Below are positions 1 through 64,000 of a stretch of DNA of 64,000 nucleotides, one piece after another; positions within the stretch are counted from its first letter, which is position 1; every line of letters begins with the position of its first letter. Source of the DNA: Vitis vinifera. Lineage: Eukaryota; Streptophyta; Magnoliopsida; Vitales; Vitaceae. The position numbers and the translations under genes are program-made. Location: assembly GCF_030704535.1 (NCBI RefSeq), contig NC_081811.1:3116501-3180500 (forward strand). Direction: 5' to 3'. The notes beneath the pieces were generated by a model. That model had not been told where the DNA came from and made no database searches. It saw only the letters and a program-made list of their open reading frames with translations.

Positions 1-84
1 ACCACATCAGAAGACATTTTCTATGATCTGAAAAGGGCTTGGATTGGCATGGAGGGTTTGCAGAAGATGGAGAGGCCAATTTAA
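1..84 (+). CDS. C-terminal end of a gene entering from the left
   Basis: Frame 1 is open from the window edge to a TAA at 82-84 and reads 27 residues, TTSEDIFYDLKRAWIGMEGL followed by QKMERPI. The composition (mixed charged and aromatic residues, no low complexity) looks like real coding sequence, and the base composition falls to AT-rich non-coding DNA soon after the stop. The family is not recognised from so short a piece. It could also be a chance open frame, since 27 codons is not long. Confidence 0.45.
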   Translation, partial: TTSEDIFYDLKRAWIGMEGLQKMERPI

Positions 85-755
85 AGGCACAGAAAGGTCT
101 GAAAAGAGTGAAGAAGAAACGTGAAGTTCAAGGTGGGAGATGTTGATGGGTATCTCCCAAATGTTTGCTTCTTGGTTTTAGGGTTATTTACCTTTCATGC
201 CCTGGCCTGACTCTCTCGATTGGAAGCCGCGTAGTTTGATTTTCTGAATTAGCAAATGAGATTATGAGAATCTTTTTTTTTTTTTACCATTTATTTTTCA
301 AATTTATTGGAAAATATAGTATTTCGTAGGGTTGAATGATTGATATCAGAAGCCAATAATTTCTTCTTCAAGTTTTGCTTTTTCTAAATTTATGATATTT
401 TGTATGGTATTAATTAAAAGTTATTTTTTGAAATATTCCTTTACAAAATTGAAAATATTTTTAAAATTAATATATCCAATAATTTAGGGAAAGTATAGAT
501 TATGTTCTTATACCTTCTCATGTATGGATCACAAATTGAGGTGATTTGTAGTTAATAACTTATATTATTAACATAAGATGTTGATGTGTGAACAAATGAA
601 TTGAATTCATTGTCTGACATGCAAAACCAAACAAGGAAAACCCAACTGCCATTTTGAATAAAGGGGTATTTCAATGCCATTTATAGTAAAGCAAAATTGG
701 ACCTTTCTCTATGTTTCTCCTCAATTCAAATTTTCTTGGCTTCACATTTGCCCAC
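85..755. other. AT-rich 3' flank without a gene
   Basis: Probable 3' untranslated and intergenic DNA behind the partial gene. No open frame or RNA gene is seen. It ends at the target duplication of the foldback element (756-765). Confidence 0.6.
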
Positions 756-765
756 CAATTTTGAC

Positions 766-2074
766 GGACTTTTCTCAATAGTACAGCAATTTAAAAAAGT
801 TATGCTTAAATTACTGTACTGGCAGAAGTTATTACAAATATAGGGTAGTTTTTGCCACATAGGAGAGAGGAGAGAGGAAAGAGGAGAGAGGAGAGAGGAG
901 AGAGGGTGAGAGAAGAGAGGAAAGAGGAGAGAGGAGAGAGGAGAGAGGGTGAGAGAGAGGAGATAGGAGAGAGGAGAGAGGAGAGAGGGTGACTGTAAAA
1001 AAAAAGCAAACTCGTCTCTTGAAGAGACGAGTTCCATGAAAGAAGAGAGGAAAGAGGAGAGAGGAGAGAGGAGAGAGGGTGAGAGAGAGGAGACAGGAGA
1101 GAGGAGAGAGGAGAGAGGGTGTGTAAAAAAAAGCAAACTCGTCTCTTGAAGAGACGAGTTCCATGAAAAAAAATATATATATAATTTTAAAAAAATTCTA
1201 AACAATTATTCAAGGGAACTCGTCTCTTGAAGAGACGAGTTCCATGTAAAAAAATCCAAGAGACGAGTTCCATGTAAAAAAAAAAATATTTTTTATTTTA
1301 AAAAATCCCAAATTTAAAAAAAAAAAATTCCAAAAAAAAAAAAATTCCAAAGGGAACTCGTCTCTTGAAGAGACGAGTTCCATGTAAAAAAAAATATATT
1401 TTTTAAAAAATATAATTTTTATTTTAAAAAATCCCAAATTAAAAAAAAAAAAAATCCAAAGGGAACTCGTCTCTTCAAGAGACGAGTTCCATGTAAAAAA
1501 AAATATATTTTTTAAAAAATATATATATTAAAAAAAAAATCCCAAATTAAAAAAAAAAAAAAAAAAAAACACACAATTCCAAAGTGAAGAGACGAGTTCC
1601 ATGTAAAAAAAAATATATTTTTTAAAAAATATATTTTTTATTTTAAAAAATCCCAAATTTAAAAAAAACAAAAATAAATTCCAAAGGGAACTCGTCTCTT
1701 GAAGAGACGAGTTCCATGTAAAAAAAAAAATATTTTTTTTAAAATATATATATTAAAAAAAAATCCCAAATTAGAAAAAAAAAAAAAAAAAAACACAATT
1801 CCAAAGGGAACTCGTCTCTTGAAGAGACGAGTTCCATGTAAAAAAAAATATATTTTTTATTTTAAAAAATCCCGAATTAAAAAAAAAAAAAATTCCAAAG
1901 GGAACTCGTCTCTTCAAGAGACGAGTTCCATGTAAAAAAAAAATTATTTTTTTAAAAATATATATATATTAAAAAAAAATCCCAAATTAAAAAAAAAAAA
2001 ATTAATTCCAAAGGGAACTCGTCTCTTGAAGAGACGAGTTCCCATGTAAAAAAAAAAAAAATTTTAAATATATA

Positions 2075-2111
<37 letters not shown>

Positions 2112-2805
2112 CAATTCCTCAAAATTCCTAACAGACGAGTTCTCATCTAAAAAAAATATTTTTTTTTTAAATATAAAATTTTAAGACACGAGTTCCTTTA
2201 GGAAAAAAAATATATTTTTTAATTTGGGATTTTTTAAAATAAAAAATATATTTTTTTAAAAATATATTAAGAGACGAGTTCCCTTTGGAATTGTGTTTTT
2301 TTTTTTTTTTTTTTTTTTAATTTGGGATTTTTTTTTTTTAATATATATATTTTTAAAAAAATATATTTTTTTTTACATGGAACTCGTCTCTTCAAGAGAC
2401 GAGTTCCCTTTGGAATTTATTTTTGTTTTTTTTAAATTTGGGATTTTTTAAAATAAAAAATATATTTTTTTAAAAATATTTTTTTTTTTACATGGAACTC
2501 GTCTCTTCAAGAGACGAGTTCCTTTTGCAATTTTTTTTTTTTTTTTTTAAATTTGGGATTTTTTAAAATAAAAAATATATTTTTTAAAAAATATATTTTT
2601 TTTTACATGTAACTCGTCTCTTCAAGAGACGAGTTCCCTTTGGAAAATTTTTTTTTTTTTTTAAATTTGGGATTTTTTAATAAAAAATATATTTTTTAAA
2701 AAATATATTTTTTTTCCTAAAGGAACTCGTCTCTTGAAATTTTATATTTAAAAAAAAATATTTTTTTTTAGATGAGAACTCGTCTGTTAGGAATTTTGAG
2801 GAATT

Positions 2806-2846
<41 letters not shown>

Positions 2847-4336
2847 TATATATTTAAAAAAATATTTTTTTTTTACATGGGAACTCGTCTCTTGAAGAGA
2901 CGAGTTCCCTTTGGAATTAAATTTTTTTTTTTTTTTTTTTTTAATTTGGGATTTTTTTTTTAATATATATATATTTTTAAAAAAATAATTTTTTTTTTAC
3001 ATGGAACTCGTCTCTTCAAGAGACGAGTTCCCTTTGGAATTTTTTTTTTTTTTTTTTTAATTTGGGATTTTTTAAAATAAAAAATATATTTTTAAAAAAA
3101 TATATTTTTTTTTACATGGAACTCGTCTCTTGAAGAGACGAGTTCCCTTTGGAATTGTGTTTTTTTTTTTTTTTTTTTTTAATTTGGGATTTTTTTTTTT
3201 TAATATAAAGAGACGAGTTCCCTTTGGAATTTATTTATTTTTTTTTTAAATTTGGGATTTTTTAAAATAAAAAATATATTTTTTTTTACATGGAACTCGT
3301 CTCTTCACTTTGGAATTGTGTGTGTTTTTTTTTTTTTTTTAAATTTGGGATTTTTTAAAATAAAAAATATATTTTTTTTTACATGGAACTCGTCTCTAAG
3401 AGACGAGTTCCCTTTGGAATTGTGTGTGTTTTTTTTTTTTTTTAATTTGGGATTTTTTTTTAATATATATATTTTTAAAAAAATATTTTTTTTTTTACAT
3501 GGAACTCGTCTCTTCAAGAGACGAGTTCCCTTTGGATTTTTTTTTTTTTTTAATTTAGGATTTTTTTTTAAAAAATATTCTTTTTTACATGGAACTCGTC
3601 TCTTGAAGAGACGAGTTCCCTTTGGAATTTTTTTTTTTTTTAATTTGGGATTTTTTAAAATAAAAAATATATTTTTTAAAAAATATTTTTTTTTTTACAT
3701 GGAACTCGTCTCTTCAAGAGACAAGTTCCCTTTGGAATTTTATTTTTTTTTTAAAAAAAAATTTGGGATTTTTTAAAATAAAATATATATTTTTTTTTAC
3801 ATGGAACTCGTCTCTTTGTTCCCTTTTTGGAAATTTTTTTTTTTTTTTTTTAAATTTGGGTTTTTTTAAATTAAAAAATATATTTTTAAAAAAATATATA
3901 TTTTTTTTACATGGAACTCGTCTCTTCAAGAGACGAGTTCCCTTGAATAATTGTTTAGAATTTTTTTAAAATTATATATATATTTTTTTTCATGGAACTC
4001 GTCTCTTCAAGAGACGAGTTTGCTTTTTTTTACACACCCTCTCTCCTCTCTCCTCTCTCCTCTCTCCTCTCTCTCACCCTCTCTCCTCTCTCCTCTCTCC
4101 TCTTTCCTCTCTTCTTTCATGGAACTCGTCTCTTCAAGAGACGAGTTTGCTTTTTTTTTACAGTCACCTTCTCTCCTCTTTCCTCTCTTCTCTCACCCTC
4201 TCTCCTCTCTCCTCTCTCCTCTTTCCTCTCTCCTCTCTCCTATGTGGCAAAAACTACCCTATATTTGTAATAACTTCTGCCAGTACAGTAATTTAAGCAT
4301 AACTTTTTTAAATTGCTGTACTATTGAGAAAAGTCC
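766..4336. mobile_element. Foldback (MULE-like) element with giant inverted arms
   Basis: The ends are inverted copies: GGACTTTTCTCAATAG at 766 and its complement ending at 4336. They are flanked by a perfect 10-bp direct repeat CAATTTTGAC at 756-765 and 4337-4346. Ends starting with GG and a 9-11 bp target duplication are typical of Mutator-like elements. Inside each end are about 100 bp of unique terminal repeat, then a purine tract of GAGAGAGG units (861-999; its complement lies at 4036-4243), then many AT-rich units of roughly 100 bp, each carrying a perfect palindrome. The two arms are inverted relative to each other over most of the 3.57 kb. No transposase frame exists; the apparent open frames are translated repeats. 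It must depend on an enzyme made elsewhere. The class call is inference from the target duplication and ends. Confidence 0.8.
1009..4150. repeat. Array of about twenty 29-bp palindromes
   Basis: The unit is a 14-bp stem GGAACTCGTCTCTT, one central base (G or C), and the inverted stem. Copies are seen near 1009, 1135, 1214, 1355, 1465, 1690, 1810, 1900, 2016, 2381, 2486, 2608, 2880, 3004, 3117, 3503, 3591, 3702, 3914, 4002 and 4121. The spacers are poly-A/T blocks with ATATAT cores and the words AATTTGGGATTTTTT or its complement. In the left part the centre is mostly CTTGAAG and in the right part mostly CTTCAAG, as expected for an inverted duplication. A partial unit is found around 2130 and, inverted, around 2780. 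Confidence 0.9.
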
Positions 4337-4346
4337 CAATTTTGAC

Positions 4347-7300
4347 TAGGTAAACAAAAATTGGAACAAAAAATGTGATTGGTTGTGCACCCCAATTGAC
4401 CCATTAACTGGATGTGACCCAAAGAATTAAAATATCCAGATGTATCGCACATATTGAGAAGATATATATGATATTTTTGGATATTTTACCCTCTTTTTTT
4501 TTTCGTTTTATATTTCATCTATATTTTGGGATATATTAAATTTTTAATTTTTTTATTATTAAAGAAATAAATTATAATTATTTTAAATTTATATTTGATT
4601 TAATTTATTATCAAAAATATAAAAACATAATTTTATTAATAGATCTTTTTTACATATTTATTAAATATAAATATTAAAAAAAATACATATATTATTATTT
4701 ATTTGATATCATTAAATACATTTAAATTAAAATGGACCATAAATTTCATATTAAATATATTTTAAAATTAGACATATTATCATAATAATATTATAAAATA
4801 ATCTATGATGCAACTTAATAATAAATATACATTTATAAAATTTATATTTTTTATCAACATAAAAGATATTATTATCAAATATCATAATATATATATATAT
4901 ATATATATTTAAAAAAAATAACTTTAAAATATCTACTTTTACTTCTTATATAATTTTTTAGATTTTTTTTTAATATTTTCAAAATTTTATTAATTTTTAC
5001 GGATATTTTATATTAAAATATTCATAAAATCGAAATACCGATATATTCATAATTATTGATATTTTTATTCTTACCTCTATATTATAATAATTATTTTTTT
5101 CTAATTATTAATTTATTTTTTAGAAAGATATTATATTTATTAATTTATTTTACCATTTTTTTTCTTCAAGCATGCGTCTGCTAAAAATATTGGATTCGGC
5201 AAGACTTAATTACATTTCAAAGCACATTAACTAGAATACCCAAAATTTATTATTTAAAAATAAGTAATAAAATCGATAATGGCAATTTCCATGTTCTAAG
5301 ATGAATGAGGGGTAAATTTGGAAATATAGATAGTCCACAATTACCACCCGTCAAAGACGTCCGTTTGCTACAGTTGGCAACAGCGTAGTCCTACTCTCGG
5401 ATGTAGAAAAAAAACTGTACTCCCTTCTTGCTATTGCCACGTAGTAGATTGTTGAGAGGTGCACAACAGAAGACGGCGAGTGAAACTTGATATGTATGGG
5501 GGGAGAGTGGAGCTCTGAACTTTCTTGTGGGGTGAAAACGTGCATATCCCTCTTGGTCACTTGTGACACGTGTCATCGATCACAGGATATCTATCACAGG
5601 GTTGACCTTAGAACAAAATTGCGTATATTGGTAGGTCTTGTTTGGAAATTATAATGAGTTATTGCAGCTTTCAATTTATTGAAACTAAAGATTTAGGATC
5701 ACAAAAAATTCAAAAAATAAAATGAATCATTTAAAAATTTTGGCTATATTTGGTTTAGAAAAAATGCAAATAATAAACATATTCAAAATCAATAAATTAT
5801 TTTTACATGTTTTTTTAAATTTATTTCACTTTTTTTTTTTTTGCTATATAAAAATTAAATAATTTTAGAATATATAAAGTTTTATTTGATTTTCTTTTAT
5901 ATTTTATACAATAAAACTAAATATGAAAAAAAGGCAGTTTTTTTAAACATTTTTGTCCTTGGTGTTTTTCAGCGTCTTAAGTAAACATATAAAATAAATT
6001 TTTTCCTCTTACATTTTCTTGCCTTTCAATTCACTTCCTATTCTTTCCACCAACCTTTTAGGATCAAAGAACTTCAAAAGGTGCAATGCACGTGTGAAGT
6101 AAGTAAAAAAACAATTGATGGGTTGGCAGGGAGTGGAAAAACATTATAGATATATATTAACTTTTAAATTTTTGGGTATATTTTAATGACAAGAACATTA
6201 TATTTATTAATACCATATTTAATTCCCAGAGAAAAAAAAAAGTAATTAAAATTAATTTAAAATTTATATATTTTAAAATTATTTAATTGAGAAATAAATA
6301 AAATAAATTTAAAAATATATATATAAATAATTTATTCAATTTAAACTTATTTTTTATTTTTACCCGCTTTTTTTTACACTCTTTTTTTTTCTTTACATTT
6401 TTCCTTGAGAGCCGAGGAATGATTTTAGGTATCTTATCATAAAGTTGACATTACGACTTAAAAAAATTTCTATGAAACTGAATTGATAAGACCTTTTAAT
6501 ATATTTAATTGATTACAGAGAAGTTCAATGAACACCACTGAGCAATAAAAAAATGGGAGCATGACACAAAACTTCTCCATCAAAGAAGATTCATAGAAAG
6601 GGAAAAAATAGCAATAATTCAAAATTTAAAATTATTGAGGTCGCTCTCTCTCTCTCTCCCTCTCCATGACTCTAACCTCAGGGAATATTCTTACAGCAAT
6701 GCTTGACCAATGAGTGGTTGTTCCCATAAATTATTACTTAGCAATAATAGTGAGGCCTTGTTGGTGGCACATCGGGGACATCAACAATAATACAACTAAT
6801 GAGAACAAATGACGCATGAGAGTAAGCCAAGTCTGGCTGCCCTTTCGACAGAAATCACAGAGATTAATCCAACACAGAAGGGCACAAAATTGTAAATGGG
6901 TAGGTAGAGCTGTAAGCCTCTGATTTGGTAGTGGGGGTCAAGAGAGGCAGCTATCAAGACTTCCAATTGTGCATGTGTTGTATTGAAATCAATACTTTTG
7001 GGGCATTGAAGGGCGGTGTATGTGACCTCTTAGGTGTTCAAATCAGTACCATGTTTGTTTGACATAACCTGCCCCTCTAATTTGTGGTCCATGAAAATTG
7101 GGGGTGGATTCATAGGATGCAACATTTCATTCATTTTGGATGACTAGCCCTCGTACGTTTTAAAACAAGTCTACACAGATATAGCAAACTTTTCTCCCCC
7201 GTGCTTTTAGGTTATCATGGTGGTCCCCCTCCAAAGAAAAATGTGTATGTGAAGACATCATAGGGTGACTAATTACTAACATTTTATCGGAGATTCTTGG

Positions 7301-8890
7301 ATCTGGTTTTATACAATTTGCATTGACATTCACACACCTAACATCACAAAAATTCTACTAGTTGCCCATATTTTTTTCAGGCCTTTTCTAATTCAGTGAT
7401 ATCTAGTGCAGGAGATACAGGTCCCAAAAGAGACTTTGTCTTTTTTCATAGACAAAGGCGGATTGAATTAAGAAGACTTCAAAACACGAGACGCACCCCA
7501 TGTTTAGTGGCAGTATACAAAAAGGGCCAAAACTAGAGAGAAATAAAGCTAACCACCATGTCAATCAACCAAAAACTGATGAGACCACTCTACAAGTAAA
7601 CAGAAAAAGAGGTTCGCTTTGGTCTGACAACCCTTCCACTTGGAAAATTCTTCGGTTTCGCTCTCCCAAAATACACCAAAAAAAACAAATGGGCGTCAAT
7701 CTCCAAACTGTTTCCTCTTCTTCCCTAGGTTCCCAAAAGAGACTATTAAGTGCCTACCAGTGACAATAATTGAATGCTTTGTGCAAGCAATTAAATTCTA
7801 GAAAACTACTAAATATACATTTATTTGATATTAAGAACAGCGACGGCTAGGCCATGTCTCAGTTTTTAATTCTCTCATTCATACTAGGTTCTGGGATGCT
7901 TCAAACAAAGCCCCCATCTGTTAGGTTGCATAAGCCAAACATAAGATATTGTTTTGACCAGGATAACAATTATTGCACTTTTCTGAACAAAGCTTTGCTT
8001 GGATTGCACGTTAAAAATTTATGGTTTATGTTAAATGTAGCTTTCAAACATCTAATAATTCATTAAACAATGTGTTCAAACCATGGGGTGTCCAATGGCA
8101 GAAACAAACAGTTGATATGGTAAGGCAAAGGCATATATGCATGTCAAAAGGGGAATATTCGAGATGAATGACTGAATAACAAATGTGTGTTGTGTGTATT
8201 TTGTTTGATGTCAGAAACTTATTAGTCATGTAATACAAAGAAGAAATGGTCACAACCTAATGCAACCAACATGCCAACGCTTAATTTGTATTATGCGCTC
8301 AGGTTTTTCTTACAGATGATTAAGCAAGATTGGTTATATGGCTAACAGACAAGGCATGAGGTTGATGAAGATGTTTATCCATTGGTTCTAGCATTATTTT
8401 GACAGCTTCTATTCTAAAAGCACACAAGTAATGAGGATGAAAGCTCAAAATAGAAGGCTACAATTGTAAACGTACAAACCTAGAAATGCAGGACTTTTCA
8501 GATTATTAGGAAAATACATTAATGGCAAACCTGTATTGAAGGGACTTCTTGAGTCCTATCCTCAATGTCAACTAAACTTTATCACCATATCTGTTTCATG
8601 TCACAACCAGCTACACCAAAATCAAAGGGACTTCATCATTAGCACTGCATTCCATCACAACAAAAATTACAGCATCCTCAAGGTTTTCTTTGACAATTTA
8701 CAAAATCTGCACCATGCTGAGGGGAAAAATGGTGCATATGGTGGACAAAATGCTATTGTCACAAATTTTGGGAATTCATAATCTTTTCCATCCCTTGTTT
8801 GCCAGACCAGCAAAATATAAGTGGCTGCATATACAATCTCTTAATCATAGCTTCCAGTTCCAGTCAAAGTTCAATTGTAGCAAAATGACC
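4347..8890. other. Intergenic region downstream of WEE1
   Basis: 4350-5330 is very AT-rich and holds nothing recognisable. 5340-5600 is less AT-rich, with an ACACGTGTC (ABRE/G-box-like) word near 5565, but has no convincing exon. 5640-6640 is AT-rich with MITE-like words. 6640-8890 has mixed composition and only short random frames; its right end must include the WEE1 3' untranslated region. A (CT)n run lies near 6644-6662. No tRNA or other RNA gene was recognised. Confidence 0.5.
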
Positions 8891-11800
8891 TTACTTGGTT
8901 TTGGCATTTCTTTGGAGCCTGTCAAAAATTGGATTTTCTACTAGTTCTTTAGCTGAAGGCCGCTGAACTGGATCTGGATCCAGCATTGCCTGGGAGGATT
9001 ATCAATCCATTAGATAAATCAACCATATAGTGCAAGATCATCTTAACTAGTGGCTTTAAAATAGCATAAAAAGAAAATAATGAAATGACGGTAAAAGTTA
9101 TCTTTTGATATAAGGGAGTGTCTGCAGGCAATTCAAGAATGAATTCTAACCACCACTGGAATGATATCTAGTCACCAACTTCATTTCTTATAGGTGTAAA
9201 GAAATGGAGTTACAGACAGATAAATTTTCTTTTAATTTCTATAGTGAAAGTGTGGTACCTGCCTCATTTTTTATTACTCACAGGTTATAACTGGTTCAAG
9301 TCATTACAGGTGTGCTTAGAAGCTAGTCCAAGGTAGAATGTTTCCAATTCCCATAAATAATGGATTTTTTTTTTCAGACCATATTTATCATAGATGTCTA
9401 TTCCCCAAATATTGTTGCAAATCACAGAAATCAGATTATATTGATAATTTAGTACTATTTAGTCTGAAAAGAAGTAGAAAGTCACATTGACCAACATAAG
9501 AATTCAGAATTGCAAGATTTGGAACTTAAAAGAAAGAAAGAGAACTGTAGAAAATATATTGGCCAGTAGAACTCATGCACCCATATATTTTAATCTGAAT
9601 GCACCCTATGCCAGAACTTAATCTAGATAATTCACATAATGTGAGATGAATAATGAAATCAAATCAAATCATTTATTCCTCCCCTGAGCTGCCTTCCAGA
9701 CACAACAAATGTGAAATATGGAAACATTTCCTTTCTTTAAAAAAAATGGTTAGGCAACATTTAATAAGTCAATTGTGTTTGGTACCTTGAGTAAGTTCTG
9801 GAATTGCAAAGAATAGCCAGGAAGAAGTGGCAGTTTTCCCTCTCTAAGATTCAAAAACTGATATCCTGATTCAGGCAAGTGTGAGCCTCTAATAAGTTCA
9901 TAGATAGCAGCTCCCAAGGAGAACATGTCAACCTTGTCAAGATGGTCGTAGTTGTCATTCAAGATTTCTTGTGGCATATAACGCGCATCACCTTCATCAA
10001 TAGGAAGGCTTCTATCAAGAAGTGTTGCACAACCAAAATCACCAAGTTTGTAAACACCATCTTTGACATAAATGTTATCAGGTTTTACATCTAGGTGAGC
10101 TATTCCTTTCTCATGTGTAAATTGCAAGGCCTTGGCAATCTGTAGACAAAGTTCAAGTGAAAAGATGTTAACAATAACTTAAAACTAAGGTCCTAGTGGA
10201 CATTTAAATGACATGGTAAACCACAAGATACGATTTATCAGGAAACAAATTAAGGACAGTCTAAGAGAAGGGTAGGAGAATTGTTGATTGAGTACTCAAA
10301 ACATCTATAGGTGCTCTACATATGAAATAAGTATATTCTGGCACATTAGGTCTTTGCCATAAAAGAAATCAGAACAGACAGTTGATTTTGGGCTTTTGGT
10401 TTTGTTCTGCTACCTTAGGTAGCATTTGTCCAAAATCATCCTCTTACTTTGACTCTCAGCATACTCTCTTCTATGGGTCTCTCTAGTATGCATTAGGTCT
10501 TTGTCATAAAACAAAATTAGCTTAGTCGGTTGGTTTTGGGCTTTTGTATTTGTTCTCCTACTTAGGGAGTGGTTGTCCAAAATCATCTACTTAAGTTGAC
10601 TCTCGGCATACTCTCTTCTATAGGTCATTCTTATTATCTGTTCACTACATGTACCATATGTTGCACCATATCACATGGACTCATTTTTCTTACATGAGAG
10701 TCACATACATATGCTTGAAAAAAAATATATCAACCTGATGCATAGCTTCCAGGACTTCCCCTTCTGTGAACAAGTGGGAAGATCTCTTGATGGATAAGCT
10801 GTGATCACAAAGCTCCATTTGAATATAGAGTTTCTCATTTTCAAACCATGAAGTGTAGTAACCTACAATGTTTTCATGAGATCCTACAAAGGCAAAACGA
10901 TGATTCTGGTTAGGAAATAAACAGAGCCAAATTTGTGGAGAAGATATTGTAGAGGTGTAAAACTTATGAAAGAATCCATACAAACCTAAAACTGCCAAAG
11001 CTTGAACTTCCATCAAAGCTTTCCTCCTGCAGGTATTATTGCATAAGCAAGCTGCTCAGACAAATACTACAAATACCAAGAAGCATGAAGAAGCTACCTT
11101 TCTGTGTCTTGATGCAATGGTCTTGTGCTATGTTTCACTGCATACATGCAACCATCAATTCTCTTCAGAACCTTGAAAACACGACTGAAGTTCCCATCAC
11201 CAATTTGCTGGGGAAAAATGACAATATAGAAAGTGAATACTATAAAAAACTAATCCTTCCACTGAAGTATATAAACACTTGGGTTTGGTTAGATACCTCA
11301 ATCTCATGGAAATCTGTGTGATATCGGGAAAGGCCATCTCCACCAATAAGTGCAGGGAAAAAACCTGTAGATTGCAGCTTTATTCAATTAAAACCCAAGA
11401 TATAAAATTGAAACCAGAACAGACACTATGATAATCAGCAGTAACCCCACCCAACCCCCAACTAAGTTAAAGAAAAAGAAAAGAGAAGTTCCCGGAGATA
11501 TCAGATGATAAGAAGATAATACTATGGCTCTAAAACTTTCTTAACTTTGTGATAGTAATGCTTATCCTTAGCAGATAAATAAAATATAGGATCATATGAT
11601 TTGGTACATTGCAATAAGGCATGAGATATACAGAAGCACTTCTAGTGTACCTCACCCACAATCTTTTAGATTGGACCCATCAATTCAACTTGCTTTCAGA
11701 AAGAAGACAAATATATACCTGAATATTTTGATCTTCGATTTCCAAAAGGATCTATGTCAGTTTCAGAAGCATTCTTCAGATATGGGTTCTTTAAGCAAGG

Positions 11801-13265
11801 AGGGGGCATAACCCGACACCGTAAGGCAACTGCAGATTGTGAAACATAACTTTGATTCTTTTGTGATCCAGTTACTATTGCTTTCTCCACCTTAACTTCA
11901 TCCGTACCAAAAGTGTCTTTTTCTAGCTCCAATATTGGTTGATCAAACAAGGTGGAATTGGGAGAATCTAATAAGGTATCATCTGCAAAAATTAATTGAA
12001 ACTCAGTTACAAATAAAGGGCATTAATTACATAGAAAGTTTAATGAACAACCAAACAAACCAATAGAAAGTAGAATGCAAGAGGTGAGAAAAATTTGTAG
12101 GGAAATCTGTCACTGCTCTGAGATATGTAAAACACAAACATAATGCCTACCTCCAATTGCAAGATACTGTATTCACATCATTAATTTTAATTTCCCAATT
12201 AATTTACTTTCTAGTTGGGATTATGGATTTCCAAGTATAATTACTACAATATTGCTGTGACCCATCATCTATATATCTCGTTGAACCCTGGTCATAAATT
12301 TAATCAAGTGCATAATTCGTTAGTTTATGTAAAGTTCAAATCAGGGTATCTTCTATTTGAAGACAAAGAAGTTTGAATTAGAGAAATTAACATCAGGGTC
12401 ATCTGAAGATGATATATGTAGACCATCTGGCCACAGTTGCTACTCATGGCTGCCGCACTATACATTAACTTGAATCAAAGTCAAAAGAGATTGTGATTCC
12501 AAAAAAAAAAAAGAGACAGTCTAGTGTGCTCCCTAATCATCATCCAAATAGTAATTCTAGCAATATCATCAGAAAATATCACAACTCAAACTGACTGTAA
12601 CAATAACCAATCTTACCCTCTCTCTTCCTTTTGATTCTTGAAGTCTTTAGCTTCTCCGGAGACTTGGGGCACGGGATGTTATCCTTTCAAAGCAAAGGCA
12701 AGAAGTGTTAATTCTCTTATCATAAATCATACTACACATAATTTCCAAAGCCTCAAAAAAAAAAAAAAAAATATCACCTTGTTGCAATCCAGACCATTCA
12801 AAATATTTTGACCATCAGGAGTGATGTAGTCAGGAGTGCTGCATTCACCAAAAATCAACCCATAAGACGGAAAGCAATATCGGAATGATACAATCCAGTC
12901 TATTCTTCATCAGCTCATAAATAAATCCATTTGTTGATTTATAGCAGAACATAGCTAAATTACCTTTTTCAATCTCTAGCGCTATAAAGTAAAACATAAG
13001 CAAATTATCCCCGAGTTCAGTGAGTTTTGCACAGATACAAAAGTAATCATCATAATAATAATCAAATTGAGCTTGCAAGTCTCCAATCAAAATACGCCAT
13101 TCAAAAACGTGAAATTTACCAGAAGAAGTCTTGGCTGAGAATGAAATCTTTGTCGTCGACATCAGCGTCGATGTTATCGACGGTGGATTCCGATTCCAGA
13201 AGGTTCTGGCAGCGAGAAACTTGACCTAGCTGAACCGTCAAATGCCTTGCTAGGGTACCCTTCAT
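8891..13265 (-). CDS. WEE1: WEE1-like protein kinase (complete, ten exons)
   Basis: WEE1 phosphorylates the inhibitory tyrosine of CDKA in the nucleus and restrains the cell cycle when DNA is damaged or replication stalls. Exons on the minus strand: 13265-13120, 12838-12778, 12683-12617, 11982-11719, 11364-11297, 11207-11098, 11026-10986, 10883-10735, 10139-9786, 8989-8891. All have GT/AG borders and join in phase to 452 residues plus TAA. The N-terminal regulatory part (1-202) carries the plant WEE1 blocks CTPDYITPDGQN and ALRCRVMPPPCLKNPY. The kinase domain runs from about 203 to 446: glycine loop IGDGNFSRVF (about 204-213), ATP lysine in AVKH (about 227), catalytic Asp in HLDVKPDN (about 319), DFG (about 336), and GDARYMPQE in the activation region. 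The start is fixed because no ATG lies between it and the upstream in-frame stop. Arabidopsis WEE1 is about 500 residues, so the N-terminus is shorter here. Confidence 0.96.
10344..10627. repeat. 147-bp tandem duplication inside a WEE1 intron
   Basis: Two diverged direct copies, 10344-10480 and 10491-10627, begin with CATTAGGTCTTTG and end near ACTCTCTTCTAT. They lie in the intron between the exon ending at 10735 and the exon starting at 10139, and do not touch its splice sites. Confidence 0.8.
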
Positions 13266-13358
13266 TTCGTTCTTCTGTCTCCTTCTCCTAGAGCTTCTCT
13301 CTATGTTTTTCTCTTCAACGACAGAGAGCTCTCTGTCTCCCCTCTCTAAAACTCTCTG

Positions 13359-13364
13359 TATATA
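13359..13364 (-). promoter_or_regulatory. Probable WEE1 TATA box
   Basis: TATATA within GTTATATACAGAG on the minus strand, about 95 bp upstream of the WEE1 ATG, followed by a CT/GA-rich leader. The position fits a plant core promoter; this is inference from sequence and spacing. Confidence 0.5.
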
Positions 13365-13533
13365 ACTACGCTACATAAAAAATGAAGATTTTGGAATTTC
13401 GGGAATTAAAAATAGTGAAAAATTCAAAAATGCGCGGGTTTGGTAAAGATTGTATGGATCCAGTACTGTTTATCTTATAATACATTCGTGTTTCTCCTTT
13501 TGACACGTTTCGTGATGTGGAATTGGGAGAGAA

Positions 13534-13544
13534 TTCAACGGTTT
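13534..13544. promoter_or_regulatory. MSA-like element (mitosis-specific activator)
   Basis: TTCAACGGTTT contains the AACGG core bound by three-repeat MYB factors in plant G2/M genes and works in either orientation. It lies about 270 bp upstream of the WEE1 start. A GC-rich GCGCGGGTTT word near 13434 is only loosely E2F-like. Function is inferred from the match and the nature of the gene. Confidence 0.35.
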
Positions 13545-14646
13545 GGATTGGTTCTTGTGGTGAAGCAATTTATGGTGGTAGCGTACCGCGTAAGCCTTGT
13601 AGTTTTGTGGTGATATTGATTTGATAATTCCAAGGTAGTGCGGTTGTAGTGGGGCGAAGCATGAAGCCCACTACAAAGGACGGCCCACAACTTTCAAATT
13701 GGTTTTGTGTATGGCACGCTAAGTTGCTGTCTAAATATTACAACTCTTTCTTAATTATTATTATTTTTAATTATTTTTACTATAAACTAGATTATAATTT
13801 TTTTTTTTCAAAAAAATCATTTAGAATCATATAAATTGTTAAAAATCTATTGAACAACATAAATTTTCTTAACTAATCCATTATAAAAATAAAATAAAAT
13901 AATTATAATGATGAATGATGTGATAACTTAAAAAATTGATAATCATATGATAATTAAGATTTCTATATATGTTTGATTAATTAAAAACACAAAAAGTTTT
14001 TGATGTTAAATTCTATTGATTAGTAATTACTCGGTGATGTGTATGTGATATTTGAATTTTGGATTAAAATGTGTGTGTACGTGCGCACACACACATATAT
14101 ATTTAAATTTTAGAAAATTGTTTTCAATTTTAGAAATTTATGATTTTTTTTTTTAGATTTACTTTTTATCCCAATTAGCTAATTTTTATTTTGTTAACTT
14201 TTTTTATAGAAATTTTCACATTAAAATTTCTTTAAAAAATAAAGAAAATGACAAAAAAAAATTTATATTAATTACATTCTTTTATTTCTTGGATAATTTT
14301 ATTAATTTATAGCAATTTTATTTTTCAGTCAAATTTATAAAATTTAAGTATGCAATGGGATACACTTCCTAGTTTTTTATTTTTAAAATAAAACTTTTGT
14401 ACAAAATAGGTAAAGTCAAACAGAGAGAGAAAAAAAAAAGGACTTTTTCTATTAAGAGAAAATTAAAATTAAAATTTTTATCAGGGAAAATTTATTTTAA
14501 AATAGGTAAAGTCAAACAGCTTGAAAATGTCTTAATTTTAAACCAGCTTGGTTCAAGATTTAAGTTAAAAATACGAACTGGGCTTAATTTTGAAATAAAA
14601 GAAATCTTATTTATTTATTTATTTATTTTTAAATGAAGGGTGGTTT

Positions 14647-14679
14647 TGGGCCACAAAAAGAAGGGCCTATACGGCCCAT
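14647..14679 (+). promoter_or_regulatory. Cluster of site II (TGGGCC/GGCCCA) motifs
   Basis: TGGGCC at 14647-14652, GGGCC at 14663-14667 and GGCCCAT at 14673-14679. Site II motifs are bound by TCP factors and are common 50-150 bp before plant housekeeping start sites. They sit about 200 bp before the chosen ATG at 14882 and argue that the in-frame ATG at 14633 lies upstream of transcription. Confidence 0.5.
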
Positions 14680-14881
14680 CCCATCCCAAGAAGGCCTTGG
14701 GTATTTTCTCGCATTTTCTCAGAGCTCCTCCTCGAGAAAAATCGCAGGGGAAAAGGGTTTAAGTCAAGGGTTTATCCATCGAAATGTTTCCGGTAAATTC
14801 ACTTACAAATTTCAATCTCTTCCTAGATTTTCCCATTTTTTCGAAAATCTTCCATCCACATCAATCCTCTGCCCTGAAATC

Positions 14882-17800
14882 ATGCAGGAAAATCCAGAGT
14901 CTGATCAAAGCATTTCAGGTGGAATTGCTTGCAGTAATGTATATATTCGACTATGAATTTTGAAAGAAAACAATCATTAAACAATGTTGATTTCTTTTTC
15001 TCAGAAGAAGAAGATTGGCCTCAGAATTGTATTTCATTAGGTGGAGCTACTGAGAAGAAGGTTTATGCTCTACTCTCACAAATCATTACATTTCACTTCG
15101 ATTTTAGTCTACCGTAGTTGGATTTCTACTCATGTTTTTTCAACAGGAGTACATATTGGTTTGACATATTCTAATTGTAGTCATACTCTGATAGGAGGGA
15201 TTTCAAATTCAATCACAGCTTGAGTTGCTCATAGGTATTCAGTTAATTCTGAGCTTGAACTCATTGTACCTTCAAGAAGCATATACTACTTGTCCGGTTC
15301 GTGAAGTTAAATATATGCCTTGTTGAAGCAACAAGCCATGATTCTGTTCGATTATTGATTATGGAATTGGGTTTTCAGGATTCTAGGACGTTCCTTGTGC
15401 AGGTACATATGAAGCGGATCACGGAAGGAAAACAGCAAATTTGTCACATGAGGCATGTTAACCCGATTGACTTGTTGTTTTCTTGTTTTGTGCTGAAGGT
15501 TGAGTTGGACTTTCCATGGGAATTGAATGGTAACAGCTGTGCTGTGTGTAGAATTTGAAGGGAGAACTCTATTACTCGGAATTGGGCCATAAAGAAAATG
15601 GAACTATTGCAATGTGATATGTTATAGAATAGTTTTAAGATTATAGGATATGTCAGTGCCACGAATTCCCTATCAGCATCTGTGATGATGACTGTCATTT
15701 TATGATGAAGGATCCACTTAAATTGATGGCTTTCTTTGAAAAATGATATGATTAATTATAATAGAACAATTAATTCCCATGAGATGTTCAAAATCTCTTT
15801 AGTAATCAAAAGATTGCCCTTTGACATTCATAAATTTGATCAGAAGCAAACAGGTTTCTCTTTTGAAGATGATGATGAAATGTCTGTCTTCCACAATGGG
15901 GGTCACTTGATCCTCTCTCCAAGGAAGGGATCTAAATGCAACTCAGAAGAGAGGGTCTATGATGATGAGGTACTCAGTAAGTTGAGATGGTACATGCCTA
16001 TTTTATCTTCCTGTCATGCAGGCTTTGTCTTTATTACAATGCTCTGTCCTTGTTGCAAGAAATTGTGTTTTGTTGGTAAAGGGAAACAAATTCTCAACTT
16101 TTCCCCTCAACTCTGGGGCTAAAAATTTCCAGAAAGTTGATCTTCATAAATTTGGAAGTGCAAAGCAAGATGGAGACACATGGTCTGCAGTAACTAAAGA
16201 AACTGAGGAACTAGTTCACTTAAATGAAAATGCTGGGTGTTCATCATCCCATGTGTCCTATTCCAGGGGAAACAAATTCTCTAAAGGTACTTTCTCATTT
16301 CTTGGTGGATGCTTAACACTGATGTATCTTTTTGATTCCACTCCTGAATTTCATAATTATTGCTGCAGGTGGCAAAACTAAATCCAAGCCCAAATTTTCG
16401 TTCCGCTTTCAGTCGAATAAGGAAGATTCATTTGGGCCTTTTATTACTAATGAAAAAAGCAGCAGGTCATCCAAGGTTGATCAGGTGCCTGAAGGACTAG
16501 AAGCTATTGAACATAAAACCATGGAAGGTGCAATAGCTGAGTTTGTGGATGGTTTTCATGGAGAAAAGTTAAAGGAGACTGAGATTCATGCAGTGCAAGG
16601 TGACCAAACAGTTGGACATGGTTGTAGCAAGCATTCAGTGGCCGAGCTTCTAAATGACCTCCAGGAAAAAAATGGGCTGCTGGGAGGGAAATCTAAAATG
16701 GTTCACTTTCTTCTTTGACCTATAACTTTTTGGTTTTACAGTTCTCTACTGCAAATTTGATTTGGTTTTTGCTCCAGTGTTGTAGAAGAAAAGGCAGAAG
16801 GGTACAGCTTGTTATTAAGAAAAATATTTCCACATCAGAAGATAGAACCATGCAAAATGAAGACCCAGATGAGCCTATGGCTAGTGGACCATCGAGTGAT
16901 GATGAGGTACCTATTTGGTGTGATGGTTCTTTGATCGTGTCTTTTTGTTAATATTATGTGCTGTGTACTAGTTATTTTACTTGGACAACTTTCAAACTCC
17001 AATGCCAGGCCAATATGCAAAATACAAGGCTTAATGTCTCAGAAGCTGAAAGAAAAACTATGGCAGATAGATTTCATGATGCTCTAGGTGCAGCCTCTGT
17101 AAATGATGAGGCTCCCCTTTTTGTGGTGCCTAAACCATCGGGGTGAGTGACATGGCTAGGTATCCATTTTTGTAGTTATGTCGACTTAGTAATTACAAAT
17201 TCCATGTGAGAGATATGTTCTTACAACTCATGCTTTTGTACTTTGCAGCACTGGGTTGTTTGGAAAGTTGCAGCGAGTAATGCAGAGTGAAAAGGAAAGA
17301 GACATGAATTTCTTGAAGAAGTTACAAATAGGAGCTAGTCCAAATTGTAAAAGACTTAAAATGATCTATTTTTTCCTCAAAGTTTTGTCCTAAGCATAGT
17401 TTGAAGCTTGTTTACACATAGAAACTAACATGCATTGACAAAGGTCTTATGAGATGGGGTGTGTTTTTGGCATATTTTTGCATCCATTACTCCTTTTTCT
17501 TTAACACCTCTATAACCTTGTTTTCAGATGAAGCAAGCTGCATTGATGTGAAAATCCTGTCACGATTCTTTGAGGCAAAGCTGACTGTTTGCAATTGCTC
17601 TTTGGTTGAAAATGAAGAGGTCATTTTATATATTTTTGCATTGAGATTAAGTTGATGTGAATGATTCACAAAATTTTGCTCATTTAGCCATCAATTATTG
17701 GTGGTGGCATATTAGTGGAATAAGTGAGTAAGTTCTTTTAAAGTAATCACTGACTTGTGAATTAACGGGCAATTTATTGTTGCTAGACGCTTGTAAATTT

Positions 17801-19226
17801 GGAGTTTGATTGCATGTTACTTTATTTGGTAGTTTTGAACATTAGCACCATTTTTTACTTGCAAGGATGACATCTGCAGATATTCTGTATGAAATAATTT
17901 CCTTGGAAATTATACATACAAAATATTCAATATCAGGAGGTACATGACAATAATTGTACTGATTTCAGTGTCATTTGGCAGCATGCAAGGGCATGTTTGG
18001 AAACATCTTCAAGGAAGAATGCCTTCCAATGACCATTGATATTAATTTTGGCAGTGATTGAAAGTAATGTTAAATCATTTTATAATTTTGAACAAATTGC
18101 TGTCTTTCAACCTCCAACTTGCCCCTATTCAACTTAACAGAATGGTGCTTATTTCTCTCACAAAATGACTTGAAACAGATAAACTGCTAGATTTTGTCTG
18201 AAAACATTATCAAGGAGTGTGAAAGAACAATGTGTATTTGTTTATAACGAGTGTAGATAGAATTGATATTCTCTGAGTTGCATCAATCACTCCTTGAAGT
18301 ATCTTCTCTATCTAGAGTGTGAAACATCACTGCTTTTATTAATTATAGGTTAAACCTACATAAAAATATGAAATAGTGTCATTTTGCTATCATTGACTAA
18401 ATCTATTCAAAATAGTATCATTTTTCTGGTTATGGCTGCTTATTTTCAAGTGATGTTGATTGTTGTCTGGTTATGATCCTCATAGGAGGATGATTGAATC
18501 TGTATTCTTGCTTATGCAGAGTTCCCAACAGGGAGAGAGCTACCAAATATTGAAGGAATGCCGAAGAAGGCTAAATACAGTTATCTTTAGCTCAAGAGCT
18601 TGTGGTGATGTTGAGCTTGAGGTTGCGAATTTGATTCGTATTCATCCCGCCTGGTATGGATAGCATGCCTGTTATCTATTGCATGGACTACATTTTCAAA
18701 ACCTAATGAGAGGAAAATTTGATGCTAGCTAAGGCTACGTTTGGTTCTTGGAAAATTTAAGGGAAAGAAAATAGAGAGGAAAAATAGAAGGAAAATAAAA
18801 AGTAAATTTGAAGTCAATAATTTATTTTTATATGCTACTTCATACTCATTTACTTATTTTAACTTGTTTCACATTTAAGTTTTTTTACTAATTTTAATTA
18901 TATTTGATTTTCTTTAGTATTTTCTATAATAAAACCAAATACGAGATAATAATTTTCTCTAGCATTCTCTTTTTCTTTGCCTTAGTACTTTCCTGAAACC
19001 AAACATAAAAGAAACTTGGGAGTGATATCCGCACTTATCAATAGGATCAAATATCATTCTCATAGTATGCTTACTATAAAGTTCTGACATTTCCGATGCC
19101 ACTTTCAAATGAAAGGTAATACTCATATATGTGTTGATGAATCATCTGAACAGGAAAGAGGTACAAGTAACAGGAAGCGACAAGATAATCATCTTGGCTA
19201 CATATTTCTCCCAGATGTCAATTTGA
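14882..19226 (+). CDS. Many-exon gene, family not recognised
   Basis: Nine 3' exons join in phase with GT/AG borders: 15854-15969, 16022-16286, 16369-16700, 16778-16906, 17009-17142, 17249-17346, 17528-17619, 18520-18653, 19154-19226 (TGA), about 458 residues. Visible features: acidic block FEDDDEMS at the start of this part, basic cluster CCRRKGRRVQL, a middle block with RFHDALGAAS and LFGKLQRVMQ, and a C-terminus LIRIHPAW joined to KEVQVTGSD and ending TYFSQMSI. The last half resembles a plant-conserved protein of unknown role I remember but cannot name. Two 5' exons, 14882-14933 and 15005-15060, also join in phase (MQENPESDQ to GATEKK). The stretch 15061-15853 must hold one or more exons I could not place (a short EYIL exon at about 15147 is possible). 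An out-of-frame ATG at 14784 could be an upstream ORF. No signal peptide or membrane segment is seen. Confidence 0.75.
18731..19010. mobile_element. MITE-like element in the last intron
   Basis: Starts AAGGCTACGTTTGGTTC and ends with the imperfect complement GAAACCAAACATAAAA, with an AT-rich interior. TTTGGTT-type termini are common in plant MITEs. The target duplication is not clear. It lies between the last two exons of the unrecognised gene. Confidence 0.5.
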
Positions 19227-20929
19227 TCAGTCTGGTTTCACCAAAGGAAAAAGGTGAATGTAGTATTCCATTCTCTCTTTCAAAACACATATCTAAGCCT
19301 TCAACTTGGTTGAACACCTGATCGATCCGCATTCTCTTCTCTTAGTTTCAAAGTACTTCTTGCAAAGAGTTGAATGAGACACAAAATTGTAACTTTACAA
19401 GGATTGTAGCATGACAGACCATGATGGTGTTGTACAAGAATTCTACTAAATCAAGGAGGAATAAGATATTGAAGGGCAACACTTTACATGGATTTGCTCG
19501 AAAAGATGGAGCATCTCCTAAGAAGCAATTCAAAGGCATTGAGCTCACCCCAACTTGGAAATGTCAAATTTGGGTTGGGAAATTTCAATTCTGTAATTTT
19601 GAATATCTCATTCAACTTCACCAAACAAAGAAATATGCTAATATTTGATGTAATACAACTATTTTCTTACATTTCTAATGCTTTTTTTTTTGTTTTTTTT
19701 TTGCTTAAATATTAGACTGGAGAAATTGCTTCTTACGTCTGATTTCTCACCAAGGAGTAGGTTAAACGTAATAAAAACATTTTTATAATTACATTTGTTA
19801 AACATAAAATTTAATGGTCCATCCAAGAATTAAAACCTTATAGTAAAAAGGCCCTAAATTGCTTAATGACTAAACCATTGGTAACATTTCCAAAGTGAAG
19901 ATACTAGGTTTTTTTCAATTATTTTATAATTTTCATAATGTCAATAAAAAATGATTAAATACTTATGTTAATCTAATCAACTAAAAATTAAAGAAATTTA
20001 AGAAATTTTTAATATGATACAACGATCAATGAGATTTCTACGTCCATATAGTATATCAAAATCTAATAGTCAATGGAAAAAAAATTGATATAATGATGAA
20101 ACACTCATTTTCTTTTCAATTGTAAGTGTATTCTTTTAAAAAATAATAGTATTCTTAAAAAAAAATTAAATGTTAAATCAATGGGTTAAATATATAATAA
20201 GGGAAAATTTGTCATTTTATCAATACAAAAAAAAAAACGGATTAAATATACAATAATTGTAAGCTCATCATTTCAACAATATAATTTTTTTTTTTTCCAG
20301 CAAAAGCTGCTCAACCATTACAATCGCGCAATTCAATCCTTATGAACTTGACATGAGTGCAACAAAATTGATTTAAATTTTATAATCCAACAAATCAATC
20401 ATATCTATTTTCTAATTAAAATAAATTTCTCCAAATCAAATTTTGGAGTAAAAACACATCATATATACCAAAAAATGGTTTGGAAGTAAAGAAAAAGAAA
20501 GAAAAAAATAAAAATAAAAATAATGGATGGAACAGTCCATCCAACTTTACACTCCATTGGGTTTGCCCATTGACTATTTGTTCACCAGGGTTCTTAAAAA
20601 TTAATTTTTAATGAATAGTTTTTATTTGTTTTCATCAATAAGATCTACTCTGAGAATTTTAAATATGGGAATCGGTGTCTTTCATCAAATGCATACTGAT
20701 GGGCAACACTCCTCGATGTGACACTTTTTTCTTTTTTGTTTGGTTACTTTAATACGCTTGACTTTTTCTTCTCTGATTCTCTGCTGAATGAATCAATAAT
20801 GACTTATCGTGGCCTCAAAAGACGAATCTTGGATCTTTCTCAGCAAGCCTATTTTCAATTTTTTAAGGCTTCCATCGCTTTTTAGTCTTCTAGGGTTTTG
20901 ATCATTTCATCTGAAAACTGAAAAAAAAA
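19227..20929. other. AT-rich intergenic region
   Basis: Contains the 3' flank of the unrecognised gene and the promoter of the first C2 gene. Only short, random open frames are present (for example 19421-19648). Nothing else is recognised. Confidence 0.55.
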
Positions 20930-21751
20930 ATGTGCAGATCACTGGAGATAACCTTGGTCTCAGCGAATGGTATCAAAAAGGTCAAACACATCTCCAAGAT
21001 GGATGTGTACGTGGTGGCCACCGTCTCTGGCGATCCTCAGAGCCTCCAGAAAACGCCGGTGCACAAGGACGGTGGGTCCAACCCCACTTGGAACTTCACT
21101 ATGAAATTCACCATCGATGAATCGCTGGCTCAATTGGACCATCTCATGCTTATTTTCCAGCTCCGCTGCTGCCGGCATGTCCGCGCCGACAAGGATATCG
21201 GCGAAGCCAACGTGTCCGTCAAAGAGCTCCTCAACCACGCCGGGGACGACATGTCCGCAAAGTATGTCACATACGAAGTTAAAAAGCCCTCTGGGAAGCC
21301 CAAAGGCAAGTTGAACTTCTCTTTCAAGTTCGGCGAGAGATCACATCCAGGTGCAACTCCGCAGGTATGCTCGCCGGTGACTGCATATCCCATTCACACA
21401 GTGTACGGATCACCATATGCTCCACCCTCAGTGGCGGCGCCTTACCCAGAAACAACGGCGGTGGAATTTTATCCGCCGGTGGGTTTTCCTAATACAGCAG
21501 ATGGGTATCATTCAAATGGTGGGCATTCGTCAAAGCCGCCGCAAGGGTATCCTCCTCCGGAGCCGGAGAATGGGTATTCACCTGTGAAACATGAGCTGCC
21601 GGATCAGCAGCCGACGAAGAATGATGATATCAGTCTGGAAACGCTGGGGGCTGCCATAGCTATGATTTTAATGGGAGATAAGGTGTCTGATGCAGCTGTT
21701 GTTAGTAGCGATCATGATCGTGTCTATAACTCACATGGTTTGGATAGCTGA
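20930..21751 (+). CDS. SRC2-like C2-domain protein, first of three
   Basis: A single exon of 273 residues. An N-terminal C2 domain covers about residues 3-135: LEITLVSANGIKKV as first strand, KMDVYVVATVSGDP, NPTWNF at 51-56, DKDIGEANV near 88, and KLNFSFKF as last strand. It is followed by a Pro/Gly/Tyr-rich linker (repeated GYPPP and GYSP-like words) and a short C-terminal segment LETLGAAIAMILMGDKVSDA. This order, and the closing hydrophobic-plus-VSDA motif, are those of SRC2 (SOYBEAN GENE REGULATED BY COLD-2), which binds membranes and moves from ER to vacuole. The start is the only ATG near the C2 strand. Function at membranes or in cold and calcium responses is inferred from the family. 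Confidence 0.9.
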   Translation: MCRSLEITLVSANGIKKVKHISKMDVYVVATVSGDPQSLQKTPVHKDGGSNPTWNFTMKFTIDESLAQLDHLMLIFQLRCCRHVRADKDIGEANVSVKELLNHAGDDMSAKYVTYEVKKPSGKPKGKLNFSFKFGERSHPGATPQVCSPVTAYPIHTVYGSPYAPPSVAAPYPETTAVEFYPPVGFPNTADGYHSNGGHSSKPPQGYPPPEPENGYSPVKHELPDQQPTKNDDISLETLGAAIAMILMGDKVSDAAVVSSDHDRVYNSHGLDS

Positions 21752-22948
21752 TCTTCGGTGTACTTTTGGAAATTCTCCTCCTCTATGCTTGTTTGGATTC
21801 CAAGAAAAGTTGAAATACCTTAATGGAAAAACCTCTACTTCTGACATGTATTGATATTAATTTAGTATTCCTGTATTTGAGGTGTCATAGTTTTAAGGAT
21901 TGGGAAGCAATGTTCAAATTGTTATGCAATTTTCATTGAATTAATAGCTTTCTTTCAAACCTCCATATTGCGCTAATTCAATCTCACCCAGAAAGCGGCT
22001 CATCTCAAAATCACTTGAAGTGATAATCGATAGCTATGAGTTAATAATTAACTAGAACTATTCTTCTTTGGAGTTGTATTGATTTCAAGTACTTTGGAAG
22101 CTCTCTCCTCTCTCTAGGATGTAAGGCATTGCTGTTGTTGTCACTACTTTTAATCTTGTAGGCCTATTTTAAAGCCAGGAGGTCCTTTGTACCTAGAGCC
22201 GAGAATGTCTCTACCTGTTTGACCTCCCTAATCCCACGGGAGTGGTTCGTTACAAAACCCATGTGAACTAATGCCTTCTTTCTATGCTTTTAGTTGACTG
22301 AATGCAGATGGTTGTAGAAGAAAAATTGAATGCGAATATTCTCTCCTATCCACAGCTCCCAAATATCGAAGGAATAGATCAATTAAGGAAGTCTACATAT
22401 AATCCATATATCTTTAGGTAAAAGCATGTGGTGATGTTGAGATGCACTTGAGATTCCATTGCTTCTTTTCTCAACTAATTAAGTATGAATTACTTGTGGC
22501 TAATCAAGGGGAAACTCCCGAACCTGTTCACAATATTGTAGCATGATACTCTCTCTTTCTATAAGAACCTGATTTTGATGAAGGCTGATGTTCTGCAAGG
22601 ATCAAAAGCGCAGTGGGAAACTCTCTCTTCTATATCTAAATAAGAAATTCGACTACAGATACGTTTAGCTATTTACACCATACGAAATTAAAAACTGCGA
22701 GGCGAGGTGGACAGATTTATTATTAATATGATTACTGAGTACAAAACAAAGAGAACACAGATTAACTTCACACATAAAGAGTAATGCTATATAGATGGCG
22801 GAAAATGATTCTCCGGCTCCGTCTTTCAATGGAGACTGACTTGTTTTTGTCTTGTGTCTTTTAGAAAGAAGCAAAGGCCATATAAAACGTCTAGCTAGAC
22901 ATGTATCTTCACTTACATATGTCTGTCCACGTTGAAGCTGTCCACCAT
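21752..22948. other. Spacer between C2 gene and Pro-rich gene
   Basis: Apart from the decayed exon copy at 21940-22460, it holds the 3' untranslated regions of the two convergent genes on either side. Nothing further is recognised. Confidence 0.5.
21940..22460 (+). pseudogene. Decayed copy of an intron/exon of the unrecognised gene
   Basis: 22350-22450 matches the exon 18520-18653: shared words include CAAATATCGAAGGAAT (exon CAAATATTGAAGGAAT) and TGTGGTGATGTTGAG. The upstream part 21940-22160 resembles the preceding intron at 18090-18350 in the same order, with a GAGTTG..TTGAT block and a shared CT-rich stretch before TGTAAGGCATTGCTG / TGTGAAACATCACTGC. Spacing between the two blocks is similar. 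The exon copy has lost its reading frame. It lies behind the first C2 gene, about 3.8 kb from its source, so this is an old local duplication. Confidence 0.7.
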
Positions 22949-23254
22949 CTAGAACCCAAACGGGTTCAGACCGAGGATCGTAAGGGCAGCAAAGGCCACC
23001 CTAGCGACTTCTACACCTCCAATCCCGCCGTGTCGCTGTTGTTGCGGCAGCAGCGGCTGCATTGCATAGCCGTAATATGGTGGATGGTAAGGTGGGTAAT
23101 AACCTGGATAATAAGGAGGGGGAGGGGGCGGGTAGACCCATTGAGCGGGAGGTGGATAGGGCCACGAGTAGGGTGGAGCCGCCGAGTACTTGTTGCCGCC
23201 TCCTGGTGGCGGTGGTGGTGGTGATGGAGGACCATAACCGTAGAAAGGCGCCAT
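22949..23254 (-). CDS. Small Pro/Tyr/Gly-rich protein
   Basis: 101 residues ending in TAG at 22949-22951. The N-terminal two thirds are proline, tyrosine and glycine rich (YGPPSPPPPPPGGG, YPPPPPPYYPGYYPP), then a Gln/His patch and a conserved-looking tail VEVARVAFAALTILGLNPFG. No signal peptide is visible, so it is not a classical extensin. The start at 23254 is chosen over the in-frame ATG at 23308 because the TATA box at 23297-23303 lies between them. The family is not recognised; it is a single-exon gene convergent with the first C2 gene. Confidence 0.65.
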   Translation of the reverse strand: MAPFYGYGPPSPPPPPPGGGNKYSAAPPYSWPYPPPAQWVYPPPPPPYYPGYYPPYHPPYYGYAMQPLLPQQQRHGGIGGVEVARVAFAALTILGLNPFGF

Positions 23255-23296
23255 AGCTGCAAGCCTGCAACTTCTTATTGCTAGATCCCTATACCC

Positions 23297-23303
23297 TTTT
23301 ATA
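23297..23303 (-). promoter_or_regulatory. TATA box of the Pro-rich gene
   Basis: TATAAAA followed by GGGTAT on the minus strand, 43 bp before the ATG at 23254. It places transcription near 23270 and excludes the upstream ATG at 23308. Confidence 0.6.
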
Positions 23304-23647
23304 ATCAAGTTTGAAGGTGAATTATAGCTTGATATAGAAGTAACCGTTATGACTCCGTTTTCTCCGCGAAATTTCCAGTGAATTTAGATTTGTGGAGGAC
23401 TTGGCTCTCCGTTGGGTAAAGTCTCCGAAGACCGTCAAGTTGCAGGCACGACAGTGAAATAGACACGATTTTGTTAAATCAATAATATTACTTAATAATT
23501 TAATTTAAGATAGATTAATCTCTTTTTAATAAAATAATTTAATGTCGCAGTCAACACCTAAAAATAATAATTTAAAATAAAATTAATTTATTTTAAATTT
23601 TAAATCTCTTTTATCTTATTTATTTATAACCAATAGAGCTATCTTTA

Positions 23648-25314
23648 GAGGATGTTTGATACGTGAGAATAGAGAGTGAGAATAAACATTTCATTCATTT
23701 TCTCCCTTATTTTTATGTTTGGATAAATGTTAAGAAGATTGGAATAAAAAATTATCAAAATATTTATCTTCGCTAGAAACCCATTTATCATCCACTTCTA
23801 TACCACAAGTGATTATTTTCAACTAAATCAATCAAACTTTCCACGACATTTAGAATATAATTTAAATATTATAATAAATATATATTTGGTAAAATGTAAT
23901 TTTATAACAACTTAAGCATAATAAATTATTCAAATTTTTAATAAAAATTATAATTGAATATTTGTACGTTAGGGTTATATGATTTTTATGATTAATTTTT
24001 TATTTATTAAGTATATATATATTTTTAGTTTTATTATTTAATAACAAAAAAACTTTCAAATTTTATTTTTTAAAAATAAAAATAAAAATAAAAAATTATT
24101 TTAAATTATATGGAAAGATATTAGGGGGTGTTTGGTACATCGGAATAGGGAATGGAAATAATATTTTGTTTCCTTTCCTATTTCTTAGTGGAATGGAATG
24201 AATTTGATGATTCCATTTCTACCATTTGGATGAACTTAGGAATGCAAGATTGGAATGATTATTTGTTTACATTCCAATGTTTGATAATAATAGGAATGGA
24301 AATGAAAAAGAAATAAATTTACAATAATATCCTTATATATAATTTAAAATATTTTTTTATCTTTACTTCTATTTTAAAAAAATAAAATTTGAGAGGTTTT
24401 TTGTTATTAAATAATAAGACTAAAAAATATATATATACTCAATAAATAAAAAATTAACCATAAAAAATCGTATAACCCTAATGCACAAATATTCAATTAT
24501 TATTTTTATTAAAAATTTGAATAATTTGTCATGCTTAAGTAGTTATAAAATTATATTTTTCAAAAAAAAATTATTTATTATAATATTTAAATTCTCAAAG
24601 CTAGCAAATGTTTTTCAGAACCTAGTTGCAGCAAACAATGACGAATCCTAGATCCAATAATCAAAATGAACATCCAAAACCCTATAAATTAGAAATTGAT
24701 TTTTTTTTTTTAAATATCGTGGAAGGTTTAATTGATTCAATTTGAAAGAATCACTTGTTGTAGAGAATTGGATGATGAGTGGTCTCTAGCTTTGCAAAGA
24801 AGATAAGAAGTGGATGATGAATGGATCTCTACCTTTACAAAGAAGATAAACATCGGATTTGAAAAACAAGATAAGAGGGTAAAATAGTAATTTAGGTTAT
24901 TTTATATTATCAAATAAGTTTAATGAATCAGAATACCACCTACTTTTAATGAATGCAAATCCGACTCATAAGTTGAATTTGATTTCTGCTGGAATAATTT
25001 TTTATTTCATTTCCGCCTTCTTAACATTTATCCAAACATAGGAATAAGGGAGAAAAGGAATGAGATGTCTATTCCCACTCCCTATTCCCGTGTACCAAAC
25101 ACCCCCTTATTGTAAATTTATTTCTTTTTCATTTTCATTCCTATTATTATCAAACATTGGAATGGAAATAAATAATCATTCCAATCTTGTATTCTTAAGT
25201 TCATCCAAATGGTAGAAATATAATCGTTAAATTCATTTCTATTCATTAAGAAATAGGAATGGAAACAAAATATTCATTTCCATTCCCTATTTCGACGTAC
25301 CAAACACTCCCTTT
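23648..25314. mobile_element. Nest of MITE-like inverted repeats with GTGTTTGGTAC ends
   Basis: Three sets of arms interlock. Arm 23648-23740 pairs with 25010-25107 (GGATAAATGTTAAGAAG shared in inverse). Arm 24121-24335 pairs with 25105-25314 over about 200 bp. Arm 23865-24115 pairs with 24340-24610. All outer ends carry GTGTTTGGTAC or its complement followed by GGAATAGGGA-like sequence, a common plant hAT-type MITE end. The order implies insertion of one family member in or beside another and local inversion. No transposase frame is seen. Exact target duplications could not be settled. Confidence 0.7.
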
Positions 25315-26975
25315 AAAAAAATGTGTTTTGATAAAATATATGAAAATAAAACTTAAAATTTTTAAATTAGTATTATTTTTATCTATTTAAAATATAGGTA
25401 CTTTTTAATAATTCATTTGACTATTTCTTAAAATGTCAATTTTATTTGTGATATCATCCACGTCAATTGTCGCGTAAATAATTTTGAGTATACTTGTAAA
25501 AATATTTTATTACTTTTACTTTTTTTTCTTTTCTTTTCTTTAATTTTTTCATTCTATTTTTTTATTAAATTTTCCCTCAAAAATTCCAAACACCAAACGT
25601 AGAGATTTCCAAGAACTAAGCATAAAGTAACAGGTGGTGTTTGATAAAACTGAAATTATGTGTTGAAAAACTTCAGTTCTAAATTATATGCGTTGAAATT
25701 AATTATATTATTGAATTAATAAAAAATGCAAAGGGTAAGTGTTGAATTTAATTTCTATTAAAGTTTGAGAATGATTTTTTATTCTATCGATTAATGAATT
25801 GAACCGAAAATGGCTAATTTAGTAATTTCACTCCAAAACTCGTACCTAAAGCTCTCGTATAAACCAACCTTTAGCATCATATATATTGAAGAGCTTCAAA
25901 AAAATTTTGCAAGTGTACCATTCTTACATTTGTTAATCTTTCTTTGATGCACTTTCATAACATCATCGATATTAGACTTTAATGAATAATTATGAAAAAA
26001 TCAACAATTTCATGGAAATTCATTGGCATATTTATTGGGGTTTAGTGTCTTAAATCTTCCGTTGCTCTGTTAGATGACTGGGAGTCTTCCAACCAACAAC
26101 ATTCAATGTGTCGACTCTATAGCCAAAAAAGAAAAATAAAAAATAAAAAAATAAAAAATTCATGTCTCATGTTTACGTCATGAGAAAGAAAGGAAAAAAT
26201 CAAACTATGCGCAGCCTTAAAAAGCAATCATTCTGAACATTACATTTTCAATTGAATTCGAGTCAATATAAGATTTTTCTGCAAATTCAAGGTTTTAAAG
26301 ATTCAATGTAGTTTTATCAACTGGGAAGAGAGGTTTCCAGAGAGTTTCCCACTCGTTTAAATGGTCAAGAAAGCATGTACGCACGTTATTAAATTGTGTT
26401 TCTTGGACCAACACTCTTCACTCGTCACCATTTTTTAAGACTTACAATTAACGACAAATTTCGTATCACTTTCCTATTGCGGCAGCTCTTAGAAAAATCA
26501 TTAATTAAAATTAATTTTTAATTAAAATATGTAATAAACTATGTTTTAAAAAAAATATGTTTTTAAAAATAAAAAAATTAGCCAATAATAAAAAAATATG
26601 TTTTTATATATATATGGAAATAGTGTCATACCAAGTCTATTTAATTTTGTCAGCAAGTGGGTGTTTTATTTTTATATATATATTTTTTTCCTTGACAAGT
26701 GGGGGTTTTAGAAAAATCTTATCCAAAAGATGCCATCTATAAATCTATAATATGACACCTGTGTTGTGAATTTCCATGAATTTTCTTTCTATCCTCTCTC
26801 CTCTCTACCCGCTATCCATGAAGCAGCATGGGAGCCCGTAATTCAAATTTTGATCATTTCAAACATCAATCTAATACAAAGGAGCCGTGAAGCCACCATA
26901 AATTTCAGGACTCCTTTGGATCTCTCTACATCTCTACCTCTCTTGTCGTCCTCATCATCATCATCTCCATCAGGC
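25315..26975. other. Upstream region of the second C2 gene
   Basis: AT-rich. 26249-26395 is a segment shared with 40983-41131. The last 200 bp are a pyrimidine-rich leader (CTCTCTCC words near 26797) with an in-frame upstream ATG at 26766 that is probably untranslated leader. Confidence 0.5.
26249..26395 (+). repeat. Segment repeated at 40983-41131
   Basis: The two stretches share, in order, GTCAATATAA, TTTTAAAGATTCAAT, GGGTTCC/GGTTTCC-like words and TTTAAATGGTCAA followed by a TGTACGCACG/TGTAGGTACG word. One copy is 580 bp before the second C2 gene; the other is beyond the third C2 gene. Confidence 0.7.
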
Positions 26976-27773
26976 ATGGAAGAACTCTGCAGATCTTTTG
27001 ATATCACAGACCTTTCTGCAGAAGACCTAGAAGATGTCAGGCTCATCTTGAAGATGAAGGTCTACGCCATCGTCTCCATCTCCGGCGACCCCTTCATCGA
27101 CCCCAACAGATGGTACTCCACCGCCGTCGACTACCAAGGTAGGACATGCCCCAGATGGAACAACACCTTCTTCCACTTCACTCTCCATGATCCCTCCCTC
27201 TTCACCAACCGCCTCCACCTCATGTTTAGATTCTACTGCGAACGGACCTTCCACCACAACCGTTACATAGGAGGAATCATCGTTCCAGTCAAGTGCCTGT
27301 TCGACCTTGCCGGAGTGCTCGACTCCTTCTACCATGTCAGTTTTCCTGTGAAGCTCCCCTCAGGCGGTGAAAAGGGCTTTCTCAAGCTCTCCTTCCGGTT
27401 CGGGCAGTCCCTCCCTCGCCTCATACGGCCGGCACCGCCATGGCCGCCGCAGCAGCTGCCGAGAAACAACACCTTCAATCATGAAGAGCCACCTCAACTT
27501 TACAGTGGGTACCCTTCAAACGACCCCTGCAGTTACATCCATAGCCGTCAACAAGCCTGCAATTATGATGATCAACGACGAAATGATCTTCACACAAATC
27601 AGGTCCAGTACGCTTCATATAATTTCCGGTCATCCAGTCTTCCAAGCGCACCGAGCTACGACCAAATTAATTCTAGCGGGTCTTTCCCGAGTTCCTTTGA
27701 ACATTATCCAGATAGCGATAAAGATGACGCATATTACTCTTCTGGTTCATACGATGATGAAGCCGACCGGTGA
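26976..27773 (+). CDS. Small C2-domain protein, second of three
   Basis: A single exon of 265 residues from MEELCRSFDIT to a TGA. The C2-like domain covers about residues 5-147: LKMKVYAIVSISGDP, a CPRWNN turn where others have NPTW, HLMFRFYCER, and FLKLSFRFG as last strand. The C-terminal half is Pro/Tyr/Ser rich and ends in an acidic tail (KDDAYYSSGSYDDEADR). The ATG at 26976 is preferred because residues upstream of it in the same frame lack conservation with the sister genes, which start CRSL. The calcium-binding Asp loops look incomplete, so calcium-independent binding is possible. The role is unknown; it is related to BAP/SRC2-type proteins. Confidence 0.85.
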   Translation: MEELCRSFDITDLSAEDLEDVRLILKMKVYAIVSISGDPFIDPNRWYSTAVDYQGRTCPRWNNTFFHFTLHDPSLFTNRLHLMFRFYCERTFHHNRYIGGIIVPVKCLFDLAGVLDSFYHVSFPVKLPSGGEKGFLKLSFRFGQSLPRLIRPAPPWPPQQLPRNNTFNHEEPPQLYSGYPSNDPCSYIHSRQQACNYDDQRRNDLHTNQVQYASYNFRSSSLPSAPSYDQINSSGSFPSSFEHYPDSDKDDAYYSSGSYDDEADR

Positions 27774-28991
27774 AAATATCTCAGCCGCAACTCAACTTCA
27801 TCGATACAAAAAATGGAAAATGTTTGAGTTTGTCTGGATTAGGCTACATGTGTAATTAGCTTAGCCAGTCCATTTGTGCAATATTATTATTAGGAAATTA
27901 GGGTTTCGCACTCATGTACCATGTACTACTCTCTAGAGGTGTAAATATTGTGCCCTCTCTCATCCAAATTTCAAAAACACATCCTTGGCCCTCATAGAAA
28001 TTCTAATCTCATGTTGTTTAAAAAATATTGATTGATCACTAGTTTATTAATTGATGATAAATAATAACTTGCAAAATAAAGAATTAAGGGCATAAAATAT
28101 TGAACTATATATATATATATCATGCTCCTTAATACCCTCGTGTATAAAGAGACAAATAAAATTTGCATACATATCTAACAAACAAATAAGAGAAATGCAA
28201 ATTAAAAAGAACGGGTTCAAGCGATTTTCCGTTAAACTAAGTTTTGATCCCATATTGAATTACTAATTTTTTTAAAAATTTAAACTTGTAGAATTTTAAC
28301 TCAATATGCATATCATGTTTTTTAATACATTTTCTCACCTATGACTTTTACACATGAAAAGACAAATAAAATTTGATCAAATCAAACTAAAATATCATGT
28401 TAATCTACCAATTTTTCAAAGGACTCGAGATTATAAGATGTAATCTCAATATACATGTCATGTTTCTTAACATAAAATTTGAGTATTTGCATATATTTTT
28501 ATGATCTCTCCCTTGATGATGGAGACTTCTTGTCCTTTGATTGTTTCATATTTGTTAGAACATCACCATCCGTTGACTTAGTCAAAATGCTCTTCTTAGA
28601 CAAAAAAAAAAAATTGTTAAAATGATCTTATCAAACCTTTAGCCAAAGTCCAAGAGAAAGTCGAAAGTCATTCTTTAACATAAATTAAAGTGTGACAGAG
28701 ATTATTAGTAAGCTTGATTTGTTAGATTAATTTTAAATTTATCAAAAATAATACAAAAGAAAATCCACTAATATCTAAATAAATAAGGGGTAGGAGAGAT
28801 GGGTGTTGACTTCAATCATCAAGTTGGATGGTTGATCGAATATTTAATTTAATTTAATTAGGGGATCGTGCTCCCTTACCAACTTCTCTAAGTTTAAATT
28901 AATTAATAGCAAACTTGTTTAATCACACGATTTCATAAATTATCCTTTCTAAATTGAATCATTTTCAAAAAATAAAAATAATATATATATT

Positions 28992-30018
28992 TTTTTCCTT
29001 ATATGTTCTTAAATAAGCAAGCATTAATTCCAACAATTATTAAAAATACTACAAGTCTCCCCATTCACATTACCAAGTGAAGTGAGCACTACGTGTTGGA
29101 TTAATCACTGATACCCACCTTTCTGAGCCAATAGGGTCAAGACACATGGCAAGCAGCATGAATAAAAAAATTAAAAAAAAACCGATTCTTCAGGTTAACC
29201 AATCTTACCAACCGGTTGCCAAAGGAATTAATATCATGCACCACACGTTGTTATCATCTATTACGATAACCAATTATAAAATATGTTAAAATATTTAATT
29301 TAATTATTACCTTTTATGGAAATTTTCTATGAAGTAATAAAATAAAGAAAATTTTGAAATAAGAATTTTAAGGAAAAGAAAATTTGCTATTATTCCTAAT
29401 TCTATGACCCTTTTAGTATTTTAATCTTTAAATTTTTTTTGGAAAATTCCAATCGAATGAAAGAGGATAAGGTTGAAGTTTTGGAAATTTTTAAATTGAA
29501 ATGACGATTTTACCCTCATTTAAACACATCTACGAAGTATGAAGGTACGTTATAAGGTAAAATGTAATAAACACTTAATGTTTTTACACAATATTATTGC
29601 TAAATGAGGTAAAAAAAACTTTAAAAATTAAAAAAATCGTTTGAAAAGTACAAAAAATATGAGAAAAATATCAAGAATGTAAGGATGTTCTTATACCCTC
29701 TTCACATTCTTTGTACTATTTTCAATTTTTTAATATTTTCATCTTTTTATTTTTTCGGATATTGTTCATATCAATTTTAAAGTGTAGTCCGAGTTTTACA
29801 AAATATTATTACCCGCTTAAGTGAAAAAAAAAATTAAAAATTTGAAAAATTTAGAGGGAACAAAGAATTAAAAATATTTTTTTCCCTCTATGTTCTTAAA
29901 TAAGCAAGCATCAATTCCACCAATTATTAAAAATACTTGAAAGTCTCCAACGTACGCATTACGTCCTCCATTGACGTTAGCAAGTGAAGTGAGCTCTACG
30001 TCTAGCATTAATTGCGTA
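28992..30018 (+). repeat. Direct repeat of about 130 bp, copies 890 bp apart
   Basis: 28992-29117 and 29879-30018 share TGTTCTTAAATAAGCAAGCA, CAATTATTAAAAATACT and AGTGAAGTGAGC in the same order. The intervening DNA is AT-rich. Confidence 0.75.
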
Positions 30019-31391
30019 ACCCACATCTTCCCTTCGAGCACGTCTCCACATTTTTATTTCAATGACATATGAATATTTTTTAAATTAAATAATAAATAAT
30101 AATATTATAAATAATTAAATATATGCCATGCATAAATTCTCTGATAAACTAACTAAATTCTAGATTTATAAATAATTTCTATTAAAAATGATAAATTCAC
30201 CAAATTCATAAATTATTTTTTATCTAAAAAATTAAATCCACTGTTATATTGAAAGAGGGCAATTATATTTATATAATAGCCAGTAGCCCAGTAGGAAAAT
30301 GAATCAGCCAAGAGCACGGAGGGGACCGAGTCAAGCATGGGAAGACTCAGCTGAAGTCAATTTCTGGTGTAATTTTATTTTATTTCGTAATTTGATCACG
30401 TTGACTCACCCGATCTGAACCTAATCCAATATTTATATGGATTTAAGTAAATATTTTTAATACTTGGTTAAACTAGAGTTAAGTTTTCTTAATTTGAACT
30501 CAACTTTGATTATGTTTGAGCTAATGTTGGAACAATCAGAGCCTAATTCAAGCTCGATTTAATGTTTTTATAATATTTATTATCCTATATAATAATGCTC
30601 ATTTTTTTTTTTAGGTTTTAAAAATATCATATATTTTTTTCATTTTTTTTAAAGACATATAAGTTTATTTTGCTTTTTATTGTTATTTTAAAATTTTATC
30701 TTATTTAAAAGTTTTTTAAAAACCACCATGAATGGATTTTGAAAGATGCAATCCAATAAATCCAACTACCTTGAGTTTTACTTTATTAACCTGAGTTTAA
30801 CTCAACCAACCCAAGTTAAACTCAATTAATCTTAAGTTCATTTTGACTTTAGAAAAATGAAGTTCGGTTAAACTTAGTTGAGTATTTAGGGTTACATGTC
30901 AAACATGGATTGAATTTCAATTAATTGTTTCTTAATTTGGGTTTGGCTCTGGTTAGCCATCAACCTATCCAACCAGCCCAAATTACAACCTAAGTAATGT
31001 AGCCTTTGACAAAATATATTTTTATAAAATATTCAATTAAAATTTTCCAAGTAAATTGATGAATTGATAAAAGTAAATAAAAAATAAACAAGAGAAAAGT
31101 GGTTTTTATTTTATTTTATGAGATTCGAAATTCACTAACATAATTACCCATAAAAATAAAGATAATTAAAATGCAAAAATACTTTTAAAAATAATCAATA
31201 GAGTATTTTCTTGGATTATAATATAATAATTTAGATAATTAAGATTGTGACCAAATTAATTTATTGCAAACCACAAAGCACATTCATAATGTGGTAGAAA
31301 AGTGAAATTAATGTTATGCATTTATTATATATATAAAAAAGTCTTAATTAAATAATTTTGAATTATTTATTTGTTATTATTTACACCACAT

Positions 31392-31790
31392 TTTTTTATA
31401 GCATATTGTCACAAACTATTTGTTTAATGTTCGTGACCGTATTGAAAGTGTTGATCAAGACTAGTATGTTGACTGGTTTGAGTTGAATGTAATAGGAATT
31501 GCTCTAGGGAAATGGCGTGTTTGTGATGTTGGAATGATTCTTTAGAGTTTAGGCAGATGAATTCCTTTAAGTTTGGGGAGGTTGTCGCTTGTCGCTGGTC
31601 AATGACTTTACAATAAAGAAGAGCTTGATCATTTGCTATACAAACTGGTTAGGAGTTGGACTCATTCCCCTATTGAGTTTATGACAAAACAAAACTAGTC
31701 AACATAGTGGCTTGAAATACATGGTGTGCAGACTGAGCCCCTTTGATTCGTTGTGTTGGAACTTTATGCCTATGACAATATGCTATGAAA
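31392..31790. mobile_element. Small element with inverted ends
   Basis: ATAGCATATTGTCA at the left (about 31399) and its complement TGACAATATGCTAT at the right (about 31773), extended by T-rich and A-rich runs. The 400-bp interior is less AT-rich than its surroundings and non-coding. The class is unknown. Confidence 0.45.
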
Positions 31791-34105
31791 AAAAAATCTA
31801 AATTCTTTATTAAATAATATGCATGATAATTATTTTTCAATATTTTGAATTTCTAGTTGATATATATAAATAATATCAAAGCAAAATGAATGGCAAACTA
31901 ATAAGAAAAAGTGCTAAAACATTTTTAATAATTTACATTTTAGTCTTTGTATTTCGTATTTTTACTTTTTTGTTACTTAAATGTCTGAGTGTACACATAA
32001 ATAAAAATTTTATTCTCTAAAACACATAAAAAGTGAAGAGAAAATAATAATTTTAAGACAATTCATGATTATCTAATTTTAGATATAATTATCAAATTTC
32101 AAACCAATTATTATTTCTTAAATGTATTTATTAGTAATAGAATATATTTTATAAATGTGATTAAAAAATTATTTATCAGAATTATTAAGAATTAATTAAT
32201 AATGAATATTTACGTAAAAATACTTAATAGATAATAGTAAACCATGACAAATCTTAGCCCTTAGGTAATTAATGAAGAGGTGGTGAAATGGGTGATGGTT
32301 TTTTTTTTCTTAACTTCTTTTTTATCAAAATTTAATTTAATCAATATCTAAATTTTAATTCAATCAGTATATGCTAGCAAATAAAGAAATTAAAATATCA
32401 AAAATAAAAAGAGTAAAGGAAAAGAGATTGCAAACAAAAGGATTTTATCGTGGTTTAGCAATCCACTCAAATCCACAGTCTCTCACTCCATTGTAAACCT
32501 TGAGATATTCCATTATTCCAAGGATGATAATAATTACCTATACAACTTCAAGCTAAAATACACATTTTCTTCACAACCTTCAAAGATTCAAGGGAAATAC
32601 GACGATCACTCTTACGAAACTAGATATATAAGTGTAATGTTCAAGTATAGATGTTTTAAAATAAGATTAGTGATTGGAGTTCAAATGTATACTCTAATAG
32701 CACATAAACAATACGAATTTTGTAACATAAAAGGCTTGAATCACTTAACTTATTTCAAATTGATAATAAGATCGTAATTATAAATCTAACTTTTATTTTG
32801 AGCTTAGTTCCATGTTAAAAGGATTATAAGAATGCTATGTGTAAATGTCATTTTCAACTAAGTCAAAGGAAAAGTTAATTATACCTAAAGAATTAAGACT
32901 TATGAAACATGATGAGAGTCCAAATAAAGGTAAAATGAGAAAATTGTGAGCATGAATGATGAAAAATATATGTTATAGAAAGAGGTAGAAGGCAACTAAC
33001 TATGATAAAGAAGGTTTGAAGCATTGTTATCAAGTTCAAATTGAAAATTGGAACTTAACCTTAGGCAACAACACAAGCCTAAATTTGAATTAAATTTAAG
33101 CTAAATTCTAGGTTGTCTCCCATGAGTTTTTTAGGGAAAGCCCTATATTGATTTGAAGCTTAAGAGGTTAGAAGTCTACTGCTTGAAATGGATCATGAAT
33201 TTGAATTGAAACGAGGAAGATACGAATAATTGAAGTAAACTATGTGGAAGGAGATAACATAGTTTAAAATTGATATGGATTTTGGTCATTTGGAGTTCAA
33301 AGGTATGCAAAGACCATTAGGAAAGAGTTAAGTTTGAACCACATACCCATTTGGAACTAAAGAAAACACCAATTCAAACTCAAAATTGGTTTCATATTGG
33401 CTTTGTCTAGTAATTTTTTTCCAAAAATAGTTTTTTGTTCTTCAGAAAAAAAAAAAAAAAAAATTCTGTTTGAGGAAGTAGAAATTAGAAAATAGTTTTC
33501 ACTCTCATCCTAAAGCCATTAAATAAATATAAATATTTACATTCATATTTATTTTTATAATATTATATAATAATAAATATGGAAATAATATAAATTAATT
33601 AATATAATAATTTTTAAAATTTAAAAATAATATAATACACAAACATATAAATAAAATTAAATATTATAATTTTTCTTTAATCTTAAATATATATTCACAC
33701 TTAAACATTATATATGTTTTTTAATAAAATTTTTAATATTAATATATTTATTTTATTTTTATCATTTAATTTGAAATATAAAATTTTAAAAATTAAAAAT
33801 TATTATATATTTTTTATTTTATATAATTATTTTAAATTTAATATGATATACATTACCTAAACAATTTAATTATGTAGGAAAGCGTGTTGAATTTTCTAAT
33901 ATAACAAGTGAAGCCAGCGTCTACAGTACTTCTGTCCCATCAAATGTCCTGCAGTGGGAGTCGGCTTGGTCCTCTGTAGAATTTCAAACGCTTAATAGAC
34001 TGTAGGTTTATAGGGAAGACGAAGTCAAGATTCCAGTCTTTGCAGATGTGGAGGAGATAGAGAGGAATGAGTGAAGGAGATGAACTTGGTCAAGCTCCTA
34101 AGGGA

Positions 34106-34113
34106 TATAAATA
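34106..34113 (+). promoter_or_regulatory. TATA box of the third C2 gene
   Basis: TATAAATA, 48 bp before the ATG at 34154. It lies downstream of an in-frame ATG at 34067, so translation must start at 34154, in the strong context ACCATGG. Confidence 0.7.
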
Positions 34114-34153
34114 CAAGAGGACTCAAACCTCTGCTCTCTATCAAGTATCAACC

Positions 34154-34783
34154 ATGGAGCTCTGCAGATCTTTGGTTATGAGAAATATTTCGGCTGAAGA
34201 TCTTCAGGACGTGAGGAGGATATTTCGGATGAAGGTCTACGCCCTGGTCTCCATCTCCGGCGATCCCTTTATTCCTGCTGGCAAATGGAACTCCACCACT
34301 GTGGACTATGAAGGTGGCACCGACCCCACCTGGAAAACCCAATTCAGTTTCACCCTCCATGACCCCTCCCTCCACCGCAACCTCCAGCGCCTCAACTTCC
34401 AATTCTACTGCGAGCGATCTCTCGGGGACAAGATCGTTGGAGAATTCAGCATCCCGGTGAAGTCACTCTTTGACAAGGTTGGGAACCGCGACGTTTCCAG
34501 CAGCGGTTGTTATCCGGTGACGAATTCTTCCGGAGGCGAACAAGGGGCTGTCAAGTTCACGTTCGAGTTTGGCCAGCCGCTTGCTCGCGTGGTAACGCCA
34601 CCGCGGTCTCAGCTACCACCAAGGCCTCAAGTGCACGTCCAACCAACGGTAGACGTGCAACTGAACCTGAATATTTCAGGGGATTGTCTGCAGCAGGGGT
34701 ACACTGCTGCATGTGATGATGACAATGAATTGGCATGTGACGATTGTTGTGATGAAGAGGACGACTATGATGATTTCTGTTAG
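34154..34783 (+). CDS. Small C2-domain protein, third of three; stop supplied by an LTR
   Basis: A single exon of 209 residues, close to the second C2 gene: MELCRSLVM, then RMKVYALVSISGDP, a DPTWKT turn, RLNFQFYCER, and AVKFTFEFG as last strand (C2-like domain about 1-155). A Pro-rich linker and a strongly acidic Cys-containing tail follow. The start is fixed by the TATA box and Kozak context. The last codons read GAT GAT TTC TGT TAG, where TGTTAG is the first six bases of a Copia LTR. On the far side of the element the same target repeat ATTTC is followed directly by TGA. The empty-site gene therefore ended DDF, and the insertion adds one Cys and replaces the 3' untranslated region. The coding domain is otherwise untouched. 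Confidence 0.88.
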   Translation: MELCRSLVMRNISAEDLQDVRRIFRMKVYALVSISGDPFIPAGKWNSTTVDYEGGTDPTWKTQFSFTLHDPSLHRNLQRLNFQFYCERSLGDKIVGEFSIPVKSLFDKVGNRDVSSSGCYPVTNSSGGEQGAVKFTFEFGQPLARVVTPPRSQLPPRPQVHVQPTVDVQLNLNISGDCLQQGYTAACDDDNELACDDCCDEEDDYDDFC

Positions 34784-35027
34784 AAAAAGAAATCTGAAGA
34801 AAGAATTGAGAGAAAAGATGAAAAGAATTCTCTTCATTCCTCTTGTCACAAAATACAAGGCTGCTCTGTTATATAACAGAGTAAAATGGCTCAACAAAAA
34901 CTGAACCAGAAAAACAGAAACAAAACTTAACAACAAACTGAACAAAATAACTCAAAAATAGCTCAGCTTACAATAATGACAAAACTACCCTTCTAGTAAA
35001 AAATAACTAATACAATCAATCCTAATA
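34778..35027 (-). repeat. 3' LTR of the Copia element
   Basis: 250 bp starting TGTTAGAAAAAG in plus orientation, matching 39384-39633. It overlaps the last two codons of the third C2 gene. Confidence 0.95.
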
Positions 35028-35034
35028 CTCCCCC

Positions 35035-38000
35035 TCAAGATGGACTAAAGATGTTCTTTAGACCCATCTTGCCAATAAGAAGCTTAAAAGAAGAAGGATG
35101 AAGGGCTTTTGTCAAAACATCTGCTAACTGGTGTTCTGTAGAAACAAACATAGGCTTGAGAACCCCACTTTGAACCTTGTCTCGAACAAGATGACAATCA
35201 ATCTCAATGTGTTTTGTGCGTTCATGAAACACGGGATTTTCAGCCATATGTAAAGCAGACTGATTGTCACAAAAAAGAAGAGCAGGAGCAGAATGATCTA
35301 TACCAAAGTCCTTGAGAAGAGCAAGAAGCCAAGTAATCTCACAAGAAGTATTGGCCATAGCACGATACTCAGCTTCAGCAGAAGAGCGAGAAACAATGTG
35401 TTGTTTCTTGGATTTCCATGACACCAAAGAATTCCCCAAGAAAACACAAAAACCAGTAACAGATCTTCTCGAATCGGGACAACGAGCCCAATCTGAATCA
35501 GTATAAGCCATCAAACGAAGCTCTGAATTACTAGGAAAGAACAAACCCATGCCAGGATTACCTTTAAGGTAACGAAGGATTCTTTGAGCAGCATGTAAAT
35601 GGGGCAATTTAGGACGAGAAATGAACTGACTAAGTCGACCTACAGCATAAGAAATGTCAGGTCGTGTTAATGTCAAATATAACAGCTTCCCAAGTAGCCT
35701 ACGATACAAGCTAACATCAGGAAGATCAACCCCCTCATCCATGGATAACTTGACATTAGCTTCCATAGGTGTACTAGCAGCTTTGCAACCTAAATACCCG
35801 AAATCAGAAAGCAAATCAAGAACATATTTTCGCTGAGAAACACAGATTCCAGTAGAGGATTTAGCAATTTCAAGACCAAGGAAATACTTGACATCACCCA
35901 AATCCTTCAGTTTGAAGAGTTTATTCAACTCAGATTTCAAATCAGCAATGGCCCCTTGATTATTACTAGCTATAATCACATCATCAACATAAACAAGAAG
36001 AGCAATGAACAAGCCATCAACATTTTTGATGAAAAGAGAATGATCGGAAGGAGATTGACTGAATCCCAAGCCCATAATGGCAGTAGAAAACTTAGAAAAC
36101 CACTGTCTTGAGGCTTGTTTGAGACCATATAAGGATTTATGAAGCAAACAAACAGCATTCGAAGGCAAAGACTCCCCCTTTCTATTATAACCAGGAGGTA
36201 ACTTCATATACACTTCCTCATTCAAGTCTCCATGAAGGAAAGCATTGTTCACATCCAATTGTGACAAATGCCAACCTTTAACAGCAGCAATAGCCAAAAG
36301 CAATTTAACAGTCACTAGTTTTGCCACTGGTGAAAAAGTATCAACATAATCAATGCCTTCACGTTGAGTATACCCTTTTGCCACTAAACGAGCTTTATAC
36401 CGTTCTATGGTACCATCAACCTTATGTTTAACTTTGTACACCCATTTACAGCCAACAGGGTGCTTACCAACAGGTAAACTAACAATGGACCAGGTCTTAT
36501 TTTCCTCAAGAGCCTCTAATTCACAATCCATGGCAGCCCTCCATTCTGGTATTTCAGCAGCCTTTGCAAAAGAGCTGGGTTCTGAAATAATGGAAACTGA
36601 GAGAGAAAAAAGTTTGTAAGAAGAAGAGAGCTTATCATAACTCAAAAAATGTTGTATGGGATGAGAAGTGGAGTGAGTTTCAACATGAGCAACAGAGTTG
36701 ATTAAAGAGCAGTGATAATCTTTCAAATATGAAGGTTGTTTGGAGACTCTTGTTGGTCGTGAAGAAGGAGCAACTTGAAGAGGTGGCTGTGAAATAACAC
36801 GAGGAAGAACTGAGGAAGATTGATCATTATCAGCAGCAATACAAGGAAGAACTCGATCATGAAACAAATCAGAAGAAATATCAGGAGAAGAACAGGGATT
36901 TGTCTTTGAAAAAGGAAAGATCTCTTCATGAAAAATAACATTTCTAGAGATAGATATGGAACGTGTCTCTATATCCAGTAATTTGTACCCTTTAAAACCA
37001 AAGGGATAACCAAGAAAAACGGCTGCTTTGGCTCGAGGTGAGAATTTTGTCCTGTTAGCTTTCAAAGTAGAAACATAACACAAGCAACCAAAGACCCGCA
37101 AATGACTATAATCAGGCAGCTTATCATGTAGGATTTCAAAAGGAGTCTTATTGTTTAGAAAAGGACTTGGTGTTCTATTGATTAAGTATACTGCAGTGAG
37201 TATACAGTCACTCCAGTAGCAGACAGGAAGGCTGGACTGAAAAAGAAGAGCACGGGCCACATTTAGAATATGCTGGTGTTTCCTTTCTACCACAGAATTC
37301 TGTTGAGGAGTTTCAACACAAGAACGATAGTGTATGACACCAAGAGAATGATAGAAATTGGAAAGAAATAATTCTGGAGCATTATCTGATCTTATGGCCT
37401 TAACTTCCTTACCAAACTGCTTCTTTACAAAAGCAAAGAAATCTGGAATATATTTTTGAACTTCAGATTTATTCTTCAACATATAAACCCAAGTTACTCG
37501 ACTATAATCATCAACTATAGTCAAGAAAAATTTGTAGCCTTCAACACTGCCAACAGAAAAAGGTCCCCATATATCTAGATGCAAAAGATCAAAAGTGGAA
37601 GAACATCTTTTATTAAGAGAAATGTAAGGCAGACAACGCTGCTTAGCTAAAGGACATACATTGCAGGGAGTAAGATCAAAGGTTGAATCAAAATCCAATA
37701 TAGATTGTAGACCTTTTAAACGACTAAAAGAAGGATGTCCAAGTCTAGAATGCCACAAAGAAAGAATATTAGAAGTAGGAATCCGAGAAGCTGCAACAAA
37801 AGCTTTATCAGCAACAAAACTGTCAAAATCCAGCTGATATAACTGACCTTTCCTGCTACCCTTCCCAATCATCTTGCCCCGAGATGGTTCCTGAATAATG
37901 CAAGCATCAGGAGTAAAAACCATTGAAAGAGATAAAGTGTCTGTAAATGCACTCACAGAAAGTAGATTATATCTGAAAGTAGGCACAAACAACACATTTA

Positions 38001-38370
38001 GAAGCTTGACATCCTTCGAAAGAATGACCGAACCAACTCTATCAATAGGGACAGTAATACCAGTAGGTAAAGTAACTCGGACATTTTGAACATCAATAGA
38101 AGAATCAAATAGAGAAATGTCATTGCAAACATGATGGGTGGCCCCACTATCAATAATCCAACCTTTATTTTGGATTTTAACTTTATTACCAGCAAAATTA
38201 GACACTGATGGTCCTGTTGAAGAATTCTCTGTGGAAGCTGAAGAAGTAGAGCTTAATTGGTTGGTTAAGAGTTGAATCAATTGTTGACACTGCATGGTAG
38301 TGAGGGAAGAAACAGTGGATTCAGAAGAACCTGCATTCAAAGACTCGAGGACTTCTGAATTGTTAGCCAT
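35035..38370 (-). mobile_element. Copia pol region
   Basis: Copia order is visible: aspartic protease (WIIDSGATHHVC), GAG-pre-integrase (LWHSRLGHPS), integrase core (LLHLDIWGPF), reverse transcriptase with YVDDVIIAS, and RNase H (AYTDSDWARCPDSRRS, SRSSAEAEYRAMA). This is the enzymatic polyprotein part. Confidence 0.95.
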
Positions 38371-38403
38371 TGAGCTTGAATTAGGGCCTTTATTTTTGAA
38401 TTT

Positions 38404-39312
38404 CTATCCCGGTGGATACCCAACAAGTTTATAGCATTTATCTTTGGTATGACCTTGGAAACCACAATGAGAACAAGTAATTCTATCCCTTCTAGTTTTA
38501 GAGCCACCTGAACTTCCTGCTGGTGCATTAGAATTAGAGCCAAATGTCATAGGATCAGAATTGTGAGAACCAGAATAAGAATAACCAACAGTCCTGTGAC
38601 GTTCTTCTTGAATAACCAAAGAAAACACTTTATTAATAGCAGGTAAGGGATCCATCATCAAAATTTGTCCTCTAATCTGAGCATAAGAGTCATTTAAACC
38701 CATAAGAAATTGTAAAACATACTCCCTATGTTGATAATCTGTCCAGACTCTCAATCCACCACAATGACATACTGGAACAGGTTGAAACTCCCTCAATTCA
38801 TCCCAAAGAATCTTCAATTTAGTGAAATATGAATTGACATCCAATGAACCTTGATTAAGAGCAGATAATTGCTTCTTAATTTGAAAAATTCGAGGTCCAT
38901 TACCCTGATTAAATCTATCATTCAAATCTTTCCAGATATCACAAGCAGAATCCAAATATAAAAGACTATCTGCAATTTCTCTTGAAACAGCATTTATGAT
39001 CCATGAAGAAATCATACTGTTACATCTATTCCAAGCACCGTAAATCAAATCATGAGACATAGGTCTAGAAATCGTACCATCCACAAAACCAACTTTGTTC
39101 TTCGCTGTGAGAGCCATCAGCATCGCTCTACGCCAGGTATGATAATTCGCTCCAGTCAAAAGATTTGAAACAAGATTGAGCCCTGGATGATCTCCATTAT
39201 GAAGAAAATAGGGACTACTCGAATCTTCAACAACAACAATCTCAGAATTCACCTGGCCACCGCGATTACCATTACCAGATCCACCTTTCGCCATGAACAC
39301 GATCGAGAACAA
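38404..39312 (-). mobile_element. Copia gag region
   Basis: About 300 residues of UBN2/Retrotran_gag-type capsid sequence (LLTGANYHTWRRAM, RFNQGNGPRIFQIKKQL) ending in a CX2CX4HX4C zinc knuckle (CSHCGFQGHTKDKC). It forms the virus-like particle in this family. Confidence 0.92.
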
Positions 39313-39383
39313 AGAACAGAGAAAGAGAAGAAAAAAAATAGAAATTAGGGATTTGAAACCCTAAATGGATGGCTCTGATACCA

Positions 39384-39633
39384 TGTTAGAAAAAGAAATC
39401 TGAAGAAAGAATTGAGAGAAAAGATGAAAAGAATTCTCTTCATTCCTCTTGTCACAAAATACAAGGCTGCTCTGTTATATAATAGAGTAAAATGGCTCAA
39501 CAAAAACTGAACCAGAAAAACAGAAACAAAACTTAACAACAAACTGAACAAAACAACTCAAAAATAGCTCAGCTTACAATAATGACAAAACTACCCTTCT
39601 AGTAAAAAATAACTAATACAATCAATCCTAATA
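39384..39633 (-). repeat. 5' LTR of the Copia element
   Basis: 250 bp, near-identical to the other LTR. On the minus strand it is followed directly by the Met-tRNA primer site. Confidence 0.95.
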
Positions 39634-39777
39634 ATTTCTGAAAAAGAGATATGTTCGGTGATTAATAAAAGAAAAGAGAAGAAAATGATGGGAGTTGATA
39701 AATGAATATATGATGAATTAGCATTTTTTTATTTTTCATCTTTTGAACAGAGGTTGTATCCTTTATATATATATATA

Positions 39778-40935
39778 TTGTTACACTTTATTCTTCAACT
39801 TATACCATGTTTTACACGTTTTATTGAGTTTGAAATTGAGCAATGTACTCTTATATTTTATATTGTATGCAATATAGGTTTTTTTATTGTTACACTTTAT
39901 TCTTCAACTTATACCATGTTTTACACGTTTTATCGAGTTTAAAATTGAGCAATGTACTCTTATATTTTATATTGTATGCAATATAGGTTTTTTTAATATA
40001 CGATGTTATTTATTTTTTGGATGGAAAAACATGTGCGGAGACTAACGGCAAAATAGTCATTTCATTTCAAAACACTCAAATCCCCAACCCAACTCTCTTC
40101 TTCATCCTTTGATTGCCAGCTGGAATTTTCCTAAAGTTTCGGCCTCATAAATTATAATTTCGGTGAACAAGATATACAAATCTTATGGTGAATGGAACCA
40201 AACTCAAAAAGTTTTACAAAAAAAAAAATAATATTATTAAAAAATTACCTCAACTAATTCAAATAGTCCCATATTCAAAATTTATAATGAAAAAAAAAAT
40301 CAATTGATTTTCTTGTCAACCAAACAAGGCGCAAAAACCCATAAAAACAATAACAATCAAACAAACCTAACATAACACCCAAATCACACGAAACATGTAT
40401 ACTACTCAGAGTTAGAGTTAGGGTTAGGGTTAGGGTTTCATTTTTATGTTTTAGAAAGTTGGTGGAAGTTTTGAGGAAATTTGGGAGAAAAAAATCAAGC
40501 TTTTTGAAAAAAAAAAACAAAGCACTTTTATAACATGGAATTTTCAATAGAAAGGGAATAGAGAGAGAAAGAGTGAGGAGAGAAGAAGAGAAGGAAAATG
40601 AAGGTTTAGAAAGATATTGCATCATCACAATTTTCTTATCATTTTCACTCCCTATGATTTGGTTGCAATTTGGGGAGGAAGAAAAAAAAAGAGGAGAACG
40701 AAGGTAGATGAGGACTTGGATAGGGTTTTGAAATGAAATGATACTTTTACTCTCACTTAAATAGGTCACGTGAATAACACTAACACATGCATCTTCGGTC
40801 CAATTAAGGTAATACTGTCACTTAAAAAATGCATATTACATGTAATTATAAAATATGAAAGGTACATTGTTCGATTGTAAATTCAATGAGATAATATATA
40901 AAATATGCTATAAGTTAGAGGGATAAAGTATAATA
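39778..40935. mobile_element. Foldback element with a duplicated left end
   Basis: The left end (TTACACTTTATTC..., GCAATGTACTC, then TCATTTCATTTCAAAAC at about 40053) recurs inverted at the right (about 40727-40935). The first 109 bp are present twice in tandem (39778-39886 and 39887-39995). The interior has no transposase frame. The family is uncertain. Confidence 0.6.
40411..40437 (+). repeat. Short TTAGGG-type run
   Basis: GTTAGAGTTAGGGTTAGGGT and a further TAGGG: three to four hexamers. Most plants use TTTAGGG at telomeres, so this is more likely a chance simple repeat inside the foldback element. Confidence 0.6.
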
Positions 40936-40982
40936 AACCCTATATACATAAACAACAGAGTTTTATTTATATTTGCTAAATT

Positions 40983-41131
40983 AATTGAATTCTAAGTCAA
41001 TATAAAATTTTCCGAGTAATTCAAGATTTTAAAGATTCAATATTGTTTTATAAACTTGGAAGGAAGGGTTCCAAGAATTTTCCACTCTTTTAAATGGTCA
41101 AAAAAACATGTAGGTACGCAATTAAATCATC
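40983..41131 (+). repeat. Relic of the second C2 gene's upstream region
   Basis: Homologous in order and spacing to 26249-26395. No C2 coding sequence follows it here, so it may mark a lost or rearranged further copy of the C2 gene unit. Confidence 0.65.
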
Positions 41132-41590
41132 TTTCTTCCATGCTAAAAAAATAATAAATATATATTGTAAGTTTTAAATTAAAGTATTATTTAAGAATTC
41201 GGTAATAAACTCAATCATATGGTTATACCAAAATCAAAATATTAAAAATATTTTAGGTAAAAAAAAAGGGAAAATATATTTAATAATCAAATAATAGAAA
41301 ATAATTTTTTATTTTTAAAATAGAAAATATAATATTTTTTAAAAATATATTTTTTTATTATTTTTACTCGTTTTTAAAAAATAATTATATAAATATGAGG
41401 AAAGATTAAAAATAAAATATTATATGTAAAAATTATTTTTAAAACAAATTTTAAAATATAAAAAATAAGTTAAAAATAGGATTATCGTGGGCCATTAACA
41501 AACCTAGACTAAGTAGGCCATGGGTGTCTTGACGATTTTTGCTGCATTTTTGGTGTTTGATTTCTTTATTCAATATGATCACCCAAACAC

Positions 41591-41591
<1 letters not shown>

Positions 41592-41626
<35 letters not shown>
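41592..41626. repeat. (AT)n microsatellite
   Basis: An uninterrupted run of about 17 AT units. Confidence 0.9.
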
Positions 41627-41628
<2 letters not shown>

Positions 41629-43041
41629 ATTCATTTAAAACATACCTTCTTCTATTTTGGAACATATCTGAGTCCATTATTTCTCGAGATGGATAAGGTA
41701 TGGATCTTTTAAGGCTATAGAGGGCACCACATTTCTCTGTATTTCTAATTCAAAAGATGTGATCTCAAGAACCAATACTTAGTCTTATATTTATACCCTC
41801 TATGCCTTAAAAGACCATACCCTTTGGACTATTGGGCATCGCGAGTCTTAGGCCCATCATCTAAGACCCGTTATATATCTGGGCTTTATACATGAGGTGA
41901 CGCATACTCTAGATCAAATAGAAATCATATATATATATATATGGATAGCTAAATCCTGAACGATGCCCTTTTAGAGGATCGAGCTCTGCTTTTTTATAAT
42001 TAAAATTGATTTGTAGCGGTGAGAAAAGTTAAGGCTGTGTTTGTTTTCTAATGTAAAAATGCATTTTGAAGTATGGGAAATTTGAGGGTCATAAACCATA
42101 TTGGTTTAAGATTGCAATGCTCGTCGGCAACTGAACCCATACGTACATACAATCACCCCGACCCCGACTCCGACCACTTCATATTGAAACTGGCCTCGAG
42201 GCTCGAGCCTCCCTTCCTAACAGTGAAACCTACCAGCAAGTCAACAAAATGTGAATGCAGTAGAGGCAAGGAGAGCAAAATCTGCTCAATCATAAAGGGT
42301 GTTTGTTGAGAGAGATGATGGGCATAGGCCTCTAGCTGTTCCTTTAGCTTATTATATATAGTCGGGTGGTTGGAAATCTTAGTGGCTATGAAATCTGAGG
42401 ACAGACTATTCATGTCAGTGACTTAGAAATAATTATCTCCAAATTTGGCAGTTTATGCATGAAGCATACTATATATTTAATATCTAAAACCCAGCTTTGA
42501 GAAACTTCATGTGCCACGAAATTTCTCATTTACTACATGACAGTGATGACACAACCCACAATGGGGAGGGAAACTTCTGACTTCTGAGAATAATCAGACT
42601 TTCTCAAGGACAGTTTGTCTCCACTTCACCCCCACCTTCCATGGAAATTTCCTCCTATGCTTACCATCTTCACCCAACTTGTGGTAACGAAAAAATAAAA
42701 TAAAAAAATTAGAAAGGAAATTTTTTTATCATATTTAGTTTTTCCACTAGAAATATAAAAAATAAATTAATTAAAATTTTATATATTTTAAATTATTTAA
42801 TTAGTTAAAATAAGTGAAATGCGCTTCAAATTTGATATAAATTAGATTTATTTATTTATTTTATTTGCCATTAAATTAAATCTAAATCAATTTTTAATCA
42901 ATGAATCTATGTTGATCATGTTAAACTTAAAAGTAATTGTATCCAGCTACTTTTCGAACGTTACAATTTATTTTTTAATACGTAACCATGTGAAATTTTT
43001 ATTTTTTATCTGGATAGGCTTTTGGACCCCTTTCAAATGGA

Positions 43042-43064
43042 TGGGCCACAATTGAAAATGGGCC
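43042..43064 (+). promoter_or_regulatory. Paired site II (TGGGCC) motifs before ATG18
   Basis: TGGGCC at 43042-43047 and 43059-43064, about 320 bp before the ATG18 start. They fit a TCP-bound constitutive promoter. Inference from motif and position. Confidence 0.45.
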
Positions 43065-43375
43065 GGATCGGAAAGATGTGGTCGCCCAAAGGAATCGAGG
43101 TCCATAACGGTTGCTTCCTGACAAAGCGAAGGCGCATGTTCTCAACCACGATTCGTGTCGCCGAATCAACGAACAATTATGGGCTAATAGATCATAAAGG
43201 AAACAAATGCTAAGGTGACAAGAATGTCCTCGACTTGGCGCCATTCTTGTTTCAACCAAATCTAGCGAGGAGGACATATCTGTATTTTCAGTTTATAAGT
43301 TATCTTCTCCTCCGTTTGGTTATGATATTTTTGTAGTCACCCCATAATCTTTTGAAATTGCAACTAGGCCCTTTC

Positions 43376-46134
43376 ATGGCGACTCTCACCGCCGTGTCTT
43401 CTGCTTCATGGCCAAACCCTAACCCTAGTCCTAATTCGACCTTTCTCTCTCAGCAGAGCCACCCCGAGCAGTATCCGGCGGTTCAGGATCCCACTGCAAT
43501 GCGTCAGCATCAGGGAACCGGCCTCTCCGGAGATGGAGGCGAGGATGAATCATTTTCTTCTTCTCCAAATCATCACACTGTTCAAAGCCCTAATTCTAAT
43601 CTTCGTGAAGTTGTATCTTATTCGACATCCTCTATACCGTCTCTTCTCCATATTTCCTTCAATCAGGACCACGGTTGCTTCGCCGCGGGCACGGATAACG
43701 GCTTCCGGATCTATAATTGCGACCCGTTCCGCGAGATTTTCCGGCGAGACTTCGACCGCGGCGGAGGAATTGGCGTCGTGGAGATGCTATTCCGGTGCAA
43801 CATCCTGGCCCTGGTTGGCGGCGGACCTGAGCCGCAGTATCCGCTCAACAAAGTCATGATTTGGGATGATCACCAAAGCCGGTGCATTGGAGAGCTGTCA
43901 TTCCGATCGGAGGTCCGAGCAGTTAAGCTCCGGCGGGACCGTATCATAGTGGTCTTGGAACAGAAGATTTTCTTGTACAACTTCGCGGACTTGAAGCTGT
44001 TACATCAGATTGAGACGATTGCAAATCCCAGGGGGCTTTGCGCGGTTTCGCAGCTCACTGCGTCGCTTGTGTTGGTGTGTCCAGGGTTGCAGAAGGGGCA
44101 GGTCAGGGTCGAGCATTACGCTTCGAGGAGGACCAAGTTCTTCGCGGCCCATGATTCTAGACTTGCGTGTTTCGCGCTCACTACGGACGGCCAATTGCTC
44201 GCCACTGCAAGCACCAAAGGAACTCTGGTTAGAATTTTCAATACTTCCGATGGCACACGGCTGCAAGAGGTACATTATATGCCCTTTTTCAGTTCTGCGC
44301 TTTGAGGAGTGAACTTGAAATTTTGATGATTCTGTAAATGGGCCATAGGCTATTGATATTTTGATGTTTCTCTATTAGGGTTATTATAAAAGTAGTATTC
44401 CCAATTTCCCGATTTTAGGTTTCTTGTTGAAATAGATTGTGAAGTATAATTCATTTAGCCATGTCCCTTCTTTTTCCTCTACTTCTTGTGGAGACCACAG
44501 CAGGCACAGTTGACGTACAACCTCAATTTGGATAGCTGTTGTTGTTAGCAAACAGTTCAAAGTGTGACTGGTTTTTGTAGTTATCATGCTAGGATCACCT
44601 TCAATCTCAATTGAGAACAACGGAAAATGTCTTCACACAATAATAACCTGCCGTGTAAGTATCGATTGAAGGTTAATCCTTTCTGGGATTCATAGCCATA
44701 AATGAAGCTTGAATAGTACTCTGCGTTGCAAGAAACAAGTATAAATGAACTTCCTTTGTCTACTTGTGGATTAATCTAATGAACCAATTTTTCTGAACTG
44801 CAGAGGAGCTCTTGTTTATGTTAGAAACTCATATTACTTGCTATTCGATACTTATTCTACCATTCATCTTTCTGCAAGAATTTGACATGTATCATAGATT
44901 TAAATTAATTGAATATCTAATGTAGGTGCGGCGGGGAGCAGATAGAGCTGAGGTTTACAGTATGGCATTCTCTTCAACTGCCCAGTGGCTAGCAGTATCA
45001 AGTGACAAGGGCACTGTCCATGTTTTTGGGCTTAAGGTTAACTCAGGATCCTTAGGAAATGACAAGTCCCATGGTGCATCTGATGCCAATCTTGCTGTTG
45101 CATCATCCGGCTTATCTCTTTCTTTCATCAAGGGTAAGGTGCCTTTTCTAGAATATGACTTGAGGCTGACCATTTTTCTTGATTTTGAATAAACAGGTCA
45201 ATTGAGTTATAAATATGTGAGGTTGGGAGGCTAATTATACCGACTCAAGCAAAATGCCAAACTCTATTAAATGGGTTGCACAAGGCTGTATGATAATTAG
45301 GTTGTGTTTAATTTCATTGTTTTAACCTAATTATCATTCATGTCATGTTTTTCTTATGTCGAATAACTAGTTTTGACACAACATGAACATGATCTAGTAA
45401 CACGAATTGACACCCCTGGCTATTATGTGAATATGCATACGCAAAGTTAAAATAGGCTTCACTGCTTGATCTCCATGGTTCCAAGACCACATATTGGATG
45501 GAACTTTAATAATACAGTTTTGTTTTTGATAAGCAAAACTGTATTATCATCGGGCCTTGTATGTGTACTCTTGAATGCAACTGTATCCACTTCTCTCCTT
45601 TTGAATGCAACTGCTTTCTCTTGGTTCCTGTTACTGGATGGTGCTTACTAGAGTATCAACTAATGGAAGTGAAGAATAGGAGAGATTAGGCCATGGGGTT
45701 CAGGATTCTATTTATTTATTTATCAGTTTTTGGATAATCATCATGGGCATGTCTATTGCGTTTCTTATTGAACAGAAGCTTTGAAGTTCTATCCTTTTGA
45801 TTCTAATTCTGACTAGGTTTTCATGTGCAGGAGTGCTGCCCAAGTATTTCAGCTCTGAGTGGTCGGTTGCTCAGTTCCGCCTTCATGAGGGTTCTCAGTA
45901 TATTGTTGCATTTGGTCATCAGAAGAACACAGTGGTAATTCTGGGAATGGATGGAAGGTAAGAGATATTCTTAACAGAAGTTTGTGAGAAGAGTTGATCT
46001 GAAATGGAATCATGATAAGCAATTGAATTGAATTTGAATGCAGCTTCTATAGATGTCAGTTCGATCCTGTGACTGGGGGAGAGATGACACAGCTGGAGTA
46101 TCACAACTTCCTTAAACCAGAAGAAGCTTTCTAA
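43376..46134 (+). CDS. ATG18A: Autophagy protein ATG18 (PROPPIN, WD-repeat), complete
   Basis: Binds phosphatidylinositol 3-phosphate on the growing autophagosome membrane and works with ATG2. Exons 43376-44269, 44926-45133, 45831-45957 and 46044-46134 have GT/AG borders and join in phase to 439 residues plus TAA. Residues 1-85 are a Ser/Pro/Asn-rich leader. The seven-bladed WD/PROPPIN propeller follows: [56 protein letters not shown], and [19 protein letters not shown]. The lipid-binding motif reads VRRG (start of exon 2, about residue 299) where yeast has FRRG. The tail [16 protein letters not shown] and FYRCQFDP is that of plant ATG18a. The start is the first ATG in frame; TTG at 43352 is not a start. 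The paralogue letter is likely but not proven. Confidence 0.93.
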
Positions 46135-46697
46135 TGGAGATCTAGGATATTATCTGCATGCCCAATTTCCTAGCTATATATGACATCCCTCTCTCTCTGG
46201 GTCTTTGTGCCCTTTGTCCCCTTTTCCCCTTCTAGGTGTGGCCTATGGGTCCATTATGGTGTAAATATACGAGTATAGATAGGTCAAAGTTTAAGACTAA
46301 TTTACCATTAACAAGGAAAAATGAAATTTAATGAAAAAAAAAAAAAAGAAGAGAGATTAGTACTCATTTTTCATACTTGTCTTCATATTTGCCATTGTGT
46401 GGACGGGTTTATTTGGACAACCTTTTTTTATAATTTAGATTACCAACCTTCCTTATTTAATATCAACCAAAAAAATATTTTATACAATATTCTTTATAAA
46501 AAACGAGACTTTTCTATAATCTTGAGGCAAATTCCATTATACCATAAATGGAATTTGCCTATTTATCATGCCTATATCTATGAATGAGAAAAATCATTTC
46601 ATTATACCATAAAATCAAATGCAATTATCAAAACACCTAATGTTTCTCCACTTCTTATATCCACCGTAAACTATGAGCCTCCTACTCTACTTGGTAT
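46135..46697. other. 3' flank of ATG18
   Basis: Pyrimidine-rich 3' untranslated sequence to about 46300, then AT-rich DNA running into the tandem array. The short open frame at 46321 is not supported. Confidence 0.5.
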
Positions 46698-46999
46698 ATC
46701 TTTATCCAATTTAAATAGTTTTTAAATATTAATCTTTATTCCATAATTTTTTCCTCCCCTAACCTAAAATATTTATAATGATATTCTTAACAATTTTTTT
46801 ATTATATATAATAAAATCTAATATTACAATAATATATTAAAAGTCCTCACTCCATCACAATACTTAATTTTTTTCTAAGCAATTAATTCTCTATTCTTTC
46901 GATTTTTTTGCTTTTAACTACCATTGGGCAATTACATTTTTAAATATAAATTTCAAAGTACACGTTTATTAGAATCCTGTTAAGAAATACAAAACATGT
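46698..46999 (+). repeat. Left unit of the 300-bp tandem array
   Basis: Starts ATCTTTATCCAATTTAAATA and ends GAAATACAAAACATGT, like the units on the far side of the Gypsy element. The element's 5-bp target copy CATGT is at 46995-46999. Confidence 0.85.
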
Positions 47000-48189
47000 T
47001 GTGGACCCCGCGTTTCGATCTATCTCAATGCGTTTCCCACTCAATGGCGAGCTCGATTTTTATTTTATTAGAAAAAATGATTTTTATCGATTAAGAAAAT
47101 GACTTGGAGTCGCCACTTATTTTTGTTTTATTATTAAAGGGTAAACAAAATAAGAAAGAAAAACCCTAAGTGTGACTCCTTATTTTGGAAAAGGCGGTCT
47201 GTGAAAAACCGGATCGGGTTCGGGGGTCAGGTTACTTCTCGGGAAGGTATGGTAAAGACCGTAGCACCCCTCTAAGTCCCTAAAGTCGGGTCTCTACTAA
47301 TAAAATGAAGCTGACATGACAACCAATGAGAAAGTCAATGAATACCTAGGACGAATCATGCACATACGAGAATTAAAACATGCAAATAAAATGATTAGGA
47401 TGCGAGTGGATGTGTACCTGGACCGTGAACGATCAATGCGCTATCATAAAACAGGGTTAGTGAGCAATGAACAAAATATAATTAAGCGCATAACATGGAA
47501 CAAAATAAATCAAACACGCACGATAAGTAAATCAATCAAACAATCAATCAATCGTCAATTCACATATGTGGGGCCCCCACCAAAGCCCGTTTATTTTTGC
47601 ATGAATTAATTCCATAATTTCCATTATTCGGAGTTACAGAATTGAATCTATGCTTATTTTTAAAACATTTTAAAAGATCATGAAAGATTTAAAAAAATTG
47701 CTTGCCGAATAGAAAATGGAAGCAAATTTTATTAAAAAGAGATTTCAAGTGATTCTAAAAAAAAACCTAAAGGTGAAAATTAAAAATAAATAAATAAATA
47801 AATTATTTGATAAAAATGGAGTTTGGAAAATTAACAAAGAAACTAGAAATCGGGAAATTATGTGGAAAATGGGAGTTTTAGGACTTAAAAATAAATCTAA
47901 AGATGAAAATTCGAAAAGCAAAAATTGTTTGAAGGATTTGGAAATTTGACATTATAAAAAAAAAACAATTGGAGGGATTATTAATAAAATGATGTTCAGG
48001 AAAATTAATTTGGAAATCATAGGAACAGGAAGTGGGTGATAACACGTGGCTTCCGATTTACTGCCATTGCCACTATACCCACCATAGTCACCAAGCCCAT
48101 AGTCAATGCCTCCAAGTGCTCGGTAGGAAATAGGCCCAAAACACTAAGACGTGCCCCAGAGTTAGAGAAGATGCTGGAGAGATCTTTGA

Positions 48190-48504
48190 TCAAGCCACTT
48201 CACCAGATTTATGGCGATAGATCTTTCCGAAGACATGAAGAACGGTGACAAAGCCGATAAAGCAAAGGTTCATCACGAGAACCACCGTTGGAGTAATCTT
48301 CAAGCCCGGATCGTCATCGGTGTAGAACAAGAGCATGTTGCTCTCGCTGCTGCCACTGCCGCACCCTCCGGAGCTCTGAAACGACAGTGCGTGTGAGGAG
48401 ATTGACAACGACGCCGTCGAAGACAACCGGTCTACATAACCCTCCAACAAGCTTCGTCCTGAAGCTACTTCTGCCGCGGTGCTTTCCACATGTCGTCCAT
48501 ACAT
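48190..48504 (-). pseudogene. Sec61-beta-like segment captured in the 3' LTR
   Basis: An open frame of 104 residues in the element's sense. From about residue 44 it reads as Sec61-beta, the small tail-anchored subunit of the ER translocon: [20 protein letters not shown], then [20 protein letters not shown] and [18 protein letters not shown]. The FYTDD-PGLK-P-VLVM signature and single membrane segment (about 73-91) are diagnostic. The first 43 residues are unrelated. It is part of a retroelement LTR, not an independent gene. Confidence 0.88.
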
Positions 48505-48534
48505 CCAGTGACCCGAATCAGCGCCACCTCGTCC

Positions 48535-48762
48535 TCAACTCCAACGCAGCTGAATCTCACGCTGCTGTCCAGTTTGACCTGCGTCGGAAAGAACGACGTT
48601 GGGGGCCACGCAGGCATCGACGGTGATCTTCGGGAGCCACTGCCCCAGGGGAATTATCCTTCTCCGTCCTTTTTTTGAGCCTTCAACACTTTCTACAGCA
48701 AAAGTCTCCTCAACTTTTGATGGCCCCCACATGTACCAGTTGAGGCTATTTATGAATTTCAT
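48535..48762 (-). pseudogene. Gamma-carbonic-anhydrase-like segment captured in the 3' LTR
   Basis: 75 residues in the element's sense. About residues 32-58 read GRRRIIPLGQWLPKITVDAC and VAPNVVL, the strongly conserved start of plant gamma-CA-like proteins (gammaCAL1/2, matrix arm of mitochondrial complex I; Arabidopsis has GQR.IIPLGQWLPKVAVDAY). The preceding ETFAVESVEG could be from the presequence region. The rest is unrelated or diverged. It lies just upstream of the Sec61-beta segment in element orientation. Confidence 0.8.
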
Positions 48763-50559
48763 GGTTCAGATTTGCATCCATCTTATCTGATTATTCAATC
48801 TGTTCTAGCTTGACAACGTCCAGATTAAGCGTCCACTTATTGTCTTCTGATGAGTCAAGCTATAATAACCAGATTTCTTTGTCGATGTCTATTGATTCGG
48901 ATACCTTCAGCACAACAGATCAGAAAAACTTGTTGCCTCAACTATAACCTCAGTGTAGCTGGAGGCTCATAATCCTGCAGCTTATTGAAAAAAAGATCCA
49001 GTGACTAATCGAAAAACCTGCCCATCATAGGTCCGACCAGTTCTTCCTCTAAGCTACTCAACCTGAGACTTGGAGACATAGGCAAGCTCTGGAGCTTCCT
49101 TTTTCCGATTACTGGAAGCTCACAGAGTGACCTTCCTCATTTCTTCATTCTACAACAGCGAACTCTCTTTCTCAAAAGCACCCCAATCCAAACGGCCAAA
49201 TTCAAAACAAGATGTCCAATACTCCAAAAGAACACCAAAAAAACAGAGAAGAAAGTGAAGAAAACAGAGTGCGTGCAAGAGATGATAATACCATTAAACC
49301 AAACTTTACTTCATGAAGATCGGAGAGCTTAAAACAATCTGGTGGGTTAAGTGAATGGTTTTAACACATAAACAAACAACATCGACACCATGTGACTCAC
49401 ACAGGAATAAACAAAAATCAAGCAAGCAGGGATGAAAACATGCTTAAGATCTTAAACAGTCAAAATGAACATTTCAAATATTAGGAAAGGAGTCAAATAT
49501 GGTTGTGAAAAGGAAAAACCTGAAGTCGAAGACAACCAAAATTTGGATGACTCCTTTTCTCTCTGTGACTGAAATCCCACCTTCTCGTTCTACTCCCTGA
49601 GCTGAGAACTCTCCTCTCAACTCCAAACTCACTCCAGACCAGCCTCTCTTCACTCTCCCCCTCCTCTCTGACTCTCTCTCTCTAGCTAAACTCCTCTAAG
49701 CCTTCCCTCATCCTCAAAATATCTCTAACGGACTCTGAAAAGCACTCCCTACTCCAGCTGCCAGAGACGCTCCTCCATTCACGGCTTCCAGATTCCCATG
49801 CAACGTGTCCCCTTTTGATTGGCTTCCCAAACCACTATTATGATTCTCTCATGGCTTCTCAGGTGTTGACACGTGGCTGACCAAGGCTCTTCCACATGGT
49901 AAAATTGAGCTGCAAGGTAGGAATGACCTAAAAGGGGGTCTACAAATATGCCCCTCTTCGGTAGAGTTCACGAGTGTAAAGAACATGAACACTGGAGTGA
50001 AAAGTAAGTGTGAATAGTGAGTGGAATGAAGTGAACTCTACCGAAGAACCAAGGAGACCCCCATAGAGACACTAGTGAGATATAAACTCACTCAGACTAA
50101 CAGATAAACAACGAGGCTCTAATCCTAAAAGGAAATGATGTCTCAAAAATGCCTCTGCAGCCACACTAAGGATCCAAGCTCCCTCTAAGACGTCTCCAAA
50201 AGTGACTCGAAGATCAATGTCAAAGATGAGTAACAGTCGAACCACCCTAGAGTACAAGAAAGAATGTGCCCGAAGGAAACTACCCTATGTGAACTACATG
50301 AGAAGACTAGGTGTAGGGTGCCCAACAACATGACAAAAATACGCATCACGGAATCAAAGAACTATGTCATGTGCAATGGAATGGGAAGTCTAGAAGAGCA
50401 ATGACGATCAAGCAATGAGCTCCAGGTAACTGAGTGAGGAAAATGACTCTGAAAAACCAAAATGGAGGAATAATGGCGACTCAGAATGCAAAGAAGACTC
50501 AACTATGCAGGTGTGACTCGAAGGTGAACAAGACTCAACTCAATCCGACAAAACAATGA

Positions 50560-52010
50560 CCGATCGATATAGGTGCGGTCCCGACTCAAACTGAACTGAT
50601 AGGAAGATGGTCGATCGATATAGGTGCGGCCCAGACTCAAACTGACGTGATGAATGACCGATCGATATAGGTGCGGTCCCGACTCGAACTGAACTGATAG
50701 GAAGATGGCCGATCGATATAGGTGCGGCCCCGACTCAAATTGACATGATGAATGACCGATCGATATAGGTGCGGTCCCGACTCGAACTGAACTGATAGGA
50801 AGATGGCCGATCGATATAGGTGCGGCCCCGACTCAAACTGACATGATGAATGACCGATCGATATAGGTGCGGTCCCGACTCGAACTGAACTGATAGGAAG
50901 ATGGCCGATCGATATAAGTGCGGCCCCGGACTCTAACTGACAAGACAATGACCGATCGATATAGGTGCGGTCCCGACTCTAACTGAACTGATAGGAAGAT
51001 GGCCGATCGATATAGGTGCGGCCCCGACTCAAACTGACATGATGAATGACCGATCGATATAGGTGCGGTCCCAGAAACTAAACTGATAGAAAGATGGCCG
51101 ATCGATATAGGTGCGGCCCCGACTCAAACTGACATGATGAATGGCCGATCGATATAGGTGCGGTCCCAGAAACTAAACTGATAGGAAGATGGCCGATCGA
51201 TATAGGTGCGGCCCCGACTCAAACTGACATGATGAATGACCGATCGATATAGGTGCGGTCCCAGAAACTAAACTGATAGGATGAATGACCGATCGATATA
51301 GGTGCGGTCCCAGAAACTAAACTGATAGGATGAATGACCGATCGATATAGGTGCGGTCCCAGAAACTAAACTGATAGGATGAATGACCGATCGATATAGG
51401 TGCGGTCCCAGAAACTAAACTGATAGGAAGATGGCCGATCGATATAGGTGCGGCCCCGACTCGAACTGAACTAATAGGAAGATGGCCGATCGATATAGGT
51501 GCGGCCCCGACTCAAACTGACATGATGAATGACCGATCGATATAGGTGCGGTCCCAGAAACTAAACTGATAGGATGAATGACCGATTGATATAGGTGCGG
51601 TCCCAGAAACTAAACTGATAGGAAGATGGCCGATCGATATAGGTGCGGCCCCGACTCAAACTGACATGATGAATGACCGATCGATATAGGTGCGGTCCTA
51701 GAAACTGAACTGATACGAAGATGGCCGATCGATATAGGTGCGGCCCCGGATTCTAACTGAACTGATAGGAAGATGGCCGATCGATATAGGTGCGGCCCCG
51801 ACTCAAACTGACACGATAATGACCGATCGATATAGGTGCGGCCCCGACTCGAACTCAAACTGATAAGATGAATGACCGATCGATATAGGTGCGGTCCCGA
51901 CTCAAACTGACACGACGAATGACCGATCGATATAGGTGCGGTCCCGACTCGAACTGAACTGATAGGAAGATGGCCGATCGATATAGGTGCGGCCCCGGAC
52001 TCTAACTGAC
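50560..52010. repeat. About thirty tandem copies of a roughly 50-bp unit inside the Gypsy element
   Basis: Core CCGATCGATATAGGTGCGG recurs every 45-55 bp, alternating GGTCCC and GGCCCC variants so that a dimer of about 100 bp is also visible. A second variant (CCCAGAAACTAAACTGATAG) is amplified between about 51060 and 51710. The repeats lie between gag and the 3' LTR. Tat/Ogre elements are known to carry such arrays in this region, some of which seed satellites. The open frames across it are translated repeats. Confidence 0.95.
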
Positions 52011-52084
52011 ACTGATGATGATGAATGACTTGGTCAAGTGACCCAAAACCAAAGGATGACTCAGATAATAATGCAAACAAACTC

Positions 52085-53680
52085 GATCGGAGGGGATATG
52101 CCCCAGTATGACAACTCATGCGGATCGACAACTAGGTCGACAGATAATGAAGCCTGTGAAAGGTCCGATGATCTCGGAGAAGGAGGGTATGCCCCAGTAT
52201 GCAACTCAAGGGAATCAACAACTAGATCAAAAGTGAGTGAAACCGGTGGAAGGTTCAATGCTCTCGGAGAAGGGGTATGCCCCAGTATGCAATGACGAAC
52301 AGACAGAGATGCAAAATGCCTCAAAACTACTGTACTCTGAAATATGCTCATCCATCATGTAATGAAAATGTCCAACCTCAAATAGGTAATGCCAAACAGG
52401 ACTATGTATAGTGATACCATGCTGACTAAACAGAAATGACTGACGAATAAAAACAATGATGACCAATGCCCGAAATGTGAAAAACAAGCAAATCAACACT
52501 CAACATGCCAACTGTCAAAATGAAAGCATCAACACTAATAAGTCAGCAATCTGTCAGGCCCTGCCATCATGGAAGATGTTGAACCTAAAGTCCAAAAGAT
52601 ATATGAAAGCACAACCAAGGTGATCGAGGACTGATCTACATCTCCTCATAATCGAGAAAGGGGTGAGGTCATGTGCCATGGTAAGATGTGAAGGATAAAA
52701 GAAGGTGATGGTCAGGCTCCGGTATGAGAGAAGGTATGAAAGTATCCATGGTGAAACGTCTGAGTATGAAATGAAAGGTAGGGAGATATCCGAGATCATC
52801 CAAGTATGCCGAGAAGACTAAACCCAAGGTGTCGATAACTCCATAACCCATCGTAAGTAGCAATCACAAACAGGAAGTCAAGCCTCAATGTCAAAACCTC
52901 CAACAAGGTGGCTATGCCCCAGTATGCAATGAGGACAACATGAAATAATCCAATGATCTCCCTATCACTCGTCAGGTGCTCCAATGTCAAGAACCAATAT
53001 GATCTCCCTCCAAAAGATGGACATGCCCCAATGTAAAGGATCCAAATAGGGTGGCTATGCTCCAATGAAAAATGCTCTCCGTCCCGGCTATGCCCCAGTG
53101 TAAAGTAGTGTATCCGAGTCAGCAAATCAATCAACCTCTACTCCCGGTGCCAAAACGGAAACATCTCAACATAATCCATATGAATCAGAATCCCCGGGCT
53201 CCATGAATGTGAATGCGGTGGCTATGCCCCAGTATAAACCAACTGAAGTGACTATGCTCCAATGACCAATCAAAGTCCATCACCAATGAGAGGGCTACGC
53301 CTCAAATAAAATCGTCATCTCAAAAACCAACCATCGATGAGTAGAGTGTGTCCCAATGCAGAGTATCGAGTAGAGCGACCGTATCTCCAATAAAAACGCC
53401 CTCTGAAATGGCTATGCCCCAGTATAGGGTCATCCCACAACTCCTGATCCATCGTAATCCAAGTGAAGAAGCGAACTGACTATGCCTCAGTGCAAGGCAC
53501 CATCCAGAAAGAAAATGTCATCAATGAGCGGGGTATGCCCCAGTGTAGATAACGTCGCCTCTGAAAGTCCATCACCGATAAGAGGGGTATGCCCCAGTGT
53601 AAATCATCATCTCAACTCCACATCCATAATGCTCTGAGAGATAATCACCGACCAAGCTCGAGTATTGCCCATGTGTGAGC
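52085..53680. repeat. Dispersed TATGCCCCAGT motif, about fifteen copies
   Basis: GGCTATGCCCCAGTAT-like words occur near 52088, 52188, 52268, 52911, 53023, 53055, 53089, 53219, 53250, 53297, 53408, 53480, 53532, 53587 and 53667, at irregular spacing and not as a clean tandem array. Confidence 0.8.
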
Positions 53681-54327
53681 CGTCAAACACAATGTGAAGT
53701 AATGGCCTCAGGGTGGTCTTCAGACATGGGACGTAACGTAGGGCAAGGTAATAGGGTGAAAGAAACGAAAGGAAACTAGGCTAAAAAATCCCAATGATAC
53801 AATCCCCATACCCCTCGTGCATGATATGCAATGCGCAGAAAATGTCATGAGTCCCGGACCTAGGGGTCCCCACACGAAAAGTGATGATAAATGAATGGAT
53901 ACATCGAATAAGCAAGAATAAAGTGTGGATGCTGAACCCATGTCAAACATCAAACAGAATGAGAATAGAATGAGATAAGATGAAATGGAGTGAAACGGAG
54001 GGATAAAATAAAGATGAAAGAAGGCGAAGAGATAGAAAAATGAGTGATGGTCAACCTGCATCAAAGCATGGAAAGTAGTCACATCCGAAATAGACGGAAT
54101 GATGGATAGAGCAAGGATCCAGAGATACAGAAGAAAAGTCGCTCGCATCTCTCACAAAAAACGAATGGGCGAATCATACTCTCACCCAAAATATACATCA
54201 AGATGAATCTAAAAAATAAGCTTTCATACGAGCTCTCTCTATCATATGAACTCAATGAAACAACTTGGCACGTCCATACACATGCCTGATGAAGAATGAT
54301 ACAATGAATAATGCGCTATCATCAATC

Positions 54328-54453
54328 AATTTTTTTATTTTTTTATTTTATTATTTTTTTATTTTTTATTTTTTTTTTATTTTTTTATTTTTTTTATTTT
54401 TATTTTTTTTTTATTTTTTTATTTTTTTTATTTTTTATTTTTTTTTATTTTTT
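54328..54453. repeat. T-rich low-complexity block in the Gypsy element
   Basis: Runs of T broken by single A. It has no coding meaning, although one frame is open across it. Confidence 0.9.
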
Positions 54454-56086
54454 TGCGCGTACGCTGATCAATAGTGAATGAACTCCCATGAAAATACATA
54501 CCCAAATGAATAAACTCTCTCCATGTACTGATGTAACATGAATCCTCACTAACAAGACAACCTCTCAAATAAGATCCCTGGACCATTGCCCATAAGGCGA
54601 ACGGGGGAGGAACGTGACAATCCTCCATGCAGTGACGTGTGAAAAACCACCACTCAAGGTGAAACACGGATAATGTCGAGTAAGCGATGATGAAAGAAAA
54701 GACAGAGAACGAATATCACAAGTGGTGATATATGATATAAGAAAAATAGTGATGAAATGATGTCCAAGTGGAAAATATCACAGTGAAAAGTGAAGAATGA
54801 TGCCTGAATATGTATGTCAGGTTTGGAACTCATGACGTATCCAATCATAGCATGCAAGCGCTACAGGGTCCCTAACCCGGTGTAATAGGTAAATGAGGTG
54901 ATGAAAGAAAAGGCTATGTGCTCGTGTGAAGCTCAAAGGGCTAGCAATGGATAACTCTATATGTGAGGGTGATAAAGTAAATAGGCTCATGAAATGATGG
55001 CCACCCATCCTTTAACCACAACCTCGAACATCGTGCTTTTGAGATCTCACATGGTCAATACTAAAGACTGGCATCCATCCAACATAGTCATGGCGACTCA
55101 TCTGAAATCGCGTAAAAGCCCTCACTGATGCTCTGTGATAACCGTCAATATCCTCGGATAATCACCTCACTCTATCATCATAATCCACTCACCATCGTCT
55201 CATAAAATCACCATCTCTAATCATCCCGACTCTCTGAAGTCATGTGCAATGACTCAAATCTGGATGCTCCATGACGTCTCCTCTACCTCAACAACATCGT
55301 CAAACAATCAAGCCACTCTCTCATCATGATCCATCTATCATCGTGTAAAGCTCACCTCGGGTCTAACCATCTCGGACTCTACCTGGTCAGATCCATGAAA
55401 TGATGGAAAGGATAGGCAATGGTACTGTAGCCTGATAAGGCGAACAGGGATGGTAAAGTCGTACAGTAATACCAAAGGGTGGTGTCATGTCAGGCTCAAA
55501 ATGGGTAGGTCATCAAGTCTGAAAAGGCTAAGGTATGGATGTGGGTATGGTACCACTCTAATCAGAAGGTGAAATGGGTCACAGCCTCAAACTCCCTAGG
55601 TCGATCTCCTGATCCTAGGTCAATAGACTCAATATCCTCCATGATAGGTCAGACCCAAGTGATCGTGATGTAAGTGAAAGATGTATCATATCGAAAGCAT
55701 AACACGCATCAACGCAAGATATGTAAAACACACTCCCGAGAAAAATGCCACAATACTCAAGATAAAATATCATATCACTAAATGAACCAACGAGTACATC
55801 ATGTGTGAAATGGTAAAGGACTACAAACAACTGGACTCTCAACATGAAACTAAAAACAATGACCCTAAACCGAAAACAGGACTCAACAAAACAAAAACAA
55901 CTCTGATGAACTGAAAACTGGACTCAACAAAATGGAAATGAGTCTGATGATGACCATAATCAAAATGAGAAATGCTCTGAACTGAACTGCTACCAAGTGA
56001 TGTACCCATGTCGACTGACCTAAGTCCTCATCCTGGAAGATCCCAGAGCGCCATATGCCAACAGTACCATCAACATCCAAATCGGT

Positions 56087-57565
56087 CTACTGAAGACCAG
56101 GAGGAGGAGGAACTGCATGTGTAGAATGTGTAGGCAGGGGATTGGTGGTCACACTTGGCCTAGCCAAGTCAACCACCCCTGAATCGATCAAATCCTGTAT
56201 CGCATGATGGAGTGCTGAACAACGCTCAGTATCGTGCCCCGGAATCTGATGATACAAGCAATGCTCATGTAAACGGAAATGAGGAGGAATAGGATGGGGC
56301 AAAGGCCTCGGTGCCAAAGGAACAATCACTCCAGCGTCTCTGAGCTTCTCAAAAGCTCTAGTCAAAGTCATACCCAACGGAGTAAACTGTCTCGCGGGCC
56401 TCTGTGCATATGGCCTAGGTAGCGGGTGAGTAGTGGCTCTCGGATGTGGTGGTCGCGGCTGCACGCTAGTCTGAGCAATGTAAGGCTCCTGAGCATAATC
56501 CAACTGATACTGATACTGTGGAAGAGAGAAAGGAGCTCTGACTGTAGGAGGCCTATAAGCTGAGTGAAGCGCGGGCCTCCGGTGCTGATAGCTAATAACA
56601 CCAACCTCTCCAGATCTACCCAATGGTCCAATCAGCTTCTTCCCCTTACTGTCAGGGGAAGAAGTAGTATCTGTCCATAATCCTCGAGCAATGGCCTCCT
56701 CAACACTGAAAGCTGCCTGAACCAAACTCCTGAGATCCTGAAATGGGATGCCCACAAGACGTCTCGCGAACCTCGGCTGTAGGTTCCGAAGAACCATATC
56801 AATCTGATCCTGCTCCTTAGGCCGGTCTACCATACCAGCCACCTTTGCCCTCCAACGAGTGACAAATGAAGAAATAGACTCCTCTGGCCTCTGTCTAGTG
56901 GCCTCCAACTCTCGTCTGGATACATCAATATCGGCACTGAAAGCGAACTGAGTCAGGAACTCACGAGCCACGTCTTCCCAGGTGCGGAGTCTCGAAGGCT
57001 CAACTGAAGCAAACCATCTCTGAGCTGCTCCACTAAGTGACATCGGGAAGAGGGCCACCAACTGCGCATCATCTATACCATGTGCTCTCATGACCGTGCT
57101 GTATAGCCTCAAGTGGATCTTGGGACAACCAATCCCACTGTAACGCTCAATGTCTGGCATGCGAAACTTGGCGGGCAAGCTAGCCGCCGGTATGCCATCC
57201 CTGTCATCCCAAGTCAAACCTCCGTCCTGCAATCTGATCTGTCTCATCATGGACTCAAGCCTCTCAACCTTGGCCTCCTGCTCGGCCAATCGAGTATCCT
57301 CAATAGTAGGAACCATGGGAGGCGGCACTGTGACAGTAGGTGGTGGAATGGTCTCATAATGATCTGCCAGATGGAACGGAGTACCAAGTGAAACCCTAGG
57401 TGGACGAGTCTGTGCTGTCTGAGATGCATGAGGAACTGTCTCATCAATGACCATGCCAACCGGCTGGGGATCCTGGCGAGAACTCTCTATCTGATCCAAG
57501 CGCTTACTGACTCCGGCCATGAACTCCTGAATGGAAGCGAGTGTGGAAGCTAGCTCGTCTGACAT
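56087..57565 (-). mobile_element. Gypsy gag region
   Basis: About 490 residues from MSDELASTLASIQEF. A Retrotrans_gag domain is visible (LSGAAQRWFASVEPSRLRTW, REFLTQFAFSADIDVSRREL, RRELEATRQRPEESISSFV), followed by a Pro-rich part and the Tat/Ogre-type C-terminal motif CLYHQIPGHDTERCSAL with AIQDLIDSG. The frame is open further upstream to 57736, but that part has no gag character. No protease follows. Confidence 0.9.
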
Positions 57566-59531
57566 CTCAACTGAACTGTCTGAACTCAAATATGAATCTG
57601 ATCTGATCAATCGTCCTCCAACTCTCCTCCAAGAATGTGACTCCAGACTCAACCGACTCCTAAACTGACTTCCTACAATGCAAACAAGATGGATGAAGGA
57701 CATGAGATGAAACTCTAAAAGACGACAGTACAACATACAAGCACATGGTCCAGAGGTAGCAATCAGAAATCTGGATATATGACGAGAACTCTGGAGTCAT
57801 AAAGGTGTCCACTGTGAGATGGCTACAAATGTGACTAGAGAATTCCTATCAATAATCCAAGATGAAAGAGGTGTGAAAAACACACTATCACGAGATCGGT
57901 ACTCCATCAATAAACATATACCTTTAACTCAACTTCCAACCCAAGCTCCATAAGAGAAAAAATGATAGGGTGATCAAGGCGAATCTCTCGAAAAAAGTGT
58001 GGATGTGAAAATGCGCCTTTCACCTTTCCGTAATGAAAATATGAGCATCGGGTTGAAAATTGAATCAAGTATCCAACGAAGAAATGAAGTACTCAGCCCG
58101 TGATAGGTGTACAATGCAAAAACAAGATGATCAATGAACATATCCCAAAGTATCAAGTGAGTGACAACAAAGTGAAGGGGTGTGTCGAGCCAAGAAATGA
58201 GAACGAAATCCCTAGGGAGAAAACATGCTAAACTCCTTGAGTAAAAAAACATAATCTAAGGTGACAAGGCGAAAGGTGATCCAACCGATACTCAAACAAA
58301 TAACGATCTCCGAGTACTCTCAACTGGAGACTAAAAAGAGGGAATACTGGATCCGAACTGTAACTAAAGAGGCTCCGAAGGCCCTCAGATGCACCCACGT
58401 GTGAGGAAGGAAGTCCTACTCGAAGGATCTACGGCTCAACCTACGAGGTCAGGTGGCTCTAAATGGATATGGGTGGACTTTAAAAAAATCCCGAGCAGAA
58501 GCGATCATACCCTCCAGCGGTACGCAACCCTCTGCACACCTCAGAAAAGACGGGGCGCTTCCATGCAAGGTGGACATCGCATCCACACATGCACTACCTC
58601 GACATCCCAAGGGGTTTCCTATGGTGAATTCTCTCAAACTCTCAACGCTCAATAGTCAACTAGAGTGCACAGTAATCGGTGTGGGTGCATCCGAAACCCT
58701 AAGAAGATAAAGCAGAAGATGAGACACACTGGTCGCATAAATATCCATGAAACCTAGCTCGGGGCTATACAGGTCTTCAATGATCGGACTCTAATCGACA
58801 ACAATGCGCCGCTCGCCTCCAGAATGCTCCCAAACATCAGTATAGCCCGTCGCTGGACCCTACTCCTAACCTCTATCTCGGTCAGAGTACAAGCACACAC
58901 AAGGCCTCACACTTGCAAAAGTGAGAACCGTAATGAAGGAAGTGACCGAGACTAGAGGGTGGGAGACAAGGAGATAGATATGCGACCCACATAAACAAAC
59001 GGCACACAATCATGCAAAAGGAGGGCAGTCATGCGACACGCAATCAAACAAATCTCAGATATATCATCAATGTACACACACAAAATAAGCGAGAATACGA
59101 CGATCAGATGAATAATGATACAAAGACAACACGCTTAAAGATGATCAAAATAATATACCAACAAGTGGATCAGCATGTCGAGTCGAATGATATACAGTGG
59201 TGAGTGTATGCATGTGAAGTGATTAGAACAATCATGGCAAAATCAGAGTAAATGTGCTAAGCAATGCAATATGATCAATCAATATAAATCAGCAATGTCG
59301 ATGTAGCAAACATATATAATCAGTGAAGCACGAAAAATCACGGCCTCAGAAGCCTCAATCAGGATAAAATCAATCATCATAATCAACATGTCAAAAGTCT
59401 CGAACAGATATAAAATCCGAGTATACATCAAATATCCTCAATGTGCAATCAAGAAATGGGTACCCATTGATCGTCCAATCGAATGCCACGTTTGCTTCAT
59501 TCTAAGTTCAAGCTTGACCCTCTAAAAAAAA

Positions 59532-59549
59532 TCCCCAGTGGAGTCGCCA
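59532..59549 (-). other. Primer-binding site of the Gypsy element
   Basis: TGGCGACTCCACTGGGGA on the minus strand, 3 bp from the end of the 5' LTR. It resembles the complement of the Arg-tRNA 3' end used by Tat/Ogre elements. Confidence 0.75.
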
Positions 59550-60742
59550 TTTTGTGGACCCCGCGTTTCGATCTATCTCAATGCGTTTCCCACTCAATGG
59601 CGAGCTCGATTTTTATTTTATTAGAAAAAATGATTTTTATCGATTAAGAAAATGACTTGGAGTCGCCACTTATTTTTGTTTTATTATTAAAGGGTAAACA
59701 AAATAAGAAAGAAAAACCCTAAGTGTGACTCCTTATTTTGGAAAAGGCGGTCTGTGAAAAACCGGATCGGGTTCGGGGGTCAGGTTACTTCTCGGGAAGG
59801 TATGGTAAAGACCGTAGCACCCCTCTAAGTCCCTAAAGTCGGGTCTCTACTAATAAAATGAAGCTGACATGGCAACCAATGAGAAAGTCAATGAATACCT
59901 AGGACGAATCATGCACATACGAGAATTAAAACATGCAAATAAAATGACTAGGATGCGAGTGGATGTGTACCTGGACCGTGAACGATCAATGCGCTATCAT
60001 AAAACAGGGTTAGTGAGCAATGAACAAAATATAATTAAGCGCATAACATGGAACAAAATAAATCAAACACGCACGATAAGTAAATCAATCAAACAATCAA
60101 TCAATCGTCAATTCACATATGTGGGGCCCCCACCAAAGCCCGTTTATTTTTGCATGAATTAATTCCATAATTTCCATTATTCGGAGTTACAGAATTGAAT
60201 CTATGCTTATTTTTAAAACATTTTAAAAGATCATGAAAGATTTAAAAAAATTGCTTGCCGAATAGAAAGTGGAAGCAAATTTTATTAAAAAGAGATTTCA
60301 AGTGATTCTAAAAAAAAACCTAAAGGTGAAAATTAAAAATAAATAAATAAATAAATTATTTGATAAAAATGGAGTTTGGAAAATTAACAAAGAAACTAGA
60401 AATCGGGAAATTATGTGGAAAATGGGAGTTTTAGGACTTAAAAATAAATCTAAAGATGAAAATTCGAAAAGCAAAAATTGTTTGAAGGATTTGGAAATTT
60501 GACATTATAAAAAAAAAACAATTGGAGGGATTATTAATAAAATGATGTTCAGGAAAATTAATTTGGAAATCATAGGAACAGGAAGTGGGTGATAACACGT
60601 GGCTTCCGATTTACTGCCATTGCCACTATACCCACCATAGTCACCAAGCCCATAGTCAATGCCTCCAAGTGCTCGGTAGGAAATAGGCCCAAAACACTAA
60701 GACGTGCCCCAGAGTTAGAGAAGATGCTGGAGAGATCTTTGA

Positions 60743-61057
60743 TCAAGCCACTTCACCAGATTTATGGCGATAGATCTTTCCGAAGACATGAAGAACGGTG
60801 ACAAAGCCGATAAAGCAAAGGTTCAACACGAGAACCACCGTTGGAGTAATCTTCAAGCCCGGATCGTCATCGGTGTAGAACAAGAGCATGTTGCTCTCGC
60901 TGCTGCCACTGCCGCACCCTCCGGAGCTCTAAAACGACAGTGCGTGTGAGGAGATTGACAACGACACCGTCGAAGACAACCGGTCTACATAACCCTCCAA
61001 CAAGCTTCGTCCTGAAGCTACTTCCGCCGCGGTGCTTTCCACATGTCGTCCATACAT
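60743..61057 (-). pseudogene. Sec61-beta-like segment in the 5' LTR
   Basis: The same segment in the other LTR. It looks broken. Its presence at the same LTR position shows the capture preceded this insertion. Confidence 0.85.
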
Positions 61058-61087
61058 CCAGTGACCCGAATCAGCGCCACCTCGTCC

Positions 61088-61315
61088 TCAACTCCAACGC
61101 AGCTGAATCTCACGCTGCTGTCCAGTTTGACCTGCGTCGGAAAGAACGACGTTGGGGGCCACGCAGGCATCGACGGTGATCTTCGGGAGCCACTGCCCCA
61201 GGGGAATTATCCTTCTCCGTCCTTTTTTTGAGCCTTCAACACTTTCTACAGCAAAAGTCTCCTCAACTTTTGATGGCCCCCACATGTACCAGTTGAGGCT
61301 ATTTATGAATTTCAT
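61088..61315 (-). pseudogene. Gamma-carbonic-anhydrase-like segment in the 5' LTR
   Basis: The translated segment is identical to the copy in the other LTR. Confidence 0.8.
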
Positions 61316-62502
61316 GGTTCAGATTTGCATCCATCTTATCTGATTATTCAATCTGTTCTAGCTTGACAACGTCCAGATTAAGCGTCCACTTATTGTCTTC
61401 TGATGAGTCAAGCTATAATAACCAGATTTCTTTGTCGATGTCTATTGATTCGGATACCTTCAGCACAACAGATCAGAAAAACTTGTTGCCTCAACTATAA
61501 CCTCAGTGTAGCTGGAGGCTCATAATCCTGCAGCTTATTGAAAAAAAGATCCAGTGACTAATCGAAAAACCTGCCCATCATAGGTCCGACCAGTTCTTCC
61601 TCTAAGCTACTCAACCTGAGACTTGGAGACATAGGCAAGCTCTGGAGCTTCCTTTTTCCGATTACTGGAAGCTCACAGAGTGACCTTCCTCATTTCTTCA
61701 TTCTACAACAGCGAACTCTCTTTCTCAAAAGCACCCCAATCCAAACGGCCAAATTCAAAACAAGATGTCCAATACTCCAAAAGAACACCAAAAAAACAGA
61801 GAAGAAAGTGAAGAAAACAGAGTGCGTGCAAGAGATGATAATACCATTAAACCAAACTTTACTTCATGAAGATCGGAGAGCTTAAAACAATCTGGTGGGT
61901 TAAGTGAATGGTTTTAACACATAAACAAACAACATCGACACCATGTGACTCACACAGGAATAAACAAAAATCAAGCAAGCAGGGATGAAAACATGCTTAA
62001 GATCTTAAACAGTCAAAATGAACATTTCAAATATTAGGAAAGGAGTCAAATATGGTTGTGAAAAGGAAAAACCTGAAGTCGAAGACAACCAAAATTTGGA
62101 TGACTCCTTTTCTCTCTGTGACTGAAATCCCACCTTCTCGTTCTACTCCCTGAGCTGAGAACTCTCCTCTCAACTCCAAACTCACTCCAGACCAGCCTCT
62201 CTTCACTCTCCCCCTCCTCTCTGACTCTCTCTCTCTAGCTAAACTCCTCTAAGCCTTCCCTCCTCCTCAAAATATCTCTAACGGACTCTGAAAAGCACTC
62301 CCTACTCCAGCTGCCAGAGACGCTCCTCCATTCACGGCTTCCAGATTCCCATGCAACGTGTCCCCTTTTGATTGGCTTCCCAAACCACTATTATGATTCT
62401 CTCATGGCTTCTCAGGTGTTGACACGTGGCTGACCAAGGCTCTTCCACATGGTAAAATTGAGCTGCAAGGTAGGAATGACCTAAAAGGGGGTCTACACAT
62501 GT

Positions 62503-64000
62503 CTTCGTATATCTTTATCCAATTTAAATAGTTTTTATATATTTATCTTTATCCAATAACTTTTTCCTCCCCTAACCCAAAATATTTATAATGATATTCT
62601 TAATAATTTTTTTATTATATATAAAAAAGTCTAATATTACAATAATATATTAAGAGTCCTCGCTCAATTACAATACTTAATTTTTTTCTAAGCAATTAAT
62701 TCTCTATTCCTCTGATTTTTTTTTGCTTTTAACTACCATTGGGCAATTACATTTTTAAATACAATTTTCAAAGTACACGTTTATCATAATTATATCTTTA
62801 TCCAATTTAAATAGTTTTTATATATTTATCTTTATCCGATAACTTTTTCCTCCCCTAACCTAAAATATTTATAATGATATTCTTAACATTTTTTTTATTA
62901 TATATAAAAAAATATAATATTACAATAATATATTAAAAGTCCTCAACTCAATTACAATACTTGTTTTTTTTCTAAGCAATTAATTCTCTATTCTTCCGAT
63001 TTTTTTTTGCTTTTAACTACCATTGGGCAATTACATTTTTAAATACAAATTTCAAAGTACACATTTATCATAATTATATCTTTATCCAATTTAAATAGTT
63101 TTTATATATTTATCTTTATCCAATAACTTTTTCCTCCCCTAACCTAAAATATTTATAATGATATTCTTAACAAATTTTTTTATTATATATAAAAAAATCT
63201 AATATTACAATAATATATTAAGAGTCCTCGCTTCCTTCCAATTTTTTTTTTGCTTTTAACTACCATTGGACAATTACATTTTTAAATACGAATTTCAAAG
63301 TACACGTTTATCATAATCCTGTTAAGAAATATAAAGATATATCTTTATCCAATTTAAATAGTTTTATATATTTATCTCTATCTGGTAATTTTTTCCTCTC
63401 CTAATTTAAAATATTTATAATGATATTCTTAACAATTTCTTTATTGTATATAAGAAAAAATTAATATTATAATAATATATCAACTGTACTCGCTCCATTA
63501 CAATACTTAATTGTTTTCTAAGCAATTAATTCTCTATTCTTCCAATTTTTTTTGCTTTTAACTACCATTGGAGAATTACGTTTTTAAATACAAATTTCAA
63601 AGTATACGGTTTATCATAATCTTGTTAAAAAATACAAAACATGTTCTTTATCCAATTTAAATAGTTTTTATATATTTATCTCTATTTGGTAATTTTTTCC
63701 CCTCCTAATCTAAAATATTTATAATGATATTCTTAACAATTTCTTTATTGTATATAAGAAAATTTTAATATTATAATAATATATCAACCGTCGCTCCATT
63801 ACAATACTTAATTTTTTTCTAAGCAATTAATTCTCCATTCTTCCGATTTTTTTTTTGCTTTTAACTAGCATTGAGCAATTACATTTTTAAATACAAATTT
63901 CAAAGTATATGTTTATCATAATCTTGTTAAGAAATACAAAACATGTCTTGGTATATCTTTATCCACTTTATATAGTTTTTATATATTTATTTCTATTTGA
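62503..64000 (+). repeat. Tandem array of 263-311 bp AT-rich units
   Basis: Units begin with ATCTTTATCC(A) at 62511, 62794, 63078, 63341, about 63644 and 63955 and run off the window. Each has the same order of blocks: TTTTTCCTCCCCTAA, ATATTTATAATGATATTCTTAA, CTAAGCAATTAATTCTC, and TTTTAACTACCATTGG. No unit is coding. With the unit at 46698 the array predates the Gypsy insertion. Confidence 0.92.

Follow-up and report, generated by a model that had tools for sequence, protein, structure and literature searches.

Pieces of spliced host mRNAs inside the long terminal repeats of a grapevine retrotransposon family

Capture of mRNA by LTR retrotransposons is already known for internal regions: in maize Bs1, the host pieces lack introns and lie in the internal coding region. 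In the ordinary retrotransposon replication cycle, U3 is duplicated into both LTRs. The available text of a 2026 review of plant gene capture deals with Bs1, TRIM transduction, Rider, Veju and BARE-2, and the cases given there include no host-mRNA mosaic inside an LTR (PMC13317346). For BARE-2 and Veju of barley and wheat, gain of sequence by reverse transcriptase (RT) template switching is described, with a changed LTR in BARE-2 (PMC13317346, PMC1950507, in part); elsewhere, 672 genes in rice and 1,343 in sorghum are carried by LTR elements (PMC3726574, in part), and Cassandra has a cellular 5S rDNA-related sequence inside its LTR (PMC10853983, in part). A serial mRNA mosaic inside LTRs was not found in the literature searched, which lay largely outside subscription journals.

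The locus described here is in Vitis vinifera, on a 64,000-nucleotide stretch of DNA analysed as a whole and called the window (C7:3116501-3180500; Cn, contig number); the genome searched comprised 495.6 Mb on 21 contigs. A sequence-only reading of the window had placed Sec61-beta and gamma-carbonic-anhydrase-like (gamma-CA-like) sequence next to each other in both LTRs of a Gypsy element, in the element's own sense, and had proposed that two host transcripts were copied in during reverse transcription.

The window element and the host pieces in its LTRs

The element has two TG..CA LTRs of 2,945 bp, the 3' LTR at 47000..49944 and the 5' LTR at 59553..62497 (both minus strand), which differ at 8 of 2,945 positions and are enclosed by the 5-bp target-site duplication (TSD) CATGT (46995..46999 and 62498-62502, no strand assigned). 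A primer-binding-site-like sequence (PBS), AAATGGCGACTCCACTGGGGATT (59530..59552, minus), adjoins the 5' LTR and a polypurine tract (PPT), GAAGAGGGGCATATT (49945..49959, minus), adjoins the 3' LTR. The element reads in the minus sense, with the PBS-like sequence placed after the right LTR, the PPT before the left LTR and gag on the minus strand (stop-to-stop ORF, 56087..57796; PF03732, 2.8e-11). These are features of Ty3/gypsy elements, and the Ty3/gypsy label is based on gag and on the likeness of the PBS, which resembles that of the Tat/Ogre lineage. In the three internal minus frames, Pfam found no pol domain and no protease, RT, RNase H or integrase of the element's own, so the window element is taken to be gag-only and non-autonomous. 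TR-GAG elements are defined by LTRs, PBS, PPT and a gag ORF, with pol absent; the window element likewise has a gag ORF between its LTRs and no pol domain found. No relative was found in viral_contigs or plasmids, and Rfam gave no match to the window at the gathering threshold.

Just inside the 3' LTR, the internal region has ~98-bp tandem repeats (50555..52021, minus), whose units read HLYRS or ISIGH in minus frames. Tandem repeats of ~263-303 bp occupy the right flank (62503-63999) and one further unit (92-94%) lies in the left flank (46690-46969), so the element lies within a repeat array. Elsewhere in the window, a second repeat-flanked element (34778-39633) has 250-bp direct repeats (99%) around a 1,111-aa minus ORF (35035-38370), and a long AT-rich run of tandem and inverted repeats with 115-bp spacing extends over 907-4238.

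The sources of a 573-bp segment present in both LTRs (48190-48762 in the 3' LTR) are four host genes, with 88.5-91% DNA identity between the pieces and their parents elsewhere in the genome. In the order of the element sense, all on the minus strand, these are exon 1 of a gamma-CA-like gene (48575..48670; parent C17:1341431, 88.5% over 96 bp), an F-box/Kelch gene (48489..48589; parent C6:17441326, 91%), a RING-H2 gene (48368..48483; parent C15:13773816, 90%) and Sec61-beta, represented by its core, membrane anchor, stop codon and the start of its 3'UTR (48121..48374; parent C13:5446787, 89.8% over 255 aligned bp). The same pieces lie in the 5' LTR (60674..61667, minus; offset 12,553). The two identifications made in the sequence-only reading, for both LTRs and in element sense, were borne out by Pfam PF03911 (7.1e-13) and PDB Sec61-beta (4e-12) for the first and by PDB gamma-CAL2 (2.9e-10 over IIPLGQWLPK..VAPNVVL) for the second, and the intact parents that it had suggested seeking in the genome were found on C13 and C17; the two segments do not adjoin as it had stated, since the F-box/Kelch and RING-H2 pieces lie between them. 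Pfam confirms F-box with Kelch, and RING-H2, in the respective parents. The RING-H2 piece is in frame with the Sec61-beta piece, and a fusion of the two makes up most of a 114-residue stop-to-stop frame (48534-48190), the 5' LTR counterpart of which is interrupted by a stop. For 92 nt of the segment, 48671-48762, no source was identified.

Processed pseudogenes made by LINEs have a poly(A) tail and a target-site duplication of their own; the captured pieces abut further host pieces. Two more pieces lie upstream in the LTR. One (48785..48901, minus) is 89% like C12:11103633; this match was rejected as the host gene because the C12 locus is itself a mosaic, and the true source gene was not found by genome search. 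The other (48906..49114, minus) derives from a DEAH-type helicase gene (parent C7:3454314-3454595, minus) and is spliced: its two blocks, 93% and 92% identical, are contiguous in the LTR and separated in the parent by a 74-nt GT..AG intron (TCTCAG/GTATTG..CTGTAG/GCTGAG). The LTR joins the exons exactly at 49063/49062, and the source was therefore a spliced mRNA. The helicase exons match PDB helicases to 1.1e-7 (Helicase_C, 0.0016, is below cut-off). The sequence-only reading had also proposed that the host genes could be affected by small RNAs or chimeric transcripts from the LTR; exact 21-mers are common to the LTR and the parents at 4 LTR positions for gamma-CAL, 18 for Kelch, 16 for RING, 1 for Sec61-beta and 30 for the helicase mRNA. 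The window LTR holds at least five host transcripts; of the earlier proposal of two, the transcript origin stands, given exact intron removal in the same LTR, and the number does not.

That neither segment might resemble its proposed gene, or that both might be missing from all other copies, had been named as what would speak against the sequence-only reading; the similarity is significant, and the whole 573-bp segment occurs at one other genome place, C14:28466350 (96%; all 20 candidates scored). The Sec61-beta piece occurs at nine places outside the window other than Sec61 genes, C14:28466350 included and two short matches (C10:14944542 and C9:12283761) left aside; eight of the nine were read, C7:25638249 being outside the reading, and all eight are LTRs of the same family.

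Related LTRs, intron removal and orientation

Loci, given L-numbers, were cut out around genome matches to the Sec61-beta or Kelch piece, and ten of them (L009, L014-L020, L022 and L023) are LTRs of 3.1 to 5.6 kb, a sample that is biased towards carriers of host pieces by this choice. All match the 3' part of the window LTR to 47745 or further; the last ~745 bp (the conserved 3' part, 47000..47745, minus) are common to them and the window LTR, and mostly so is a short 5' end. LTR status was read in the flanks from ends with TSD, PPT or PBS, which gave five solo LTRs with equal flanks (L009, L016, L017, L018 and L022), two full elements (L014+L015 and L019+L020) and a single 3' LTR (L023). The middles of these related LTRs differ, being different mosaics. 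In a six-frame Pfam scan of the window LTR and seven other LTR middles, from which the last 745 bp were left out, the sense matches above cut-off belonged to four host families, Sec61_beta (six of the seven other middles), NMT_C, HSP70 and PMEI; THF_DHG_CYH, Kinesin, RNB and PIEZO followed below cut-off, with two chance-level matches at 0.08. The antisense matches were only NAD-GH (8e-6, on the HSP70 piece) and DUF4682 (0.065). NAD-GH was rejected as a real antisense piece because it coincides with the HSP70 piece, a known artefact.

A copy of the element on C19 (L074) has an internal region 96% alike and an LTR of 2,236 bp (L074 1043-3278, minus) whose middle is unrelated to that of the window LTR; the two LTRs have in common 38 bp across the PPT/LTR start and the last ~612-633 bp (to 47632). 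No host piece was recognised in it by Pfam, while a DNA search scored 40 of 1,825 candidates, with the matches left uninspected; not every LTR of the family, therefore, need carry one. An antisense ArfGap match there (0.0029, below cut-off) was rejected as lysine-rich low complexity. Genome matches indicate a large family. A search with internal positions 52100-53600 (1,501 bp) gave 472 first-look candidates; of the 40 places scored, 30, its own among them, have at least 1,400 of these bases with 85-100% identity. For the LTR 3' end there were 3,126 first-look candidates, 40 of them scored. The complete four-gene mosaic, by contrast, has the single further occurrence on C14. Four other loci (L050, L051, L062 and L071, on C16, C12 and C2) themselves look like mosaics of gene pieces and could be old LTRs, either of this family or of a relative; one has what is presumably calpain-like (DEK1) sequence.

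Across five LTRs, ten canonical GT..AG introns (74-2,379 nt) from seven transcripts are exactly removed. In addition to the helicase in the window LTR, L018 has three exons of an IPP isomerase gene (C4; introns of 85 and 389 nt gone; PDB 1.9e-18); L016 has a lipase-like gene (C17) without a 1,449 nt intron and a transcript of C18:549014, with no clear reading frame, without a 78 nt intron; L022 has an ANTH-like gene (C1) without a 108 nt intron and a SERK/BAK1-like gene (C7) without an 82 nt intron (PDB 1.5e-33); and L014 has four exons of a gene at C13:7558973-7561802 from which introns of 91, 75 and 2,379 nt are gone. A scripted test found a GT start and an AG end at ten of ten joins. In alignments of 46 to 60 columns, LTR and spliced join were 83 to 98% identical, with sense scores of 64-115 versus antisense scores of 16-22; small gaps lie beside the 2,379-nt join (2 nt) and the 108-nt join (3 nt). 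Spliced mRNA was the source of the pieces. Two candidate introns were rejected: a gapped match to C2:16185 (L071) is not canonical and its locus is itself a mosaic, and for the 139 nt of parental coding sequence missing from the N-myristoyltransferase (NMT) piece at L016 3149-3152 the parent reads through, so that this loss is interpreted as a jump inside a single mRNA.

Every one of the 15 transcripts read is in the element sense: helicase, gamma-CAL, F-box/Kelch, RING-H2, Sec61-beta, NMT, a DUF3741 gene, lipase-like, FolD-like, C18:549014, IPP isomerase, HSP70, ANTH-like, SERK-like and the C13:7561 gene. The strand was given by the reading frame for 13 of them and by splice signals for C18:549014 and the C13:7561 gene; the count covers these named transcripts, and the parents of the Kinesin, PMEI, RNB and PIEZO matches fall outside it. 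Lipase-like, ANTH-like, DEK1-like and LONGIFOLIA/TRM-like are putative names. For the LONGIFOLIA/TRM-like gene Pfam gives DUF3741; the lipase-like exon had no PDB match, and the ANTH-like exon only a chance one (0.88). FolD-like is likewise putative, drawn from sub-cut-off Pfam matches of the LTR piece and a reading of L068.

Proposed template switching in U3 and its alternatives

Several LTRs of this family are mosaics of spliced host mRNA pieces, very probably made by RT template switching in U3. The pieces lie upstream of the conserved 3' part, between it and the 5' end of the LTR; this is the PPT side and presumably the U3 side. In the internal minus frames Pfam found only gag, and the host pieces found lie in LTRs, the internal region being covered by Pfam on minus frames and by one 1.5-kb DNA search. 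Template switching during the copying of U3 fits pieces that are sense, free of introns and chained, and that lie towards the PPT. We infer switching in U3 during minus-strand synthesis, packaging of host mRNA and exchange of modules by further switching: RT that is copying the 3'-terminal U3 of the element RNA would jump onto a co-packaged host mRNA, sometimes copy several host mRNAs serially, and then return to the element RNA. On completion of the plus strand, U3 would be copied into both LTRs, so that a single capture would be seen in both and passed to daughter copies; later switching among RNAs of related elements would swap modules.

Read by eye, the parents are alike at three of the four junctions for which both were read (RING/Sec61-beta, 12/13 nt; lipase/FolD, 9/11; gamma-CAL/Kelch, 5 exact), which supports template switching; the Kelch/RING junction has a 5-nt gap and no shared bases. 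The Sec61-beta piece has a constant 3' junction across LTRs but different 5' neighbours: RING in the window LTR and L009, another upstream piece in L016, L017 and L019. This pattern suggests that related RNAs later exchanged sequence. The earlier proposal of copying during reverse transcription is upheld as to a spliced-transcript source, with a mosaic that looks stepwise. Two independent captures of Sec61-beta are not preferred: the window LTR, L017 and L019 have the 3' junction in common, together with the bases that follow it. In addition, the C13 gene is closer to the LTR copies than its C6 paralog is, so that one capture with later exchange on the 5' side is preferred. The window and L009 copies have hardly any derived residues in common with those of L016-L023 (a single one, an R to Q change found in both L009 and L019). 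Compared with the parent, the LTR copies of Sec61-beta have pN/pS of 0.22-0.66 (<1, with few changes), against 0.05 for the host paralogs, and by these ratios coding constraint on the piece looks relaxed.

Among the alternatives, it is unlikely that the pieces began as processed pseudogenes, or as intronless genomic copies of another kind, and were transferred into the LTR as DNA when an inserted element underwent repair or recombination. Some do occur also in the old-transposon-like loci L050, L051, L062 and L071, and several parents are single-exon across the stretch used; but in seven parents introns interrupt sequence that is continuous in the LTR, all 15 transcripts read are sense, one LTR holds several different transcripts, and the presence of the same piece in the two LTRs of a full element requires a replication step regardless. 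Pack-MULEs and Helitrons copy genomic DNA, introns included. Insertion into an ancestral LTR of such a DNA transposon with collected gene fragments has in its favour the gene-piece mosaics that these elements carry, yet it is very improbable, as ten introns are exactly removed in the family LTRs, the mosaics vary between LTRs and no transcript read departs from the sense orientation. Chance similarity or assembly error is negligible in view of PDB E-values down to 4e-12, the 88.5-91% identity of four pieces to their parents, the exact splice joins and the full mosaic at a third locus (96%).

If template switching built these mosaics, reverse transcription captures many spliced host mRNAs into the inferred promoter part of the element, where they are doubled in each insertion, a testable source of U3 diversity. 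In the available part of one source, V. vinifera is described as having an unusual number of retro-pseudogenes, with L1 elements suggested as a possible cause (PMC7935947); captures by the LTRs of this family could explain the excess. More tentatively, and as something possible rather than probable, U3 may act as a standing sampling zone, the internal sequence being kept while the promoter-bearing region is repeatedly renewed from spliced host mRNAs. If so, the LTRs would record the germline transcriptome in the manner of fossils, would let the element change promoters and evade silencing that is based on sequence, and would be a major source of the unusually numerous intronless gene fragments of grapevine. 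For annotators, such LTRs are a warning, as they hold false exons of real genes.

Comparison with known systems

The absence of introns from the transduced host exons and the sense orientation of the pieces are as in host-mRNA transduction of the Bs1 type. Maize Bs1 resembles the grapevine family in having several host gene pieces, parts of three host genes, in one LTR element, according to the available text of the review (PMC13317346). It differs in that the grapevine pieces found are inside LTRs and, as far as the partial internal test extends, not in the internal region, vary between related LTRs and come from at least 15 transcripts in the LTRs read. BARE-2 and Veju are alike in gaining sequence by RT template switching, but their donor, in the portions of the sources at hand, is another retrotransposon (Wis-2) or DNA of unknown origin, whereas the grapevine donors are host mRNAs (PMC13317346, PMC1950507). 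The captured genes of rice and sorghum are also carried by LTR elements; in the accessible text they are annotated inside elements, with none placed within the LTR itself (PMC3726574). Cassandra is similar in the presence of cellular sequence within the LTR, which there, in the text available, is a single conserved 5S-like promoter sequence (PMC10853983), while the grapevine LTRs hold changing mosaics of protein-coding mRNAs.
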